Notes under the pieces: generated by a model | Databases searched by the model: none | What the model was told of the DNA's origin: nothing | What the model saw: only the letters and a program-made list of their open reading frames with translations | Source: Neptunicoccus cionae | GTDB taxonomy: Bacteria; Pseudomonadota; Alphaproteobacteria; Rhodobacterales; Rhodobacteraceae | Assembly: GCF_002860325.1 (NCBI RefSeq) | Contig: NZ_PKOJ01000001.1 | Coordinates: 992,001-1,056,000, forward strand | Direction: 5' to 3' | Length of the DNA stretch: 64,000 nt | Made by a program: the position numbers and the translations under genes | Shown: piece by piece, positions 1-64,000 of the stretch | Position numbering within the stretch: position 1 is the stretch's first letter | How the letters are laid out: each line of letters starts with the position of its first letter

Positions 1-2
1 CT

Positions 3-1574
3 CTGGTACAGTTCCAGCTTTCCGATCCCGATATTATCAAACGGCAGGCCGCCGTTGATGCGATCGCCCGCAGCATGGATGCAAGCCAGCTTGGCCCGCT
101 GCAAGCCTCTGTCGCAGGCGAAACGGACGCAAACCTTAAAAGGGTGAAACAACGTCTCGCCGGTATGCTGGTGGCAACATTCGGCGAAACACCGCAGGAC
201 CGGATCGCTGCGATCGAGGAACTGTCAGGAGATCTTTCAGTAGATACCCGTGCGGTGCTCAACACCATTCTGGCCACAAATTCCGCCGTGTCCGAAACCT
301 TGCCGGAAGAGGGGAACCTAGCAAAGGTTCTGACCATCGGAGAGGATATTTCGCCGGAAGACGCCTATAGCCGTCTGGTGGCAGAGAACCTTGCGCCTGC
401 GCCTGTCAGCAAGGTTGCAATCCGCGATGCTCTGCTGGCCCATATGGACGGCGGGAGCGTTGGTGGCGTTCCGGTATCCGAGCTTGGCAGTGATGTTACG
501 CGGGCAAGAGCCTATGACCGGCTTGCAGAAGACGGGCTGGTTCCGCCCCGTGTCAGTGAGGCCGCCCGGACGGAGGCCGTCGCCGCCCATAAGTTCTATC
601 TGGAATATGTTGAATCCGATCCTTCTGTAACAGACGCTGCGCGCGCGGCCCTGAACGGGATCGAAACCAGTGTGGCGCTCAGTCAGACAGTGGATCTCGG
701 TCTTGATGCGCTCTCGCTCGCCTCGATCTACTTTCTCGCAGCGATTGGCCTTGCCATTACTTTCGGTGTGATGGGGGTTATCAATATGGCCCATGGCGAG
801 TTCATTATGATGGGGGCTTATACGGGCTATGTCGTGCAGCAGTTCGTGCCCGATTATACTGTGTCGATCATCATCGCGCTGCCGCTGGCTTTCGCCATAA
901 CCTTTGCCGCAGGGGTAGCGATGGAGCGGCTGGTGATCCGGCATCTGTACCACCGCCCGCTAGAGACCCTTCTGGCGACTTTCGGGATTTCCATTGCTTT
1001 ACAGCAACTGGCTAAGAACATCTTTGGCACACAGGCACGGCCGCTGACCTCGCCCGAGTGGCTTGACGGGGCGCTGGTGTTTAATGACGTGATTGCAATC
1101 AGCTATATCCGTATCGCGATCTTTGTGTTGGCGCTTCTGTTCCTGATGGTGATCCTGTTCGTGCTGAAACGCACACGGCTGGGGCTGGAAGTGCGGGCTG
1201 TGACCCAGAACCCCGGAATGGCGGCATCCATGGGGATCAATCCCGACCGGATCAATATGATGACCTTCGGGTTGGGTTCCGGCATTGCAGGCATCGCAGG
1301 GGTAGCGATCGGGCTGTATGCCAAAGTTACCTCGGAGATGGGCGCGGATTACATCGTCCAAAGCTTTATGACAGTGGTTGTAGGCGGCGTTGGCAATGTC
1401 TGGGGTACGCTGGCGGGGGCATCGCTGATCGGGTTCCTACAAAAAGGGATCGAGTGGCTGAACCCGTCAAACACGCTGGCCGCGCAAACCTATATGATCC
1501 TGTTCATCATCCTTTTCATTCAATTCCGTCCCAAGGGCATTGTTGCCCTCAAGGGTCGTGCTGCGGCGGATTAA
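3..1574 (+). CDS. urtB: Urea ABC transporter permease UrtB (5' end outside window)
   Basis: One of two membrane permeases of the UrtABCDE urea importer, in the branched-chain amino acid transporter superfamily. The reading frame is open to the left edge (codons in phase from base 3), so the start is missing; 523 residues are visible. The N-terminal ~220 visible residues are soluble and helical, the periplasmic-type extension typical of UrtB. A hydrophobic permease domain follows, opening with a segment around IYFLAAIGLAITFG and containing the INMAHGEF motif of the LivH/UrtB family. It lies 3 bp before urtC, and urtC, urtD and urtE follow in the same direction. The order of urtB, urtC and two coupled ATPases supports urea over branched-chain amino acids, though related short-chain amides cannot be excluded. 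Confidence 0.93.
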   Translation: MVQFQLSDPDIIKRQAAVDAIARSMDASQLGPLQASVAGETDANLKRVKQRLAGMLVATFGETPQDRIAAIEELSGDLSVDTRAVLNTILATNSAVSETLPEEGNLAKVLTIGEDISPEDAYSRLVAENLAPAPVSKVAIRDALLAHMDGGSVGGVPVSELGSDVTRARAYDRLAEDGLVPPRVSEAARTEAVAAHKFYLEYVESDPSVTDAARAALNGIETSVALSQTVDLGLDALSLASIYFLAAIGLAITFGVMGVINMAHGEFIMMGAYTGYVVQQFVPDYTVSIIIALPLAFAITFAAGVAMERLVIRHLYHRPLETLLATFGISIALQQLAKNIFGTQARPLTSPEWLDGALVFNDVIAISYIRIAIFVLALLFLMVILFVLKRTRLGLEVRAVTQNPGMAASMGINPDRINMMTFGLGSGIAGIAGVAIGLYAKVTSEMGADYIVQSFMTVVVGGVGNVWGTLAGASLIGFLQKGIEWLNPSNTLAAQTYMILFIILFIQFRPKGIVALKGRAAAD

Positions 1575-1577
1575 ACC

Positions 1578-2744
1578 ATGCGCAAAACCTTTTTGTCCCA
1601 AAATCCATCAGTTCTGATCTTCATCGCTCTGCTTGCGGTCTTTACCATCGTGGTTACACTTTTGTCCGAAGTGACCGGCGTGGGGCTGATCTCTACGTCT
1701 TTCGTAAAAACGTTGGGCAAGACCCTGTGTCTTTCGCTGGTTGCCATCGCCATGGATGTGGTCTGGGGCTACTGCGGAATTCTCTCGCTCGGGCATTTCG
1801 CCTTTTTCGGCATCGGCGGCTATGCCATCGGCATGTGGCTTATGTATGCGCGCACTGAAGGCATTGTGATGACAAGCCTTGCGAGCCAGCCACTTCCGCC
1901 CACACCTGCCGAGATTTCCGATGCGATTGGCAACCAGATATTCGGCGTGGTTGGCAGTTCCGAATTTCCGCTGATCTGGGCCTTCGCGGACAACCTTTTT
2001 GTGCAGCTGCTGATGGTAGTTCTTGTGCCGGGATTGCTGGCGCTGGTGTTCGGCTGGCTGGCTTTCCGCAGCCGCGTGACGGGGGTTTACCTGTCGATCC
2101 TGACGCAGGCGATGACCCTCGCGCTGGCATTGTACCTGTTTCAGAACGACAGCGGTCTGCGCGGTAACAACGGCCTGTCCGGTCTGCAAAACATTCCGGG
2201 GTTCGAGGAAACTTCGCAGGCCAAGGTGTCGATTGCTTTCTTTATCGCATCTGCCTTTGCGCTGGGCGCGGCCTATATCGGCTTTGCGTGGATTGTGTCG
2301 GGAAAGATGGGCAGCATCGTGCAGGGCATCCGCGACAACGAGGCCCGCGTCCGGTTTCTGGGCTATCACGTGGAAAGCTACAAACTGTTCATCTTCACCA
2401 CCACTGCTGTCGCCGCTGGCATTGCCGGCGCGCTTTATTACCCGCAGGCCGGTATTATCAACCCGGGAGAAGTCGCACCAATCGCGTCGATCTATCTGGC
2501 AGTCTGGGTCGCGATTGGCGGGCGGGGGCGGCTGTATGGTGCGGTGATCGGCGCGGTGTTCGTCTCTCTTCTATCCAGCTGGTTCACAGGGGGTGGCGCG
2601 CCGAACGTCAATCTGGGTTTCTACACGATACAATGGACCGACTGGTGGCTGGTGCTGCTGGGCATGTCGTTCGTCGCCGTGACCTTGTACTTCCCCAAGG
2701 GTATTGGCGGGCTGTTTGACTATCTGGTGAGGAAACCCTCATGA
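1578..2744 (+). CDS. urtC: Urea ABC transporter permease UrtC
   Basis: Second permease of the urea importer, partner of UrtB in the inner membrane. It has 388 residues, normal for UrtC, with about ten hydrophobic segments. The family signature is visible around residues 55-85 (MDVVWGYCGILSLGHFAFFGIGGYA region), as is the EAA-like cytoplasmic loop with 'GIRDNEARVRFLGY' that contacts the ATPases. The ATG at 1578 follows the urtB stop by 3 bp, and the 3' end overlaps urtD by 4 bp (ATGA), so translation is probably coupled along the operon. No terminator separates it from its neighbours. Confidence 0.94.
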   Translation: MRKTFLSQNPSVLIFIALLAVFTIVVTLLSEVTGVGLISTSFVKTLGKTLCLSLVAIAMDVVWGYCGILSLGHFAFFGIGGYAIGMWLMYARTEGIVMTSLASQPLPPTPAEISDAIGNQIFGVVGSSEFPLIWAFADNLFVQLLMVVLVPGLLALVFGWLAFRSRVTGVYLSILTQAMTLALALYLFQNDSGLRGNNGLSGLQNIPGFEETSQAKVSIAFFIASAFALGAAYIGFAWIVSGKMGSIVQGIRDNEARVRFLGYHVESYKLFIFTTTAVAAGIAGALYYPQAGIINPGEVAPIASIYLAVWVAIGGRGRLYGAVIGAVFVSLLSSWFTGGGAPNVNLGFYTIQWTDWWLVLLGMSFVAVTLYFPKGIGGLFDYLVRKPS

Positions 2745-3490
2745 GCATGCTGCTGGAAGTGAATGGCGTCAGCGTTACCTTTGACGGGTTTCGTGCCATT
2801 AATAACCTGTCGATCAACTTCGCCCCGACGGAATTACGCGCGATCATCGGGCCGAACGGGGCGGGCAAGACCACCTTTATGGATATTGTTACCGGCAAGA
2901 CCAAACCGGATGAAGGCACGGTGATCTGGGGAGAGCGGAACATTTCGCTGCTTGGCATGTCCGAAAGCCAGATCGCGCGGGAGGGGATCGGGCGCAAGTT
3001 TCAGAAACCCACCGTGTTCGAGGCCCAGACCGTGCGGCAGAATCTTGCGATGGCGCTGAAGACACCCCGCGGGCCGTTTTCGGTGTTGATGCACAAGAAG
3101 ACCAAGGCAAACGGGGCAAGGATCGAGGCGGTGGCAGAGCAAATCGGACTGGCCGATAGTCTGACCCGCAGCGCCGGAGAGCTGAGCCACGGGCAAAAAC
3201 AATGGCTGGAAATCGGGATGCTGCTGGCGCAGGAGCCCCGCTTGATGCTGGTGGATGAACCCGCTGCGGGCATGACGCCGGAGGAACGGGAAAAAACCAC
3301 CGATATTCTGCGAGAGGCTGCCAAGACCCGCGCTGTTGTGGTGGTGGAACACGATATGGAATTTGTGCGCCGTTTGAACTGTAAGGTGACGGTACTTCAC
3401 GAAGGCTCTGTACTGGCCGAGGGAAGCTTGGATCATGTGACTTCCGACCAGACGGTAATTGATGTTTATTTGGGACGGTCCCATGCTTGA
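2741..3490 (+). CDS. urtD: Urea ABC transporter ATP-binding protein UrtD
   Basis: First ATPase of the urea importer (LivG-like). It has 249 residues. The Walker A motif GPNGAGKT is at 37-44, the signature appears as LSHGQ at 148-152 instead of LSGGQ, and Walker B is LMLVDEP at 168-174. The LSHGQ variant is normal for the LivG/UrtD subfamily. The start ATG at 2741 overlaps the urtC stop (ATGA), and the end overlaps urtE by 8 bp. It is expected to form a heterodimer with UrtE on the cytoplasmic face of UrtB-UrtC. Confidence 0.94.
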   Translation: MSMLLEVNGVSVTFDGFRAINNLSINFAPTELRAIIGPNGAGKTTFMDIVTGKTKPDEGTVIWGERNISLLGMSESQIAREGIGRKFQKPTVFEAQTVRQNLAMALKTPRGPFSVLMHKKTKANGARIEAVAEQIGLADSLTRSAGELSHGQKQWLEIGMLLAQEPRLMLVDEPAAGMTPEEREKTTDILREAAKTRAVVVVEHDMEFVRRLNCKVTVLHEGSVLAEGSLDHVTSDQTVIDVYLGRSHA

Positions 3491-4178
3491 TGTGCAAGAT
3501 GTTACGCTGAAATACGGTCAGAGCCAGATCCTCTTTGATGTCTGTCTGCGGGCCGAAGTCGGGCAGATTACGGCGGTGATGGGCAACAACGGGGTCGGGA
3601 AAACCAGCCTGTTGAAAGCTGTTTCAGGCCGCCATCCGCTGGGCGGCGGATCTGTGGCCGTCGCCGGAGAAGCGGTAACGCTCAGTTCCGCATTTCAGGC
3701 AGCCCATGCGGGTATCGCCTATGTACCCCAAGGCCGCGAAGTGTTTCCCATGATGACAGTGCTGGAAAACCTTGAGACCGGATTTGCCTGCCTGCCTAAG
3801 GCGGATCATAGTATTCCCGACTTCATCTTTGATCTGTTTCCCGTACTCAAGGACATGCAAAAGCGCCGTGGGGGGGATCTGTCAGGTGGACAGCAACAGC
3901 AGCTTGCTATTGCCCGCGCGCTGATCACCAAGCCAAAGGTGCTGCTGCTGGACGAGCCGACAGAAGGCATCCAGCCCAATGTGATCCAGCAAATCGGGGA
4001 CGCGCTGGAAACCCTGCGGGGGCAGGGGGAAATGGCGATTGTTCTGGTGGAACAAAACGCGGATTTTGCCTATCGCATTGCCGATACTTTTGTCGTGATG
4101 GAACAGGGGCGCGTTAAACGCAGCGCTGGTAAGGCTGATTACAGCAAGGATGCTCTGATGGCGGATCTTGCGCTTTAG
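3483..4178 (+). CDS. urtE: Urea ABC transporter ATP-binding protein UrtE
   Basis: Second ATPase of the urea importer (LivF-like). I chose the ATG at 3483, which gives 231 residues, the usual UrtE length. Upstream in-frame TTG (3459) and ATG (3462) would add an unlikely tail inside urtD. Walker A GNNGVGKT is at 34-41, LSGGQ at 133-137 and Walker B LLLDEP at 154-159. The start lies inside the urtD end (8-bp overlap). The TAG stop (4176-4178) interlocks with the TAA stop of the convergent rraA-like gene, so there is no room for a terminator between them. Confidence 0.93.
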   Translation: MLDVQDVTLKYGQSQILFDVCLRAEVGQITAVMGNNGVGKTSLLKAVSGRHPLGGGSVAVAGEAVTLSSAFQAAHAGIAYVPQGREVFPMMTVLENLETGFACLPKADHSIPDFIFDLFPVLKDMQKRRGGDLSGGQQQQLAIARALITKPKVLLLDEPTEGIQPNVIQQIGDALETLRGQGEMAIVLVEQNADFAYRIADTFVVMEQGRVKRSAGKADYSKDALMADLAL

Positions 4179-4666
4179 GCAATGTTCAATGCGTGGGGCG
4201 CGACGATAACACAGTCGCGGTCTGCGTAAATCCAGTTCCCGGATATGACAGTAGCGCCCCCGATCACGACAGGGATACCGCTGCTGGAGGGATTTGGCGC
4301 GGGTCCGCGCCGCGCCGTGGTGCCAAGGGCTTTCACCCCGATTTCCAGCGCATCTATGCCACTGCTGTCTCTTACTGCGCCGTTGATCACGATGCCGGCC
4401 CAGCCGTTGTTTGCAGCTATATCCGCAAGCCTGTCGCCCAACACACCGACCCGCAGAGAGCCTTTACCGTCAACAACCAGAACGCGGCCCTCGCCCTTGG
4501 TTTCAAGGATTTCCAATACGGGGCGATGGTCTTCGAACACCGCGACGGTGACGCAGTCACCGGAAAAACACATGTGCTTTCCGAACGACCGAAACTGAAC
4601 GTCGCAGGTTTGCAGAAGATCGGGGTGTGCATCAAACAGATCGGCAGTCGAAAAGGCTTGTGGCAT
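4175..4666 (-). CDS. RraA-family protein (4-hydroxy-4-methyl-2-oxoglutarate aldolase-like)
   Basis: Member of the RraA / HMG-CHA aldolase fold family. The chosen start (MPQAFSTADL, 4666) gives 163 residues, the usual family length; the longer frame to 4729 would run into the upstream ABC gene. GDRL at residues 77-80 and RD at 99-100 match the G-x20-R-D metal/substrate pattern of class II pyruvate aldolases in this fold. Some relatives instead bind and inhibit RNase E. Being the last gene of a peptide-type ABC operon, 16 bp after the ATPase stop, favours a catabolic aldolase making pyruvate over an RNase E regulator. That is inference from context. The family is often misannotated as a demethylmenaquinone methyltransferase. 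Confidence 0.85.
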   Translation of the reverse strand: MPQAFSTADLFDAHPDLLQTCDVQFRSFGKHMCFSGDCVTVAVFEDHRPVLEILETKGEGRVLVVDGKGSLRVGVLGDRLADIAANNGWAGIVINGAVRDSSGIDALEIGVKALGTTARRGPAPNPSSSGIPVVIGGATVISGNWIYADRDCVIVAPHALNIA

Positions 4667-4682
4667 CGCGGGGGCTTTCTGT

Positions 4683-5693
4683 TCAGGCAGTGGCTTTCGC
4701 AAGCTGCTTTTCAAAGTGATGGCAGGCAACGGCGCGCAGCTCTGCTACGGGTTGCGTGGCGGGTTGCTGCGCGCTGCACTGCTCGCTCGCCAGCGGGCAG
4801 CGCGGATGATAATAACAGCCCGACGGTGGCGACAGGGGGGAAGGGACTTCGCCCTCGATCGTCTCGAAATGTACCAGTTCGTCCGCATCAAGTACCAGTT
4901 TCGGCACACTTCCGAACAGCGCGGACGTATAGGGGTGGGCCGGGGTTCCGAAGACCTCGGCGACAGGCCCCAATTCTACGATCCGCCCCAGATACATGAC
5001 CGCCACGCGGTCGCTGACGTGTTGTACTACGGACAGATCGTGGCTGATGAAGACACAAGTCAGTTCCAGATCGTGGGTCAGTTCCAGAAACAGGTTTATT
5101 ATCTGCGCCTGAATTGACACATCCAGCGATGCGACGGGTTCATCACAGATCAGTACATCGGGTTGCATGGCCAGTGCGCGGGCGATGGCAATGCGCTGTC
5201 GCTGGCCACCGGAAAACTGGTGCGGATAACGGTCTGCCCAGACCGGATCAAGCCCGACCCGTTCAAACCATCCGGCGACATACTCGCGGGCCGCGCCCTT
5301 GGTGGTCAGCCCGTGGGCGATCGGGCCTTCGGCCACGGTGTCGCCCACCTTCATACGGGGATCAAGGCTGGCAAACGGATCTTGAAAGACGGTTTGCACG
5401 CGGGTTGTTACCTTGGTGCCGTTTTCCATCACCGGCTTGCCGTCAATTGTGACGCTGCCGGTCGTCGGGGGGAGGATACCTGCAATCAAACGGCCAAGCG
5501 TGGATTTCCCGCAGCCGGATTCACCAACCAGCCCCAAAGTCTCGCCTTTGCGGATAGACAGGGACACATCTGAGACCGCCCGCACAGAGCGGGTTTCCAC
5601 CTTGCTGCCAAGCTTCGCGGCGATCTTTTCGCCGGTTGTCAGGTTCGGACCGAACAAGCGGGAGACATTGTCGATGCTGAGAAAACTGCTCAT
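4683..5693 (-). CDS. Oligopeptide-type ABC transporter ATP-binding protein (DppF/OppF-like)
   Basis: Second ATPase of a family-5 (dipeptide/oligopeptide/nickel type) ABC importer. The start [10 protein letters not shown] at 5693 is preferred: it overlaps the upstream ATPase stop by 4 bp (ATGA) and gives 336 residues, normal for DppF. Walker [10 protein letters not shown] is at 57-65, followed by a FSGGQRQR signature, a [10 protein letters not shown] Walker B and the C-terminal oligopeptide/dipeptide domain with the Cys-rich [10 protein letters not shown] segment. It works with the ATPase just upstream and two permeases. The substrate cannot be read from the ATPase. Confidence 0.93.
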
Positions 5694-6673
5694 GCGGGAA
5701 CCTCTGCTGTACGGGTAACTGGGTGGAAACAGCGCCAGCCGCGATTGTCTTGGTGGGTCATGTCCGGATCTGTCTTGCACGTGTCCGTAGCGCGGTCACA
5801 ACGGGGTGCAAAGGGGCAGCCCTCGGGCAGGGAGAGCAGAGACGGTGTCGTGCCGGGTATCTGCGTCAACGGAGTGCCCGGGGCTGCCATTGCCGGCAGG
5901 GAGGCGATCAGCCCTGCCGTATAGGGGTGGCGGGGATCGCGCAGCAGGGTCGCCGTCGGCCCCTGTTCCACGATACGGCCCGCGTACATTACTGCCAGTT
6001 TGCTGGCGAGACTGGAGACCACTGCCAGATCGTGGCTGATCCACACCATCGCCGTTCCTGTTTCACGGGCCAGATCGCGCATCTGGAACAGGATTTGTGC
6101 CTGTATCGAGACATCAAGCGCGGTTGTCGGCTCGTCCGCAACAATCACGGCAGGGCGGTGCAATAGCGCAATGGCAATGGCAACACGCTGGCGCATCCCG
6201 CCGGAAAACTCATGGGGATAGGCCCGAAGCCGTTCCTTTGCCGACGGGATGCCCACCTGTGTCAGCAACTCTGCTGCACGCGCCTCGGCTGCCCGTGCAC
6301 CAAGCCGTTCGTGGGCATCAATCGCCATGCGCATCTGCTGTCCAATGGTTAACATCGGGTTCAGCGTGGCTATCGGATCCTGAAAGATCATTGAGATGTC
6401 ATGCCCGCGCAGGCTGCGCAATTCGGCAGCGGAGAGGGTCGTCAGTTCGGTGCCTTTCAGTTTGACCGAACCGCTCACGATCCGCCCCGGTGCATCTACC
6501 AGCCCCAGCAGGGAAAATCCGGTAACGGTCTTGCCCGATCCGCTTTCTCCGACCAGTCCCATGATCTCGCCTTCGGCCAGATCGAAGGAAATCCCGTCCA
6601 CTGCTTTCACCACACCGGCACGGGTGAAGAAATGGGTTTTCAGGTCTTTAACGCTAAGTACGGGATCACTCAT
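5690..6673 (-). CDS. Oligopeptide-type ABC transporter ATP-binding protein (DppD/OppD-like)
   Basis: First ATPase of the importer, 327 residues. It has Walker A GESGSGKT at 42-49, the FSGGMRQRV signature characteristic of DppD/OppD, Walker [13 protein letters not shown], and a C-terminal Cys motif ([14 protein letters not shown]) typical of this subfamily. It overlaps the permease gene upstream (6670-6673) and the second ATPase downstream (5690-5693), each by 4 bp, so the unit is likely translated as a coupled chain. Confidence 0.94.
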
Positions 6674-7551
6674 TTGCGAAGCCTCGGGTTGAATTGGTCG
6701 CGGATCTGGTCGCCAACAAGGTTGATCGCGACAATCAGGATGATCAGGGCAACGCCGGGGTAGAAGGAAATCCAGTAACGGCCGCTCATCATGTAGGGGA
6801 AGCCGTTGGAGATCAGCATCCCGAGCGAGGGTTCCGTAACGGGCAGCCCCAGCCCCAGAAAGCTGAGTGTTGCCTCCAGCGAGATGGAATTGGCAATCTG
6901 CACGGTGGCCACAACGATCAGCGGCGGGGTGCAGTTGGGCAGCAGGTGGCGCAACACCACCAGACGGCCGCTCATCGGTGTTGCAAGGGCTGCTTCGATG
7001 TAGTCCTTGCCGCGCTCCGCCTTGGCCGCGCCATAGGCGGTGCGGGCGAAGTAAGCGTATTGCGCAGCGACCAGCGCCCCGATCAGCTGTGCCTTGCCCT
7101 GACCGAGCAGCGCAACGATCACCAGTGCCAGCAGGATAGCCGGAAACGACAGTTGCAGATCGACAGCCCGCATGATCAGCGTTTCAACCCGCCCGCCGAT
7201 ATAAGCAGCAAGGATGCCAAGCGTCGTCCCGAGACTGAGCGATACAATACCAGCAGCAAGGCCGATCTGGATCGAAATACGCAGGCCATAGAAAATTGCC
7301 GACAACAGGTCACGTCCTTGCGGATCAGTGCCCAGCAGGTGGGTATAACCGCCAGAGCCGACAAAACCGGGGGGGCGGCGGCTGTCCATCAGGGACAGGT
7401 TGGCCATGTCATAGGGGTTCTGCGGCGACACAAAGGCGGCAAACAGTGCCAGCAGCATCATCAGGATCACAACAACCAGTGCGACGACTGCGACTTTATT
7501 CTCGCGGAACTCTGCCCAGAAGCGGCTTAAGGGGGTGCTATTGTTCTTCAT
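6670..7551 (-). CDS. Oligopeptide-type ABC transporter permease (DppC-like)
   Basis: Inner-membrane permease of the importer, 293 residues with about six membrane segments. The N-terminal OppC_N-type segment (WAEFRENKVAVVALVVVILMM) is typical of DppC/OppC. The family motif GTDPQGRDLLSAIFYG sits near residues 75-90, and the EAA loop lies in the last third. It overlaps both neighbours by 4 bp and pairs with the DppB-like permease encoded just upstream. Confidence 0.93.
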   Translation of the reverse strand: MKNNSTPLSRFWAEFRENKVAVVALVVVILMMLLALFAAFVSPQNPYDMANLSLMDSRRPPGFVGSGGYTHLLGTDPQGRDLLSAIFYGLRISIQIGLAAGIVSLSLGTTLGILAAYIGGRVETLIMRAVDLQLSFPAILLALVIVALLGQGKAQLIGALVAAQYAYFARTAYGAAKAERGKDYIEAALATPMSGRLVVLRHLLPNCTPPLIVVATVQIANSISLEATLSFLGLGLPVTEPSLGMLISNGFPYMMSGRYWISFYPGVALIILIVAINLVGDQIRDQFNPRLRK

Positions 7552-8522
7552 GATGTCGCCCCTTGACGCACGCGCGGATCAATCAGGGCAAAGACCAGAT
7601 CAATCACAAAGTTGATGGTAACAAAGAGGAACGCCACAAGGATCAGGTAGGCCACCATGACAGGGCGGTCCAGAACGCCGATACTGTCGATGATCAGCTT
7701 GCCCACACCGGGCCATGAAAAGATCGTTTCCGTCACAACCGCAAAGGCCAGTGTCGAGCCGAGTTCGAGACCAAAGACCGTCAGGATCGGGATCGAGATC
7801 AGTTTCAACAGGTGGCGGCGCAGGATTGTGCCTTCGGAAATACCCGCAGCGCGGGCGAATTTGATGGTGTCGGTCAGCATGATCTCGCGGGTTCCGGCAC
7901 GGGCCAGTCGGATCATCATGGCCAGCTTGAACAGCGCCAGATTTACCGCTGGCAGCACGATATGGGACAACCCGTCAAGCGTCGGGAAAGACCACGCCAC
8001 GCCCCAGATTTCTACGGTTTCACCGCGTCCACCAGCGGGCAGCCATCCAAGGTGAACGGCAAAGAACAGGATCAGGATCAGGCCAACCCAGAAAGAGGGC
8101 ACCGAAAACCCGAGCACCGAAACCCCCATGATGGTTTTGGAAATCCAGCTTTCGGGACGATAGCCTGCATAAACGCCAAGGCTGACGCCCAGAACCGTGG
8201 CCGAAATGACAGAGATCAGGACCAGTTCCAGCGTTGCGGGCAGGCGGCCGCCGATCAGTTCAAGAACGGGTACGTTATAGACAAACGACCGGCCCAGATC
8301 GCCTTGCAGCAGATTGCCCATGAAGATGAAGTATTGTTTGTACAAAGGAAGGTCGAGGCCAAGCCGCCGGATCGCAGCTTCGCGGATTTCCTGTGTGGCC
8401 TCTGGCGGAATGACAATGTCGATAGGGTTGCCGATGGCATACACACCGCAGAATACGATGACCGACATAACAGCCATGACAACGACGGCCTGCAAAAAAC
8501 GTTGGATGATGAAGCCGAGCAT
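7548..8522 (-). CDS. Oligopeptide-type ABC transporter permease (DppB-like)
   Basis: First permease of the importer. The start MLGFIIQRFLQ at 8522 is preferred because DppB proteins begin directly with the first membrane helix; the frame extends to 8546. This gives 324 residues. Visible features are the N-terminal helix, the periplasmic 'RLGLDLPLYKQYFIFMGNLLQGDLGRSF' region typical of DppB, and a C-terminal ATVVTETIF-like EAA region. It overlaps the DppC-like gene by 4 bp. The gap to the binding-protein gene (stop at 8594) is about 70 bp and holds no obvious strong terminator. Confidence 0.92.
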   Translation of the reverse strand: MLGFIIQRFLQAVVVMAVMSVIVFCGVYAIGNPIDIVIPPEATQEIREAAIRRLGLDLPLYKQYFIFMGNLLQGDLGRSFVYNVPVLELIGGRLPATLELVLISVISATVLGVSLGVYAGYRPESWISKTIMGVSVLGFSVPSFWVGLILILFFAVHLGWLPAGGRGETVEIWGVAWSFPTLDGLSHIVLPAVNLALFKLAMMIRLARAGTREIMLTDTIKFARAAGISEGTILRRHLLKLISIPILTVFGLELGSTLAFAVVTETIFSWPGVGKLIIDSIGVLDRPVMVAYLILVAFLFVTINFVIDLVFALIDPRVRQGATS

Positions 8523-8593
8523 GGGTGCTCCCTTTGGGCCAAGCAAAGGCCGGGCGGCATCTCTGCTGCCCGGCCCTGTGTTAAACGAGACGA

Positions 8594-10183
8594 TTAATTC
8601 GCAGGTTTGATAAAGAACGCCAGTGTGTCTTCGTCAAAGCGTGGGGTGAATTCCACCGAACCCGCTTTGGCGCCCCAGACGGTCTGAAGTTGCACCAGAG
8701 AGATATAGGCTTTGTCGGCCATAACCTTTTCCATTGCTTCTTCGTAGGTTGCGCGGCGTTCGTCCTCGTCCATCATGGTTGCGCCGGTTTGCAGAAGACG
8801 ATCCACATCGTCATTCTTGTAGGCGATGCGGTTGAACGCTCCCAGCTTTACCTCAGGATTGTTGGAGTGTGCCAGACCGCCCAATGTGTAGGATGCCTCG
8901 CCTGTCAGTGTGCCCCAACCGTTCATGAACATGGAGTATTCCAGACGGGACTGGGCAGGGAAATACACGGTCTTGGAAACTGCGTTGACGTTGGTGTCGA
9001 TGCCCACTTGGGTCAGCATCTGGCCAAGGCCCTGACAGATTGCGCCGTCGCCTGGAAGGCGGTCGCTTGTGCAGTAGAGATCAACCTCGAACCCGTCCGC
9101 ATAGCCTGCTTCAGCCAGCAGTTCTTTTGCTTTGGCAGGATTGTATTCCGGCATCGGGATGTCTTCGCTGGAGCCGAAGAACCCTGGAGGCATCATTTGG
9201 TTGGCCGGTTTCCCAAGACCTTCCAGCACGATTTCAACCATGGTCTCACGGTCAATTGCATAGTCGATGGCCTGACGGACTTTCAGATCGCGCAGCGGGT
9301 TTTCTGCCAGTTCCGAACCGTCTTTGGCCCGTACCAGAGGCGTCTTCTCACGCTGGTCCAGTTGCAGGTTCATCACATAAACACTGTCACCCTTGATCGC
9401 ATCGACGCTCGAATCACGCTCAAGCGCGAGATAATCCACGGAAGATACATAGTTGATCACATCAACCTGACCGGCTTTCAGTGCAGCCAGACGGGAACTG
9501 TCGTTAGGGATTTCCTTGCGGATCACTTTTTCCCATGCGCCTTTGCCACGCCAGTAGTCGTCGTTGCGTTCTAGTACAAGATCGCCCTTTGGCTCCCAGC
9601 TTACGTATTTGTAAGGGCCGGTTCCGATCGTTGCCGCACCGGAATTGAAGCCTTCTGCTGCGGTTTCGGGGGTGGAATAATCCGCCGCAGCCTCGGAAGA
9701 GACAATGAACAGGCGGATGAAATCGTTTGGCAGGGTCGCTGCCTGACCGTCTGTGTGAATGTGGATTGTGTGAGGGTCGATGATGTCGACACCGGCAACA
9801 CGGCGCACATAGATGGCGGTCGTTGTCGGGCCGGTGACAACAGGAATACGTTCGATCGAGAATTTAACGTCTTCTGCATCAAAGTCCGAACCGTCATGGA
9901 ACTTCACGCCTTCGCGCAGTTTGAACTCCCATGTGTCCTCGTCCACGGGTTTCCAGCTTGTAGCCAGACCCGGTTCGATTTGCAGGTCGGTGCCCGACCA
10001 GACTAGCGTGTCAAAAATATGCTTGGCCGCTTCCGCGTGCGATCCAAGTGCGGAGAAATGCGGATCCATTGATTCCGGTCCGCCGCGCACACCCATTGTC
10101 AGTGTTTGCGCTGATGCGGCGGCAGCCGCAGTCAGCCCAATCGTGACGGCAAGTGGTGCAAGGAACTTTGTATACTTCATCAT
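8594..10183 (-). CDS. Periplasmic substrate-binding protein, family 5 (peptide-type ABC transporter)
   Basis: Captures the substrate of the adjacent ABC importer in the periplasm. The start MMKYTKFLAP at 10183 is chosen because GGGAAGGGAAA sits just before it and a standard Sec signal peptide follows (hydrophobic stretch then AAAASAQ, cleavage after about residue 24). That gives 529 residues, normal for SBP_bac_5. The mature protein begins TLTMGVRGGPESMDPHFSAL, the usual family opening, and 'ATSWKPVDEDTWEFKLREGVKFHDG' is the classic family-5 signature. The gene opens the minus-strand operon and shares its regulatory region with the divergent marR-like gene. Family 5 also covers nickel, heme, glutathione, opine and oligosaccharide binders, so peptide specificity is not proven. 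Confidence 0.92.
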   Translation of the reverse strand: MMKYTKFLAPLAVTIGLTAAAAASAQTLTMGVRGGPESMDPHFSALGSHAEAAKHIFDTLVWSGTDLQIEPGLATSWKPVDEDTWEFKLREGVKFHDGSDFDAEDVKFSIERIPVVTGPTTTAIYVRRVAGVDIIDPHTIHIHTDGQAATLPNDFIRLFIVSSEAAADYSTPETAAEGFNSGAATIGTGPYKYVSWEPKGDLVLERNDDYWRGKGAWEKVIRKEIPNDSSRLAALKAGQVDVINYVSSVDYLALERDSSVDAIKGDSVYVMNLQLDQREKTPLVRAKDGSELAENPLRDLKVRQAIDYAIDRETMVEIVLEGLGKPANQMMPPGFFGSSEDIPMPEYNPAKAKELLAEAGYADGFEVDLYCTSDRLPGDGAICQGLGQMLTQVGIDTNVNAVSKTVYFPAQSRLEYSMFMNGWGTLTGEASYTLGGLAHSNNPEVKLGAFNRIAYKNDDVDRLLQTGATMMDEDERRATYEEAMEKVMADKAYISLVQLQTVWGAKAGSVEFTPRFDEDTLAFFIKPAN

Positions 10184-10244
10184 TTTCCCTTCCCGTTGGA
10201 GGATGGCTGCGTCGTGCCCCATCCGAAGAATTATTTGAAACGGT

Positions 10245-10258
10245 GTTCCATTTGGAAC
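10245..10258. promoter_or_regulatory. Operator candidate 1, GTTCCATTTGGAAC
   Basis: A 14-bp near-perfect dyad (arms GTTCCA/TGGAAC, 2-base spacer). It lies just downstream of the predicted transcription start of the minus-strand ABC operon. A close copy occurs 53 bp away. The arrangement suggests binding by the adjacent MarR-type regulator, which is inference. Confidence 0.6.
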
Positions 10259-10268
10259 TTGTAATCCC

Positions 10269-10297
10269 ACAATGTGGTGAGTTATCATCGTAGTCAA
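10269..10297 (-). promoter_or_regulatory. Sigma-70-like promoter of the ABC operon
   Basis: Read on the minus strand: -35 TTGACT (10297-10292), 17-bp spacer, -10 CATTGT (10274-10269). The -10 lies inside a small dyad CCACA-A-TGTGG (10267-10277). It points at the binding-protein gene starting at 10183. The two operator candidates lie just upstream of the -35 and just downstream of the start, the usual layout for repression. Confidence 0.5.
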
Positions 10298-10313
10298 GTT
10301 CAATTTGGAACTT
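10296..10313. promoter_or_regulatory. Operator candidate 2, AAGTTC-N6-GAACTT
   Basis: The core GTTCAATTTGGAAC (10298-10311) differs from operator 1 by one base. The flanks extend it to perfect 6-bp arms AAGTTC/GAACTT. It abuts the -35 of the minus promoter and lies 30 bp before the marR-like start, so one site could control both directions. Confidence 0.6.
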
Positions 10314-10343
10314 AGTTATGTGCATTGAGGGATTGATTGTATT

Positions 10344-10934
10344 ATGTCAGCTGCAAGCGGCGCTTCTGAACAAAAGATTGGCACTTCTGAATCCGCACAG
10401 GATTTGGATGATCTGCCGGACATGCTTGAGGCAAAGTTGTGGGAGAACCCGTGCCCGTTTACCTTCCGGATCAACTATCTCGCGCTGCTGTATAACACGC
10501 CGCTTTATTCATGGATTCAGGACACATACGGGTTGAAGCGGCATGAGTACGTCGTGATCTATTCACTGGCCTTGGCCAATGGTGGTAGCGCGCGGGATAT
10601 ATCGCGCACGTCCGGTTTTCCCAAAAATACCCTGAGCCGCGCGGTCAAGCGGCTGGAGCTTATGGGGCTGCTGGAGGAACGCAGCAAGGCACCGGGTGGC
10701 GGTCGCAGGCAGGCACTGCGCCTGTCTGAAAAAGGCTGGAAGCTGTTCAACGAAACCGTGCCCGTGTTCGAATCCTATGAAGAAAGAATGCTGACTCCCC
10801 TGTCCAAAGGGGAGCGCCAGATCCTGTTCGAATTGATGTCCAAAGTCGTTGTCGGGGCAGAGGACTGGGCGGATGATCTGCCCCAAGCCGGAGCAAAGGG
10901 CTCCACCAGAAATACCAAAGGAGAGACGCAATGA
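10344..10934 (+). CDS. MarR-family transcriptional regulator
   Basis: Winged-helix DNA-binding protein of 196 residues. The central part (about 65-150) has the MarR pattern: KRHEYVVIYSLALANGG, a recognition helix around FPKNTLSRAVKRLELMGLLEE, then a basic wing with APGGGRRQALRLS. The N-terminal ~40 residues are acidic and longer than in minimal MarR proteins. The ATG at 10344 is used; no clearly better start is visible. It is the first gene of a tightly packed six-gene plus-strand unit and lies opposite the ABC operon. The natural reading is a local repressor sensing the imported compound and binding the two operators at 10245-10313 (inference). Confidence 0.88.
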   Translation: MSAASGASEQKIGTSESAQDLDDLPDMLEAKLWENPCPFTFRINYLALLYNTPLYSWIQDTYGLKRHEYVVIYSLALANGGSARDISRTSGFPKNTLSRAVKRLELMGLLEERSKAPGGGRRQALRLSEKGWKLFNETVPVFESYEERMLTPLSKGERQILFELMSKVVVGAEDWADDLPQAGAKGSTRNTKGETQ

Positions 10935-11650
10935 ATGTTGCCGATATGAACTGGCGCGATGTCGAGGCGGCCGCCGCCAGAGATCCGCGCTGTATCCTGC
11001 CGATCGGATCGACGGAGCAACACGCACAGCTTTCCCTTTGCGTGGATATGATTCTCGCAGAGAAGGTCGCCACAGACGCGGCGGCGCCTCTGGAAATTCC
11101 GGTGTTTCCGGTGATGCCCTACGGCTTGGCTCCTTACTTTAATGCCTATCCGGGAACGATCTGCCTTCGGGTGGAAACCCTGATGGCGGTTGTGCGCGAT
11201 ATTGTGGCTTCTTTGCGCCGCTCCGGTTTTCGCCAGATCCTGATTGTGAACGGGCACGGTGGTAACAATCCGGTCGGTGCGCTGGCGCAGGAATTGCTTT
11301 CGGAATACGGCGATATTTCGATCAAGTTCCACAACTGGTGGAATGCGCCCCAGACATGGGCGAAAATACAGGAAACCGATCCGTCAGGCTCTCATGCCAA
11401 CTGGATGGAAAACTTCCCGTGGACCCGACTCGCCCATGCGGCGGCACCGGAAGGGGAAAAGCAGGGTGTGGATATGGCGCTGATGAAAGCTGCACCACCT
11501 GCGCAAGTCCGCGAGATGCTGGGCGATGGTTCCTTTGGGGGACGCTGGCAGCGCCCTGATGATGAGATGCAGGCGATCTGGGATGTTGGCGTTGCTGAAA
11601 CGCGCGCTGCGCTGGAAGGGCCATGGCCGGAGCTTGGCAAAAATGACTGA
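10931..11650 (+). CDS. Creatininase-family amidohydrolase
   Basis: Cytoplasmic metal-dependent amidohydrolase of 239 residues. The opening LPIGSTEQHAQLSLCVDM carries the Glu/His and Asp ligands of the creatininase family, and VNGHGGN near residue 108 carries the second His. Relatives open cyclic amides (creatinine), hydrolyse formamides, or act in cofactor pathways such as mycofactocin and riboflavin/F420. Its setting with a peptide-type importer, an M20 peptidase and two NAD(P)-dependent oxidoreductases suggests an unknown lactam or amide, not creatinine: no creatinase or sarcosine oxidase gene is nearby. The ATG overlaps the marR-like stop by 4 bp. Confidence 0.88.
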   Translation: MNVADMNWRDVEAAAARDPRCILPIGSTEQHAQLSLCVDMILAEKVATDAAAPLEIPVFPVMPYGLAPYFNAYPGTICLRVETLMAVVRDIVASLRRSGFRQILIVNGHGGNNPVGALAQELLSEYGDISIKFHNWWNAPQTWAKIQETDPSGSHANWMENFPWTRLAHAAAPEGEKQGVDMALMKAAPPAQVREMLGDGSFGGRWQRPDDEMQAIWDVGVAETRAALEGPWPELGKND

Positions 11651-12662
11651 ACCGGTTCTGATCTGGGGCGCCGGGGCAATCGGTGGCATTCTGGGGGCCT
11701 ATTGGGCGCGGGCGGGTGTGCCGGTGCTTATGGTCGATATCGTGCCTGAACATGTGACGGCCTGCGCCACTACGGGTCTGTCAATCGAAGGGCCGGTCGA
11801 GACCTTTACGCAAGTTGTGCCATGTGTAACGCCGGAGCAATTGCAAGGCACCTACAGCCGCATTGTTCTGGCTGTTAAAGCACAGGCAAGCGAAGCTGCG
11901 CTGGAGCAGTTGAAACCGCATCTGACGGCGGACGGTTACGTCCTGTCTGCGCAGAACGGGTTGAACGAACACACAATCGCGCGGCACGTCGGGCCGGAGC
12001 GCACGATGGGTGCTTTTGTAAACTACGGTGCGGACTGGATCGGGGCAGGGCGCATCCTGTTTGGCAACCGCGGGGCAGTGGTGGTCGGGGAGATCGACAA
12101 CAGCATCCGTCCGCGCACGCAAGAGATGTTCGAGCTCTTGCAGATTTTCGAACCGGATGCCGTGCTGAGCGATGACATCTGGGCCTATCTCTGGGGCAAG
12201 CTCGGCTACGGGGCCATGTTGTTTGCAACCGCTCTGACGCCTGACAGTATGACCGAAAATTTCGCAGATCCCGCGCGGGGACCGGCACTGATGGGGCTGG
12301 CACGGGAAGTCATGCAAACAGCCGTGGCTGAAGGGGTCGATCCCAAACCCTTTAACGGGTTCGAACCGGCAGCTTTCATGCCGGGTGCCGGTGATGCTGC
12401 CGCGCTCAAAAGCCTGTCGGATCTTGCGGATTTCAACTCCAAAACCGCCAAGACCCATACGGGGATTTACCGTGATCTGGCGGTGCGCAAACGCAAGACA
12501 GAAGTGGACCCGCAAGTGGGCGCGGTGGCTGAAATCGCCGCGAAGCACGGAATTGACACACCTTTACTGCGGCGTCTGGTGGAACTGATCCACGATATTG
12601 AAGACGGACGGCGCGAGATGTCGCAAGAAACCTTCCACGAACTGACCAAGGTGCTGGCATGA
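11643..12662 (+). CDS. Ketopantoate reductase (PanE/ApbA)-family oxidoreductase
   Basis: NAD(P)H-dependent 2-oxoacid reductase-like protein. The start MTEPVLIWGAGAIGG at 11643 gives 339 residues and overlaps the amidohydrolase stop by 8 bp. Residues 7-14 form the Rossmann GAGAIGG loop. Later come the family's 'LSAQNGLNE' segment and a C-terminal helical domain with 'LWGKLGYGAMLFATAL'. Family members reduce 2-dehydropantoate, but many paralogues in catabolic clusters act on other 2-oxo or 3-hydroxy acids. With no panB or panC nearby, a catabolic role here is more likely than pantothenate synthesis. Confidence 0.85.
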   Translation: MTEPVLIWGAGAIGGILGAYWARAGVPVLMVDIVPEHVTACATTGLSIEGPVETFTQVVPCVTPEQLQGTYSRIVLAVKAQASEAALEQLKPHLTADGYVLSAQNGLNEHTIARHVGPERTMGAFVNYGADWIGAGRILFGNRGAVVVGEIDNSIRPRTQEMFELLQIFEPDAVLSDDIWAYLWGKLGYGAMLFATALTPDSMTENFADPARGPALMGLAREVMQTAVAEGVDPKPFNGFEPAAFMPGAGDAAALKSLSDLADFNSKTAKTHTGIYRDLAVRKRKTEVDPQVGAVAEIAAKHGIDTPLLRRLVELIHDIEDGRREMSQETFHELTKVLA

Positions 12663-13402
12663 GCGGACGTATTGCACTTGTTACCGGGGTCGTCGGTGGT
12701 ATCGGCGCGGCGATTGCCGCCCGTCTGGCCGCTGAAGGTGCCAAGGTTGTTGTGACCGATCTGGCCGGTGAGGGGTTAACCCGAGCGGCAGAGCAACTGG
12801 GTCTGCCTGCTGTTGCTGCCGATCTGACCGACACCGCATCCGTGCAGCAGATGGTGCAGCAGATCACCGCCGAACATGGCGCGCCGGACATTCTGGTGAA
12901 TGCGGCAGGGGGCGTGTGCAATCAGGTGGGCACGCCGCTGGAAGAGGTGCAGCCTGAAAACTGGCACCGGATTTTCGCAGTCAACGTTGATGCCACGCTT
13001 TACCTTTCACAAGCCCTTGTTCCGGCCATGAAAACCGCGGGCTGGGGACGGATCGTCACGATCAGTTCAGGTGCCGGATTGCGCCCGAGCCTGACAGGCA
13101 TTCACGCCTATACTGCCGCCAAACATGCTCTGGTCGGGCTGACTAAACAGCTTAGCCTTGAACTCGGCCAGCACGGGATCACGGTGAATTCCATCGCACC
13201 CGGTTTCATCCTGTCCAATCCTGCCACACAACGCCAGTGGGAAGCTTTCGGGCCAGAGGGACAGGCACAACTGGTTAACCGGATTCACACCCGCAAACTT
13301 GGCACTCCCGAAGATATTGCCGCCGCCGCCGCCTTTCTGACCGGATCAGAGGCGGGATGGATCACAGGCCAGATCCTGAGCGTTGATGGCGGCGTAACCT
13401 GA
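12659..13402 (+). CDS. SDR-family NAD(P)-dependent oxidoreductase
   Basis: Classical short-chain dehydrogenase/reductase of 247 residues, normal for the family. The cofactor loop TGVVGGIGAAIA is at about 9-20, NAAGG near residue 80, the catalytic Ser near ISSGAG, and YTAAK (Tyr and Lys) near 151-155. It ends with ILSVDGGVT. The enzyme oxidises or reduces an alcohol/ketone; the substrate is unknown. It overlaps the preceding gene by 4 bp (ATGA), and the M20 peptidase starts 11 bp later. Confidence 0.92.
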   Translation: MSGRIALVTGVVGGIGAAIAARLAAEGAKVVVTDLAGEGLTRAAEQLGLPAVAADLTDTASVQQMVQQITAEHGAPDILVNAAGGVCNQVGTPLEEVQPENWHRIFAVNVDATLYLSQALVPAMKTAGWGRIVTISSGAGLRPSLTGIHAYTAAKHALVGLTKQLSLELGQHGITVNSIAPGFILSNPATQRQWEAFGPEGQAQLVNRIHTRKLGTPEDIAAAAAFLTGSEAGWITGQILSVDGGVT

Positions 13403-13413
13403 AGAGAAGACCT

Positions 13414-14826
13414 ATGACAGACCCAGTTGTTTCCCGTGCTCTGGAGCAAGAGCCACGCTTGATCGAAACCCTGAAAACGCTTGTTGCCTGTCCTTCGGTC
13501 GGGGCTGATCCGGCGATGGCACAGGGTATGGAAGACGCCCGCAAGCTGATCGAATCCCAGCTGTCGGATATGGGTTTCGAGAACATGCAAAGGCTGACGC
13601 CGCCGGACGGCAGCGGAGAGCCGGCGCTTTACGGCGAACGTATGGACGCGCCCGGAAAGCCGGTGATACTGGTCTATGCCCATTATGATGTGCAGCCTGC
13701 GGATCCGCTGGAAAAATGGGACACGCCGCCTTTTGAAGCGGTAGAGCGGGACGGCCGCCTGTTCGGGCGCGGGATTTCCGATGACAAGGCGCCGATGCTG
13801 ATCGCGCTCGAATCCCTTGCGGCCTTCATCAAAGTCGAAGGCAAGCTGCCGGTGAACGTCAAATTGCTGATCGAAGGGGAAGAGGAAACAGGTTCGCCTT
13901 CACTGCCCGGCATTCTGGAAACCCACTGTGAATTGCTGGCCGCGGATGCGGTGCTCTCAGCGGACGGGGCCCGGTGGCGGCCTGATCTGGTGGCGCTGAA
14001 TGTCGGGTCGCGCGGGAACACAGGGTTCGAGGTGCGGGTGCAAACCGCCGCGCAAGACCTGCATTCGGGCCGTTATGGCGGGATTGTTGCCAACCCGCTA
14101 CATGTACTGTCGTCGTTGATCGCAAGCCTGCATGACGAAAACGGGCATATCGCGGCGGAGGGGTTCTATGACGGGGTGGCAGAGCCGACAGAGGCAGAGC
14201 GCGCGGAAATCGCTGCGATTCCTTTTGATGAAAAGGCGACATTCGGAGCGATCGGTGCGCGGCCCAGCGGTGAGGCGGGCTATAACAGTCTGGAACGGTT
14301 GTGGATGCGGCCGACACTGGATGTGAACGGCATGTGGGGCGGTTACATCGGGGCGGGGTCCAAAACGGTGATCCCGAACGAAGCTTTTGCCAAGCTGACC
14401 ATGCGGCTGGTGCCCGGACAGGATCCCCAGAAGGCAAAAGAGGCGGTGATCAACCATTTGCGCCACCGCCTGCCGCCCGAAGCGACACTGGAAATCATCG
14501 GAGAACGCGGGCAGGGCGGGGCTTATGCGGTGCCCGCGGACCATCCCTTGCTGGCAGCAGCCGTTGCCGCGTTGAAACATACCTCGGGCGAGACGCCGCT
14601 GAAGGTACGCATTGGGGCATCCCTGCCGCTGACCGAGATTGTCTCGCGTATTCTGGGGCTTGATACGGTGATGTTCTCTTTTGCATTGTCGGATGAAAAC
14701 TTTCACGCGCCGAATGAATTCTTCCGCCTTTCGTCGATCCCTGACGGGCTGGCGTCCTGGGTGCAAATCCTGCGAGAGATTGCAAAACTGTCCCCTGCGG
14801 ACTTTGCCGCGTACCGACGCAAGTGA
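13414..14826 (+). CDS. M20-family dipeptidase/amidohydrolase
   Basis: Zinc-dependent exopeptidase of 470 residues, matching the carnosinase/CNDP-like branch of M20. Metal and catalytic residues are seen in HYDVQPADPLEKWDTPPF (His, Asp), GRGISDDKAP, and EGEEETGSPS (Glu-Glu). A dimerisation (lid) domain lies between about residues 210 and 390. It would hydrolyse a dipeptide or N-acyl amino acid in the cytoplasm, which fits the peptide-type importer of the same locus. It starts 11 bp after the SDR stop with AGAGAAGA upstream, and it overlaps the next gene by 4 bp (GTGA). Confidence 0.9.
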   Translation: MTDPVVSRALEQEPRLIETLKTLVACPSVGADPAMAQGMEDARKLIESQLSDMGFENMQRLTPPDGSGEPALYGERMDAPGKPVILVYAHYDVQPADPLEKWDTPPFEAVERDGRLFGRGISDDKAPMLIALESLAAFIKVEGKLPVNVKLLIEGEEETGSPSLPGILETHCELLAADAVLSADGARWRPDLVALNVGSRGNTGFEVRVQTAAQDLHSGRYGGIVANPLHVLSSLIASLHDENGHIAAEGFYDGVAEPTEAERAEIAAIPFDEKATFGAIGARPSGEAGYNSLERLWMRPTLDVNGMWGGYIGAGSKTVIPNEAFAKLTMRLVPGQDPQKAKEAVINHLRHRLPPEATLEIIGERGQGGAYAVPADHPLLAAAVAALKHTSGETPLKVRIGASLPLTEIVSRILGLDTVMFSFALSDENFHAPNEFFRLSSIPDGLASWVQILREIAKLSPADFAAYRRK

Positions 14827-15692
14827 CCGGTCCGGCAGAGGTAAACAACAGATACGGCGCGACCCTGCTTGTGGCGGCGGCCGGATTGTACACGGCTGAT
14901 GTCACTGTTCTTCGGTTCCTTTCGCCAGAGGTTCCTTTCGCGCAGATCATCTTTTTCCGCTCGCTGTGCCAGCTTGTGATTGTGGCGCTCTGGATCGGCT
15001 GGAAAAGCCCCGCGCTTTATGGTTCGTCGCGCTGGGGCAAGCTGGTCCTGCGGGGGCTGACAAGCCTTGTTTGCTGGTGGCTCTACTATGCGAGCTTCCA
15101 AAAGCTTGACCTTGCGCTGGCTTCGACCCTAACGTTTACGACCTCTTTATTTGTCGTTGGTCTGGCGCCGCTGCTGTTGGGCGAAAAGATAAACATGTTG
15201 CGCAAACTGACCACGGGGTTCGGTTTCTTCGGCGTAATCCTTGCCAGCGGGGTAAGCGGGTTGGTGCTGGAAACCGGCGTGCTTCTGGGGCTTGGCTCTG
15301 CGCTGGCGGCGGCGGTACTGATCTTTCAAAACAGGGTTCTGGCCCGCACCGAGCACACCGCAACAATCATGTTCTGGATCGGCCTTGTTGCTACGGCAGG
15401 AACCTTGCCCGGTGCCGTGACAGGCTGGACCGGTGTTACCCTTCCCGATCTTGCGATCCTTGTAACGGCAGGTCTGCTTGGCACGCTCGGGATGTTGTTC
15501 ACGGTTGAAGCCTATCGCTATGGCGAGGTTTCGGCCCTTGCAACCTTTCCCTACATCCGGCTGTTTTTTGCGCTGGCCATCGGATATTTCCTCTTTGCAG
15601 AAATGCCCACCTTACGCGAATTGATCGGGGCCGCGATTATCGTGGTCTGCGGTCTGGCCGCCCGTGAACACCGCCGCCCTGTCACCCCCTGA
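14823..15692 (+). CDS. DMT-superfamily (EamA) transporter
   Basis: Inner-membrane protein of 289 residues with ten hydrophobic segments arranged as two EamA repeats. Members of this superfamily often export amino acids or metabolites. The GTG start at 14823 overlaps the peptidase stop (GTGA), and no better ATG lies close by, so it belongs to the same operon. As the last gene it may relieve accumulation of an intermediate (inference). The substrate is unknown. Confidence 0.87.
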   Translation: MTGPAEVNNRYGATLLVAAAGLYTADVTVLRFLSPEVPFAQIIFFRSLCQLVIVALWIGWKSPALYGSSRWGKLVLRGLTSLVCWWLYYASFQKLDLALASTLTFTTSLFVVGLAPLLLGEKINMLRKLTTGFGFFGVILASGVSGLVLETGVLLGLGSALAAAVLIFQNRVLARTEHTATIMFWIGLVATAGTLPGAVTGWTGVTLPDLAILVTAGLLGTLGMLFTVEAYRYGEVSALATFPYIRLFFALAIGYFLFAEMPTLRELIGAAIIVVCGLAAREHRRPVTP

Positions 15693-15756
15693 TCGACCAT
15701 TACCTGCCTGCGGATTCTGGTATAGACTGGCCGCGAACAAGACAGGGTACTGAACG

Positions 15757-16644
15757 TTGGACAAACTATCGGTCATGCAAGCCTTCCGCCGCATTGTGGA
15801 GCGGGGCAGTTTTGCCCGTGCGGCAGAGGATCTTGGGGTGTCCCCTGCGCTGTTAAGCCGTGAAGTCAAACTTCTGGAAGAAAGCCTTGGCTGCACTTTG
15901 TTAACACGCACCACGAGGTCCATGGCGCTGACGGACGCGGGGCGGCTGTATTACGACGAAGCCTCAGGCATCCTGAACGCTGTCAGCGGTGTAGAAAACC
16001 GTATTCGCGAAGGAGCAGGTGCGGTGCAGGGGCATCTGCGAGTGAATGCTTCCAGTTCGTTCGGGCAGACGGTAATCGCGCCTTTCCTGCCGGAGTTTCT
16101 GGCGGCTTACCCCGATCTGGAACTGACCCTGTCTCTCGATGACAGGGTGGTGGATATGGTGGAAGGCGGTTTTGATGTGTCGATCCGGATCCGCTCTGCC
16201 ATGCCGGATTCGGCACTTGTCGCCCGCAAGATCGGGACCACGCGGCAACGGATTTTTGCGGCGCCGTCCTATCTGGAAAAAGCCGGCGTTCCGCAAAGCC
16301 CTGCTGATATTGCCGCTCACAGGGTGGTCGGGTTCCTTTTAGCGGATCATCTGACAAACTGGGACTTACGGAATGGCAGTGCTAACCAGCGGATCGAGGT
16401 GTCTCCGGCGGTGCGGGTGGGAAACAGCCTTGTGTTGCGGGATTTACTGGCCTCGGGGTACGGGATCGGCACCTTGCCCGATTTTGTGTCCCGCGATGCA
16501 GAAAGCAGCGGCGCGCTTGTTCGGGTGCTGCCGGATTGGGAACTGCCCGCACCGGAAATTTTCGCGATCACCACGTCGCGGTTGGGTATGGATGCGCGGG
16601 TCACAGCCTTTCTGGATATCCTGCGTAAGGCCCTTACACCGTGA
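15757..16644 (+). CDS. LysR-family transcriptional regulator
   Basis: LTTR of 295 residues. A TTG start at 15757 is chosen: it yields the typical opening MDKLSVMQAFRRIVERGSF, while the next ATG (15775) would trim the first helix of the winged helix-turn-helix. The DNA-binding domain covers residues 1-60 (AAEDLGVSPALLSREVKLLEESLGCTLL). The rest is a periplasmic-binding-protein-like effector domain (about 90-290). It resembles the branch that often controls nearby quinone reductases and oxidoreductases. wrbA starts about 100 bp downstream in the same direction and is a possible target. Confidence 0.9.
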   Translation: MDKLSVMQAFRRIVERGSFARAAEDLGVSPALLSREVKLLEESLGCTLLTRTTRSMALTDAGRLYYDEASGILNAVSGVENRIREGAGAVQGHLRVNASSSFGQTVIAPFLPEFLAAYPDLELTLSLDDRVVDMVEGGFDVSIRIRSAMPDSALVARKIGTTRQRIFAAPSYLEKAGVPQSPADIAAHRVVGFLLADHLTNWDLRNGSANQRIEVSPAVRVGNSLVLRDLLASGYGIGTLPDFVSRDAESSGALVRVLPDWELPAPEIFAITTSRLGMDARVTAFLDILRKALTP

Positions 16645-16749
16645 CATTCTTCAACGGGCGTAAACTATGAAGTGACAGGGAGGCGGTTAATCCCGCACGG
16701 TCCTTTGGCCATTTTCAAGGCAATGAAACTTTTGCCCCATGAGGATACC

Positions 16750-17373
16750 ATGACCCGAGTTCTTGTTCTTTACTATTCCAGCTATGGCCACGTCCGCGCA
16801 TTGGCCGAGGCAGAGGCCGAAGGTGCCCGCAGCGTCGCGGGCACTCGCGTTGACCTGCGCCGCGTGCCTGAAACCGTCCCCGAAGCCGTGCGCAAGAAGG
16901 CCGGTTTTGTGGCAGACGACACCCCGCTGGCCAGCCCCGCAGATCTGGAAAACTATGACGCCATCCTGTTTGGTACACCGACGTTATTCGGAATGATGGC
17001 CGGACAAATGAAATCCTTTCTGGATCAGGCGGGGGGGCTGTGGGCGCGCAATGCGCTTGTTGGGAAGGTGGCCGGTGTCTTTACCTCCACCGGTTCACAG
17101 CACGGCGGGCATGAGGCCACACTCCTGTCCTCGCAAATTCCGCTCCAGCACTTCGGTATGCTGATTGCGGGTATGCCCTACAGTTTTGAAGGCCAGACGA
17201 CAGCCACAGAAATCGTTGGCGGTGCCCCTTACGGCGCAGGCACGATTGCAGGGGCAGACGGGTCGCGCAGCCCGACAGAGACCGATCTTGCCGGAGCCCG
17301 TTTTCAAGGCGCCCATGTGGCTGAAATTGCCGCAAGACTGGCAGCGGGCGCGGTTGATCAGGCCGCAGCCTGA
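16750..17373 (+). CDS. wrbA: NAD(P)H:quinone oxidoreductase WrbA
   Basis: Flavodoxin-like FMN enzyme doing two-electron reduction of quinones. The ATG at 16750 ([14 protein letters not shown]) is chosen over 16672 because the FMN-binding first strand must lie at the N terminus. This gives 207 residues, close to the usual ~200. Visible motifs are the phosphate-binding loop YSSYGH, the [19 protein letters not shown] segment and TSTGSQHGG, all typical of WrbA. It stands between a LysR regulator and an EamA transporter. Confidence 0.93.
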
Positions 17374-17402
17374 CGGTTCCGAACGGGCGCCCCTGCCTTT
17401 CC

Positions 17403-17457
17403 ACCGGCCAGATGGCAGACGCCCGATCCGGCTTTTGTCACTGGCCGGTTCCCTTTT
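17403..17457 (+). terminator. Possible terminator/attenuator after wrbA
   Basis: Perfect 9-bp inverted arms ACCGGCCAG (17403-17411) and CTGGCCGGT (17441-17449) with a 29-base loop, followed by TCCCTTTTTTA. The loop is long, so termination is likely but not certain. It lies just before the next EamA gene. Confidence 0.4.
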
Positions 17458-17475
17458 TTAAAGAGGAAGTTTCCC

Positions 17476-18351
17476 ATGTCACGAACTGCAGATATTTTAC
17501 TGACCGCCCTTGCCCCTGCGATCTGGGGCAGCACCTATCTTGTCACGACCGAGGCCATGCCTGCAGGGTATCCCGTCACACTGGCGGTGCTGCGCGCCCT
17601 GCCCGCAGGGCTGCTGCTGCTGGTCTTGACCCGTTGTCTGCCATCGCGCGACTGGCTCGGGCGGAGCTTTCTGCTCGGGAGCCTGAATTTTTCACTCTTC
17701 TGGGTGCTTCTGTTTGTTGCGGCCTATCGCTTGCCGGGTGGGGTGGCAGCCACACTCGGGGCGTTACAGGCCATGATGGTGATCCTGATGGCGCGGGGAT
17801 GGCTGGGAACACCGGTTCAAAGCGGCGCTGTAGCGGCTGCGGCGGCGGGTGTTGCTGGCGTTGGGCTGCTGCTGATCGGTCCTGATGCCAGCCTTGATCC
17901 GATAGGTGTGGCCGCCGGGCTGGGCGGTGCTGCGTCAATGGCGGCAGGAACAGTGCTCAGCCGTAAATGGCAGCCACCGGTTTCAGCGCTCAGCTTTACT
18001 GCATGGCAATTGACGGCAGGCGGCTTGATCCTGCTGCCTGTGGCCCTGTTGGTCGAGCCACCCCTGCCGCCTTTGACGGCAACAAACCTTGCTGGTCTGG
18101 CGTGGCTCGGGCTCGTGGGGGCTGCGGCGACATATGCCTTGTGGTTTCGCGGTGTGGCACGGTTGGAGCCGGGCGCTGTTTCGATGCTGGGTATGATGAG
18201 TCCGGTAACCGCTGTAGTGCTCGGGTGGGGCTGGCTCGGTCAATCGCTCACGCCTGTTCAATTTGCAGGCGCGGTTGTCGTGCTTGGGGCGGTATGGGCC
18301 GGTCAGCGGGCGAACCGTCCCCTGCGGAAAAGGGTGCCTGACGCAGCTTGA
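17476..18351 (+). CDS. DMT-superfamily (EamA) transporter
   Basis: Inner-membrane transporter of 291 residues with ten hydrophobic segments and two EamA repeats. The N-terminal 'TALAPAIWGSTYLVTTEAMPAG' is typical of the RhaT/YdcZ-YedA-like branch of amino-acid and metabolite exporters. A GAGGAAG ribosome site precedes the ATG. It is convergent with the glycosyltransferase gene 7 bp downstream, with no terminator hairpin seen between them. The substrate is unknown. Confidence 0.88.
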   Translation: MSRTADILLTALAPAIWGSTYLVTTEAMPAGYPVTLAVLRALPAGLLLLVLTRCLPSRDWLGRSFLLGSLNFSLFWVLLFVAAYRLPGGVAATLGALQAMMVILMARGWLGTPVQSGAVAAAAAGVAGVGLLLIGPDASLDPIGVAAGLGGAASMAAGTVLSRKWQPPVSALSFTAWQLTAGGLILLPVALLVEPPLPPLTATNLAGLAWLGLVGAAATYALWFRGVARLEPGAVSMLGMMSPVTAVVLGWGWLGQSLTPVQFAGAVVVLGAVWAGQRANRPLRKRVPDAA

Positions 18352-18358
18352 GACCGGA

Positions 18359-19495
18359 TCAGGAGGCGCGGGACCGGTTGATATCAAGTATCCTGAACCC
18401 GCCATAATCTGTTTTCTTCACACCGGTGGTCAGGCGCACGCCTTTTATCGGGAAGTTCGAAATCCGGCGCGGTTCAGGGGGCGTTACCCCGCTGCGGGTC
18501 GCACAGAAGTCATAGAGCTTGGCCAGATCAGGGTCATTGCGCATCGCATCGAATTTCTCGCGGTGATACGCCACCGCCTGATCGGTCAGGGCGCGAAGTC
18601 GCCCGCCGGAGAGGTTGTTCAGGCGCTTCATTTCACGGATCAGACGGGGGCGGTTTGCGCGAATGCTGTGGTCTGGTTCGTGATTTTTGTTCCGCTTCTC
18701 CCAATAGGTTTCACCGATGTCGCGGTTGGCCTGATGGGCACTACCCTTCGCAGATTTCAGTACAAAGCTCTGCGGGTCCTTCACGATATAATGGTTCACC
18801 TGTGCAAGGCAGCGCAGTCCCGGATCGGTGGACTGGAAGTTGCGGATTTCAAAGGCTTTATCGCTTAGACCGGAGCCGTTCACTGTAATCATTTCTTCAT
18901 CTAGCAGGAACTTGCTCGGCTTGTGAACGCCCGGGCGCAGAAATGCCTCCCGTTTGAACAGGGTCTTGTAAGGCTGGACGAATTTACTGATAAAACTGTC
19001 CTTTTCGGCCAGCGAGTAGCGATCTGTAACAAGCCCGCTCTGGATTGTTTCGACACCGGAACTGCCGAACAGTTTCCAGTTGATCAGCATCCTGTGGAAT
19101 TTAGGTGCGGCGGACAGAAGAGCGGGCAGGGTACCATCGCCGGTTTTAATCACAAGAAACTCGTCCAGATCCAGCGCCATCGCCCAATCGGCGGATTGGT
19201 ATTCGGAATGGCGGACGCTGCGGTTGTAAGCAGCGATCTGATGGCCGCCCCGTTTGGCCTGATTGTAGCGGTAGCGCACAGCACCGATTTCATCGAGGCA
19301 GGCGAGAATCTTGCCTGTGTAGTCTTCTGAATCGTTCTGGAAAATGATGATGTCGTTAAAGCCGATAGAGCGGTGGTAAGCGACCCATTCCAGCAGATAC
19401 GGGCCTTCGTTCTTGGCGGTGGCTACCAGTGTAAAATGCGCAGGCGGCGCAGGAGTTCTGCGCAGACGCAAGAATTTGCGGTCAATATGAGTCAC
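18359..19495 (-). CDS. Glycosyltransferase family 2/92-like protein
   Basis: Cytoplasmic GT-A fold glycosyltransferase-like protein. I choose GTG at 19495 (MTHIDRKFLRL), preceded by GGAG with a 7-base spacer, giving 378 residues; the frame reaches a further GTG at 19582. 'FTLVATAKNEGPYLLEWVAYHRSIG' is the strand-one motif of Glyco_tranf_2_4 proteins, and DLDEFLVI holds the DxD metal motif. No signal peptide or membrane segment is visible. The donor and acceptor sugars are unknown. The gene stands alone, not in a polysaccharide cluster. About 350 bp with compound inverted repeats separate it from hrpB. Confidence 0.82.
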   Translation of the reverse strand: MTHIDRKFLRLRRTPAPPAHFTLVATAKNEGPYLLEWVAYHRSIGFNDIIIFQNDSEDYTGKILACLDEIGAVRYRYNQAKRGGHQIAAYNRSVRHSEYQSADWAMALDLDEFLVIKTGDGTLPALLSAAPKFHRMLINWKLFGSSGVETIQSGLVTDRYSLAEKDSFISKFVQPYKTLFKREAFLRPGVHKPSKFLLDEEMITVNGSGLSDKAFEIRNFQSTDPGLRCLAQVNHYIVKDPQSFVLKSAKGSAHQANRDIGETYWEKRNKNHEPDHSIRANRPRLIREMKRLNNLSGGRLRALTDQAVAYHREKFDAMRNDPDLAKLYDFCATRSGVTPPEPRRISNFPIKGVRLTTGVKKTDYGGFRILDINRSRAS

Positions 19496-19843
19496 GGTAC
19501 TGCTCCGGCTTTTTTTGACAAATTCATACCACAGCCTTCGGAAGTGGAAGCGATTCGGCACAGCGGGATGCGCCAAAAGCACAGGCCTGTTGCAACTTCG
19601 CCCCAGTGCGGGGTGCCGCGAAAAGGTGTCTTGCAGCGGCAGCAGCCTGCTTTGGCAGGCAATGGCAGTTCAGGGCGAAGCGTTGCAATTGTGGCGGGAT
19701 GACCCTGCAAATATGAAGCGTCTTACAAGACGCGTCATATATGAAGCTTCATTTAAGAAGCTTCATATATGCAGTATGTTAACAGATTAATCGGTTTAAT
19801 AACAATGGTGTGCGGTTTTTAGTCTGACGTTGGAGACCACAAT
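19496..19843. other. Intergenic region hrpB / glycosyltransferase
   Basis: A 348-bp gap between two minus-strand genes. No coding frame is convincing. It holds the compound inverted repeats at 19711-19771, an AT-rich stretch (19770-19800) and presumably the promoter of the glycosyltransferase. The hrpB 3' side shows no classical hairpin with a U-run. Confidence 0.6.
19711..19771. repeat. Two abutting inverted repeats sharing a half-site
   Basis: The first dyad runs 19711-19740: 14-bp arms with one mismatch around a 2-base centre. The second runs 19736-19771: perfect 15-bp arms CATATATGAAGCTTC / GAAGCTTCATATATG with a 6-base loop ATTTAA. They overlap by five bases, and all arms carry versions of ATATGAAGC. 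There is no U-run on either side, so this is not a typical terminator. Confidence 0.75.
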
Positions 19844-22306
19844 TCACCTCCGCGGTTTCACCCGTCGTGTCGGTTCCGCCTGTGTCGGGTCTTCGGGCCA
19901 GGGATGCCGCGGATATCGCCCGCGCATATCCTTGCGCACATCCGCATAAGAGCTTCTCCAGAATCCGGGCAGATCGGCTGTTGTCTGGACAGCACGCCGC
20001 GCCGGTGACAGCAGTTCGATCAGCAATGGGATGTTTTTGGGGCCGGCTGTGGGGTGGGTCGTCATGCCAAACAGCTCTTGCAGGCGGACAGTGACCTTTG
20101 GTTGCGCCGCCCCGTAATCAATCGGCAGCTTAGTACCCGTCGGTGCAGTGATGCTGGCTGGCGCAAGCTGGTCGAGTACCTGCAATGCCTCCCAATCCAG
20201 CTGGTTGCGCAGGATCGAATGGAGGTCCAGACCGCGTAGCCCGTCGGGGGTGCGAATCCCGCCCAGATGCGGTTCGAGCCAGTCGTTCAATCGCGCCAGC
20301 AAACCTTCGTCCGACAGGTCCGGCATCTCATGCCCCTGATTGCGCAGCCATTCGGCACGGGCGCGGAACAGGGTGGCGGGCTGGCTCCACGGCAGACACC
20401 CGAGCCCGAGTTCCGCAACCCCCTCACACATCGCCGCGTTCGACGCATCTGCAGGGCAGTCTTTCCAGTTCTGGTCCTCAAGCACCAAGGCCCCGAAACA
20501 CAGGTGCTTGCGGGCAAGCACGCGACGCTCCCGTTTGGACCATTCACAGAGGTGGCGGGTTTCGAACTGGTCGCCATAGACGGCGGCCAGTTCGCTCTGT
20601 GTCAAAGGCAGTGCCATGCGGACGCGGGCCTCTCGGCCGTCCCCGTCCAGAGACGGGATAACCGCCAGGCGGTTTGTACCCGTTGGATCTTCTTCATCAA
20701 ACACCGCACCCTTGCCGCCTGACAGCACAAAACGCGGCGCATCTCCCTTGCGGCGCAAGCCGATCCGGTCCGGATAAGCCAGTGCGAGCGTTTCGGTCGC
20801 AGAAAACGCTGCAGTTCCGGTTCTCAGGCGCTTGGCTTCGGCTTTGATGGCTTTTACCGCGGCTGAATTGGCCTGAAACGGATGGGCGTCTGCGAAACGG
20901 CGCGGATCGCGGATGGCTTCAAGGCGCAAGGACAAATCGCTGGGCGCAGTGCGGGGCAGGGGATCGCGGTTTTCCAGAAGCGCGGCCAGCGGCGCCGCAT
21001 CCGGCCCGCCCTGCTCCAGCATATGGGCTAGACGCACGTGCAGCGGATGGCGCAACAGGGCACGGCCGTGATCCGTGATCCGGTTTGCCGGATCAAGCGC
21101 ACCAAGCCCGCGCAACAATTCTTGCGAACGTTCGACATCGCTGCTGCGGGGCTGGTCCAGAAATGGCAGATCCGCAGGGGTGCTCGTGCCCCAAGCGGCC
21201 AGTTCCAGAACCAGATTGGTAATGTCGGCAGACAGAATTTCAGGCAGCGGATAAGGCGCAAACCCGCCTTCTTCGCCTTTAGTCCAAAGCTTGTAACAGA
21301 TGCCTGCTTCTACGCGACCGGCTCGCCCCTGCCGCTGGGTTGCTTCGGCCTTTGTCACACGCTCAGTCACCAGACGCGACATGCCAGAGCCCGCGTCAAA
21401 CCGCGCACGGCGGGCCCGCCCGCCGTCCACTACGACCGAGACATCCTGAATGGTCAGAGAGGTTTCCGCGATAGAGGTCGCCAGCACAATCTTGCGCCCC
21501 TCCTGATCGGGCAGCACCGCGCGGCGTTGTTCGGCAAAGGGCAGGGCGCCATAAAGCGGGCGCAGGTTGCTTGCTTGCGGCAGCTTGCCCTGAAGCAGGC
21601 TTTGCACGCGCCGGATTTCCCCTTCACCGGGCAGGAACGCCAGAATACCACCTGTTGTTTCACTGGCAGCCTGAAGGATCAATTCTGCGGCGGCTTCTTC
21701 AAATCTTGGCCCGCGCCGGTTGGGACGGTTCCAGGGCTGCGAAAGGTAACGGGCTTCCACCGGATAACTGCGTCCGGCAGAGGTAACCATCGGTGCGTCC
21801 CCCATAAGGGCCGCAACAGGTGCCGCGTCAAGCGTTGCGGACATGGCGATCAGCAACAGATCGGGGCGCAGGGCCTCGCGGATTTCCAGCGCAAAGGCCA
21901 GTCCGGTATCCGCTTGCAGGCTGCGTTCGTGAAATTCGTCAAAGATGATGCAGCCGACACCGGCCAGTTCGGGATCATTCTGGATCACCCGCATCAGGAT
22001 GCCCTCGGTGATCACCTCTATCCGCGTCTGCGGACCGACCTTGCTGTCACCCCGCATGCGGTAGCCGACCGTTTGCCCCACGTCCTCGCCCAGTGTTTGC
22101 GCCATACGTTCGGCCGCAGCCCGCGCAGCAAGGCGACGGGGTTCCAGCATCAGGATGTGCCCCTCCACCAGTCCGCGTTCCAGCAGGAACAGGGGCACCC
22201 GTGTGGTTTTCCCGGCCCCGGGCGGGGCCTGTAGAACCGCCAGCCCGCGCGACTGCAATGCCTTTGCCAGTTCCGGCAGGGCCTCTTCAATCGGCAGGCG
22301 GGTCAT
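19844..22306 (-). CDS. hrpB: ATP-dependent RNA helicase HrpB
   Basis: DEAH/RHA-family helicase of 820 residues, normal for HrpB. Domains in order: P-loop APPGAGKTT at 27-35, DEFH box at 123-126 (the DExH variant usual here), helicase-C with 'ATSIAETSLTIQDVSVVVDGG' and 'QRQGRAGR', the HA2-like region, and the HrpB C-terminal domain ('WLEPHLGGIRTPDGLRGLDL', then 'FWRSSYADVRKDMRGRYPRHPWPEDP'). The cellular role is poorly defined; it is linked to RNA metabolism. A DUF3108 gene ends 6 bp upstream, so the two are probably co-transcribed. Confidence 0.95.
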   Translation of the reverse strand: MTRLPIEEALPELAKALQSRGLAVLQAPPGAGKTTRVPLFLLERGLVEGHILMLEPRRLAARAAAERMAQTLGEDVGQTVGYRMRGDSKVGPQTRIEVITEGILMRVIQNDPELAGVGCIIFDEFHERSLQADTGLAFALEIREALRPDLLLIAMSATLDAAPVAALMGDAPMVTSAGRSYPVEARYLSQPWNRPNRRGPRFEEAAAELILQAASETTGGILAFLPGEGEIRRVQSLLQGKLPQASNLRPLYGALPFAEQRRAVLPDQEGRKIVLATSIAETSLTIQDVSVVVDGGRARRARFDAGSGMSRLVTERVTKAEATQRQGRAGRVEAGICYKLWTKGEEGGFAPYPLPEILSADITNLVLELAAWGTSTPADLPFLDQPRSSDVERSQELLRGLGALDPANRITDHGRALLRHPLHVRLAHMLEQGGPDAAPLAALLENRDPLPRTAPSDLSLRLEAIRDPRRFADAHPFQANSAAVKAIKAEAKRLRTGTAAFSATETLALAYPDRIGLRRKGDAPRFVLSGGKGAVFDEEDPTGTNRLAVIPSLDGDGREARVRMALPLTQSELAAVYGDQFETRHLCEWSKRERRVLARKHLCFGALVLEDQNWKDCPADASNAAMCEGVAELGLGCLPWSQPATLFRARAEWLRNQGHEMPDLSDEGLLARLNDWLEPHLGGIRTPDGLRGLDLHSILRNQLDWEALQVLDQLAPASITAPTGTKLPIDYGAAQPKVTVRLQELFGMTTHPTAGPKNIPLLIELLSPARRAVQTTADLPGFWRSSYADVRKDMRGRYPRHPWPEDPTQAEPTRRVKPRR

Positions 22307-22312
22307 GTCCGC

Positions 22313-23038
22313 TTACTTTCGCGCCGCCTCGGCGGGGCCGAAGGTTGTGTCGGTCTTGAAGAAGGAGAGTGAGTAAAGGTCAGCATCGCCTCTGGTGTAT
22401 ACAAGGGTGAACGGAAAGGTCACCTGTTCTTCTATATCTTCGGGCGAAAATCCCGCAACACGGGTATAGCGACCTTCACAGAGAGCTTCTGCCGCATTCA
22501 CATCAGGTGCGCCAACTTCAAGACGTGAAAGCCTGCGCCCGTCAAACAGGGAAAAACTTCTGTCGCAAAGCGTGTCTAGTGGCTGGTCCTGAAACAACAG
22601 ATATGCGGCACTTAACGGGTCGATCGCCCCGTTCTGTTTCGCAGGTATGATGTCAAAAGGCTGCGGTGATCTTTCCGGCGCGTAGCGTACCACCTGCGGC
22701 CTGCCAGCGTCATAGACAAGCTGCACATCGGATTCCTTTGTGTCCGAGCGGCTGAACCCTTCATAGCGGGCAGGGTGCAACCGTCCGTCCGGGGTGACGA
22801 TCCCGTCAACCTGACCGTCAAACCTTACGTCATGAAAGCGTCGCATGATACTGGTCGGGCTAAGGGTGCCTTTCAGTAGATAACTGCCTTCGCTTCCGAT
22901 CGCAGGCACTGTACCGGTAATGTGTATGGTTCCCGCCTTCAGCCCCGCCACATAGAACCCGTAGGTCTGGTCTATTTCATCGGCAGAGGCCGCAAGGCCG
23001 GTGCCAAGCAGGGCGAGGGTCGAGAAGATCAGGCGCAT
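22313..23038 (-). CDS. DUF3108 domain-containing secreted protein
   Basis: A 241-residue protein with a Sec signal peptide (MRLIFSTLALLGTGLAASADE, cleavage after about residue 19). 'QTYGFYVAGLKAGTIHITG' and 'KGTLSPTSIMRRFHDVRFDGQVDG' are typical of DUF3108, a beta-rich periplasmic family of unknown function. Two Cys residues in the second half could form a disulfide. It lies 6 bp before hrpB and is divergent from meaB. No biochemical role can be assigned. Confidence 0.82.
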   Translation of the reverse strand: MRLIFSTLALLGTGLAASADEIDQTYGFYVAGLKAGTIHITGTVPAIGSEGSYLLKGTLSPTSIMRRFHDVRFDGQVDGIVTPDGRLHPARYEGFSRSDTKESDVQLVYDAGRPQVVRYAPERSPQPFDIIPAKQNGAIDPLSAAYLLFQDQPLDTLCDRSFSLFDGRRLSRLEVGAPDVNAAEALCEGRYTRVAGFSPEDIEEQVTFPFTLVYTRGDADLYSLSFFKTDTTFGPAEAARK

Positions 23039-23205
23039 TGCAAAAGGCTCGTTTGGAAGTGGTTCGTGTTTGACGGCTGGTTTTTTCCGCGGCTGGCTTT
23101 CCCACAGGTTTAAGATTGACTAAGACTTGGGGAAACCGGGGGCAGTGTTCTAGGTGGAAATCCGCCAAAACCCGCCCATACCGATAATTCAGGAGTGTTT
23201 TCAAC

Positions 23206-24204
23206 ATGATGGAAGTTGATGCTGGAATGGTTGAGGCAATCCTCAATGGGGATCGGCGGATTTTGGCCCGCGCGATCACCCTTGTAGAGAGTACTCGGGC
23301 GGATCACCGCGCAAAAGCAGTAACGCTGATTGACCGATTGACACAAAAGGGACGTTCGGCACTGCGGATCGGTTTGTCCGGCACACCGGGTGTCGGGAAG
23401 TCCACCTTCACCGAAAGCTTTGGTATGATGTTGGTAGAGCAGGGGCTGAAGGTCGCGGTCCTTGCGGTTGATCCGTCCTCCAAACGCTCTGGCGGGTCCA
23501 TCCTCGGGGATAAAACCCGCATGGACAATCTGTCCCGCCATCCCAATGCTTTCATTAGGCCTTCCCCGTCAAGCGCGGCGCTGGGCGGTGTCGCACGGCG
23601 CACCCGCGAGGCGATAACACTTTGTGAAGCTGCCGGCTTTGACGTGGTGCTGGTCGAAACCGTGGGCGTGGGGCAATCAGAAGTTATGGTTGCTGACATG
23701 ACCGACCTGTTCCTGCTGCTGCTGGCCCCCGCGGGGGGCGACGAACTGCAAGGCGTCAAGCGGGGGATCATGGAGATCGCCGACCTTATTCTGGTGAACA
23801 AGGCGGACGGGGATCTGAAAACGACAGCCGTGCGCACCTGCGCGGATTACGCTGGTGCTTTGCGCCTGCTGCGCAAGCGGCCTCAAGACCCCCAAGGCTT
23901 TCCCAAAGCGATGACGGTTTCCGCGCTGGAGGAAGAAGGGCTGGAACAGGTCTGGAGCGAAATCCAAACCCTGACCGAGTGGCGCAAGTCCGACGGCGCG
24001 TTCGATGCGAATCGCGCCCGTCAGGCGGACATCTGGTTTCAGGACGAGATTCGCAGAGGCATTCTGGCGCAACTGGATCAGGACGAAGCCTTGCAGAATC
24101 TTCAGTCCGAACTGCGTGAAAAGGTCACGAATGGTGATCTGAGCCCTGATGCAGCCGCTGCAAAAGTACTTTTGGCATTAAAATCTGTAAATCAGGGCGG
24201 ATAA
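23206..24204 (+). CDS. meaB: Methylmalonyl-CoA mutase-associated GTPase MeaB
   Basis: G3E-family GTPase chaperone of 332 residues that protects and reloads B12-dependent acyl-CoA mutases. Walker A GTPGVGKST is at 59-67, followed by the MeaB stretch VDPSSKRSGGSILGDKTRM, ETVGVGQSE (switch region), and NKADGD for guanine specificity. The C-terminal helical dimerisation arm is present. The mutase gene is not in this window. In this order, ethylmalonyl-CoA or methylmalonyl-CoA mutases of propionate and acetate metabolism are the likely clients. Confidence 0.94.
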   Translation: MMEVDAGMVEAILNGDRRILARAITLVESTRADHRAKAVTLIDRLTQKGRSALRIGLSGTPGVGKSTFTESFGMMLVEQGLKVAVLAVDPSSKRSGGSILGDKTRMDNLSRHPNAFIRPSPSSAALGGVARRTREAITLCEAAGFDVVLVETVGVGQSEVMVADMTDLFLLLLAPAGGDELQGVKRGIMEIADLILVNKADGDLKTTAVRTCADYAGALRLLRKRPQDPQGFPKAMTVSALEEEGLEQVWSEIQTLTEWRKSDGAFDANRARQADIWFQDEIRRGILAQLDQDEALQNLQSELREKVTNGDLSPDAAAAKVLLALKSVNQGG

Positions 24205-24365
24205 AGGTTGTATTTCGGGCGTAAAAGCCCCAAACGAACCCAACTGCTGTTAGATCGCGTGCTGCCCTTGACGGGGCGGACAATCACGCCTAAAGAAGCG
24301 GCTCGAATTTCAAATGTCAGCGCAGGCCACTTCGGGCGCGCGACAAGAGAGTAAGGATATACGCG

Positions 24366-24653
24366 ATGTCTCGTCGTTGTGAGTTTACAAGCAAAGGCCC
24401 AATGTCTGGCAACAATGTCAGCCACGCCAAAAACAGAACCCGTCGCCGGTTTTTGCCAAACCTGAACGATGTGACGCTGACCAGCGATACATTGGGCCGG
24501 TCTTTCAAATTCCGCATCTCTGCGGCTGCTCTGCGCACTGTTGATCACCGTGGTGGTCTGGATGCGTTCATGGCCAAAGCCAAAGACGCTGAACTTTCGG
24601 ACGCCGCTCTGAAAGTGAAGAAAGAAATCGCCAAGGCAACTGCTGCCGCTTAA
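24366..24653 (+). CDS. rpmB: 50S ribosomal protein L28
   Basis: Ribosomal protein of 95 residues. The start [25 protein letters not shown] is the standard alphaproteobacterial L28 opening (C-x-x-T-G/K-K-x-P-x-x-G-N-x-V-S-H-x-x-x-x-T-K/R). The C terminus is Lys/Ala-rich ([20 protein letters not shown]). AGAGAGTAAGGAT lies upstream as the ribosome site. It is a single-gene unit followed by a strong terminator at 24684. Confidence 0.97.
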
Positions 24654-24683
24654 GGGCATCTGCCCTCGCGATTGAAAATTTCA

Positions 24684-24714
24684 AACGGCTCCGATGGTTC
24701 GGGGTCGTTTTTTT
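24684..24714 (+). terminator. Rho-independent terminator of rpmB
   Basis: An 11-bp stem AACGGCTCCGA / TCGGGGTCGTT (two G-U pairs), loop TGGT, then a run of seven T. Confidence 0.85.
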
Positions 24715-24815
24715 GCGTTTGGCTGATGTATATCGACGCAGCGCAATTCGCGAACGAAGTCGCTGAGCTTTGGGGACAAGAGGAATCGGGTGGTGAAACT
24801 GGCAGCGCAGACCGG

Positions 24816-25406
24816 TTAGTAAGTCGAACGCTCTCCGGTGGCTTCCCTCCAGTGGCGCCGGCACAGGGAAACATAGGTTTCGTTCCCGCCGATCTGTACC
24901 TGCGCACCTTCGGTGATGACATTGCCATCGCCGTCCTGTCGCACGACCATCGTCGCTTTCTTGCCGCAAAAGCAGATGGTGCGCACTTCACGCATTTCAT
25001 CGGCCATCGCCAGCAGAGCAGCCGATCCGGGAAAGAGTTTGCCGAGAAAATCCACCCGAAGGCCGTAACACATCACCGGAATATTCAGATCGTCGACAGC
25101 ACGTGCCAGTTGCCAGACCTGTTCGTAAGAGAGGAATTGCGACTCGTCGATGAAAACACAGGTAAGTGTACTGCTCTTCATCCGTTTTTCGATCATCTCG
25201 AACAGATCGCTTTCACCGTCAAACCCGTCTGCTTTGGCGGAAATACCGATCCGCGAACCGATTTCTCCGACCCCGCTACGATCGTCAAAGCGTGCGGTGA
25301 GGAGGTAGGTCTCCATTCCCCGTTCGCGGTAATTATGCGATGCCTGCAATAGCGCTGTGGATTTGCCAGCGTTCATGGTCGAGTAGTGGAAGTAGAGCTT
25401 TGCCAT
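24816..25406 (-). CDS. tdk: Thymidine kinase
   Basis: Type II (TK1-like) thymidine kinase of 196 residues, phosphorylating thymidine with ATP in the salvage pathway. It has the P-loop STMNAGKST at 9-17, the FIDESQFL Walker B/catalytic Glu segment near 90, the lasso region ICFCGKKATMVVRQDG with zinc-binding Cys residues, and 'YVSLCRRHW' with the last Cys/His ligands. It is monocistronic and transcribed away from the long intergenic region 25407-26154. Confidence 0.95.
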   Translation of the reverse strand: MAKLYFHYSTMNAGKSTALLQASHNYRERGMETYLLTARFDDRSGVGEIGSRIGISAKADGFDGESDLFEMIEKRMKSSTLTCVFIDESQFLSYEQVWQLARAVDDLNIPVMCYGLRVDFLGKLFPGSAALLAMADEMREVRTICFCGKKATMVVRQDGDGNVITEGAQVQIGGNETYVSLCRRHWREATGERSTY

Positions 25407-26154
25407 GGGCGGACTTTTACCCGCAGATCAGGGCGGTTCAAGAGATTCGTTTTGGCCCGCTTTTTTTCCGGCTCTGGGGTGGTTTGGCGCAAAAGATTTT
25501 TATTTTTTTGGGGAGCCGCGCGATTGTTTCCAAAGTGAAAACCGAACTGTGTCCGGATTGTGATCAATAACTCCTTTAGGTAGTATCGCTTCGCCACGGC
25601 AGCGCCACAATCTTGCCACGAAACAAGGGGATTCGCAGGGCCGATTTTATTGTGCAGCCGCCGTCCTTCATCCTAGGTGGAGAAAGTCGAAACCTTACCA
25701 TTGCGTAAGGTGGTGAAGTTTGGGTTGTACGCGACCCCCTTTATTCAACCTGTTGAATATAAGGGGTTTTTACATTTAGCCCATGTATTTAAAGGATTTT
25801 TGACTAATCTCTATCCTATACTTTTGAGAGTATTGACACAGAGCATGGCGCGCTTCGGATGCAGCGTTGGAGAGGGCTGCAATTGCCGGTTTTGCATAGG
25901 GGGTGTCGTGGGGTTAAGTTCAATCAACCACAAGGAGACTCCTTAGTGTGGTTCGACAACTTTTTGGATAACTATCTTGGGTTGCAAAATTTTCATATTA
26001 ATTATTGATTTTTTGAGGCGTTCAGTTTAAACCTGTCGTTACACACCGCCAAGTGAACTCAATCACAACGGCGCTCCGTCGGCAGCGACCCTCGGCTAAT
26101 CTTTAACATTATGAGTGACCCCCACAGGGGCGATCCCAGTTTTAGGAGCCGAAT
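25407..26154. other. Long AT-rich intergenic region (tdk / XRE regulator)
   Basis: 748 bp with no convincing gene; the 89-codon frame at 25677-25946 lacks a ribosome site and any family look. Structures seen: dyad CCTTAC/GTAAGG (25693-25710), a stem-loop with a T-run at 25734-25771, and a dyad AACCACA...TGTGGTT (25926-25953) enclosing AAGGAG/CTCCTT. The base composition is clearly more AT-rich than the flanks. It must hold the tdk and XRE promoters and could hold a small RNA. Confidence 0.5.
25734..25771 (+). terminator. Terminator-like stem-loop in intergenic region
   Basis: An imperfect stem of about 13 bp built from ACCCCCTTTATTCAA and TTGAATATAAGGGGT around CCTG, followed by TTTTTAC. No gene ends upstream on +, so it may end an unannotated short transcript. 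Confidence 0.45.
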
Positions 26155-26496
26155 ATGCCTCATCCAGTAGACGTTCACGTTGGTACAAAAATCCGCCTTA
26201 CACGGGCTTCCCGCGGTATCAGCCAGCAAAAGCTTAGCGAAATGCTGGGCATCAGCTTTCAGCAGCTTCAGAAATATGAACGCGGCATCAACCGCATCAG
26301 CGCCAGCCGCCTCTGGGAAGTATCCCAAGCTCTGGGTGTTCAGGTTTCCTATTTCTTTGATGGCGCTGACGGTGGTGAAGGCCATGAGATTGAAGAGATT
26401 TCCACACGTACAATCGAACTGGCAACACAGATCAACCAGATCCCCAACGAAGCTGTCAAAAACCAGATTGTCGGCCTGATCAAAGCCTGCACCTGA
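26155..26496 (+). CDS. XRE-family helix-turn-helix transcriptional regulator
   Basis: A 113-residue Cro/C1-type regulator. The HTH_3 domain spans about residues 9-67, with LSEMLGISFQQLQKYERGINRISASRLWEVSQALGVQVSYFF as the helix-turn-helix. The short C-terminal tail (ATQINQIPNEAVKNQIVGLIKAC) is typical of a regulator widespread in Rhodobacterales and Rhizobiales, whose targets differ between species. It has a good AGGAG ribosome site before the ATG and its own strong terminator. It is monocistronic and stands next to the luxR-like gene (convergent). Confidence 0.9.
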   Translation: MPHPVDVHVGTKIRLTRASRGISQQKLSEMLGISFQQLQKYERGINRISASRLWEVSQALGVQVSYFFDGADGGEGHEIEEISTRTIELATQINQIPNEAVKNQIVGLIKACT

Positions 26497-26578
26497 TCCT
26501 GTTTCGGGCGGCAGATAATGCCGCCCCGTCGCGTTTGTCGCTGGACGTGATCCGGTTTGTATCGAGTATATGAGTAAG

Positions 26579-26616
26579 AAACCCCGGCTGCCCGCAAAGT
26601 CAGCCGGGGTTTTTGC
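26579..26616 (+). terminator. Terminator of the XRE gene (probably bidirectional)
   Basis: A long stem AAACCCCGGCTG / CAGCCGGGGTTT around CCCGCAAAGT, with TTTTT after it on + and an A-rich lead that gives a U-run on -. It could also serve the convergent luxR-like gene. Confidence 0.85.
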
Positions 26617-26646
26617 GTCCTGAGATCCCGCGTAGGTCGGGAAGGA

Positions 26647-27345
26647 TCAGGACTCTTTCAATTTTTTAATTACAGCACCTGCAAAAGTGGTGACGCCATT
26701 CTTCTTGGCGATCTTTTTGTGGTGCGCGTGGAGCGTTTTCGGGGAAAGCCCCAACGCCAGCGCCATTTCGTTCTTGCTCAGCTCCGGATGGTCAATCTGC
26801 ATTTGCAGGATCTTTGTCTGCATATCGGACAAAGTCGGGTTTTCGCGGGGGACATGGGTCAGCAGGGGGTGGCCTGGTCCCAACTGCCGTGTGAGCTTGT
26901 CAGCCGCAAAATAGAGCATCCCGCCAAACATTTCGAATTCTTTTTGCACCGGACCGGAGCTTGTCAGAATGACAGAGGACCGCAGGTTGTTCGGCCCTGT
27001 CAGCAGGACCACCCCGTCTTTCATCCCGAATTGTTGGAACAGCTTCTCTACCCGGAGTGCATTCTCGGTGTCCGCGCCTGGCTGGTTCCGCGCCTGTTGG
27101 AAGGTGTAACTGCGGGACCACGTGTGTATCGCTTTGGCGATGGGGCAGTGTTGATCGAGCTGGGCACCGTAGTAGTGCTCCAGAAAACCCTCGGCAATCC
27201 GCCCCTCCCAGTTCTCGATATAGTCGGGCGACCAGCGCTGGAAAACCAGGCCGTTAAAACCGAGGCTGAGGATAATGTCCCGAGTGGTCTCGGGACTATC
27301 CGACAGCCACAGCCGCTCCATCAGTAGGGCGAAGCTTACTGTCAC
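26647..27345 (-). CDS. LuxR-family regulator with autoinducer-binding-like domain
   Basis: A 232-residue two-domain regulator. The N-terminal ~160 residues have the length and pattern of an acyl-homoserine-lactone-binding domain (MERLWLSDSPETTRDII, WSPDYIENW, HCPIAKAIHTWSRSYTF, GVVLLTGPNNLRSSVIL). Several canonical ligand residues are changed; for example, the usual D-P pair reads C-P. The C-terminal GerE-type HTH is divergent (LSKNEMALALGLSPKTLHAHHKKIAKKNGV). The start is GTG at 27345, overlapping the upstream GNAT gene stop (GTGA), so the two are translationally coupled. Whether it senses AHLs or another ligand is unknown. Confidence 0.8.
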   Translation of the reverse strand: MTVSFALLMERLWLSDSPETTRDIILSLGFNGLVFQRWSPDYIENWEGRIAEGFLEHYYGAQLDQHCPIAKAIHTWSRSYTFQQARNQPGADTENALRVEKLFQQFGMKDGVVLLTGPNNLRSSVILTSSGPVQKEFEMFGGMLYFAADKLTRQLGPGHPLLTHVPRENPTLSDMQTKILQMQIDHPELSKNEMALALGLSPKTLHAHHKKIAKKNGVTTFAGAVIKKLKES

Positions 27346-27890
27346 GTATTCTTCCTTGTTTCATCAAAGACCTCGGGCACCGCCATAATTGCCTGACGCA
27401 GTGTCAGTTCTTCCTGCGGCTCGTCCCGCTGGATCGTCAGACGAATAGGACGATAGGTATGCCCGCGGAATTCCAAAGGCTCTTCTCCGGTCTCTTTGCC
27501 ACCGTAAATCTGCCAGAACCGCATCAACTTCGGGTTCTCGACGATTCCGATTACGTTTTTCAGCCCCATAATATCAGTATAGTGGCGGGCGCTGTTCATC
27601 AAGGCTCTAAAGATCCAGGGGTTGCGCTCGCGGGCATCCTTGAGAATAGCCATCCGTTCCCAGATGATCGTGCCGCCTTCACTGCCCGAAACAATTCTCA
27701 AACGCATGGTGCCGACGGGTTCGCCTTTCCAATAGGCCAAAAGATGGGCGGCGCAGAAATCGTTGCCGTCGAATTCCACGTCTTCCGATTCTTCTCCTTC
27801 GATCACAAAGACTTGTCTGCGGATATCGTGGGCGATTTGCATTTCCGACAGATCTTTGATCATCGAAACACTGGTTTCTGAGGTTTGCAT
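27342..27890 (-). CDS. GNAT-fold acyltransferase (AHL-synthase-like)
   Basis: A 182-residue protein with GNAT features: RRQVFV at 24-29, VEFDGNDFCAAHLLAYWKGEPVGTMRLR at about 38-65 (beta-strand 4 region), and ERMAILKDARERNPWIFRALM (acyl-donor binding segment) near 78-98. AHL synthases share this fold, but the usual LuxI Trp and charged triad are not obvious. It could equally be an N-acyl amino acid synthase or a plain acetyltransferase. It is encoded immediately before, and coupled to, a LuxR-type regulator, so a signal-making role is plausible (inference). An upstream 16-bp near-palindrome at 27945 may be its operator. Confidence 0.6.
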   Translation of the reverse strand: MQTSETSVSMIKDLSEMQIAHDIRRQVFVIEGEESEDVEFDGNDFCAAHLLAYWKGEPVGTMRLRIVSGSEGGTIIWERMAILKDARERNPWIFRALMNSARHYTDIMGLKNVIGIVENPKLMRFWQIYGGKETGEEPLEFRGHTYRPIRLTIQRDEPQEELTLRQAIMAVPEVFDETRKNT

Positions 27891-27944
27891 GATACTCTCC
27901 TACGTTGAGCGGTTCTATATATGCAAAACTACCTGCAAATTTTG

Positions 27945-27960
27945 AAATGTGCGCGCATTT
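27945..27960. promoter_or_regulatory. Near-palindrome AAATGTGCGCGCATTT upstream of the GNAT/luxR pair
   Basis: A 16-bp dyad with 14 symmetric positions. It is centred about 62 bp before the GNAT start, around the expected -35 region. It is a candidate LuxR-type operator only by position. Confidence 0.35.
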
Positions 27961-28018
27961 TGTTCGAAATGTGGCAGAAATATTGCAAGTGACTCTATTT
28001 AGGGTTGGGTTTTTCCAT

Positions 28019-28054
28019 AAAAAAACACGCCCCGCGATAATTTCGCGAGGCGTG
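28019..28054 (-). terminator. Rho-independent terminator of carB
   Basis: On the minus strand a 12-bp stem CACGCCTCGCGA / TCGCGGGGCGTG (one G-U pair), followed by seven T. It lies about 20 bp after the carB stop. Confidence 0.88.
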
Positions 28055-28076
28055 AATAGTTTTATTTTACAGGTGT

Positions 28077-31000
28077 TTAGTAGTTTTGAAGCGGAGAGAC
28101 TTCCAAATCACCTTCGCGGATGTTGCGTATCGCACGGGCCGCTGCGTAACTTGCTGCGGCAGTCGTGTTGTACACAATCTTGCCATAAAGCGCCTCGGAT
28201 CGAATCGCGCGGCTGTCCTGAATGGAATCAGCACCTTCGGTTGTATTGAACACAAGATTGATATCGCCATTGCGCAGGCGGTCGACCACGTTGGGACGGC
28301 CCTCGTAAACCTTGTTTACCACTTCGGATTCGATTCCGGCTTCTTTCAAAAACGCCGCCGTGCCACGTGTTGCCACAATGTTGAAACCGGCTTCTTTCAG
28401 AATTTGCGCCGCTTCGATCATCTGCGGGGTTTTGTCTTCATCCTTGATCGAAATGAACACGGTTCCGTCAGACGGCAGGGTGTGACCAGCGCCCATCTGC
28501 GCCTTGAGGAAGGCACGGTCAAAAGACTTGTCCAGCCCCATCACCTCGCCGGTAGAGCGCATCTCCGGGCCAAGCAGGGTGTCTACACCCGGGAAGCGTG
28601 CAAAGGGCAGTACCGCCTCTTTCACGGCGAAGTGCTTGGTTTGCGGGTCTTTCAACTCGAAACCGCCAAGCTTTTCACCGGCCATGATACGCGCCGCAAT
28701 AGCTGCAATCGGAGAGTTCACTGCCTTGGCCACGAAAGGCACGGTCCGCGATGCACGGGGGTTCACTTCCAGAATGAAGATCTCGCCGTTTTTAATCGCG
28801 AACTGCACGTTCATCAGGCCCACAACATTCAGCGCAAGCGCCATTGCGGTGGACTGGCGCTTCAGCTCGTCAATGATATCCTGACCGAGCGAGTAGGGCG
28901 GCAGCGAACAGGCGCTGTCGCCGGAGTGTACGCCCGCTTCCTCGATGTGCTGCATGATGCCGGCCACGTGTACGGTTTCCCCGTCACACAGGGCATCCAC
29001 GTCCACCTCAACCGCGCCGGACAGGTAGCTGTCCAGCAGCACAGGGCTGTCACCGGAGACCTCAACCGCTTCGTTGATGTAGCGCTCCAGATGGGGTTGG
29101 TCGCGCACGATTTCCATGCCGCGCCCGCCCAGTACGTAGGAAGGGCGGATCACCAGCGGAAAGCCGACGTCCTTGGCAATTTCAAAGGCTTCTTCAGCGG
29201 TGCTGGCAATCCCGTTGTGGGGTTGCTTCAGTTTCAGGTCTTCCAGCAACTTCTGGAAGCGTTCGCGGTCTTCGGCCAGATCGATCGCATCCGGTGTCGT
29301 GCCGAGGATCGGAATGCCTTCTTCTTCCAGCGCATTCGCCAGTTTCAGCGGCGTCTGGCCGCCAAACTGCACAATCACACCGTGCAGGCTGCCGTTTTCC
29401 TGTTCGACCCGCAGGATTTCCAGAACATGTTCCAGTGTCAGCGGTTCGAAATACAGACGGTCCGAGGTGTCATAGTCAGTGGAGACAGTTTCAGGGTTAC
29501 AGTTGACCATGATTGTCTCGTAACCCGCATCCGTCAGCGCATAACAGGCGTGACAGCAGCAGTAGTCAAACTCGATCCCCTGACCGATCCGGTTCGGACC
29601 ACCGCCAAGAATGACCACTTTCTTGCGGTCGGTAGGGCGGGCTTCGCATTCGACCTCGCCCATCGCATCCATTTCGTAGGTGGAGTACATATAAGGGGTC
29701 TGCGCCTCGAATTCGGCAGCACAAGTATCGATGCGTTTGAAGACGGCTGTTACGCCGAGTTTGGTGCGGGTGATCCGGACGTCCCGCTCGCTCTGACCGG
29801 TCAGTTTGGCCAGTCGTGCGTCGGTAAAGCCGAACATTTTCAGCCGGCGCAGTTCTTTGGCGCTCTCGGGCAGGCCGTTGAGAAGAATGTCTTTTTCTAT
29901 AGCGATGATTTCGCGGATGCGTTGCAGGAACCAAGGATCGAAGCTGGTGATCTCGTTGATTTCATCGTCGGAGAAACCATAGCGCATTGCCTGTGCAATG
30001 GTGCGCATCCGGTCGGGGGTTTGCAGGGCCAGCGCGCGGGTTACGGATTTGTCGATGGCGGTCTGATCGTCCGCATTGGCACCGCGGAGGATGAACGGCA
30101 GACTTTGATCCGGATCATCTTCGCGCACGCAGCTGCTCAGCGGAGGACAACCGTCAATGGCAATATCATCAAAGCCGGTCAGCCCGGTTTCCATCGACGT
30201 CAGCGCCTTTTGCATGCTTTCGTGGATGGAGCGGCCGATGGACATAACTTCGCCAACGGATTTCATTGCCGTGGTCAGCGTGGCCTCGGCGCCCGGGAAT
30301 TTTTCGAAGGCAAACCGAGGGATCTTGGTTACGACATAGTCAATGGTCGGCTCGAAAGAGGCCGGCGTGACCTTGGTGATGTCGTTGTCGAGTTCGTCCA
30401 GCGTGTAACCGACGGCCAGTTTCGCCGCGACCTTTGCGATCGGGAAGCCCGTCGCCTTAGAGGCCAGCGCCGAGGAACGGGATACGCGCGGGTTCATTTC
30501 GATAACAACCATACGGCCATCCGCAGGGTTTACAGACCACTGTACGTTGGAGCCACCGGTTTCCACGCCGATTTCCCGCAGCACGTTGATGCTGTGGGTC
30601 CGCATCATCTGGTATTCCTTGTCCGTCAAGGTCAGGGCGGGGGCCACGGTGATGGAATCGCCTGTGTGCACGCCCATCGGGTCCACGTTTTCGATGGCAC
30701 AAACGATAATGGCGTTATCCGCTTTGTCGCGGACCACTTCCATTTCGTATTCCTTCCAGCCCAGCAGGCTTTCGTCGATCAGGATCTGGTTCACCGGAGA
30801 GGCATCCAGACCGCTGGCGCAGATTTCTTCATAGTCCTTGCGGTTATAGGCGATACCACCGCCGGTGCCGCCCATGGTAAAGGCGGGGCGGATAATCGCG
30901 GGCAGGCCGACTTCGTCAATTGCCGCCATCGCTTCTTCCATGCTTTCAGCGATTGTGGCGCGGGGATTTTCGATACCCAAACGGTCCATGGCCTCGCGGA

Positions 31001-31412
31001 AGAGTTTGCGGTCTTCCGCCATTTCAATGGCTTTGCGGTCTGCGCCGATCAGTTCGATGCCGAACTTTTCAAGCGTCCCGTCCTCATCCAGTGCCAGCGC
31101 GGTGTTCAAACCAGTCTGGCCGCCCATAGTTGGCAGCAGCACCAGTTTCTCGTTCGGGCGGGCTGTGGTCTCGCGCTCGATGATCTTGGCGACAACCTCT
31201 GGCGTGATCGGCTCGATATAGGTGGCGTCCGCCATATTCGGGTCGGTCATGATGGTTGCTGGGTTGGAATTCACGAGCACAACGCGATAGCCTTCCTCGC
31301 GCAGTGCCTTACAGGCTTGTGCGCCGGAATAGTCGAACTCGCAGGCCTGACCAATAATAATAGGCCCGGCTCCGATGATCATTACGGTGTCGATATCGGT
31401 TCTTTTTGGCAT
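28077..31412 (-). CDS. carB: Carbamoyl-phosphate synthase large subunit
   Basis: Makes carbamoyl phosphate from bicarbonate, ATP and ammonia delivered by CarA, for arginine and pyrimidine synthesis. The start [18 protein letters not shown] at 31412 is the family's usual opening (the frame extends four codons further). It has 1111 residues, the expected size. Two homologous ATP-grasp halves are present (e.g. [15 protein letters not shown] in the first and '[23 protein letters not shown]' opening the second), then the oligomerisation region between them and the C-terminal MGS-like allosteric domain (from about ...[28 protein letters not shown]). carA is not adjacent. It is transcribed alone with its own terminator. 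Confidence 0.97.
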
Positions 31413-31587
31413 GGACGGCCCCAAGGCTTGGCCCGCCCGTCATCACTGCGCAGAAATGCGCGGCGGATTCGGGGGGCGATTGCAAATTGTCGTGGTTATA
31501 GTGGACAAGACGGACGGTTCAAGGGGAATTGGTTGTGGATTCCCTGCTAATTTGGCAAGAAGCCGCATAAGTAATTGGCAGGATAAA

Positions 31588-32241
31588 ATGGCAGAGATTA
31601 TCATGGTGCGCCACGGACAGGCGCAGACCGGGGCAAAAGACGAAACAAGTTATGACAACCTGTCGGATCTGGGGCATCAGCAGGCCCGCTGGCTGGGGGA
31701 ATATCTGGGTGCGGATCACGCTTTTGACCGCGTTGTAACCGGCAAGATGCGCCGTCAGATGCAAACCGGTCTTTCGATGGGGCTGGACGGGGTCGATTAT
31801 CAGACTGATGCACGACTGAACGAAATGGATTATTTCGGTTTGGCCGGTGTTCTGGAAAACTCCCACGGATTGGCCGCCCCCACCAGCCAGCTGGAATTCC
31901 AGACCCATGTGGCCGAAGTGCTCGGGGCGTGGTCCCGCGCAGAGGTCGGGGACGATCTGGAAAGCTATGCGGATTTCCGTGGTCGTGTACTTGGGGCGGT
32001 GCGTGATATTGCGGGGGCGGAGGATCGTGTGATCGTCGTCAGTTCGACCGGAGTGATCGCAACCCTGATGGCGGTTGCACTTGATCTGGACATCCGGCGC
32101 AAGTCCGAAGTTTTCCTGCGCATTGCCCATACATCTGTTCATAAATTCGAAATGGTCGGTGAAGATTTGCACCTGCTGCAATTTTGCGCGACTCCCCATC
32201 TCGACCTGCCTGAGCGGGTTCATGCTCGTACTTTGATTTAA
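31588..32241 (+). CDS. Histidine phosphatase-family (phosphoglycerate mutase-like) protein
   Basis: Cytoplasmic phosphohydrolase-like protein. The start MAEIIMVRHGQAQTG at 31588 places the catalytic RHG motif at residues 8-10; the upstream extension to 31375 overlaps carB and is rejected. It has 217 residues. A second His appears in the 'VIVVSSTGVIATLMAVAL' region in place of the usual SHG: here it reads SSTG, so the second catalytic His is not in its standard motif. That could mean altered activity. It is divergent from carB, and the substrate is unknown. Confidence 0.83.
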   Translation: MAEIIMVRHGQAQTGAKDETSYDNLSDLGHQQARWLGEYLGADHAFDRVVTGKMRRQMQTGLSMGLDGVDYQTDARLNEMDYFGLAGVLENSHGLAAPTSQLEFQTHVAEVLGAWSRAEVGDDLESYADFRGRVLGAVRDIAGAEDRVIVVSSTGVIATLMAVALDLDIRRKSEVFLRIAHTSVHKFEMVGEDLHLLQFCATPHLDLPERVHARTLI

Positions 32242-32307
32242 GTCTGTTCCGATCTTCTCAGGATGGTACACAACTCGGGTTTTTAGAGACGTGTACAAGA
32301 GGAAATT

Positions 32308-32796
32308 ATGGACAAGGTTTCCAGAAGAGCAGCGCTTGGTCTGATCGCATTCGGTCTGGCAGGGTGCGGAGGCGGGCGTGATGCCGGCGTGACCCGTGCG
32401 CAGGTTTCAAAGGCCTATGCCGCACCGCTTTATCCGAACGAAACACCGGCACTGCGGGCGCTGATCGTAAAATGGGCCCGTCATTATGAAGTGCCGGTTG
32501 CTCTGGTACAGCGCCAGATCGTGCGGGAAAGCACCCACCGCCCCTATGCCCGTAACGGTCCCTATTACGGGTTGATGCAAATCCTGCCACAGACCGCACG
32601 CACCATGGGGTTTCGCGGCCAGCCGTCAGACCTTCTTGATGCAGATACCAACCTGAAATACGCCGTGAAATATCTGCGGGGGGCCTGGCTGCTGTCTGAT
32701 GGCGATCACGGCACGGCTGTAAAATGGTACTCGCGCGGCTACTACTACGAGGCCAAACGGCGCGGGATGCTGGAAGAGACCGGATTGGTGTCCTGA
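32308..32796 (+). CDS. Lytic transglycosylase, lipoprotein (SLT domain)
   Basis: A 162-residue cell-wall enzyme cleaving peptidoglycan glycan strands. The N terminus MDKVSRRAALGLIAFGLAGC has a twin-arginine-like start and a lipobox with Cys20, so it is probably an outer-membrane-facing lipoprotein. The SLT domain follows: IVRESTHRPYARNGPYYGLMQILPQTAR, with the catalytic Glu at about 74 and the GLMQ motif. It is small for the family, essentially the catalytic core. It lies 66 bp after the phosphatase gene. Confidence 0.9.
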   Translation: MDKVSRRAALGLIAFGLAGCGGGRDAGVTRAQVSKAYAAPLYPNETPALRALIVKWARHYEVPVALVQRQIVRESTHRPYARNGPYYGLMQILPQTARTMGFRGQPSDLLDADTNLKYAVKYLRGAWLLSDGDHGTAVKWYSRGYYYEAKRRGMLEETGLVS

Positions 32797-32848
32797 CAGG
32801 TCGCTTGTTCCTGTTCCCAAAGCCCGCACCTTGGGCTATGGCAGTGGA

Positions 32849-34009
32849 ATGACTGACGCGCCTTATATACTCGTGGATTTCGGCCCTGATAACAGGGCGC
32901 AGGCCTTTGCGCGGCCACTTGACCTGATAGTGGCCCGTGATCCGCAAGAAATCCCCGCCGCCTTTGCAGCGCTTCAGAATGCCAAGGACGCCGGTTACTG
33001 GCTGGCAGGTTTCGCCAGTTACGAACTCGGCTATGTGCTGGAACCCAAACTGGCCGAACGCCTGCCGCAGGACCGCCGTGCGCCCTTGTTGTGTTTCGGG
33101 GTCTTTGACGGGCCGGATGAGGCCGCAACCGCGGCTGTGCTGGAAAAATCCCGCAATGACGAACCCCGTGCCAGATTATCAGCGCCCGAACCGCTCTGGG
33201 ACGGGGCGACCTACGGGCAGGCGTTTGATCAGGTGGCTGAATACATCCGCTCGGGCGATTTCTACCAAACCAATCTGACCTTTCCGATGCGGGCCAAATG
33301 GTCTGGCACGCCGGAAGGGTTATACGGTGCTCTGGCGCGGGTGCAGCCGGTGAATTACGGCGGGATTGTCAATCTCGGGGTCGGGGATGCTATTGTCTCG
33401 CGCTCTCCCGAACTGTTCTTTCGCGTAGATAACAGCGGACAGATTACCACCCGCCCGATGAAAGGCACGGTGCCGCGCGGCAAGACAGAGGCCGAGGATG
33501 CGGAATTGAAAGCGTTTCTGGGCAATGACGTAAAGAATCGGGCCGAGAACCTGATGATCGTCGATCTTTTGCGCAATGACATCAGCCGCGTCGCGGAACT
33601 CGGCACGGTAAAAGTGCCAGAGCTGTTCACCGTTGAAAGCTACGCCACCGTGCATCAGATGACATCACTTGTCACCGCGCAGATGCGGCAGGATGTAGAC
33701 CTGTTCTCCCTGTTTTCCGCCCTGTTTCCTTGTGGTTCCATTACCGGAGCCCCGAAAATCCGCGCGATGGAAGTAATCAACGATCTGGAACAGGGACCGC
33801 GCGACATTTATTGTGGCTCTATCGGCTGGATCGCACCGGATGGTGTGGCGGCCTTTAACGTGGCCATCCGCACCCTGTCGCTGGTCAAAGATGGTACAGC
33901 GCGCCTGAATGTAGGGGGCGGGGTGGTCTATGACAGCACCGCTCCGTCCGAATATGAGGAAGCCCTATGGAAGGCACGTTACGCGACCTTGCTCCCGCCG
34001 GTTTGGTAG
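32849..34009 (+). CDS. pabB: Aminodeoxychorismate synthase component I
   Basis: Converts chorismate and ammonia to 4-amino-4-deoxychorismate in p-aminobenzoate/folate synthesis. The start MTDAPYILVDFG at 32849 is chosen over the TTG at 32831; it gives 386 residues, a short PabB as in many alphaproteobacteria. Chorismate-binding motifs are clear: FYQTNLTFPM, RPMKGTVPRG, NRAENLMIVDLLRND, and FPCGSITGAPKIRAMEVINDLE. The 3' end overlaps pabC by 43 bp. Confidence 0.94.
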   Translation: MTDAPYILVDFGPDNRAQAFARPLDLIVARDPQEIPAAFAALQNAKDAGYWLAGFASYELGYVLEPKLAERLPQDRRAPLLCFGVFDGPDEAATAAVLEKSRNDEPRARLSAPEPLWDGATYGQAFDQVAEYIRSGDFYQTNLTFPMRAKWSGTPEGLYGALARVQPVNYGGIVNLGVGDAIVSRSPELFFRVDNSGQITTRPMKGTVPRGKTEAEDAELKAFLGNDVKNRAENLMIVDLLRNDISRVAELGTVKVPELFTVESYATVHQMTSLVTAQMRQDVDLFSLFSALFPCGSITGAPKIRAMEVINDLEQGPRDIYCGSIGWIAPDGVAAFNVAIRTLSLVKDGTARLNVGGGVVYDSTAPSEYEEALWKARYATLLPPVW

Positions 34010-34602
34010 TCATCGAAACGCTGGGGTATTCGCCCAAGGACGGATTTGTGCGGCTTGGCCTGCATATGGACCGCGCCGAAGCCACCTGTGCGCAATTGGA
34101 AATTCCCTTTGATCGGGGAGAAGCGCTGCACAGTCTGGGCACCTCTGTGGATATGCTGCCTGCGCGGGTGCGTATGACGATTGATCTGAACGGGCGTATC
34201 GGTGTCAGCACCAGCGAGACAACAACGCCGCCAACGATCTGGCGGGTCGGCATCAGCGAAGTGGCGCTGCGCTCGGATGATCCGTGGTTGCAGGTGAAAA
34301 CGTCAAACAGGGCGGTCTATGATGCCGCTCGGGAGACGATGCCTGATACCGTGGACGAACTGTTGTTTTTGAATGAAAACGGGCAATTGTGCGAAGGGAC
34401 CATTACCAATCTTTTCGTTGAACGGGACGGTAAGTTGCTGACGCCGCCGCTCTCCTGCGGTCTGCTGGCGGGCGTATTGCGGCAGGAACTGCTGGAAACA
34501 GGCCGCGCGCAAGAGGCGGTGTTGAGGGTGCCGGACCTTCAAGACAATCCGGTTTTTGTAGGAAATTCCCTGCGCGGTCTGATCCCTGCGCAGATTGTCT
34601 GA
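33967..34602 (+). CDS. pabC: Aminotransferase class IV, probable 4-amino-4-deoxychorismate lyase
   Basis: PLP enzyme releasing pyruvate and p-aminobenzoate from aminodeoxychorismate. The ATG at 33967 gives 211 residues, slightly short for the family. The likely Schiff-base Lys is in LQVKTSNRAVYD, and the cofactor-phosphate segment ELLFLNENGQLCEGTITNLFVE is typical. The ORF begins inside pabB (43-bp overlap, different frame), an unusually long overlap that supports coupled expression of the two pathway enzymes. Assignment to PabC over a branched-chain or D-amino acid aminotransferase rests on the pabB neighbour. Confidence 0.85.
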   Translation: MEGTLRDLAPAGLVVIETLGYSPKDGFVRLGLHMDRAEATCAQLEIPFDRGEALHSLGTSVDMLPARVRMTIDLNGRIGVSTSETTTPPTIWRVGISEVALRSDDPWLQVKTSNRAVYDAARETMPDTVDELLFLNENGQLCEGTITNLFVERDGKLLTPPLSCGLLAGVLRQELLETGRAQEAVLRVPDLQDNPVFVGNSLRGLIPAQIV

Positions 34603-34608
34603 CCCAGG

Positions 34609-35253
34609 CTACAGCTTGCGATAGATCAACACTTGCGCTGTATCCGCGCCATGGGCGCTGTCCGGATCGGAATAGATTGGCACGCTTTCCAGTTTCGGCC
34701 TTGTGATCCGGCCAGAGCGGCGCAGTTTTTCCAAGAATGCACCGAAATCCCGCGCCTTGTAATGCTGCGCATTGACCCCGATACAGAACAGGGCATCTTT
34801 TTGCGCAAGGGCCAGCAGGTTTTCCAGAGGCGCCGGTCCCAGATGCCCGTGGGTAAAGGTGCCCGCAGAAACGACCGCGCCGAACGGGGCAGTCGGTGGG
34901 ATAAGCGGCTTTGTCAGATCCACCTGATGTAACCCCCCATAGAGCGCCTTCCCCTGTGCCCGCTCCAGCATTTCGGGTGAAATGTCAAAGCCTTCGATTT
35001 CGGCGCGAGGCAGGTTCAGGGCTTCTGCCACCAGTCCGGTGCCACAACCGATGTCTGCAACCGGCCGGTCGAAAGGGGTGGCAGCCCTGCGATAATGATC
35101 GGCAATGATGCGGGGATAAACGTAACCCAGCTTTTGCGCGAATTCTGTATCGTAGTGATCCGCGAATTCCTGGTAATAACCTACGGAATCCTGTGGCGTC
35201 TCTATCTGGTAGGCACCTTCCAGAAGCTCTGTTGAGGATCTTTTTTCCGACAT
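34609..35253 (-). CDS. Class I SAM-dependent methyltransferase
   Basis: A 214-residue methyltransferase with start MSEKRSSTELLEGAYQI at 35253; the frame extends to 35334 without a better start. Motif I is VADIGCGTGLVAEAL near residue 65, followed by IEGFDISPEMLERAQGKALY (motif II) and an FTHGHLGPAPLENLLALA segment typical of UbiE/TylF-like small-molecule methyltransferases. The substrate is unknown. It is convergent with pabC (6 bp apart) and divergent from aspS. Confidence 0.86.
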   Translation of the reverse strand: MSEKRSSTELLEGAYQIETPQDSVGYYQEFADHYDTEFAQKLGYVYPRIIADHYRRAATPFDRPVADIGCGTGLVAEALNLPRAEIEGFDISPEMLERAQGKALYGGLHQVDLTKPLIPPTAPFGAVVSAGTFTHGHLGPAPLENLLALAQKDALFCIGVNAQHYKARDFGAFLEKLRRSGRITRPKLESVPIYSDPDSAHGADTAQVLIYRKL

Positions 35254-35403
35254 GGGGGCAGGATTGCCAGAATGGGCGGGAATTGCAAGGTTTCGCGCGG
35301 ATTTCAGGGCAAAACCCCAAGGTTCCCTTGACAACAGGGCTTTGACGCGGTCAATGCGCAGAGTGATTTAACCCCTGTACAAAGACGCCTGAAGGATATC
35401 CAA

Positions 35404-37185
35404 ATGCACGCCTATCGCAGCCACACCTGTTCCGAACTAAACGCGTCGAACGTGGGTGATACCGTGCGGCTCTCGGGCTGGGTACACCGCGTCCGCGATC
35501 ACGGCGGCATCCTGTTTATCGACCTGCGGGACCACTATGGCATCACGCAGGTTCTGGCCGACCCCGACAGCCCTGTGTTCAAGGACGTGGAAAAAGTCCG
35601 CTCCGAATGGGTGATCCGTATTGATGGCACCGTTATGGCACGCTCTCCCGAACTGGTGAATCCCAAGCTGCCCACGGGCGAGGTTGAAGTGTTCATCCGT
35701 GATCTGGAAGTGCTCGGTGAGGCAGCCGAACTGCCGCTGCCGGTATTCGGGGATCAGGAATACCCTGAGGAAACCCGCCTGAAATACCGCTTTATCGACC
35801 TGCGCCGTGAAAGCCTGCACGAAAACATCATGCTGCGTTCAAAGGTTGTGTCGTCCATCCGGCGTCGTATGGAAGGGCAGGGGTTCAACGAATTCCAGAC
35901 CCCGATCATCACCGCCAGCAGCCCTGAAGGGGCGCGCGACTTCCTCGTACCAAGCCGTCTGCATCCGGGCAAGTTCTACGCCCTGCCACAAGCCCCCCAG
36001 CAGTTCAAACAGCTGATCATGGTGGCCGGTTTTGACAAATACTTCCAAATCGCGCCGTGTTTCCGCGATGAAGATCCCCGCGCCGACCGGTCCCCGACCG
36101 ACTTTTACCAGTTGGATATGGAAATGTCCTTCGTCAGCCAGCAGGATGTGTTCGACACCATCGAACCCGTGCTGAAGGGGGTGATGGAAGAATTCGGCGG
36201 CGGGCGTCCTGTCAATCAGGAGTGGCCGCAGATCAGCTACAAAGATGCAGCGCTGTGGTACGGCTCGGACAAGCCGGACCTGCGCAACCCGATCAAGATG
36301 CAGGTGGTGTCCGAACATTTCGCCGGTTCCGGTTTCAAGATTTTCGCCTCCCTGCTGGAAAACGAGGGCACCGAAGTCCGCGCCATTCCGGCCCCGACAG
36401 GTGGCAGCCGCAAGTTCTGCGACCGCATGAACAAATTCGCCCAGCAAGAAGGCCTGCCCGGCATGGGGTACATCTTCTGGCGCGATCAGGGCGAAGGCAT
36501 GGAAGCGGCTGGGCCACTGGCTAAGAACATCGGCCCCGAACGCACCGAAGCCATCCGCCAGCAGCTAGGCCTTGGCGTGGGTGACGCAGCCTTCTTCCTC
36601 GGCGGTAAGCCAAGTGCTTTTGAAGGTGTTGCGGGGCGTGCGCGTAACGTGATCGGTGAAGAACTGGGTCTGACAGACAAGGACAAATTCGAGTTCTGCT
36701 GGATCGTCGATTTCCCGATGTACGAAAAAGACGAAGAAACCGGCAAGATCGATTTCTCGCACAACCCGTTCTCCATGCCGCAGGGCGGAATGGCGGATTT
36801 TGAGAATAAGGACCCGCTGGACATTCTTGGCTATCAATATGATCTGGCCTGTAACGGCTACGAGCTGATCTCCGGTGCGATCCGGAACCACAAGCCGGAA
36901 ATCATGTACAAAGCCTTTGAAATTGCAGGCTATCCGGCAGAGGAAGTGGACAAACGTTTCGGCGGTATGGTCAACGCCTTCACTTATGGCGCACCGCCCC
37001 ACGGGGGCTGTGCCACAGGGATCGACCGTCTGGTGATGCTGCTGGCCGATGAAAACAACATCCGTCAGGTCATCATGTTCCCGATGAACCAGCGGGCCGA
37101 AGACCTGATGCTGGGCGGACCGTCCGAGCCGACAAACGAACAGCTCCGCGAATTGGGCCTTCGGGTGTTGCCGCAAGAAAGCTGA
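35404..37185 (+). CDS. aspS: Aspartate-tRNA ligase (bacterial type)
   Basis: Class IIb aminoacyl-tRNA synthetase of 593 residues. The N-terminal OB anticodon-binding domain covers about residues 1-105 ([26 protein letters not shown]). The class II core follows, with motif 2 [19 protein letters not shown], the bacterial GAD insertion (about 280-420), and motif 3 [14 protein letters not shown]. In organisms lacking AsnRS and GlnRS this enzyme can be non-discriminating; that cannot be judged from this window. It is a single-gene unit with a very strong terminator. Confidence 0.97.
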
Positions 37186-37200
37186 TCCGGAAGACGTTAC

Positions 37201-37241
37201 AAAAAAGGCGCGCGAAGTATAAACCTCGCGCGCCTTTTTTT
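37201..37241 (+). terminator. Rho-independent terminator of aspS
   Basis: Stem GGCGCGCGA / TCGCGCGCC with an A6 lead and T7 tail, so it may act in both directions (convergent with the L,D-transpeptidase gene). Confidence 0.92.
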
Positions 37242-37257
37242 ATTTCTTATCAGCGGT

Positions 37258-37875
37258 TCAACCCGTGACGTCAGACCCTATCGGCTTTTTCGGATAGAGC
37301 CCCTTGGGGTGCAGCACCACTTTGGATTTCATTTGCACGCGCTGGTAAAGATCCACCATATGGGCGTTCACCAGACGGGCGCAGCCGTTTGAGACATCCA
37401 GCCCGATGGTCTTAGGCTTGTTGGTGCCATGGATGCGCAGGAAGCTGTCGCCGCGGCCCGGATAGAACAGGTAAAGCGCGCGTGCTCCCAGCGGATTGTT
37501 CGGCCCGCCCGGCATTCCGTCTTCGAATTGTTTGTAGGATTTGGGATCACGCTCGATCATTTCGGGCGTTGGCGTCCAGCTTGGCCATTTCTTCTTGGCG
37601 CCCACAAAGAAACTGCCGCTTTCGTAAAGGGCATCGCGGCCAACACCTACGTAATAGCGGATTGCCTTGTTATCTTCCAGCATCAGGTAGAGCGAATAAT
37701 GGTCGGGTACCACGTGGACTTCACCGGGTGCACCGCCCTTGATGTTCACAACCCGTGGGGCAAGCACGTCCGGAATTGGCGGCTCGTTCGCAATTGTATT
37801 GTCGTAAGCAAAAACCGGACTTGCTGCGCAGGTCCCAACGGCAATTGTTCCAGCTATAAATTCGCGTCGTTTCAT
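37258..37875 (-). CDS. L,D-transpeptidase (YkuD domain), exported
   Basis: Periplasmic cell-wall cross-linking enzyme, 205 residues. The N terminus MKRREFIAGTIAVGTCAASPVFA is a Tat-like signal (RR followed by a hydrophobic stretch). The catalytic signature is complete: HGTNKPKTIGLDVSNGCARLVN with His149, Cys165 and Arg167. It resembles the ErfK/YbiS group that forms 3-3 cross-links or anchors lipoproteins. It is transcribed away from a 312-bp regulatory gap with three palindromes. Confidence 0.93.
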   Translation of the reverse strand: MKRREFIAGTIAVGTCAASPVFAYDNTIANEPPIPDVLAPRVVNIKGGAPGEVHVVPDHYSLYLMLEDNKAIRYYVGVGRDALYESGSFFVGAKKKWPSWTPTPEMIERDPKSYKQFEDGMPGGPNNPLGARALYLFYPGRGDSFLRIHGTNKPKTIGLDVSNGCARLVNAHMVDLYQRVQMKSKVVLHPKGLYPKKPIGSDVTG

Positions 37876-37921
37876 AGTGTTCCCTTTACTGATAGTGGGA
37901 ATCTAGCTGTCGTCGGGCATT

Positions 37922-37936
37922 TGTAAATAATTTACA
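37922..37936. promoter_or_regulatory. Perfect palindrome TGTAAATAATTTACA
   Basis: A 15-bp dyad (7-1-7) 47 bp before the L,D-transpeptidase start, the position expected of an operator. The binding protein is unknown. Confidence 0.45.
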
Positions 37937-38023
37937 GCGGTTTTCTGGCGTGTGTGGCTTTTGGCGTCGGTTGCGAGACAGGCGATGGAGCCAAGAAAAT
38001 AAGGCGTTTAAAGCCGAAAAGCA

Positions 38024-38053
38024 TTGCATTTTGCAAAGAAATGATTATCATTT
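38024..38053. promoter_or_regulatory. Two adjacent palindromes, one Fur-box-like
   Basis: TTGCA-TTT-TGCAA (38024-38036) is followed 2 bp later by AAATGAT-T-ATCATTT (38039-38053). The second resembles the core of Fur-family sites (TGATTATCA). They lie about 135 bp before the hpaR-like start. Metal regulation is only a suggestion. Confidence 0.4.
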
Positions 38054-38187
38054 ATAGTATTCCACGCCTTTCAACTAACAAAGATTTTATGCGTCTTTCC
38101 GGTGCAGCCCTTTGATTCAGAAAGGCTTATTGCGTCGATTTGTTGAATACGGACGATGCTGGCGCCCTCACAGAAGGTTTGACGATC

Positions 38188-38646
38188 ATGCAAGATCGAA
38201 ATGCCTTGGCTGGGTTTAGGCCGATGAACAGAACACTTCCAATACTGTTGTCCCGCGCACGGGATACTTTGCTGCACTACTGGCGGCCGAAGCTGACCGA
38301 AATCGGCTTTACCGAACAGCAATGGCGGGTGATGCGTGTGGTTGCCGAGAAAGATCGTATTGATATCAGCAGCTTGGCGGAAGCCACGGCAATGCACATG
38401 CCAAGCGTAACACGTATTTTGCAGGTGCTGGAAGACATTGGAATGATTGAACGCTGGCGTGACCCCCATGATTCGCGCCGTTCCTGGGTAAAAGCGACGC
38501 AAAAGGCGCATGATCTGATGGCAGATTGCCTTGAGGCGTCGAACGACATGTACAGTGAAATTGAAAAACGCTTCAGTGCCGAAAAAATGGAGCAGTTACT
38601 GGATCTGCTGCAAGAGTTTTCAGAGCTTCGATCGCGGGACCGGTGA
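38188..38646 (+). CDS. MarR-family regulator, HpaR-like
   Basis: Winged-helix regulator. The ATG at 38188 (MQDRNALAGFRPMNRTLPILLSRAR) gives 152 residues, the usual HpaR length; the TTG at 38140 would add an atypical tail. The MarR core is clear: GFTEQQWRVMRVVAEKDRIDISSLAEATAMHMPSVTRILQVLEDIGMIERWRDPHDSR. HpaR proteins repress homoprotocatechuate (4-hydroxyphenylacetate) degradation genes, but no such genes are in this window. The target may be the neighbouring IclR/TRAP genes or a distant operon. Confidence 0.85.
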   Translation: MQDRNALAGFRPMNRTLPILLSRARDTLLHYWRPKLTEIGFTEQQWRVMRVVAEKDRIDISSLAEATAMHMPSVTRILQVLEDIGMIERWRDPHDSRRSWVKATQKAHDLMADCLEASNDMYSEIEKRFSAEKMEQLLDLLQEFSELRSRDR

Positions 38647-38760
38647 TTGTCGCAGAGCAGTCTAATTCCCAATAGGGAACACAGAGACGTTTAAGACCGA
38701 TTCCCGCTCAAATTGCCGTAACGCAACATCCCGAAAGCAGGCGAATCCAGTCGCAAACCC

Positions 38761-38788
38761 TTTGGAATTTATGCGTTTAAAGTATAAT
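38761..38788 (+). promoter_or_regulatory. Probable promoter of the iclR-type gene
   Basis: Perfect -10 TATAAT at 38783-38788, with a weak -35 TTTGGA at 38761-38766 (16-bp spacer). The start codon is 50 bp downstream, with the dyad at 38801-38816 in the initial transcribed region. Confidence 0.5.
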
Positions 38789-38800
38789 AAAGTGGAATTG

Positions 38801-38816
38801 GCCGGTATTGACCGGC
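38801..38816. promoter_or_regulatory. Operator candidate GCCGGT-ATTG-ACCGGC
   Basis: A perfect 6-bp-arm dyad just downstream of the TATAAT box and 21 bp before the IclR-family start codon. The position suggests autorepression. Confidence 0.5.
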
Positions 38817-38837
38817 TCTGTTACGTAAGGCCCGATC

Positions 38838-39692
38838 ATGCCCAAATCCGCCAGAACCGAACTTGCCTCGCGGGGGGTGCAATCCATTGAAACGGGGGGC
38901 CGTATCCTGCGGGAATTGGCAAATGCGCAGGGGCCGATCAAACTGCGGGATCTGGCAGAGCAGTTGAACGTGGCTCCGGCACAGCTTCATCCCTATCTGG
39001 TCAGCTTTCGGGCTATGGAGATGGTGGAGCAGACAGCCCGTGGAACCTATCAACTCGGACCGTTTGCGCTGCATATCGGATTGGCGCGCCTGCGTGGACA
39101 GAATGCCTATCGCGATACGATAGCGCAGGTGGCAGATCTGGCCGACAGTCTCGGGCTGATGGTGTCGGTTGCTGTTTGGGGGGCGCAGGGGCCGACCATT
39201 ACTTATGTTCAGGAATTTGCGTCGCGGATCCATGCGAATGTACAGGTGGGAGGGGTGTATAACATGACAGTCACCGCCACCGGACGTGTATTTGCGGCTT
39301 TCCTGCCGAAAACCATGACGGCACCGGTGATCGACCGTGAGATGGCGGACGAGGATTTTCGCCGCCGTGCCCTGTTCGAGATAGACGCAGCTGCCTATGA
39401 GAAGTCTGTGGCCGAAACCAAAGATGCGGGCTATGCGATCACGCAGGACATGCCAATTCCCGGAGTCTCCGCCGTGGCAGCGCCGGTTTTCGACCATACT
39501 GGCGCTTTGCAATTATGTGTGACAGCCATCGGCCCGACAGGGATGATTGATCTTGACCCCGAGGGGGAAACGACGACGAAACTGCTTGCTTTTACGCGAA
39601 AACTTTCGCGGGATTTCGGCCACGATGCCGCCAGTGCGGAAACAGATCCGGTCAGTTTAACAAGACAGGTGAACGCGGTGTTGCAACAATAA
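38838..39692 (+). CDS. IclR-family transcriptional regulator
   Basis: A 284-residue regulator. The N-terminal winged helix (about 15-75: IETGGRILRELANAQGPIKLRDLAEQLNVAPAQLHPYLVSFRAMEMVEQ) is followed by the IclR GAF-like effector domain (about 95-275; FALHIGLARLRGQ, YNMTVTATGRVFAAFLP). The middle of the effector domain contains 'AETKDAGYAITQDMPIPGVSAVAAPVFD', typical of the family. It sits directly upstream of, and in line with, a TRAP transporter operon and is probably its regulator (inference). Confidence 0.9.
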   Translation: MPKSARTELASRGVQSIETGGRILRELANAQGPIKLRDLAEQLNVAPAQLHPYLVSFRAMEMVEQTARGTYQLGPFALHIGLARLRGQNAYRDTIAQVADLADSLGLMVSVAVWGAQGPTITYVQEFASRIHANVQVGGVYNMTVTATGRVFAAFLPKTMTAPVIDREMADEDFRRRALFEIDAAAYEKSVAETKDAGYAITQDMPIPGVSAVAAPVFDHTGALQLCVTAIGPTGMIDLDPEGETTTKLLAFTRKLSRDFGHDAASAETDPVSLTRQVNAVLQQ

Positions 39693-39816
39693 TCGGGGCC
39701 GTACGGCGCCGCTTTGACACCTGCCAATTGCTGTGCAAGCTACTGTTAAGGCGCTGGCAAGGCGATGAATTCTGCGTGACGCACCGTCCCGTCGGCGCCC
39801 CTTCGTATGGCTACGC

Positions 39817-39852
39817 TATTGGCATGGACAATGGCGGCCAATTTTGCCAATA
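39817..39852. promoter_or_regulatory. Inverted repeat TATTGGCA-N20-TGCCAATA before dctP
   Basis: Perfect 8-bp arms 82 bp upstream of the TRAP binding-protein start. It is a candidate binding site for the IclR-type regulator, or a looped operator. Confidence 0.4.
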
Positions 39853-39933
39853 CCCCGAAAATCGGTAACGCGCAGGACCAGACCATTTGTCGGCTACTGC
39901 GCAGTGCGTATCCAATACCAAAGGAGATCGTTT

Positions 39934-41028
39934 ATGGATCGTCGTTCTTTTATCTCTAAAGCCGGTGTGCTGGGTGTGGGGGCTGCGGCTTCGACTCTGG
40001 CGGCGCCTGCAGTTGCGCAGGGCAACATCACATGGCGCATGGTCACAACCTGGCCAAAGAACTTTCCGGGCCTCGGCGTCAGCGCACAGCGTCTGGCAGA
40101 TCGGATTACCGCTGCTTCTGCGGGCCGTCTGACGATCAAGGTCTATTCTGCTGGCGAACTGGTTCCACCGCTTCAAAGCCTTGATGCGGTCATCGACGGC
40201 GCTGCAGAGATGAGCCACGGTGCGGCTTACTACTGGCAGAACAAATCTCCGGCCCTGACCTTCTTTACCGGTGTACCCTACGGTATGACCTCCCGCGAAC
40301 TGACAGCTTGGGTCCGTTACATGGGCGGTCAGGAAATCTGGGACGACATCTACGACCAGTTCGGCCTTCAGGGCTTCCTGTCCGGCGATACCGGCACACA
40401 GGCGGGTGGCTGGTTCAAGAACGAACTGACCGGCGTTGATTCCGTTTCCGGCCTGCGTTTCCGCACGCCGGGTCTGGGCGGACGTGTTTGGGAAAAACTT
40501 GGCGCGACCGTTACAAACATGGCGGCTGGCGAAATTTTCCAAGCGCTTCAATCCGGTACACTTGATGCAGCCGAATTCGTTGGTCCTTACAACGATCTGG
40601 CGCTCGGCTTCTATCAGGTTGCGAAGAATTACTATTTCCCGAGCTTCACAGAGCCGGGTCTGGCCACCGAACTGGTTGTGGACAAGAAAAAGTATCAAGC
40701 GCTGCCGGAAGACCTGCAAGCCATCGTGCGCGATGTCTGTCAGGCTGAATACGACCAGCTTGCTTCTGACTTCTATGCCAATGACCCACGGGCGCTGCAA
40801 ACTCTGGTTAACGAGCATGGTGTGAACATCCGTCAGTTCCCCGAAGAAATCCTGAAAGCCGGTGCAGATGCTGCGAGCGAGATCATGGCGGGTATGCGGG
40901 ATTCCGACGATGCGCTGGTCAAACGGACAGCAGAGAGCTTCATCGAATCCCTCAACATCCTGCGCCAGCGCTCCCAGTCTACCGACGGGGCTTTCGTAAA
41001 CGCGCGGGAAAAATACTTTAAAATCTGA
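39934..41028 (+). CDS. TRAP transporter substrate-binding protein (DctP/TakP-like)
   Basis: Periplasmic solute receptor of a TRAP transporter. The ATG at 39934 follows AAGGAGA and gives 364 residues. The N terminus MDRRSFISKAGVLGVGAAAS...AAPAVAQ is a Tat-type signal. The mature part (NITWRMVTTWPKNFPGLGV; GLRFRTPGLGGRVWEKLGAT; DAAEFVGPYND) matches the TakP group, which binds 2-oxo acids with a metal ion. A 2-oxo acid or lactate is the best guess. It is followed by a strong terminator-like hairpin before the permease genes. Confidence 0.91.
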   Translation: MDRRSFISKAGVLGVGAAASTLAAPAVAQGNITWRMVTTWPKNFPGLGVSAQRLADRITAASAGRLTIKVYSAGELVPPLQSLDAVIDGAAEMSHGAAYYWQNKSPALTFFTGVPYGMTSRELTAWVRYMGGQEIWDDIYDQFGLQGFLSGDTGTQAGGWFKNELTGVDSVSGLRFRTPGLGGRVWEKLGATVTNMAAGEIFQALQSGTLDAAEFVGPYNDLALGFYQVAKNYYFPSFTEPGLATELVVDKKKYQALPEDLQAIVRDVCQAEYDQLASDFYANDPRALQTLVNEHGVNIRQFPEEILKAGADAASEIMAGMRDSDDALVKRTAESFIESLNILRQRSQSTDGAFVNAREKYFKI

Positions 41029-41100
41029 TCACGGAGAAGATTGCGCGGCTGGCGGGACAGTGGTCCCTGACCGCCGCGCGATCCTTTTGATCCGAACAGC

Positions 41101-41130
41101 ACCCGCCGGGCCCCCCGGCGGGTGTTTTCC
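41101..41130 (+). terminator. Hairpin between dctP-like and dctQ-like genes
   Basis: A 10-bp GC-only-rich stem ACCCGCCGGG / CCCGGCGGGT, loop CCC, then TGTTTTCC. It is probably a partial terminator or a 3'-end stabiliser, giving more receptor than permease mRNA. Confidence 0.75.
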
Positions 41131-41295
41131 GTTTGGAGCGTTGCTGAAAGGGGCCGTGGCGCAGGTTGTATCACAGAGCCGTGACTTCTTACAGAAAAGC
41201 AGTGTTTTTCCATCAAAACCCGTATTTTTACGCCTTCTCGCTCTTGCATCACCCTGCACCAGCGGGGAAAAGGCAGCGAAAGAGGAGGCGTCTTT

Positions 41296-41862
41296 ATGCA
41301 ATTCTTAGCGCTTTGTGCGGGCATCATCTGCCATATAAACAACGGTTTGGGGAAAGCCTTTGCTTGGCTGTCCCTTGGCATCGTTCTGGTCTGTTTTACA
41401 GTGGTCGTGCAGCGGTATGTTTTTGCGATCAGCTACGTCTGGATGCAGGACCTCTATATCTGGTTGAACGGGGCGATGTTTACGGGGGTGGCCGGATTTG
41501 CCCTGCTGCGGAATGATCATGTGCGGGTGGATATTTTCTATCGCCCAGCCAGTATCCGCACCAAGGCAATCATTGATCTGACAGGGGTTGTCGTGTTTCT
41601 GCTGCCCTTCACATGGGTGGTCTACACCTACAGTATGCCTTTTGTGACGCGGGCGTGGGGCTATTACGAAGCTTCGGCCAATGTGGGCGGGATGCCCGGC
41701 CTGTTCATCCTCAAGAGCTTTATCATCGGTTTTGCAATCCTGCTGGCCCTTCAGGGGGTGGCAATGGTGGTGCGCTCGATCCTCGTGCTTGGCGGGCGGC
41801 CCGAACTTGTGCCGCCACAGATCCGCTATGGCGCAGCCGCAGCCGAAACCCCAGACGTGTAA
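41296..41862 (+). CDS. TRAP transporter small permease (DctQ-like)
   Basis: Small membrane subunit with 188 residues and four hydrophobic segments. 'FAISYVWMQDLYIWLNGAMFTGVAGFALLRNDHVRVDIFY' is a strong DctQ signature (the W-x-x-E/Q and D-H-V-R-V-D region). It forms the membrane unit with the large permease encoded 12 bp downstream. The ATG at 41296 is used. There is a good purine-rich stretch (AAAGAGGAGGC) upstream. Confidence 0.9.
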   Translation: MQFLALCAGIICHINNGLGKAFAWLSLGIVLVCFTVVVQRYVFAISYVWMQDLYIWLNGAMFTGVAGFALLRNDHVRVDIFYRPASIRTKAIIDLTGVVVFLLPFTWVVYTYSMPFVTRAWGYYEASANVGGMPGLFILKSFIIGFAILLALQGVAMVVRSILVLGGRPELVPPQIRYGAAAAETPDV

Positions 41863-41874
41863 GAGAGAAATCCA

Positions 41875-43266
41875 ATGGATCCAGTACTAATCGGCGAGCT
41901 CCTCTCGGGGCTGATGTTTTTTGGCATTATCGGCTTTCTCCTGCTCGGATTTCCTGTGGCTTTTACGCTGGCAGGGGTCTCTTTGCTGTTCGGCTTGATG
42001 GGGATGGCTTTCGGGGTGTTTGACCCCAGTAACTTCGGTTCTTTGCCAAACCGCTATATCGGTTTCATGACGAACGAGGTTCTGGTGGCGGTGCCGCTGT
42101 TCATTTTTATGGGCGTGATGCTGGAACGTTCCAACATTGCGGAGCAACTGCTTTTGACAATGGGCAAGCTGTTCGGCTCCCTGCGGGGCGGTCTCGGCTT
42201 TTCGGTGGTGATCGTTGGGGCCATGCTGGCGGCATCTACTGGGGTTGTCGGGGCGACTGTGGTGACTATGGGGCTGATCTCCCTGCCAGCGATGCTGCGG
42301 GCGGGGTATGATCCCAAACTTGCGACAGGAGTGATCTGTGCCAGCGGCACGCTTGGACAGATTATTCCACCTTCTACAGTGCTGATCTTTATGGGCGATA
42401 TGCTGTCCGGCATTAACAGTCAGGTGCAGATGGCCAAGGGCAATTTTGCACCGACTCCTGTGTCTGTTGGCGATCTCTTTGCCGGAGCCCTGCTGCCCGG
42501 TGTGCTGCTGGTCGGGCTGTATCTGGCCTATGTGGCCTTCAAAGCCTTTACCGACCCGCAAAGCTGCCCTGCGATGCCGGTTTCCGAGGAAGAGAAGCGA
42601 GGCCTTTTGCGGGAGGTCTTTGTCGCGCTGGTGCCGCCGTTCCTGCTGATCATGGCAGTGCTCGGGTCCATCCTTGGTGGTATCGCCACCCCGACCGAAG
42701 CGGCCTCTGTCGGGGCTGTAGGTGCGATGGTGCTGGCGGCGCTACGCTGGCGGCTGTCGTTTGCGGTGCTGAAGGATACAGTGATTTCTGCGGCAACGAT
42801 TACCAGTATGGTGTTTGTAATCCTGATGGGTGCATCAGTGTTTTCGATTGTGTTCCGTCTGATGGGCGGGGACGATCTGGTGCACGAATTCCTGTCGAAC
42901 CTGCCTGGTGGAACGCTGATGGCGGTGGCGGTAGTGATGGCGATCATGTTCGTGCTCGGCTTCATCCTCGACACGTTCGAAATTATCTTCATCGTGATTC
43001 CGATCACCGCTCCGATCCTGCTGGCACTAGACGTGGACCCGATTTGGCTGGGTGTGATTGTGGGGGTTAACCTGCAAACATCCTTCCTGACCCCGCCCTT
43101 CGGCTTTGCGCTGTTCTACCTGCGCGGGGTGGCGCCGGACGGTTTGCCAACCTCCGCAATCTACAAGGGCATCCTGCCATTTGTCCTGCTTCAAATCGTG
43201 GCGATTGCCTGCCTGTTCCTGTTCCCCCAGATCGTGACATGGCTGCCCAAGGTGATCTCGGGCTGA
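41875..43266 (+). CDS. TRAP transporter large permease (DctM-like)
   Basis: Sodium-coupled transport subunit of the TRAP system, 463 residues with about 12 membrane segments. The DctM signature is visible: NRYIGFMTNEVLVAVPLFIFMGVMLERSNIAEQLL, ATVVTMGLISLPAMLRAGYDPKLATGVICASGTLGQIIPPS, and the last third with GVIVGVNLQTSFLTPPFGFALFYLRG. It is somewhat longer than minimal DctM (about 425), typical of the TakM branch. It ends the operon, with a terminator at 43297. Confidence 0.92.
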   Translation: MDPVLIGELLSGLMFFGIIGFLLLGFPVAFTLAGVSLLFGLMGMAFGVFDPSNFGSLPNRYIGFMTNEVLVAVPLFIFMGVMLERSNIAEQLLLTMGKLFGSLRGGLGFSVVIVGAMLAASTGVVGATVVTMGLISLPAMLRAGYDPKLATGVICASGTLGQIIPPSTVLIFMGDMLSGINSQVQMAKGNFAPTPVSVGDLFAGALLPGVLLVGLYLAYVAFKAFTDPQSCPAMPVSEEEKRGLLREVFVALVPPFLLIMAVLGSILGGIATPTEAASVGAVGAMVLAALRWRLSFAVLKDTVISAATITSMVFVILMGASVFSIVFRLMGGDDLVHEFLSNLPGGTLMAVAVVMAIMFVLGFILDTFEIIFIVIPITAPILLALDVDPIWLGVIVGVNLQTSFLTPPFGFALFYLRGVAPDGLPTSAIYKGILPFVLLQIVAIACLFLFPQIVTWLPKVISG

Positions 43267-43296
43267 CGCTGTACCACAACAGCTCTAACACCTATT

Positions 43297-43328
43297 AAGG
43301 CCGTCTGTGATCCCGCAGGCGGCCTTTT
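43297..43328 (+). terminator. Terminator of the TRAP operon
   Basis: An 11-bp stem AAGGCCGTCTG / CAGGCGGCCTT (one G-U pair), followed by TTTTCT. Confidence 0.8.
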
Positions 43329-43517
43329 CTAAACGGAAAGGGCAGGAGACATCGAAGAACCAGCCCTCAGCATTACCTGAAGCAATCCGTGCCGAGCCTC
43401 GTAGTAATGATGAAGCTTTGTCCTGTCATGGCACGCGAAGGAATCTTCGAAGGTGTTCTGCGCTGGAAGTCGGCTGTACGGAAAAACGGACGTTCACGTA
43501 GATTGCGCAAAGGTCCG

Positions 43518-44012
43518 CTATTTGAGTCGCAGGTCGTTCGGGTTTTGTCGGGCGACCAAATAGACACGCCACGCATGGACGACCCTGCTTGCCCAGAAAA
43601 AGAAAGGCGAAAAGATTCCGTTTTGTTTGGCCTTACGGTCCGACAGGACACGTTGCGCAGGAAAGTGGCCGTGGGATGCGGCCGAGATCAGGAACCCTTC
43701 AGCTTGACCTGCTTCGCCACAATCTGCCATCGCCTGATAGACATAGTAGCCCATTGCAGGATCACCGGCGTCTTCCAGCCAGCCGACAATTTTGTGCACA
43801 GCGGTCATGTCCTCTGCAGCCAGAGACAGCATGGCCACCTCTCGCAGAACAGGGTTCAAATCTCCGAACTTTGACGTGATCAGTACATCGCGCCTTTGAA
43901 TGAGTTCGTCTTTATCGCCCGAAAAGCTGCGCAAACCCTCGCGGCCATATTCCAAAAGGGTCGCCAAGTCCCAACTTTCAATTTCCTGCTCGGTCAGAAG
44001 CAATCTCGACAT
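43518..44012 (-). CDS. Hypothetical protein with SEL1/TPR-like repeat
   Basis: A 164-residue protein with start MSRLLLTEQEIES at 44012 and GAGAGG six bases upstream; the frame continues to 44033. It is mostly helical. GDPAMGYYVYQAMADCGEAGQAEGFLISAASHGHFPAQR looks like one or two SEL1/TPR-type repeats. The C-terminal part has an aromatic, basic stretch (FFFWASRVVHAWRVYLVARQNP) that may be a membrane or peripheral anchor. No function is assigned. It is convergent with the TRAP operon and lies beside the tRNA-Gly pair. The 190 bp after its stop (43329-43517) contain nothing I recognise. Confidence 0.6.
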   Translation of the reverse strand: MSRLLLTEQEIESWDLATLLEYGREGLRSFSGDKDELIQRRDVLITSKFGDLNPVLREVAMLSLAAEDMTAVHKIVGWLEDAGDPAMGYYVYQAMADCGEAGQAEGFLISAASHGHFPAQRVLSDRKAKQNGIFSPFFFWASRVVHAWRVYLVARQNPNDLRLK

Positions 44013-44228
44013 GGCAAACCTCTCGAAAAACATTGACCTCCAAATGCGCCGCGGCGGCGGTCAGAAACCTATTGCTTTAAAAAGACTAATATCGGGAGCA
44101 ATTTATGACAACGCTTGCATCTGGAAAGCGATATTGGATGGAATGCGGCATAGCTGCATCAGGCGTTAGCACTCACAGTTGGTGGTGTGTTATGCGGTGC
44201 TGAAATTGCCTAACCGCATCACCGAAAC

Positions 44229-44257
44229 ACAAAAGGCCACCCGAAGGCGGCCTTTGT
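44229..44257 (-). terminator. Terminator of downstream tRNA-Gly copy
   Basis: On the minus strand, stem AAAGGCCGCC / GGTGGCCTTT around CTTCG, followed by T-rich sequence. It is repeated exactly 206 bp away. Confidence 0.75.
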
Positions 44258-44284
44258 ATCATCCTGCCGAAGCAGGCTACGAAT

Positions 44285-44359
44285 TGGAGCGGGCGATGAG
44301 ATTCGAACTCACGACCCTAACCTTGGCAAGGTTATGCTCTACCCCTGAGCTACGCCCGC
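44285..44359 (-). tRNA. tRNA-Gly (anticodon GCC), copy 2 in transcription order
   Basis: 75 bases including an encoded CCA. The acceptor stem is GCGGGCG/CGCCCGC, the D arm GCTCAGGGGTAGAGC, the anticodon loop TTGCCAA on a TAACC/GGTTA stem, and the T arm GTGAGTTCGAATCTCAT. The anticodon GCC reads GGC/GGU glycine codons. Confidence 0.97.
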
Positions 44360-44434
44360 GTCCTTTTCGTGTGGCAGCGTATAGCCAGAAACCCGGACCC
44401 TGTACAAGGGGAAAGAATGTCGAACACCGAAAAC

Positions 44435-44463
44435 ACAAAAGGCCACCCGAAGGCGGCCTTTGT
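44435..44463 (-). terminator. Terminator of upstream tRNA-Gly copy
   Basis: The same hairpin as at 44229-44257, lying between the two tRNA genes, so each copy may be an independent unit. Confidence 0.75.
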
Positions 44464-44490
44464 ATCATCCTGCCGGAGCAGGTTACGAAT

Positions 44491-44565
44491 TGGAGCGGGC
44501 GATGAGATTCGAACTCACGACCCTAACCTTGGCAAGGTTATGCTCTACCCCTGAGCTACGCCCGC
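44491..44565 (-). tRNA. tRNA-Gly (anticodon GCC), copy 1 in transcription order
   Basis: 75 bases, identical to the copy 206 bp away, with an encoded CCA. The flanks are also nearly identical, so the pair arose by a recent tandem duplication of about 200 bp covering promoter-side sequence, tRNA and terminator. Confidence 0.97.
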
Positions 44566-44660
44566 GTCCCTTTCGTGTGGCAGCGTATAGCGAGAAACAG
44601 AGACCCTGCACAAGGGAAAAATGAACAAAAAATCGAAAAAAGATCACTTGTCTGCAAACG

Positions 44661-45488
44661 CTAGGAAACAGGGGTTTCTGTGTGGGTGTGCAAGGTCTCC
44701 TGCACCAGATCGAAGTCTTCTGAATGCACGATGATCCCGTCATCTGTCAGCAGGATAACCCCGTAAGCCGCAGGTTCCGTGGTGCCCAGTGTCATTTCGG
44801 CGGTATCAATCGCCAGAGGCATCTGGTGGCAGGTGCTCTTCAGCATGGAAAAGCCGAATCCGTCCCAGTGTCCTGAAATCGTGCGGTGGATATGACCACA
44901 GATCAGATGCACCGGAACGCCCGAGTCTTTCAGTACGGACAGCAGCCGCGCATCATCGCGCATCCGTATCTGGTCCATTCCCTTGAACCCCACCCTAAAC
45001 GGCGGATGGTGGGAAAACAGGGCAACCCGCTGCCCCGCCGCTTTCGCCTCTGAGAGCTGACTTGTCAGCCAATCAAACCGCTGGTCACAATAAGCGCCGA
45101 AATGGGCGTAGGAGACCACAGGGGGCCCGAACAGCGTGTCGAGCGTCAGAACCCGCACAGGTCCGTAGGTGTGGCTGGTCTGGAGGAAACCCGCAGCATC
45201 ACAAACAGCCTGTGGCAACTTTTGAACCAGATTGTCCCGCACATCGTGGTTGCCTGCCATCAGCGTGACGGGGACGGAAACATCCTGCAGGATGCGTTGC
45301 ACGCGGTCGTATTCTTCCGGCGCGCCGGTATCGGCAAGATCGCCCATCAAAATGATGCGCTCCGCGTCTGGGTGGTGGCGCAATCCATGGTCCAGCGCCC
45401 GTTGGAATTGCTCAAACGGATCAAGTCCGATGATCTTCTGGCCTTCGGGTTTCATATGAATGTCGGTGAAGGCCAGAAGTTTGTGCAT
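44661..45488 (-). CDS. Metallophosphoesterase, CpdA-like cyclic nucleotide phosphodiesterase
   Basis: Calcineurin-type phosphoesterase of 275 residues with the full metal-ligand set: FTDIHM (D-x-H), LMGDLADTG (GD), AGNHDVR (GNHD), FSHHPPF (H) and CGHIHRT (GHxH). The pattern matches class III cAMP phosphodiesterases, but related enzymes cleave other phosphodiesters. Its start lies 4 bp after the pyruvate carboxylase stop, so it is probably co-transcribed with pyc. Confidence 0.85.
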   Translation of the reverse strand: MHKLLAFTDIHMKPEGQKIIGLDPFEQFQRALDHGLRHHPDAERIILMGDLADTGAPEEYDRVQRILQDVSVPVTLMAGNHDVRDNLVQKLPQAVCDAAGFLQTSHTYGPVRVLTLDTLFGPPVVSYAHFGAYCDQRFDWLTSQLSEAKAAGQRVALFSHHPPFRVGFKGMDQIRMRDDARLLSVLKDSGVPVHLICGHIHRTISGHWDGFGFSMLKSTCHQMPLAIDTAEMTLGTTEPAAYGVILLTDDGIIVHSEDFDLVQETLHTHTETPVS

Positions 45489-45492
45489 AAGG

Positions 45493-48400
45493 TCAGGTCT
45501 CGAATTCGATTAACAGATCTTTTGCGTCAACCTGCGATCCGGCTGGCGCATGAACGGCTTTGATTGTGCCGTCCGTTTCCGCGTAAATACCAGTTTCCAT
45601 TTTCATGGCTTCAATGGTCAGCAACATATCGCCCGATTTCACCGCCTGTCCAGCACTCACCACCACAGAAGAGATCACACCGGGCATCGGAGCGCCGATA
45701 TGGGCAGGGTTTCCGGCCTCGGCCTTGGCCCGTTTGGCCGAAGTTGCAGCCGCTTTGCGATCGGTGACACGCACGGTGCGCGGCTGGCCGTTCAGCTCAA
45801 AGAACACCCGCGCCTCGCCGCCTTCATCGGTTTCACCCACAGCTTGGAGGCGGATTTCCAGCGTCTTGCCCGGGTCAATCTCTGCGCTGATCTGTTCGCC
45901 CGGCTCCATCCCGTAAAAGAAGGTGCGAGTGGGCAATGTACGCACAGGGCCATAGGTGCGGTGGCGGCCCATGTAATCCAGAAAGACCTTGGGGTACATC
46001 AGATAGCCGTTCAGGTCCTCACCGTCCACTTCGTAGCCTTCCAGCTCGGCAGAAAGTTCAGCACGGACCTCGTCCAGATCAACAGGCTGCATGTGTGCGC
46101 CCGGACGGGTGGTGGCAGGGGTGTCGCCTTTCAGGATCTTGGCTTGCAGTTTCGGTGGAAAGCCCCCCGGAGGCTGGCCGAGGTTGCCGCGCATCATATC
46201 GACGACACTGTCGGGAAAGGCCACGTCTGTCTTGGGGTTCTCTACTTCGGCACGGGTCAGGTTCTGGCTGACCATCATCAGCGCCATATCCCCAACCACT
46301 TTGGAGCTGGGCGTTACCTTTACAATATCACCGAACATCTGGTTCACATCCGCATAGGTCTGGGCGACCTCGTGCCAGCGGTCCTCTAGCCCCAAGGAAC
46401 GGGCCTGTGCCTTGAGGTTGGTAAACTGGCCGCCGGGCATTTCGTGCAGGTAGACTTCGGACGCGGGGGACATCAGACCGGATTCAAAGGCCGCGTATTG
46501 GCCGCGAACCCCTTCCCAGTAATCCGAAATCTCGCGCACGGCCTTGATGTCCAGTCCGGTGTCGCGGTCGGTGTGGCGCAGGGCCTCTACGATGGAGCCA
46601 AGACAAGGCTGGGAGGTGCCACCGGAGAACGCATCCATCGCTGCATCAACCGCATCTACACCGGCTTCGGCCGCGGCGAGCACTGTGGCCCCGGCAATGC
46701 CAGAGGTGTCATGGGTGTGGAAATGGATCGGCAGGCCAACCTCTTCCTTCAGCGCCTTGACCAGAACGCGGGCGGCTGCGGGTTTCAGCAAGCCAGCCAT
46801 GTCTTTCAGGCCAATCAGATGGGCACCTGCGGCTTTCAGTTCCTTACCCATATTGACGTAGTAGTTCAGATCATACTTGGCGCGGTCCGCATCCAGAATA
46901 TCGCCGGTGTAACAGATTGTGGCCTCACAGATTTTGCCGCTTTCTACAACGGCATCCATCGCAACGCGCATGTTTTCCACCCAGTTCAGGCTGTCAAACA
47001 CGCGGAACACATCAACGCCGGTTTCTGCGGCCTGACGGACAAATTCCTGCACCACATTATCGGGGTAGTTGGTGTAGCCCACGCCATTGCTGGCCCGTAG
47101 CAGCATTTGGGTCATCAGGTTGGGCATACGGGCCCGCAGATCCCGCAGGCGCTGCCACGGGCATTCCTGCAAGAACCGGTAGGCCACGTCAAAGGTCGCA
47201 CCACCCCAGCATTCCATGCTGAACAGTTGCGGCAGGTTGTGGGAATAGGCTTCGGCCACCGCGATCATATCGTGGGAGCGCATCCGCGTCGCCAGCAGGG
47301 ACTGGTGCCCGTCGCGCATGGTGGTGTCTGTCAGCAGCAGTTGTTTTTGTTCGCCGAGCCAGTCCACTACGGCCTGTGCGCCCTTATCTTCCAGCAGGTT
47401 GCGGGTGCCATAGGCCGGAGCATCCGCGCGGTTCGCGGGGGGCTTGGGTGCCTTGGCGGTGGCCGCGGGTTTAGGGCGGCCTTCCACATCGGGATGACCG
47501 TTTACGGTTATGTCGGCCACATAGGTCAGGATCTTCGTCGCACGGTCACGGCGTTTTTTGAACCGGAACAGCTCGGGCGTGGAGTCGATGAATTTGGTGG
47601 TATAGCTGTTGTCCAGAAATGTCGGATGTTTCAGCAGGTTTTCCACAAAGGCAATGTTTGTAGACACACCGCGAATACGGAACTCCCGCAGGGCGCGGTC
47701 CATACGGGCAATAGCCTCGGTCGGGGTCGGGGCCCATGCAGTGACTTTTTCAAGAAGGGAGTCGTAATAGCGGGTGATGACCGCGCCGGAATAGGCGGTG
47801 CCGCCGTCCAGACGGATCCCCATGCCGGTCGCGCCGCGATAGGCGGTGATGCGGCCGTAATCGGGGATAAAGTTGTTCTGCGGGTCTTCGGTTGTCACAC
47901 GGCACTGCATGGCATGGCCGCGCAATTGCACGTCCGCCTGACTGGCAACACCGGTGGCTTCGGCAAGTGTCGCACCCTCGGCAATCTTGATCTGGCTGCG
48001 CACAATATCAATGCCGGTGACTTCTTCGGTGACGGTATGTTCCACCTGCACGCGGGGGTTGACCTCGATAAAGAAGAACTCCTGCGTATCCATATCCATC
48101 AGGAATTCGACAGTGCCGGCACATTCATAGCCGACATGGGCGCAAATCTTGCGGCCCAATGCGCAAAGTTCCTCGCGCTGTTCTTGCGACAGATAGGGGG
48201 CAGGGGCACGTTCGACCACTTTCTGGTTGCGCCGCTGGACCGAGCAGTCCCGCTCCCACAAGTGATAAATCTCGCCGTGCTGGTCGCCAAGGATCTGAAC
48301 CTCCACGTGGCGGGCACGCTGTACGAGCCGTTCAAGATAACCTTCACCGTTGCCAAAGGCGGCTTCCGCCTCGCGGCGGCCTTCCAGCACCTTTTCTTCC

Positions 48401-48939
48401 AGTTCGTCCGGAGACATGATGGGCCGCATTCCGCGACCGCCGCCGCCCCAGCTTGCCTTGAGCATGAAGGGATAACCCACTTCGGCGGCCATTCGATGGA
48501 CTTCATCCATGTCGTCGGGCAGCACTTCGGTGGCCGGAACAACCGGCACGCCAGCCTCGATCGCAACACGCCGCGCGCTGGCCTTGTCCCCAAGCTGACG
48601 CATGGTTTTCGCCTTGGGGCCGATGAAAGTAATGCCCGCATCGGTGCAGGCATCAACAAAATCGGGGTTTTCCGACAGCAGCCCATAGCCCGGATGAATT
48701 GCATCAGCGCCGCTCATCTTGGCGACGCGGATGATTTCCTCAATCGACAAATAGGCGGCAACGGGGCCAAGCCCTTCTCCGATTTTGTAGGCTTCATCCG
48801 CCTTGAACCGATGCAACCCCAGCTTGTCTTCCTCGGCATAAACGGCCACCGTCCGTTTTCCCATCTCATTGGCGGCACGCATAATGCGAATGGCGATTTC
48901 ACCACGGTTGGCAATCAGGATTTTGGAGAAGTTTTTCAT
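45493..48939 (-). CDS. pyc: Pyruvate carboxylase
   Basis: Biotin enzyme making oxaloacetate from pyruvate, bicarbonate and ATP (anaplerosis). It has 1148 residues in one chain. The biotin carboxylase domain is about 1-460 (MKNFSKILIANRGEIAIRIMRAA; GGGGRGMR loop). The carboxyltransferase domain is about 535-830 (TDTTMRDGHQSLLATRMR; MECWGGATFDVAYRFL). It is followed by the PC tetramerisation region and the C-terminal biotinyl domain with EAMKMET (biotinyl Lys about 1113). It is followed 4 bp later by the metallophosphoesterase gene. Confidence 0.97.
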   Translation of the reverse strand: MKNFSKILIANRGEIAIRIMRAANEMGKRTVAVYAEEDKLGLHRFKADEAYKIGEGLGPVAAYLSIEEIIRVAKMSGADAIHPGYGLLSENPDFVDACTDAGITFIGPKAKTMRQLGDKASARRVAIEAGVPVVPATEVLPDDMDEVHRMAAEVGYPFMLKASWGGGGRGMRPIMSPDELEEKVLEGRREAEAAFGNGEGYLERLVQRARHVEVQILGDQHGEIYHLWERDCSVQRRNQKVVERAPAPYLSQEQREELCALGRKICAHVGYECAGTVEFLMDMDTQEFFFIEVNPRVQVEHTVTEEVTGIDIVRSQIKIAEGATLAEATGVASQADVQLRGHAMQCRVTTEDPQNNFIPDYGRITAYRGATGMGIRLDGGTAYSGAVITRYYDSLLEKVTAWAPTPTEAIARMDRALREFRIRGVSTNIAFVENLLKHPTFLDNSYTTKFIDSTPELFRFKKRRDRATKILTYVADITVNGHPDVEGRPKPAATAKAPKPPANRADAPAYGTRNLLEDKGAQAVVDWLGEQKQLLLTDTTMRDGHQSLLATRMRSHDMIAVAEAYSHNLPQLFSMECWGGATFDVAYRFLQECPWQRLRDLRARMPNLMTQMLLRASNGVGYTNYPDNVVQEFVRQAAETGVDVFRVFDSLNWVENMRVAMDAVVESGKICEATICYTGDILDADRAKYDLNYYVNMGKELKAAGAHLIGLKDMAGLLKPAAARVLVKALKEEVGLPIHFHTHDTSGIAGATVLAAAEAGVDAVDAAMDAFSGGTSQPCLGSIVEALRHTDRDTGLDIKAVREISDYWEGVRGQYAAFESGLMSPASEVYLHEMPGGQFTNLKAQARSLGLEDRWHEVAQTYADVNQMFGDIVKVTPSSKVVGDMALMMVSQNLTRAEVENPKTDVAFPDSVVDMMRGNLGQPPGGFPPKLQAKILKGDTPATTRPGAHMQPVDLDEVRAELSAELEGYEVDGEDLNGYLMYPKVFLDYMGRHRTYGPVRTLPTRTFFYGMEPGEQISAEIDPGKTLEIRLQAVGETDEGGEARVFFELNGQPRTVRVTDRKAAATSAKRAKAEAGNPAHIGAPMPGVISSVVVSAGQAVKSGDMLLTIEAMKMETGIYAETDGTIKAVHAPAGSQVDAKDLLIEFET

Positions 48940-48968
48940 CTGGGCTTGGTCCTTTTCGGGCTGGCCTG

Positions 48969-48990
48969 TGTCAATTCTGACAATTCGTCA
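48969..48990. promoter_or_regulatory. Overlapping TGACA-type dyads upstream of pyc
   Basis: TGTCA-ATTC-TGACA (48969-48982) overlaps TGAC-AATTC-GTCA (48978-48990), giving half-sites every nine bases about 30-50 bp before the pyc start. This is a possible operator or a promoter-region repeat. Confidence 0.3.
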
Positions 48991-49131
48991 CAAATGGGTA
49001 ACGTGGAAAATGCTGCAGTGCAACAAAAGCGATATTTTTGTGCAGATCTTTCAAGGTTGTTTTGATATTCGGGTGGAACATTTTGTGAACACGCGCTTTA
49101 ACTTGTGCAGGGATGGGAGTAAGATACCTCA

Positions 49132-51510
49132 ATGAGCAATTGGGAAGAATCAGACGCCTTTGAGGCGGCCGCCGCAGTTCCTTTGTCGCAGCGTGCCATG
49201 GCGGCACGTCCTGCGCCCTATCTGGACGGGTTGAATCCGGCACAAAGGGACGCTGTCGAAACGCTGGACGGGCCGGTTTTGATGCTGGCCGGTGCGGGAA
49301 CCGGCAAGACCAAGGCGCTGACGGCGCGGATTGCCTATCTGATGCACACGGGGCGGGCGCAGCCGAATGAAATTCTGGCAGTAACCTTTACCAACAAGGC
49401 CGCGCGGGAAATGAAGAACCGCGTGGGCGGCCTGCTTGGTGAAATGGTCGAAGGCATGCCGTGGCTTGGTACGTTCCACAGTCTGTGCGTGAAACTGCTG
49501 CGCCGCCATGCCGAACTGGTGGGGTTGAAAAGCAACTTTACCATTCTGGATACGGACGACCAGATCCGTCTGTTAAAACAGCTCATTCAGGCCGAACACA
49601 TTGATGACAAACGCTGGCCGGCCCGGATGCTGGCAGGGTTGATTGACGGTTGGAAAAACCGTGCCCTCACGCCGGACAAGGTTCCGGGCGCCGAAGCGGG
49701 GGCCTTTAACAACAAGGGCAGCGATCTCTACGAGGCCTATCAAAACCGCCTTAAGGTGCTGAACGCCTGTGATTTCGGCGATCTGCTGCTGCATATGGTG
49801 GTAATCTTCCAGAAGTACCCCGATGTGCTGGCCAAATACCAGAAATGGTTCCGCTACATTCTGGTGGACGAATATCAGGATACCAACGTAGCCCAATATC
49901 TGTGGCTGCGCCTGTTGGCGGCGGAGCATAAGAACATCTGCTGTGTCGGGGATGACGACCAGTCGATCTATGGCTGGCGCGGGGCGGAAGTGGGCAACAT
50001 CCTGCGGTTTGAGAAGGATTTTCCGGGCGCCAAGACCGTGCGGCTGGAACAGAACTATCGTTCGACGCCCCATATTCTGGGGGCGGCCTCCGGTGTGATC
50101 GCGGGCAATGAAAACCGCCTTGGCAAAACGCTCTGGACCGACCGGCCCGAGGGCGAGAAGGTCCGCCTCATCGGCCATTGGGACGGCGAGGAAGAGGCCC
50201 GCTGGATCGGTGAGGAAATCGAGAATTTCCAGCGTGGCACACGGGGGCATGATCCGATCAGTCCCGAGAGCATGGCGATTCTCGTGCGTGCCTCCCATCA
50301 GATGCGCGCGTTTGAAGACCGTTTCCTGACCATTGGTCTGCCTTACCGCGTAATTGGTGGTCCGCGATTCTATGAACGGATGGAAATCCGCGATGCGATG
50401 GCTTATTTCCGCGTGGCCGTCAGCCCCGACGATGCGCTCGCGTTTGAGAGGATCGTCAACACGCCCAAGCGGGGAATCGGGGACAAGGCCCAGCAAATCA
50501 TCCAGATGGCCGCCCGTGAAAACGGTGTCAGCCTGCTGGAAGGGGCGCGAATCGTGGTCTCCCAAGGCGGATTATCTGCGAAAGCCCGCGCCGCCTTGCG
50601 TGAACTTATCGAAGGGTTCGACCGCTGGTCCGCCCTGATCCGTGAGGACAAGACCAGCCACATCGAAATTGCCGAGCAGATGCTCGAAGAATCGGGCTAT
50701 ACCGACCACTGGCGCAACGACAAAACGCCCGAAGCACCGGGGCGACTGGAAAACCTCAAAGAACTGGTAAAGGCGCTGGAAGAGTTCGAAAACCTGCAAG
50801 GGTTTCTGGAACATGTCAGCCTGATCATGGAAAACGAACAGGAAGACGACGTGGAAAAGGTCAGCATCATGACCCTTCACGCGGCCAAAGGTCTGGAATT
50901 TCCTGTGGTGTTTCTGCCCGGCTGGGAAGACGGGTTGTTCCCTTCGCAACGCTCTATGGATGAAACCGGCCTCAAGGGGGTAGAGGAAGAACGCCGCCTT
51001 GCCTATGTGGGAATCACCCGTGCCGAGGCATTCTGTACCATCAGCTTTGCCGCAAACCGGCGGGTGTTCGGGCAGTGGCAGTCCTCTTTGCCAAGCCGCT
51101 TCATTGATGAATTGCCTGAAGAACACGTTGATGTGCTGACACCGCCCGGTCTGTACGGGGGCGGTTTCGGTGCTGCTGCCAGCAGCCAGACGTTTGACGG
51201 GGTCAGCAAGGGCTCTGACCTGATGGACAAGGCCAGCCGTGCGGATGCCTATAATTCACCGGGTTGGAAACGGATGCAGGCGCGGTCCAGTCAACGTGGA
51301 ACATCGCAACCGCGTGAAGCCAAAGGGCTGGTGATCGACAGCAAGGCGGTTTCGGTTCATCAGCTTGGCGACCGCGTGTTCCACCAGAAATTCGGCTATG
51401 GTGCGGTAACCGGGATCGAAGGGGACAAACTGGAAGTCTCTTTCGAAAAGGCCGGCGTGAAAAAAGTCGTCGCAAGCTTTGTCACCAGTGCGGATGATAT
51501 TCCGTTTTAA
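49132..51510 (+). CDS. UvrD/PcrA-family ATP-dependent DNA helicase
   Basis: SF1A 3'-5' helicase of 792 residues, consistent with UvrD/PcrA (roughly 720-780). Motifs: Q motif LNPAQRDAV, Walker A AGAGTGKTKAL near residue 53, motif Ia AVTFTNKAAREMKNR, motif II VDEYQDTN, motif III GDDDQSIYGWRGAE, motif IV LEQNYRST, motif V VSIMTLHAAKGLEFPVVFLPGWEDGLFPSQRS and motif VI EERRLAYVGITRA. The C-terminal Tudor-like domain (HQKFGYGAVTGIEGDKLEVSFEKAGVKKVVASFV) binds RNA polymerase in PcrA/UvrD. Role: nucleotide excision and mismatch repair, and clearing stalled polymerase. Confidence 0.94.
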   Translation: MSNWEESDAFEAAAAVPLSQRAMAARPAPYLDGLNPAQRDAVETLDGPVLMLAGAGTGKTKALTARIAYLMHTGRAQPNEILAVTFTNKAAREMKNRVGGLLGEMVEGMPWLGTFHSLCVKLLRRHAELVGLKSNFTILDTDDQIRLLKQLIQAEHIDDKRWPARMLAGLIDGWKNRALTPDKVPGAEAGAFNNKGSDLYEAYQNRLKVLNACDFGDLLLHMVVIFQKYPDVLAKYQKWFRYILVDEYQDTNVAQYLWLRLLAAEHKNICCVGDDDQSIYGWRGAEVGNILRFEKDFPGAKTVRLEQNYRSTPHILGAASGVIAGNENRLGKTLWTDRPEGEKVRLIGHWDGEEEARWIGEEIENFQRGTRGHDPISPESMAILVRASHQMRAFEDRFLTIGLPYRVIGGPRFYERMEIRDAMAYFRVAVSPDDALAFERIVNTPKRGIGDKAQQIIQMAARENGVSLLEGARIVVSQGGLSAKARAALRELIEGFDRWSALIREDKTSHIEIAEQMLEESGYTDHWRNDKTPEAPGRLENLKELVKALEEFENLQGFLEHVSLIMENEQEDDVEKVSIMTLHAAKGLEFPVVFLPGWEDGLFPSQRSMDETGLKGVEEERRLAYVGITRAEAFCTISFAANRRVFGQWQSSLPSRFIDELPEEHVDVLTPPGLYGGGFGAAASSQTFDGVSKGSDLMDKASRADAYNSPGWKRMQARSSQRGTSQPREAKGLVIDSKAVSVHQLGDRVFHQKFGYGAVTGIEGDKLEVSFEKAGVKKVVASFVTSADDIPF

Positions 51511-51538
51511 ACAAGCTTTTTCTGATCCGGACAAACAA

Positions 51539-51569
51539 AAAGGCGCTGCGGATCGACCGCAGCGCCTTT
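51539..51569. terminator. Bidirectional terminator (uvrD / DUF1127 gene)
   Basis: A 13-bp perfect stem AAAGGCGCTGCGG / CCGCAGCGCCTTT with loop ATCGA. U-runs follow on both strands. Confidence 0.9.
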
Positions 51570-51577
51570 GTTCAATT

Positions 51578-51589
51578 CCCTCGGGAGGG
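51578..51589 (-). ncRNA. CCTCCC-containing palindrome in the DUF1127 3' UTR
   Basis: On the minus strand CCCTCCCGAGGG lies 8 bases after the DUF1127 stop and just before its terminator. It contains the same CCTCCC core as the three hairpins upstream. It may be part of a 3'-UTR-derived small RNA; as drawn it is a short self-complementary element. Confidence 0.35.
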
Positions 51590-51596
51590 AGCGTTT

Positions 51597-51812
51597 TTAT
51601 ACGCCGTAAACCGCTGTGCGGGCAACGTATTTGATTTCGCAACGGGCAATGCCCAGATCGTCCAGTTCGCGTGTAGACAGGGCGGAAAGCTGTGTCACGG
51701 TTGCGCGGTACTGGCGCATTTGAACGGCTGCGTGGAAAGCGTCTGCAATAGAAGCGCGCAGGTTTGCGAAGAATGTGTCACGTGTGTTTGTATTCGTAGT
51801 GATCGAAGCCAT
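51597..51812 (-). CDS. DUF1127 domain small protein
   Basis: A 71-residue basic/helical protein. 'YRATVTQLSALSTRELDDLGIARCEIKYVARTAVYG' is the DUF1127 (YjiS-like) motif L-x-x-L-x-x-x-x-L-x-D-[IL]-G-[IL]-x-R. Proteins of this family in alphaproteobacteria are small, strongly expressed under stress, and in some cases bind RNA and affect small-RNA processing. The gene lies 140 bp downstream (minus sense) of a cluster of CCTCCC hairpins. A perfect 15-bp palindrome (51915-51929) lies upstream of its promoter region. Confidence 0.9.
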   Translation of the reverse strand: MASITTNTNTRDTFFANLRASIADAFHAAVQMRQYRATVTQLSALSTRELDDLGIARCEIKYVARTAVYGV

Positions 51813-51914
51813 TGGAAGATCCTTTCCGGCGTTATGTATATCTCGTTTCGTGTTCTTGAGCGGAACCTAATCATTCAGGCTCCTCGGAGAAGACCGCATT
51901 TGGTCAAAACCGCT

Positions 51915-51929
51915 ATGCGTTAAACGCAT
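51915..51929. promoter_or_regulatory. Perfect palindrome ATGCGTT-A-AACGCAT
   Basis: A 15-bp dyad (7-1-7) between the small-RNA-like terminator and the DUF1127 gene, 103 bp before its start. It is a candidate operator for DUF1127 expression. Confidence 0.4.
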
Positions 51930-51939
51930 GGATGTCTTT

Positions 51940-52102
51940 TCAAAAAATAAACGGCGGTGCGAGGGAGGGCGCACCGCCGTTATTCTTCGGATCGCCCCAA
52001 CAGGGAGGAAAAAGGCGATCCGTTGGTTCAGCCGATACTGGCTGACAGCTTGGGAGCCTTGTGAAAACTGCCCACTTGCGTGGATTGGGAGGAACTGCAA
52101 GT
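51940..52102 (-). ncRNA. Probable small RNA(s): three tandem hairpins with CCTCCC loops (cuckoo/CcsR-like)
   Basis: Read on the minus strand. Hairpin a is 52102-52074 (arms ACTTGC/GCAAGT, CCTCCC at 52092-52087). Hairpin b is 52021-51989 (perfect arms GGATCGCC/GGCGATCC, CCTCCC at 52008-52003). Hairpin c is 51981-51950 (perfect 12-bp arms AACGGCGGTGCG/CGCACCGCCGTT, loop CCCTCCCT), followed by TTTATTTTTTG as a terminator. Each loop presents an anti-Shine-Dalgarno-like CCTCCC. Known alphaproteobacterial 'cuckoo'/CcsR RNAs share loop-exposed CCUCCUCCC and linkage to a DUF1127 gene. The exact 5' end is not visible; they might be processed from the tupC 3' side. Confidence 0.6.
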
Positions 52103-52224
52103 TTTCAAAGCTCACCGAAGCGTTGAGGCTTATCTAGGGTTTGATCGCCAGATGGGAAAGACCCGTTTGTTCAACCCCGCTATGCAGAATCTGCATGGCT
52201 GTCGCTGCGCGGGGCACCCGTTGA

Positions 52225-52926
52225 TTAAAGCAACTGGCTCTGAAGGAATGACCGGGCCATCTCGTTTTGCGGTGCGGTGAAAAAGGTGGCGGTATCGGCC
52301 TGTTCCAGCATCTGCCCTTTGGAGAAGAACAGAACCCGTCGAGCAATCCGGCGGGTCTGGACAAGGTCATGATTGGACAATAGGACCGGCGTGGTCTTGG
52401 CTGCCTCGATAATCATCGTTTCCATTACCTGACTGGCCGCGGGATCAAGCCCGGCAAAGGGTTCGTCCAGCAACAGGGCACCGGGGCCGGTTACAAGAGC
52501 GCGGGCAAAGCTCATCCGGCGCAACTCACCCCCCGATAGGGTGGCGGCGGGCGCATGGGCGCGGTCTTCCAGCCGCGCCGTGCGTAAAGCTTGTTCGACC
52601 CGTTCCCGCCGCTGGGATTTTCGCAGCCCCCGTGACTGTAACGCAAACTCGATATTTCCAGCGACCGAGCGGCGCAGCACCACGGGGGATTGCAACATGA
52701 CGCCACGGTTTGCGCGGCTGTCCCGGGCGGGCTGCCCCTGCCAGCGCACCGACCCGCGATCCGGTTTCAATGTGCCGTGGCACAGGGCAAGGAACAGGGA
52801 CTTGCCCGCGCCATTCGGCCCGAGCACGGCTGTGATTCCTGACAGTGCCAGATCAAGATCAAGAGGCCCGAGCCTGCGTGTGCCCTTAAAGCTGAGGCTT
52901 GCCCGATCAATCTGCAACCGGATCAT
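52225..52926 (-). CDS. tupC: Tungstate-type ABC transporter ATP-binding protein (TupC-like)
   Basis: ATPase of 233 residues. Walker A GPNGAGKS is near 36-43, the signature LSGGELRRM, and Walker B ALLLDEPFAGLD. It is energy partner of the permease encoded just upstream (4-bp overlap, 52923-52926). The assignment to tungstate rather than molybdate or phosphate comes from the TupB-type permease. The usual receptor gene tupA is not adjacent. The probable small-RNA hairpins follow about 120 bp downstream in the same direction. Confidence 0.8.
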   Translation of the reverse strand: MIRLQIDRASLSFKGTRRLGPLDLDLALSGITAVLGPNGAGKSLFLALCHGTLKPDRGSVRWQGQPARDSRANRGVMLQSPVVLRRSVAGNIEFALQSRGLRKSQRRERVEQALRTARLEDRAHAPAATLSGGELRRMSFARALVTGPGALLLDEPFAGLDPAASQVMETMIIEAAKTTPVLLSNHDLVQTRRIARRVLFFSKGQMLEQADTATFFTAPQNEMARSFLQSQLL

Positions 52927-53624
52927 TTGCGCACCATCTGGTAAATCTCGCCCCGTCTGGCAACCGCGTGGATCAACAGGTTGACCGCGAAAGCGATGGT
53001 GATCAGGACCAGCCCGAGCGCCAGCGCCAGCGTAAGATTGCCCTTGGAGGTCTCCAGCGCAATCGTGGTGGTCATGACCCGGGTCAGCCCGTTAATGTTT
53101 CCGCCAACAACAATCACTGCCCCGACTTCCGCCAAAGCCCGGCCGAAACCGGCAAGAACTGCCACAGCTACAGCAAAACGGGCGTCCCAGATCAGGGTGC
53201 GGACCTGCAAATGGCGCGGTGTATCAAGGGCGGTGAACAACCTGTCGTAATCCCGCAGCAAAGGCTCTACCGCCTGATGAGTGAGCGATAACACAATTGG
53301 AAGGATCAGAATGCTTTGTGCCACGACCATTGCCGTTGGTGTGAACAACAGTCCAAGCGTCCCCAGAGGGCCGGAACGGGACAAAAGCAGATAGACCGCC
53401 AGCCCGACAACGACAGGAGGCAGCGCCATAAATGCGGTGGAAACCACCAGCAAAAGCCTCCGCCCGGGAAAACGCAGGATCGCCAGTGCTGCGCCGGCAG
53501 GAATGGCAACCAGTGATGCGATCAAGGTGGCCGTCAGACTGACCTGCAAGGACAGCGCTATAATCGCAAACAGGTCGCGGTCGGCAGACAGGATCAACGA
53601 CACTGCGGTAGAAAGTATATCCAT
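52923..53624 (-). CDS. tupB: Tungstate-type ABC transporter permease (TupB-like)
   Basis: Inner-membrane permease of 233 residues with start [20 protein letters not shown] at 53624 (the frame runs on to 53735 through the shared promoter region). It has five to six hydrophobic segments. The stretch [46 protein letters not shown] is strongly typical of TupB/WtpB-like permeases. It is divergent from mrp and coupled to tupC. Confidence 0.83.
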
Positions 53625-53733
53625 GCCGTTTCCAACACCGCTTTTGACGGATGCCTCTTGCCCTTTTGTCTGTGATGGACAAGTTAAGGTCGAATGGCGC
53701 GAAAGCGCAACCGCAGAACAGAGGAATAGCACC

Positions 53734-54813
53734 ATGGCCGCGACACAAGCAGAAATTCTCGACGCGCTGAAAACCCTGAAGCTTCAGGACGGACGCGATG
53801 TTGTCAGCGCCGATTACGTGCGTGCGCTTTCGATTGAAGGTACAACCGTTCGTTTCGTGCTGGAAGTGCCGCCTGAACTGGGCCCGACGATGGAACCCCT
53901 GCGGCAGGCTGCGGAAAAGATCGTGTCAGGACTGGACGGTGTCGAAAAAGCTTCCGTGCTGCTGACGGCCCATGGTCCGGCCCAAGCTGCGCCTCCATCC
54001 AAGGAGCCGCCTCAGCTTAAAATCGGTGGCCACCCCAAGCCAAGCGCAGATCAGGCACCGGTTGCAGGGGTAGACCGGATTCTGGCCATTGCATCGGGCA
54101 AGGGCGGCGTCGGGAAATCCACAGTGTCCAGCAACCTCGCCGTGGCGCTGGCGCGCCAGGGGCGGCGTGTGGGGCTGCTGGATGCAGATATCTACGGCCC
54201 GTCCCAACCCCGAATGATGGGCGTGAACAAACGGCCAAGCTCTCCGGATGGGAAAACCATCATTCCACTGAAAAATCACGGCGTGACCATCATGTCGATC
54301 GGTTTGATGCTGGAAGAGGATCAGGCTGTTGTCTGGCGGGGGCCAATGTTGATGGGGGCGCTGCAACAGATGCTGGGGCAGGTAGAGTGGGGAGAACTCG
54401 ACGTTCTGATCGTCGACCTGCCACCTGGAACGGGGGACGTGCAACTGACTCTGGCGCAAAAGGCGAAGGTGACAGGGGCGATTGTCGTTTCTACTCCGCA
54501 GGATGTGGCACTGCTAGATGCGCGCAAGGCGCTGAACATGTTTGAAAAGACCAAAACGCCCGTGCTGGGCATGATCGAGAATATGTCCACCTATATCTGC
54601 CCGAATTGCGGCCATGAAGAACATCTTTTCGGCCACGGTGGTGCCGCATCAGAGGCGGAGCGACTGGGCCTGCCGTTCCTTGGAGAAATCCCGCTGAACA
54701 TCGACATCCGTCTTGCCGGCGATGGCGGCACTCCGATTGCGGCTACAGATTCGCCTCATGCTGAAGCCTATGCAAAAATTGCCGCCCGACTCGTTGCTGG
54801 CGGCATGGCTTAA
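53734..54813 (+). CDS. mrp: Mrp/ApbC-type iron-sulfur carrier ATPase
   Basis: P-loop ATPase that carries Fe-S clusters to target proteins. The ATG at 53734 ([15 protein letters not shown], after GAGGAA) gives 359 residues; the longer frame to 53437 runs antisense through tupB. The N-terminal MIP18/DUF59-like domain is about residues 1-100. The deviant Walker [18 protein letters not shown] is near 119-135. The CPNCG motif ([14 protein letters not shown]) near residue 288 provides the two Cys that bind a bridging [4Fe-4S] cluster. Confidence 0.94.
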
Positions 54814-54887
54814 ACTCTCTTTAACCAAACTGTGCTTTGGATGGTGCACGGTGCGGGTATACAGGCCGAAGGCCGCATTCTGAAAGG

Positions 54888-54918
54888 CGCTCTGGTTCTC
54901 GCGGGCCGGAGCGTTTTT
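54888..54918 (+). terminator. Terminator of mrp
   Basis: Stem CGCTCTGG / CCGGAGCG (one G-U pair) with a 10-base loop, followed by TTTTTATTT. Confidence 0.7.
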
Positions 54919-55124
54919 ATTTGTACGGCCTGCTTCTTCTGGCCTGAAAATATCCGATTCTGTCGCTCGTCGGGGAAAGGTCACTCTGACAGACCGATCC
55001 CTGTTTAACCGCCTGAAGCGTAAGGGAGGCCGTAAAATGGGGGCAAATTGCTGGCAATTTCCGGTAAATTTCACGCCGTTTTACAGAAAACCGGATTTCC
55101 CTCCTCTTGTTGCTCCCGATTGGG

Positions 55125-55152
55125 TTGACAGGGGGCAGGAGTGGTGTAGAAG
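55125..55152 (+). promoter_or_regulatory. Sigma-70 promoter of rpmG
   Basis: Perfect -35 TTGACA (55125-55130), 16-bp spacer, -10 TAGAAG (55147-55152). The L33 start codon is 45 bp downstream. Confidence 0.65.
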
Positions 55153-55196
55153 GCCAATTCGAGATTTCGCAGCGCTGCCTGCCGAGGAGATATCAG

Positions 55197-55364
55197 ATGG
55201 CTAAGCCAACCACGATCAAAATCCGCCTGAATTCCACAGCGGACACCGGCCACTTCTACGTGACCAAGAAAAATTCGCGCACTATGACTGAAAAAATGGT
55301 CGTGAAAAAATATGACCCCGTCGCGCGCAAGCACGTCGAGTACAAAGAAGGCAAGATCAAGTAA
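55197..55364 (+). CDS. rpmG: 50S ribosomal protein L33
   Basis: A 55-residue ribosomal protein, starting at the ATG at 55197 after GAGGAGAT. The sequence [30 protein letters not shown]...[18 protein letters not shown] is the standard alphaproteobacterial L33. The zinc-binding Cys pairs found in some L33 proteins are absent (C- form), normal in this group. It is a single-gene unit with its own promoter and terminator. Confidence 0.97.
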
Positions 55365-55388
55365 TTGATCCGATCTCTTTTGTTAAAG

Positions 55389-55414
55389 AAGCCGCGATCC
55401 GTCGCGGCTTTTTT
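55389..55414 (+). terminator. Terminator of rpmG
   Basis: Perfect 9-bp stem AAGCCGCGA / TCGCGGCTT, loop TCCG, then a T-run. Confidence 0.9.
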
Positions 55415-55572
55415 CGTTTTGGCATCAGAGAAGAGAGCGGCGCACAAAGAAATAGGAGCAGCCCCGGGAGAGCTGCCCCTATCTTTGAAAAGGTATAGGT
55501 ACTCAAATACAACGACACCGCGTCGTTGACTTAAAGTAACTTATATCTTGTTAACTATCCCGTGAATAGTTC

Positions 55573-55597
55573 GTCAAAAACCGGTGAAGTTTTTGAC
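55573..55597. repeat. Perfect inverted repeat GTCAAAAAC-N7-GTTTTTGAC
   Basis: 9-bp arms with a 7-base loop in the non-coding gap between rpmG and efp. It belongs to neither recognised terminator. Confidence 0.6.
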
Positions 55598-55625
55598 AAC
55601 AATACATATTTTCAACCCAGAGACG

Positions 55626-55650
55626 AAAAAGGGCCCGAATGCCGGACCCT
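55626..55650 (-). terminator. Terminator of efp
   Basis: On the minus strand, stem GGGTCCG / CGGGCCC (one G-U pair), loop GCATT, followed by TTTTT, 43 bp past the efp stop. Confidence 0.7.
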
Positions 55651-55692
55651 CTTCTCTACCATAAATTGCAGATTCCCGATGCGGGAACTGAT

Positions 55693-56256
55693 TCACGCCC
55701 GTTCGGCGTATTCCATCGTTTCCGTGTTAACGACGATAGCTTCGTCCTGTCCGACGAAGGGAGGCACCATGACGCGCACGCCATTATCCAGAACCGCAGG
55801 TTTGAAGCTGTTGGCTGCTGTCTGGCCCTTCACGGCTGGTTCGGTCTCTACCACCGTGCAGGTCACTTTCTGGGGCAGGGCCGCGGAAATTGCTTCAGCT
55901 TCGTAATATTCGATCTGGATTGTCATACCATCCTGAAGGAAGGGGCGCCGGTCGCCCAGAATATCTGCGGGCAGTTCGATCTGCTCGTAGGTTTCCATAT
56001 CCATGAATACCAGCATTCCGTCCGTCTCGTAAAGAAACTGCTGGTCCTTCTGATCCAGCCGGACTTTCTCTACCTTATCGGCAGAGCGGAAGCGTTCGTT
56101 CAGTTTCGAGCCGTTCCGCAGGTTCTTCATTTCTACCTGGGCAAACGCGCCGCCTTTGCCCGGTTTCACATGGTCCACTTTGACCGCGATCCACAGGCCG
56201 CCGTTATGTTCCAGGATGTTTCCTGGTTTGATCTCGTTGCCATTGATTTTTGGCAT
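55693..56256 (-). CDS. efp: Elongation factor P
   Basis: Translation factor relieving ribosome stalling at proline runs; 187 residues from [12 protein letters not shown] at 56256. Lys34 sits in the loop [10 protein letters not shown], the position modified with beta-lysine by EpmA/EpmB in some bacteria. The modification type cannot be read here. Three beta-domains are present (KOW-like N-terminal, OB, C-terminal OB ending [17 protein letters not shown]). It is divergent from the small conserved gene at 56477. Confidence 0.96.
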
Positions 56257-56476
56257 GCATTTTACCCTTTGCGCGGTTGATTTTTGGACCCTCAACCCTA
56301 TATATTGTGCCAATGCGCAATTCAACCCGCTGTACGGTGGTGATTGGTGCGATGGATGCGCTTCGATAGGTATGTGTTTGCTGCATGGCTCTCTTGCGTT
56401 TGCGGGCCTATCGAATCGTCACAGAAACGCCATATTGCGTTAACAGCCGGTAAAACAAAAAAGTAAAGAGGACGTG

Positions 56477-56788
56477 ATGTTCGATTACGTTGATGAGACT
56501 GCTATTAATAACGATCAGGGAAAACGCTCGCAGAAGCTTTTCGCTGCCGTTGTGCTCGCCGCTCTGGATGATGCCATTGCGGACGACAAGAAATACGGAA
56601 ACGGCGTGGATTCCATTGCCCGTTGGGCCCGCTCTCGCGATGGCCGTGAAGTGCTGATGTGCGCCGGTATCGAACCGACAGAGCGCTGCGTCAAAGGCAT
56701 GATGGAATTCGTTGACCGGGGTGTTCGCACCTCTGTTGCGCTGAGCCGTGAAGAAAGCGAGCGCCAGCAAGCTGCGAAAGCGGCCTAA
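56477..56788 (+). CDS. Small conserved protein of unknown function (probably the DUF6280 family)
   Basis: A 103-residue protein; start ATG at 56477 or GTG at 56474, with AGAGGA just upstream. The sequence (RSQKLFAAVVLAALDDAIADDKKYGNGVDSIARWARSRDGREVLMCAGIEPTERCVKGMMEFVDRGVRTSVALSR) looks like one helical domain conserved in Rhodobacterales. I believe it is the family listed as DUF6280, but did not verify this. The tail is charged. It has no signal peptide or membrane segment. It is monocistronic with a terminator at 56821. The function is unknown. Confidence 0.75.
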   Translation: MFDYVDETAINNDQGKRSQKLFAAVVLAALDDAIADDKKYGNGVDSIARWARSRDGREVLMCAGIEPTERCVKGMMEFVDRGVRTSVALSREESERQQAAKAA

Positions 56789-56820
56789 GCTGACCTAGCG
56801 TAAGCTTTTGACTTTATTGA

Positions 56821-56852
56821 AAAACGCTCTGTTCTGCGCAGGGCGTTTTTTC
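56821..56852. terminator. Terminator, probably bidirectional
   Basis: An 11-bp stem AAAACGCTCTG / CAGGGCGTTTT (one G-U pair), loop TTCTGCG, with a U-run on both strands. It lies between the small conserved gene and the end of the rhomboid operon. Confidence 0.8.
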
Positions 56853-56938
56853 ATGCGCGCATGATTCCTTCGGGTTCAGGTCTATTAAGGTGCAAAAAGC
56901 AGAGCGAGTGTGAATCTCTTGTTGATAGCTCTTGCCGG

Positions 56939-57691
56939 CTAACGGCGTTTGCGTCGCACAACAGGCACGCGCGAGCGCACAAGTGGTGTCGGTGTCGGCG
57001 GATGGGGAGGGTGCCCTTCCGTGGCGGACCAGAACCGCGGACCGCCCCGCGAAATCCAGTAAGGCAGGCTAAGAGCAATGCCCGCAATGAAGCCGCCGAC
57101 ATGTGCCCAATAGGCAACGCCGCCGCCATCCGTTGGTGTTGCAAAACCGCCAAAGAGTTGCAGGGCCAGCCAAGCGCTGAGCACGATCCATGCACGTAGC
57201 GCAAAGGTTTTGAAGAAAATGATGAAGATGATCACCACATCTACCCGCGCTCGGGGATAGAGTAAAAGGTATCCTCCAAGCACTCCGGCTATCGCTCCGG
57301 AGGCCCCGACCACAGGAACCAACGCGTAAGGGTCGGCGAAAACCTGCAACAGATCGGCAGCGACGCCGCAAAGCAGGTAAAATCCGAGAAACTTCAAATG
57401 GCCGAAGGCGTCTTCCATATTGTCGCCGAAAATCCACAGGAACAGCATGTTCCCCGCCAGATGCATCCAGCCGCCGTGCAGGAACATAGAAGTAAAGATC
57501 GTATGGAGATCTGATCCCGAGCTTACATTGCGCGGGATCGTAGCCCAATCCTGCCAGACAGCCGCAAGCGCATATTCATTGCCACTGGCTGCCGGATAAT
57601 AGGCAACGAAGATGAGGATATTTGCGGCCAAAAGAATATAGGTGACGAAGGGTGTGCGGCGGGACGGATTATGATCGCGGATCGGAAACAC
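56939..57691 (-). CDS. Rhomboid-family intramembrane serine protease
   Basis: A 250-residue polytopic protein with six hydrophobic segments. The catalytic dyad is present: GASGAIAG with Ser131, and YWAHVGGFIAG with His197. HGGWMHLAGNMLFLW (the HxxxN oxyanion region) and the L1-loop 'WR-like' segment are also present. The C-terminal tail is Arg-rich. It is last in a six-gene minus unit, 3 bp after the zinc-ribbon gene, so its substrate may be one of the membrane proteins encoded there (inference). Confidence 0.92.
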   Translation of the reverse strand: MFPIRDHNPSRRTPFVTYILLAANILIFVAYYPAASGNEYALAAVWQDWATIPRNVSSGSDLHTIFTSMFLHGGWMHLAGNMLFLWIFGDNMEDAFGHLKFLGFYLLCGVAADLLQVFADPYALVPVVGASGAIAGVLGGYLLLYPRARVDVVIIFIIFFKTFALRAWIVLSAWLALQLFGGFATPTDGGGVAYWAHVGGFIAGIALSLPYWISRGGPRFWSATEGHPPHPPTPTPLVRSRVPVVRRKRR

Positions 57692-57694
57692 GGA

Positions 57695-58810
57695 TCAGCC
57701 GTTTGCTGCGAAATAGGCGCCGGCAGCCGCAGCGATTATCAGCCCGATGATGACAGCAATGGCGATCTTGACCTTGGAGTAGGGCCGCTCTCCGCGCACG
57801 GTGCCGGTTTGTCCGTTCACGACAAACCGGTAGGTTGTGCCACGATACTTGTAGGCGGCCAGCCAGACCGGCAGCAGGATGTGTTTGAATGTCACGTCGC
57901 TAACCGAGGTGTCCACGCTCGTCACCCGCTGTTTATCACCGCCGATGTCGAACTTTACGTCCCGCAGGATCATCCTGTCCATATAATCGCGCGCCTCTGC
58001 ATAACCTTCGTCGAGCTTGACAGTGTAGCTTTCTGCGCGAAAACCCGCGAGGAACTGCGGGTCGTAGGGTTCCAGTTGCGACAAATCCCAAGGTGCGAGT
58101 GCGTCGGTGTAGGTTTTGGGCAAGGATTTCGAGCCAAGAACCAACACGTCATCAAAAAAACGGGCCACCCGCCCGGCTGTCGGGGTCCAGCGGGTTTTGG
58201 GAACCTGACGGGTCTCTGTCACCATCTTTCCGTCGCGTTTGACCTGCACCCGTTGCGTTACGTAATAGACATCGCCCCGCGCCCCGCTGTAGCGGGATTT
58301 CGTGTCTGCGTCATAGGTCCAGTAAGGGATGTAAATCCCCTGCATGGCGCGCCCCTTGCGGGCGTATTCCTGCAAGCCGTTGGGTGCAAACCACAAAGAG
58401 CCGAGCCATTCTGTCATCCGCTCCCGTGCCTTTGGTTCGGTCAAGGCAAAGGGCACCAGTGCGCGGGGCTTGATCTGGCGCTGGGAGCCTGTGTCTGTGA
58501 CAATCGGTGTCGCGCAGAAAGGACATTCGGCGGCGTGGGTCTTGCTGTCAAATTCTACCTGCGCCCCGCAGTTTTCACAGCTGATTGTGCGGATTTCTTC
58601 GGTTTCGGCAGCGGGCAGTTGGGCGCGCAGGGCCTGTTGGAAATCCTGCTCGCTAATCGCTGAACGGGACTGTGGCGGGGTAATCTCCTCCGTTGCGCCG
58701 CAGTGGTCACAGAGCAACTGTCCGGTGCCGGGCATATACCGCATGTCAGAGCCACAGGTATGGCACGAAAAGCGGTGTTCTGTCGGTGCGGTAGGAGGAG
58801 CGGGGGGCAT
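57695..58810 (-). CDS. Zinc-ribbon membrane-anchored protein (YdjG-like)
   Basis: A 371-residue protein. Two zinc ribbons open it: CHTCG...CDHCG (about 16-37) and CENCG...CPFC (about 77-97). A long central region follows (YIPYWTYDADTKSRYSGARGDVYYVTQRV; VLGSKSLPKTYTDALAPWDLSQLEPYDPQFLAGFRAE), ending in one C-terminal membrane segment (KIAIAVIIGLIIAAAAGAYF). Such proteins are often mislabelled primosomal protein N' or TFIIB zinc-binding. The organisation resembles YdjG of Bacillus, which with YdjI (SPFH) acts in envelope stress. The gene for an SPFH protein lies directly upstream (20-bp gap), supporting that link. Confidence 0.8.
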   Translation of the reverse strand: MPPAPPTAPTEHRFSCHTCGSDMRYMPGTGQLLCDHCGATEEITPPQSRSAISEQDFQQALRAQLPAAETEEIRTISCENCGAQVEFDSKTHAAECPFCATPIVTDTGSQRQIKPRALVPFALTEPKARERMTEWLGSLWFAPNGLQEYARKGRAMQGIYIPYWTYDADTKSRYSGARGDVYYVTQRVQVKRDGKMVTETRQVPKTRWTPTAGRVARFFDDVLVLGSKSLPKTYTDALAPWDLSQLEPYDPQFLAGFRAESYTVKLDEGYAEARDYMDRMILRDVKFDIGGDKQRVTSVDTSVSDVTFKHILLPVWLAAYKYRGTTYRFVVNGQTGTVRGERPYSKVKIAIAVIIGLIIAAAAGAYFAANG

Positions 58811-58830
58811 GATGTCTCTATATAAGCGGG

Positions 58831-59958
58831 TTAATCTGCAGGGGGTGGCGGTGGCGGCATGACCGTAAACAGTTGTGCCAGTTCCATAACCTCTGAGGCC
58901 CGTTTCCAGCCGTCCTGTCCGGCTGTCCAGACATGGGTGTCGCGGCTCAGGCTACCGTCAGCAGCCATGCGGCCCAGTGTTGCACGGGAATATGGCCCGC
59001 TTGTCTGTCCGTTGCTGGCCGTGTGCCAGACTTTTTCCACTGGCGGGGGCGGTGGGGCAGCGGGTGCAGCGGCCGCAGCTGGACGTGCGCCCCAAGGGCC
59101 GGCTGCAGCCTGTTGCGCCTGCATCTGTTGGGCCATAGCGAGCCCCATTCCGGCCCCCATGCCAGCGGCCATGGAACCGCCCGCTGCGGATGCCGGATTG
59201 CTCATGGCTTCAGCAGCAGAGTATTTCATGAACTGGTCCAGATCGCCTGCCAGCCCCATGGACGTCCGCTTGTCCAGAGCCTCTTCCACTTTGGGGGGAA
59301 GCGAGATGTTTTCGATGTAAAGTCCCGGAAGTTCCAAACCGTATTCTGCCAGTGCCGGTGCAATCTTCTTGGCCAGCAGCTTGCCCAGATCAAGCGTATT
59401 TGCAGCCATATCCAGAACCGGAATACCGGAGCCTGCGATCGCGGCGGAAAATTCCGAAGTAATGATATTGCGGATCTGGTAGCTGATTTCATCCATGGTG
59501 AATTCACCGTCGGTGCCGACGATTTCAGACATGAACCGCGCGGGATCGGCTACTTTGATTTCATAGGTGCCATATGCACGAAGCCGCACGGGGCCGAATT
59601 CGGGGTCACGACAAATGATAGGATTTTTGGTACCCCATTTCAGATCGGTGAAACGGGTTGTGTTGATGAAATAGATTTCAGATTTGAACGGGCTTTCAAA
59701 GCCGTGATCCCAGTATTGCAGGGTGGTCATGATTGGCATGTTGTTGGTTTCAAGCATATAAAGCCCCGGCTGGAACACGTCCGCTAGTTGACCTTCATGC
59801 ACCATCACTGCCGCCTGACCTTCGCGTACTGTCAGCTTTGCACCGTATTTGATCTCATGGCCTTCCCGTTCGAACCGCCAGACCATCGTGTCCTGTGTGT
59901 CATCGGTCCAGTGGATGACGTCGATAAATTCTCCGGTCAGAAAGTCAAAAATACCCAT
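58831..59958 (-). CDS. SPFH-domain protein with C-terminal GYF_2 domain (YdjI-like)
   Basis: A 375-residue protein of the SPFH/band-7 group often called 'virion core protein-like' (YdjI/COG4260). The N-terminal ~270 residues form the SPFH region (DTMVWRFEREGHEIKYGAKLTVREGQAAVMVHEGQLADVFQPGLYMLETNNMPIMTTLQ). An Ala/Met/Gln/Pro-rich linker follows. The C-terminal GYF_2 domain is about 310-365 (VWHTASNGQTSGPYSRATLGRMAADGSLSRDTHVWTAGQDGWKRASEV). There is no signal peptide or clear membrane helix, so membrane association would be peripheral. It likely scaffolds the operon's membrane proteins (inference). Confidence 0.88.
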   Translation of the reverse strand: MGIFDFLTGEFIDVIHWTDDTQDTMVWRFEREGHEIKYGAKLTVREGQAAVMVHEGQLADVFQPGLYMLETNNMPIMTTLQYWDHGFESPFKSEIYFINTTRFTDLKWGTKNPIICRDPEFGPVRLRAYGTYEIKVADPARFMSEIVGTDGEFTMDEISYQIRNIITSEFSAAIAGSGIPVLDMAANTLDLGKLLAKKIAPALAEYGLELPGLYIENISLPPKVEEALDKRTSMGLAGDLDQFMKYSAAEAMSNPASAAGGSMAAGMGAGMGLAMAQQMQAQQAAAGPWGARPAAAAAPAAPPPPPVEKVWHTASNGQTSGPYSRATLGRMAADGSLSRDTHVWTAGQDGWKRASEVMELAQLFTVMPPPPPPAD

Positions 59959-59972
59959 GGGTCAGTCTCCAG

Positions 59973-60911
59973 TTAAATATGGCTTTGCTTCAATGCGTCC
60001 TGCGCCACAGCATGCAGCAACGGGCGGGCGCGCTCTGGCGTCATCCCGACCCGCAGACGGGGATCATAGAGCATTTTCAGCAGAATTTCATCGTGGCGCG
60101 TCAGAAGGGCGAATTCCTCGTCGTCGTTGAAGATGGAAGGGCGCACCGTGGGATCGTCATTGGCCAGACCCAGCGCTTGGGTCATTTCTTCTTCGATGCA
60201 GGATTTGCGCATGATGTCACTGTGTTCCGCCTTCACCAGAATGACCGCGCCGGAATAATCGGTCGGGTTATCCGCATTGGACAGGGCATAGGCGACGCAG
60301 AAAATATTACGCGGACTGGTTTCGATTTCCCGCACGATGGAAGGCAGTAATTGTGGCACGTCGGCTGCCAGCTTGCCCGGCTCGACCTTCTGTTCGTCGC
60401 GGTTCAGGAACAGCATGACAAAGTTTGCGTTCTTGAGGCTGGTCAGCCGGATGTTCAAACCTGTCAGTCCCGCCAGACGGGCGGCATAGGCGCTGACGAA
60501 CTTGCGGTCTTCGCGGCGTTGGGCCGGTGTGACGGATTTGCCGAAATGCAGCCCGATCCGCACGGGTTTTTGCCAGCGTCGCAGGTAGGAAGATGTTTGT
60601 TCTTCGATAAATACGCCTTCCTGATTGGTGTATTCGTCGTAAAGCGCTACTTTTTCAAAGTTGCGCACCAGAGTGTCGGCATTGAACGGCGCATCCGGCG
60701 GATTGAAATCCTGCCGCAGTTTACCCTGTGCCAGCAGCCGCGCCTGCACCGAAGCGTAATAGGCTGCGATCCGTTTGCTTTCTTCGGAAACCGCCGGCTC
60801 TGCCGGTTTAGGTTGCGGGACGGGCGCAGGTTCGGGCGGCGGCGGAGCTGTTGCCACGTCGCACCCTGCCCCGAAGAGGGCGGCCAGTAGGAATAATCGC
60901 GATAGTTTCAT
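59973..60911 (-). CDS. DUF2927 domain lipoprotein
   Basis: A 312-residue protein with a lipoprotein signal (MKLSRLFLLAALFGAGC, Cys17) and a Pro-rich spacer (PPPPEPAPVPQPKPAEPAV). The folded part matches DUF2927, a family of predicted metallopeptidase-like lipoproteins: AYYASVQARLLAQGKLRQDFNPPDAPFNADTLVRNFEKVALYDEYT and CIEEEMTQALGLANDDPTVRPSIFNDDEEFALLTRHDEILLKMLYDPRLRVGM. The EEEMTQALGLANDD segment resembles a degenerate zincin motif, with no clear HExxH. It lies between telA and the SPFH gene. Confidence 0.8.
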   Translation of the reverse strand: MKLSRLFLLAALFGAGCDVATAPPPPEPAPVPQPKPAEPAVSEESKRIAAYYASVQARLLAQGKLRQDFNPPDAPFNADTLVRNFEKVALYDEYTNQEGVFIEEQTSSYLRRWQKPVRIGLHFGKSVTPAQRREDRKFVSAYAARLAGLTGLNIRLTSLKNANFVMLFLNRDEQKVEPGKLAADVPQLLPSIVREIETSPRNIFCVAYALSNADNPTDYSGAVILVKAEHSDIMRKSCIEEEMTQALGLANDDPTVRPSIFNDDEEFALLTRHDEILLKMLYDPRLRVGMTPERARPLLHAVAQDALKQSHI

Positions 60912-60938
60912 ATCTGAATGGCTTGCCCTGTCCTGCGC

Positions 60939-62126
60939 CTAAGAATCGGTGCTGGTGCCGATAGTATCGCCGGTTCCGGTGGATTTTGCCTTGGCCGCAG
61001 CCAAGGTACTTTTCAGCTCTGCTTCCATTGTAACCAGTTCTTTCTCCGCCTCGGCCCGTTTGGCCTTGCCTTCATCCGCGATGGCCAGGCTCTCCTGGAT
61101 CGTGTCGATCAGGTACTGGTTGGCTTTCTTGATGCTTTCAATGTCAAACACGCCCCGTTCCATCTGCTTGCGCACTTCGCGGTTCGCCTGTTGCAGGTTG
61201 GCAGCGTTGCTTTCCAGCAGTTCGTTGGTCAGGTCGTTGGCCTGTCGCACGGTTTCCGCAGCTTCGCGGGAACGATGGATTGTCACTGCTTGCGCTAGTT
61301 GGGTTTCCCAAAGCGGCACCGTATTCACCAGTGTGGAATTAATCTTTGTTACCAAAGATTTATCGTTTTCCTGAACCAGCCGGATAGAGGGCAGGGACTG
61401 CATTGTGACCTGACGGGTCAGTTTCAGGTCGTGGACACGGCGTTCCAGATCATCCCGTGCAGCGCGCAAATCGCGCAGTTCTTGTGCGCGCAGAACACCC
61501 TTGTCCTTGGAGGCTTTCTCAACCTCTTTCTCTTTCGCCGGAATGGTTTTGGAATCCAGTTCCTTCAGCTTTTCCTCACCCGCAGCGATATAAAGCGCCA
61601 GTTCGTCATAAAATGCGAGCGTTTTGCCATAAAGTTTGTCGAGCGATTTGATGTCTTTTAGCAGCACATGTTCGTGCTCCAGCAACTCGTCCGTGATCTT
61701 GTCGATCTGGCCCTGAACATCTTCGTATTTAGCCATGAATTTCGCGACAGGGGCCGCACGGCCCAGCAGCTTTTCCCACCAGGATAACTTTCGGTTGGGG
61801 TTCAACTCGTCGATGGAAAACCCGCGGATGGAAGAGACCATATTGCGCAGGGATTCACCGGCAGGGCCGACATCCTTGTTGCGCACGCCCGACAGCATTT
61901 CCTGACTGATTTCCTGCAACTCTGCCTGTGCCTTGGAACCGAATTCAATGATGGACTGGGTGTTGTCCATGTTGATTTCGTCCATCCGCGACTTGATGGA
62001 TTTCTGCATGTCCGGCGTGACATCGGACACGACGATCAGCTCGTTGCTGGGCTCGGGCAGGACCACGGCGTTGACTTCTTCCACATCTTTCAACGAGCTT
62101 TCTGCCTTATCGCGGATGTTGGACAT
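60939..62126 (-). CDS. TelA-family toxic anion resistance protein
   Basis: A 395-residue, highly helical cytoplasmic protein of the TelA/KlaA/YaaN family. Typical stretches are PNRKLSWWEKLLGRAAPVAKFMAKYEDVQGQIDKITDELLEHEHVLLKDIKSLDKLY and AQAVTIHRSREAAETVRQANDLTNELLESNAANLQQANREVRKQMERGVFDIESIKKAN. Linked to tellurite and other toxic anion resistance, and widely found with XpaC and TerC/TerD-type genes. It lies 14 bp after the xpaC stop. Confidence 0.92.
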   Translation of the reverse strand: MSNIRDKAESSLKDVEEVNAVVLPEPSNELIVVSDVTPDMQKSIKSRMDEINMDNTQSIIEFGSKAQAELQEISQEMLSGVRNKDVGPAGESLRNMVSSIRGFSIDELNPNRKLSWWEKLLGRAAPVAKFMAKYEDVQGQIDKITDELLEHEHVLLKDIKSLDKLYGKTLAFYDELALYIAAGEEKLKELDSKTIPAKEKEVEKASKDKGVLRAQELRDLRAARDDLERRVHDLKLTRQVTMQSLPSIRLVQENDKSLVTKINSTLVNTVPLWETQLAQAVTIHRSREAAETVRQANDLTNELLESNAANLQQANREVRKQMERGVFDIESIKKANQYLIDTIQESLAIADEGKAKRAEAEKELVTMEAELKSTLAAAKAKSTGTGDTIGTSTDS

Positions 62127-62140
62127 AGGGGGGTCTCCTG

Positions 62141-63049
62141 TTAACTGGCCTTCAGGCCTTCTTGTTTCAGTCGGTCGCGCAGAACTTCGATTTCCACATC
62201 AAGATCGGTGCGGTTGTCCAACATCATCGTTTCACGTTGGGTATTAAAGCTGGCTTCCAGATCGCTAAGCAAGGATTCGTATTTTGCCTTTGCCTCTGCA
62301 TCGCTGGTTTTGCTGGCGAGATCTGCATATTTGATGGTCGCGTCCCGCGCACCGCGCAAGTAAACGCCTAAAAACTTGCGTGCGCCGGACAAGTCTCGGG
62401 GATCATCCTCCACAGTGCGGAACATATCGCGCACCGAAGCCGCCAACGCGTCTACGCGCTGCTCGATGCCCCGATCCCCGATGCGCCGCGCAGCGGCAAC
62501 CATTTCGGACAGCAGGGTTTCAGCCTTGTCGACAGCTTTGGCGACGCGCTCTGTTTCGAAATCGGACATGCCTTCCATGCCCTTTTTACGCAGGGGATCA
62601 ATGCCAAAACTGAATGAATGGGCTGCAACTGCGATGAGTGTATAAACAATTGCCGCGGGCAGGCTGGCCCCCATCCCAAAAGCAGCCGCCACAAAGACGC
62701 CTACACCGGTCAAGGCGCTGGCAAACATCTTGCGCGGAATGGCAGGGGGGCGGGCGATCTTGCGGCTGTCATACGCTTGCTGTGCGCGCAAACCGTCCCG
62801 CAACAGCCAGGCTGCCAGCAGTAAAATGGCCAGCGCCCCGAATTCCGCCAGCATCCCGCCCGCGTTCTGGGCGCGCATTTCGCCGATGCCCGAGAACAGC
62901 AGGGGCAGGGGCAGGGCAAACAGCAGTTTTGAACGGATGTCCGATTTGTGCACCTTGCGGCCACGAAATTTATTGGACGGGGTCATCGCAGGGGCGGCAT
63001 TGTCCGGGCTTCCTGCGGGGCTGTGGGCGCCACCGAATTTCTGCGCCAT
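62141..63049 (-). CDS. XpaC-family protein (5-bromo-4-chloroindolyl phosphate hydrolysis family)
   Basis: A 302-residue protein with start MAQKFGGAHSPAGSPDN at 63049 (the frame extends to 63121). Two or three hydrophobic segments lie in the first half (LLFALPLPLLFSG; LAEFGALAILLLAAWLL; ALTGVGVFVAAAFGMGASLPAAIVYTLIAVA). The C-terminal cytoplasmic helical domain is ERVAKAVDKAETLLSEMVAAARRIGDRGIEQRVDALAASVRDMFRTVEDDPRDLSGARKFLGVYLRGARDATIKYADL. XpaC partners TelA in many genomes; the biochemical role is unknown. It is first in the six-gene minus operon, 282 bp after terC. Confidence 0.86.
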   Translation of the reverse strand: MAQKFGGAHSPAGSPDNAAPAMTPSNKFRGRKVHKSDIRSKLLFALPLPLLFSGIGEMRAQNAGGMLAEFGALAILLLAAWLLRDGLRAQQAYDSRKIARPPAIPRKMFASALTGVGVFVAAAFGMGASLPAAIVYTLIAVAAHSFSFGIDPLRKKGMEGMSDFETERVAKAVDKAETLLSEMVAAARRIGDRGIEQRVDALAASVRDMFRTVEDDPRDLSGARKFLGVYLRGARDATIKYADLASKTSDAEAKAKYESLLSDLEASFNTQRETMMLDNRTDLDVEIEVLRDRLKQEGLKAS

Positions 63050-63249
63050 CAGGACAGGCTTCCCAAGCTGCCAAGGGATACCGTCAGGATCGCAAAACAA
63101 AGTACGATATATGATAGCCACTGCAAGGTTGGTGCAGACATCTTTCCCCCGTCAATACGGTGTTGGTCCCGCTTAAGTCTCTGTCTTTTTAATATATGAG
63201 GGCAGGGCCGTGGTTACTAGGCTTTTGCGCTGGTTTTTCCGTAAGATAG

Positions 63250-63288
63250 CAGGGGCAGCACCGCCTGATCGGCGGAAAACTGCCCCTG
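63250..63288. repeat. Nested hairpin between terC and xpaC
   Basis: Outer perfect 9-bp arms CAGGGGCAG / CTGCCCCTG enclose a second stem CCGCC-TGAT-(C)GGCGG. There is no U-run on either strand. It lies 43 bp past the terC stop, before the xpaC operon: possibly an mRNA structure, a processing site or an operator. Confidence 0.6.
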
Positions 63289-63331
63289 ATGCCCAAAGAA
63301 ATGGCACTGTTCTGCCGGATCGGGCGTCCCT

Positions 63332-64000
63332 TTAATGTCCGCCCCTCTGACGCTCTGCTGCCAGTTTGCGCTGGTAGCCGGTTTGGACGATTTCAACCAA
63401 AACCAGCACCACAACCGAGAAGTAGAAAGTTGTCTTGGACATTGGCAACAAAGCATAGCCGAAGATGCGGATTTGCAGATCGTCGTTATGCATGGCGTGG
63501 GCGGCGGCAGGACCCGCCTCACCCAGAAGCACCACGCCTACGATCAGCAGGATGAACAGGCCGAGCACCTCATACATGCGGTTCTTCTGCAAAAACGTCG
63601 TCACTCCGTCTGCCAGCAGCAACATTGCCAGACCGGAGCTGAGAATCGCAATTGCCAGAACAGGGAAAACATCCGTAATCGCGAGAGCCGAGAGGATTGA
63701 GTCAAAGCTGAAGATAAGGTTCATCATAACGATAAGCATCACGACCTGACGGGCCGATTTCGCATCCTTCGTCCCGCCTTCATGACCAAGTTCGTGCACG
63801 GAAAGCATGTGGGTAATCTCTTTAAAGGCGGTGTACATGATAAATACCCCACCAAAGATGAAGACCACGGTCGAAAAGTTAACGCCGCCAGTGATGATGC
63901 CCGGATAGTCGAAGATGTAGAACGGATCTTTCAGGGCGTCGATAAGCTGGATCATTGTGAACAACAGGATGATCCGCAGCGCTACTGCGATGATGATGCC
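63332..64000 (-). CDS. TerC-family membrane protein (5' end outside window)
   Basis: Integral membrane protein of the TerC/Alx family; 222 residues visible, open to the right edge. The frame continues past the ATG at 63964 to the last base with residues that fit TerC (AVALRIILLF), so the true start is outside. Visible signatures: VVFIFGGVFIMYTAFKEI, 'SARQVVMLIVMMNLIFSFDSILSALAIT' (the acidic D in a membrane helix, typical of TerC) and FLQKNRMYEVLGLFILLIVGVVLL. TerC proteins are linked to tellurite resistance, manganese export and membrane stress. It lies upstream of xpaC-telA on the same strand. Confidence 0.92.
   Translation of the reverse strand, partial: GIIIAVALRIILLFTMIQLIDALKDPFYIFDYPGIITGGVNFSTVVFIFGGVFIMYTAFKEITHMLSVHELGHEGGTKDAKSARQVVMLIVMMNLIFSFDSILSALAITDVFPVLAIAILSSGLAMLLLADGVTTFLQKNRMYEVLGLFILLIVGVVLLGEAGPAAAHAMHNDDLQIRIFGYALLPMSKTTFYFSVVVLVLVEIVQTGYQRKLAAERQRGGH

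Follow-up and report, generated by a model that had tools for sequence, protein, structure and literature searches.

A divergent, putatively MarR-controlled gene cluster of Neptunicoccus cionae predicted to import and break down a peptide-like amide

In the 64,000-nucleotide stretch of Neptunicoccus cionae DNA analysed here (the window), twelve neighbouring genes at 4175..15692 form two divergent units of six genes each, with a linkage that is conserved in relatives and a conserved twin palindrome, unique in the genome, between the units. The cluster is quite probably a single co-regulated unit for the catabolism of a peptide-like amide. The reading that best explains its genes, and which appears rather likely from their sequences, is that of an inducible divergon serving the catabolism of a single dipeptide-like compound whose amide is cyclic or resists peptidases for another reason. 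The detailed order of its steps is offered tentatively.

The minus unit encodes an RraA-type protein, OppF, OppD, OppC, OppB and a family-5 SBP, and the plus unit a MarR-family regulator, a creatininase-family protein (CRE), a PanE-like protein, an SDR, an M20 peptidase and an EamA-family protein. Pfam and NCBIfam models returned for all twelve genes the families named in an earlier note on this DNA, and the 160-bp control region that the note had described as common to both units does extend from the SBP start to the MarR start (Table 1). Genes overlap by 4 bp at six junctions and by 8 bp at the CRE/PanE junction, and a gap of 16 bp separates OppF from RraA. A consensus scan of positions 4100-16700 gave 4 sites resembling promoters, where 4.6 would be expected, and 8 resembling terminators, where 12.1 would be. 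Within 10150-10400 there were 2 promoter-like sites against 0.5 expected, one per strand (plus, 10259-10288; minus, 10370-10341), which is suggestive at most. A role in defence was rejected, as the three proteins compared with PADLOC (CRE, M20 and RraA) matched 0 families. A urea transporter gene neighbours the cluster.

Table 1. Features of the divergent cluster (window positions).
Feature	Position	Strand	Basis or remark
RraA-type protein, facultative last gene of minus unit	4175..4666	-	PF03737, 127 bits
OppF/DppF-type ATPase	4683..5693	-	PF00005 + PF08352
OppD/DppD-type ATPase	5690..6673	-	PF00005 + PF08352
OppC-type permease	6670..7551	-	PF00528 + PF12911
OppB-type permease	7548..about 8522	-	PF00528 + PF19300; start approximate, from reading frame
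Family-5 SBP	8594..10183	-	PF00496, 300 bits
Shared control region	10184..10343		160 bp between SBP ATG 10183 and MarR ATG 10344
Putative operator 1	10245..10258		palindrome GTTCCATTTGGAAC
Putative operator 2	10298..10311		palindrome GTTCAATTTGGAAC, 53 bp from operator 1
MarR-family regulator	10344..10934	+	PF12802
CRE, creatininase-family metallohydrolase, distinct clade	10931..11650	+	PF02633, 154 bits
PanE-like, putative NAD(P)-dependent 2-hydroxyacid dehydrogenase	11643..12662	+	PF02558 + PF08546
SDR-family oxidoreductase	12659..13402	+	PF13561, 199 bits
M20 metallodipeptidase, CNDP2/carnosinase type	13414..14826	+	PF01546 + PF07687
EamA-family (DMT) exporter	14823..15692	+	two PF00892 stretches

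The two palindromes of the control region are the only exact matches to GTTCNATTTGGAAC in the 4.29-Mb genome, in which the reversed control of GTTCNATTTGGAAC has 0. In the family set of relatives the pair is present in 5/5 MarR-type and 0/14 GntR-type loci, antisense shadow families being left out of this count. A comparison of 25 MarR-type and 23 GntR-type loci found the spaced pair in 16 of the former, with 9 lacking it at the tolerance set, and in none of the latter, one of which has a single exact site. The spacing is 51-54 bp across MarR-type loci, and in five other MarR-type genomes every one of the 8 matches is located upstream of the cluster. From this co-occurrence we infer that MarR binds the palindromes. 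The twin palindrome, newly described here, supports a putative single MarR switch for both units, and the sharing of candidate operators argues against different signals for the two. MarR-controlled divergent catabolic operons are a general kind, and the cluster resembles them in its MarR gene, its divergent units and the palindromes in the region that these share; it differs from them in its score with the HpaR model (21 bits against 121) and in the doubling and spacing of the palindrome.

The linkage in relatives, whose absence the earlier note had named as a ground for refutation, is conserved, as a divergent importer, the regulator and CRE occur together in 19 of the 20 relatives' loci of the family set (L162, L165 and L166 of which are probably the same records as L019, L033 and L020). 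The same arrangement is found on Octadecabacter, Microvirga and Sagittula plasmids, the named hosts including Octadecabacter antarcticus 307 and Sagittula stellata E-37, and two Deinococcus plasmids have the importer on the same strand and not divergent. Loci were defined by profile matches on stop-to-stop frames, by which 6/89 lose CRE to antisense shadow families; the tree has 82 rows drawn from 109 loci, after removal of the six CRE-losing loci, of duplicate rows and of loci whose flanks were short. Within the window's family, 32 of 394 genomes carry the CRE clade, and in 32/32 of these a PanE-clade match at E <=1e-140, a cut chosen after the scores were seen, lies 2-97 bp beyond a CRE match. 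No match at this cut was found in the 362 family genomes that lack CRE; a weaker member of the PanE clade (3e-120) occurs in genome G501, which has no CRE. This search scored at most 7 candidates per genome for CRE and at most 5 for PanE, and the Fisher value for co-occurrence over the 394 genomes ignores kinship. The adjacency of PanE, directly after CRE in 55 of 84 CRE matches over 89 loci, and the co-occurrence of the two in the same 32 of 394 genomes place the arrangement beyond chance. A PanE-clade partner accompanies 34 of 35 CRE matches, the exception being a second CRE copy in genome G735. Because of this copy and of three Verrucomicrobiota loci (L066, L072 and L080) that have CRE without PanE or importer, CRE can also function outside this pathway. 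RraA and EamA are variable members of the cluster. Since RraA is present in 5/20 family-set loci and the Octadecabacter plasmid copy has no RraA annotation, the part that recurs is the importer, regulator, CRE, PanE, SDR and a peptidase, and not all twelve genes.

CRE has the creatininase superfamily fold with a conserved first metal set, and all 26 Foldseek hits (E up to 0.001) of its AlphaFold2 model (pLDDT 92.8) are creatininase-family chains. Glu29, His31, Asp39 and His109, presumably its metal ligands, align with the metal site of creatininase, and the putative metal and catalytic residues are conserved in the clade alignment. CRE nevertheless differs from the members of its family (PF02633: creatininase, MftE, IolN and ArfB) in a clade signature around HAxWMENFPWTR. 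It falls below the cut-offs of the creatininase equivalog TIGR04448 (EC 3.5.2.10; 84.4 against 235 bits), the mycofactocin peptidase MftE model TIGR03964 (61.5 against 172 bits) and the NCBIfam models for ArfB (23 of 180 bits) and for IolN (51 of 245 bits), a creatininase-family protein that acts on a cyclic diketone. In creatininase, Glu122 sits in an NGHxEN motif and has a functional role; E122Q mutants are among the chains in the structure comparison. The corresponding motif of CRE is NGHGGN, with Gly110 and Gly111 invariant in 44/44 alignment rows. Because the Glu122 position is thus Gly in the clade, CRE is judged from its sequence not to be creatininase itself, so a creatinine route that included the neighbouring urea transporter was dropped.

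The PanE-like gene starts at 11643 and not at 11526, and the over-long frame from 11526 narrowly missed the cut-off of the ketopantoate reductase subfamily model TIGR00745 (136.9 against 141.35 bits). The top Foldseek hits of the protein model (pLDDT 91.6) are D-mandelate dehydrogenase and ketopantoate reductases, with which it shares the fold and three residues that we take to be catalytic, Asn144 and Lys225 (invariant in a 31-row alignment) and Glu326 (at least 90%). It departs from that family at the Asn and Ser positions, which in ketopantoate reductase presumably bind ketopantoate: the Asn of the aligned PDB chain, four residues after the catalytic Lys, is Gly here and never Asn in the 31 rows, and an invariant Gly313 stands at the Ser position. 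It is also unlike that family in that strong members of its clade, among the 394 genomes, occur only in those bearing CRE.

The M20 protein is a dipeptidase of CNDP type by its best solved matches (PDB 4ruh, 2zof and 3dlj; CNDP2/carnosinase) and by motifs, presumably with metal-site roles, that show at least 90% conservation across an alignment of 36 copies. It exceeds the cut-off of subfamily model NF006579 (412 bits over 327) and lies just below that of equivalog NF006053 (432 of 441 bits). In the family set, M20 is present in 13/20 loci, an isoaspartyl peptidase in 7/20 and both in 0/20; over 82 loci, 37 have M20 only, 19 the isoaspartyl peptidase only, 1 both and 25 neither (Fisher p 9e-6, kinship ignored). 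The hydrolases that join the cluster or replace M20 in relatives are peptidases or amidases, which fits amide or peptide chemistry; the seven hydrolase families counted are all absent from 13 of 66 full-flank loci. EamA follows M20 in 5/5 MarR-type loci of the family set.

The importer has the full SBP-B-C-D-F set of Opp/Dpp/Gsi-type family-5 ABC importers, from which it differs in an SBP that scores under the GsiB, DppA and OppA equivalog cut-offs. The N-terminus of the SBP resembles, by eye, a signal peptide, and its nearest PDB chains are 5u4o (an unnamed SBP), 1uqw (YliB/GsiB) and 6ofq (HbpA). The RraA protein belongs to a superfamily of class II pyruvate aldolase/oxaloacetate decarboxylase (NF006875, 172 bits over a cut-off of 136) and has the Arg-Asp pair of the D-x20-R-D motif. 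PMC5065237 gives a catalytic/metal role to Arg123/Asp124. In seven GntR-type loci, of which two are a single record, an RraA encoded at or close to the corresponding position is 56-64% identical to the protein. Of the two paralogues in its own genome, one is 30% identical and the other gave no match by tblastn at 1e-3. The weak matches in L053, L075 and L079, at 33-35% identity, represent a subgroup distinct from the linked RraA.

These features suggest the following course. Without inducer, which may be the substrate or an early intermediate, MarR dimers would occupy both palindromes, whose 53 bp correspond to about five helical turns and would place them on the same face of the DNA, and would hold down both divergent promoters. 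The SBP and OppBCDF would bring the compound in, and CRE, a predicted metal-dependent amidohydrolase, would open the resistant amide. The M20 dipeptidase could then split the product and free an amino acid, the excess of which EamA may export; in certain other lineages the role of M20 would fall to an isoaspartyl peptidase, usually accompanied by a PuuE/imidase-like hydrolase. The PanE-like enzyme and the SDR would oxidise the hydroxy acid that is left, giving a 2-oxo acid that RraA, where present, might cleave or decarboxylate towards pyruvate. Opening of a ring followed by hydrolysis of a dipeptide does not account for the presence of two such oxidoreductases. Of the dedicated pathway that the earlier note had outlined, a co-controlled unit for import and breakdown stands, given the linkage, the twin operator and the peptidases and amidases of relatives, whereas ring opening by CRE, the step order and cleavage to pyruvate, RraA being present in some loci only, stay tentative.

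It is possible, though unlikely, that the compound is a cyclic dipeptide (diketopiperazine) whose ring CRE opens to a linear dipeptide, with M20, M32 or isoaspartyl peptidases finishing the task and the oxidoreductases acting on modified side chains or on freed hydroxy or amino acids. The cyclic-amide-hydrolase fold, the dipeptidases, the peptide-type importer and an aminopeptidase-P-type M24 enzyme in one relative (L084) agree with this. According to PMC3852281, degradation of such rings is little known, and three of them are degraded by a Rhizobium strain that can hydrolyse hydantoins and dihydropyrimidines. The sequence, however, does not link CRE to such a ring, the word creatininase is absent among the matches listed in the open-licence PubMed Central literature, and this reading has no need of a fixed pair of PanE-like enzyme and SDR. 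Use of an N-(2-hydroxyacyl)- or N-(2-oxoacyl)-amino acid or an opine-like conjugate, which has a similarly small chance, would employ that pair to oxidise the hydroxy acid after M20 has split the conjugate, and RraA to cleave the oxo acid. CNDP2, to which with carnosinase the M20 protein is nearest, makes and splits N-lactoyl-amino acids; the nearness of the PanE-like protein to D-mandelate dehydrogenase, a 2-hydroxyacid dehydrogenase, and the linked RraA subgroup agree as well, but CRE, the clade-defining gene, would lack a clear job. Generic peptide scavenging by a broad importer and broad peptidases, with the oxidoreductases carried along, would accommodate the several peptidase families that join the cluster and is improbable, because the CRE-PanE co-occurrence and adjacency and the palindrome pair private to this locus point to a specific compound. 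Degradation of pantothenate or a pantoyl amide with PanE working backwards is more improbable still: pantothenate is a dipeptide-like amide and PanE family membership would suit it, but the ketopantoate-binding residues are replaced. The varying RraA and EamA ends notwithstanding, two unrelated units sharing an intergenic region by chance are refuted at the linkage level by the 19/20 divergent loci and the conserved palindrome pair, and have almost no probability left.

Among the matches listed in the open-licence PubMed Central literature, no title or abstract opening describes this gene set. The cyanophycin-dipeptide scavenging loci treated in PMC10206079 share a transporter and isoaspartyl peptidase with some relatives; the window, unlike them, has M20. 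Such scavenging was rejected, as CRE, PanE and SDR have no evident role in it. The word creatininase does not occur in that paper; by annotation text, not profile, the plasmid regions examined carry no cyanophycinase. Vitamin B2 breakdown was set aside, neither creatininase nor ketopantoate appearing in PMC12746152. Mycosporine degradation, considered on account of IolN and its cyclic diketone, is a speculation with no link among the matches listed in the same literature.

The CRE-PanE pair is a clean signature of the cluster, the private palindrome pair offers a ready reporter for an inducer search, and the natural exchange of peptidase modules narrows the chemistry. A bolder version, doubtful though with some chance, is that a common cyclic-amide or hydroxyacyl-amino-acid compound has here a complete, so far undescribed route, with two signature enzymes, CRE as a new ring opener of the creatininase family and a PanE-like 2-hydroxyacid dehydrogenase that is obligate, and with peptidase ends interchangeable according to the amino-acid partner. 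If so, the compound would be abundant enough for a dedicated pathway to have been selected not only in Alphaproteobacteria but also in Deinococcota and further phyla. Solving the pathway would allow many genes named creatininase family, 2-dehydropantoate 2-reductase or polysaccharide deacetylase to be renamed correctly, and where substrate-orphan catabolic clusters turn up in phylum after phylum, they mark dissolved organic nitrogen compounds of unknown fate.

All twelve genes described in the earlier note are present in the window, as judged from Pfam and NCBIfam scans. The minus strand encodes a family-5 binding protein (SBP), two permeases, two ATPases and an RraA-type protein, and the plus strand encodes MarR, creatininase-family (CRE), PanE/ApbA, SDR, M20 and EamA proteins. 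An intergenic gap of 160 bp separates the two units, and seven of the gene junctions have overlaps of 4 or 8 bp. Four start codons were revised using relatives and the reading frames (see table). The end of the urea transporter genes overlaps the end of the RraA gene by 4 bp (4175-4178), and the remaining transporter gene, urtA, is expected to lie to the left of the window edge.

Features in and around the cluster (window coordinates)
Feature	Position	Strand	Remark
Urea ABC transporter UrtB, UrtC, UrtD, UrtE	75-4178		convergent with RraA; above NCBIfam cut-offs
RraA start	4666	minus	revised
OppF start	5693	minus	revised
SBP start	10183	minus	revised
Palindrome 1, GTTCCATTTGGAAC	10245-10258		repeat search of control region
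Palindrome 2, GTTCAATTTGGAAC	10298-10311		repeat search of control region
PanE-like start	11643	plus	revised
LysR regulator, WrbA-type NAD(P)H:quinone oxidoreductase, second EamA gene	15757-18351		immediately past cluster; no evident link to it
tRNA-Gly(GCC), two in tandem	44285-44565	minus

The co-occurrence and proximity of CRE and the PanE-like protein across 394 genomes of the Rhodobacteraceae argue that the two enzymes share one pathway, and this pairing is the strongest evidence for it. With a cut-off of E <= 1e-140, which was chosen after the scores were known, the PanE-like clade was found in exactly the 32 genomes that have the CRE clade (32/32), while the remaining 362 gave no match this strong. 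The distance between the PanE and CRE profile matches is 2-97 bp in each of the 32 genomes, and 34 of their 35 CRE matches have a PanE-clade partner, the exception being a second CRE copy in one genome (G735). Weaker members of the PanE-like clade occur in four genomes that lack CRE (G501, at 3e-120, G456, G572 and G756). The PanE-clade match of one genome (G696, locus L165) contains a single in-frame TGA, and on a Microvirga ossetica plasmid (L011) the PanE-like gene is annotated merely as an N-terminal-domain protein.

Part of the cluster recurs in a family set of 20 fetched regions, from G012 and 19 other genomes of the family. CRE, PanE and SDR are each present in all 20 regions, with PanE immediately 3' of CRE in every one, and the importer is divergent from the regulator and CRE in 19; in the exception (L166) the ATPases are divergent and no regulator was detected. 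RraA is present in just 5 of the 20. The peptidases are exchangeable: M20 occurs in 13 regions and an isoaspartyl peptidase in 7, never both, while an M32 carboxypeptidase is found in 13, every one of them GntR-type. Since M20 and the isoaspartyl peptidase are also found together in only 1 of 82 loci of a wider set, their distribution suggests that they occupy the same slot. EamA directly follows M20 in the five MarR-type loci of the family set, and one further locus has it at the distal end. In a tree of CRE, the window and 11 other MarR/M20 loci form one clade (support 99/92).

An earlier survey counted the 66 of 89 loci that had enough flank, and found SBP in 56, SDR in 53, PanE in 46, EamA in 11 and RraA in 4. 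Hydrolases at these loci were M20 (28), M32 (20), isoaspartyl peptidase (17), a PuuE-like hydrolase (15), amidase (11), an aspartoacylase-like protein (5) and amidohydrolase (4), with aldehyde dehydrogenase also at 4; none of the seven counted hydrolase families was found in 13 of the 66. The PuuE-like product of these other lineages is annotated as a polysaccharide deacetylase, and the one copy tested (L034) is closest to 3rxz (itself annotated polysaccharide deacetylase), 3qbu (a peptidoglycan-deacetylase entry) and PuuE allantoinase, members of the branch that includes cyclic-amide hydrolases. On two Deinococcus plasmids the cluster genes all run in one direction rather than divergently, and on that of D. 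deserti an annotated RraA-family gene sits between PanE and M32.

The structure model of CRE has a mean pLDDT of 92.8, and all 26 of its Foldseek matches with E <= 0.001 are creatininase-family chains. All 44 aligned rows have Glu29, His31, Asp39, His109 and Glu160, but the CRE clade has Gly at the position of Glu122 in creatininase. CRE is therefore probably a metalloenzyme of the creatininase fold that acts on a different substrate. The structures closest to the PanE-like protein are D-mandelate dehydrogenase and ketopantoate reductases; it retains Asn144, Lys225 and Glu326, whereas the pantoate-binding positions of ketopantoate reductase are substituted. The closest solved relatives of M20 are CNDP2, carnosinase and DUG1, and the SDR has a generic FabG-like match that is uninformative on function. 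The cluster RraA shares 56-64% identity with the RraA genes that occupy an equivalent or nearby place at seven GntR-type loci, a pair of which represent one and the same record. The genome containing the window has three RraA-family genes including the cluster copy, to which one of the other two is 30% identical, and the second gives it no tblastn match at 1e-3. The Microvirga ossetica plasmid carries an RraA gene (45% identical) beyond an aldehyde dehydrogenase.

The control region contains two palindromes with a spacing of 53 bp. Allowing up to one mismatch, GTTCNATTTGGAAC has 2 matches in the window versus 0.06 in shuffles, and exact matches number 2 genome-wide, whereas the reversed control has 0. 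Another five MarR-type genomes yield 8 matches, each of them upstream of the cluster. A search for pairs of TTCC-N4-GGAA (up to one mismatch per site, spacing 50-56 bp) found the pair in 9 of 12 type-A MarR loci and 7 of 13 type-B MarR loci, which have a different importer gene order, but in none of 23 GntR-type loci or 3 loci without a detected regulator; none appeared in 100 shuffles per region. A single exact site was present in 8/12, 8/13, 1/23 and 0/3 of these groups, respectively. Of the family-set regions, all 5 of MarR type have two sites spaced at 53 bp, against none of the 14 of GntR type and not the one without a detected regulator. Its presence at MarR-type loci and absence from GntR-type loci indicate that the pair accompanies the MarR regulator rather than the cluster genes as such, and MarR may bind the two palindromes as a putative twin operator.

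Among 33 genomes of the genus, the CRE clade is confined to two, the one containing the window and G012; any CRE match was found in 6 (the non-clade ones at 29-41% identity). The clade is present in 32 of 394 family genomes and 20 of 385 genomes of the class sample. A scan of species genomes gave at least 578 related stretches; judged by record titles, the best 80 of these, a good many from metagenome bins, come from Alphaproteobacteria, Deinococcota (Trueperaceae), Verrucomicrobia, Chloroflexota, Acidobacteria, Gemmatimonadetes and Bacillota. CRE also occurs at >=50% identity on plasmids of Deinococcus, rhizobia and Klebsiella. This patchy spread, together with the plasmid-borne copies, points to horizontal transfer. 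A Klebsiella pneumoniae IncFIB plasmid (NZ_CP031809.1; L013 and L186) has a GntR-type importer and creatininase unit that is broken by IS elements 3' of CRE. Three loci of Verrucomicrobiota (L066, L072 and L080) have CRE-clade genes that adjoin unrelated genes, and since importer and PanE are absent beside them, the CRE family may have another use there.

No description of this gene set was found in the open-licence papers searched. The cluster is best read as a regulator-controlled divergon for import and catabolism, a known kind of system. The recurring CRE-PanE-SDR core, the peptide-type importer and the exchangeable peptidases suggest that its substrate is a compound in which an amide links a constant part to an amino acid that varies, and the favoured explanation is built on this idea. 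The core would process the constant part, and the variable amino acid would be freed by M20, or by the isoaspartyl peptidase, mostly alongside the PuuE-like hydrolase.
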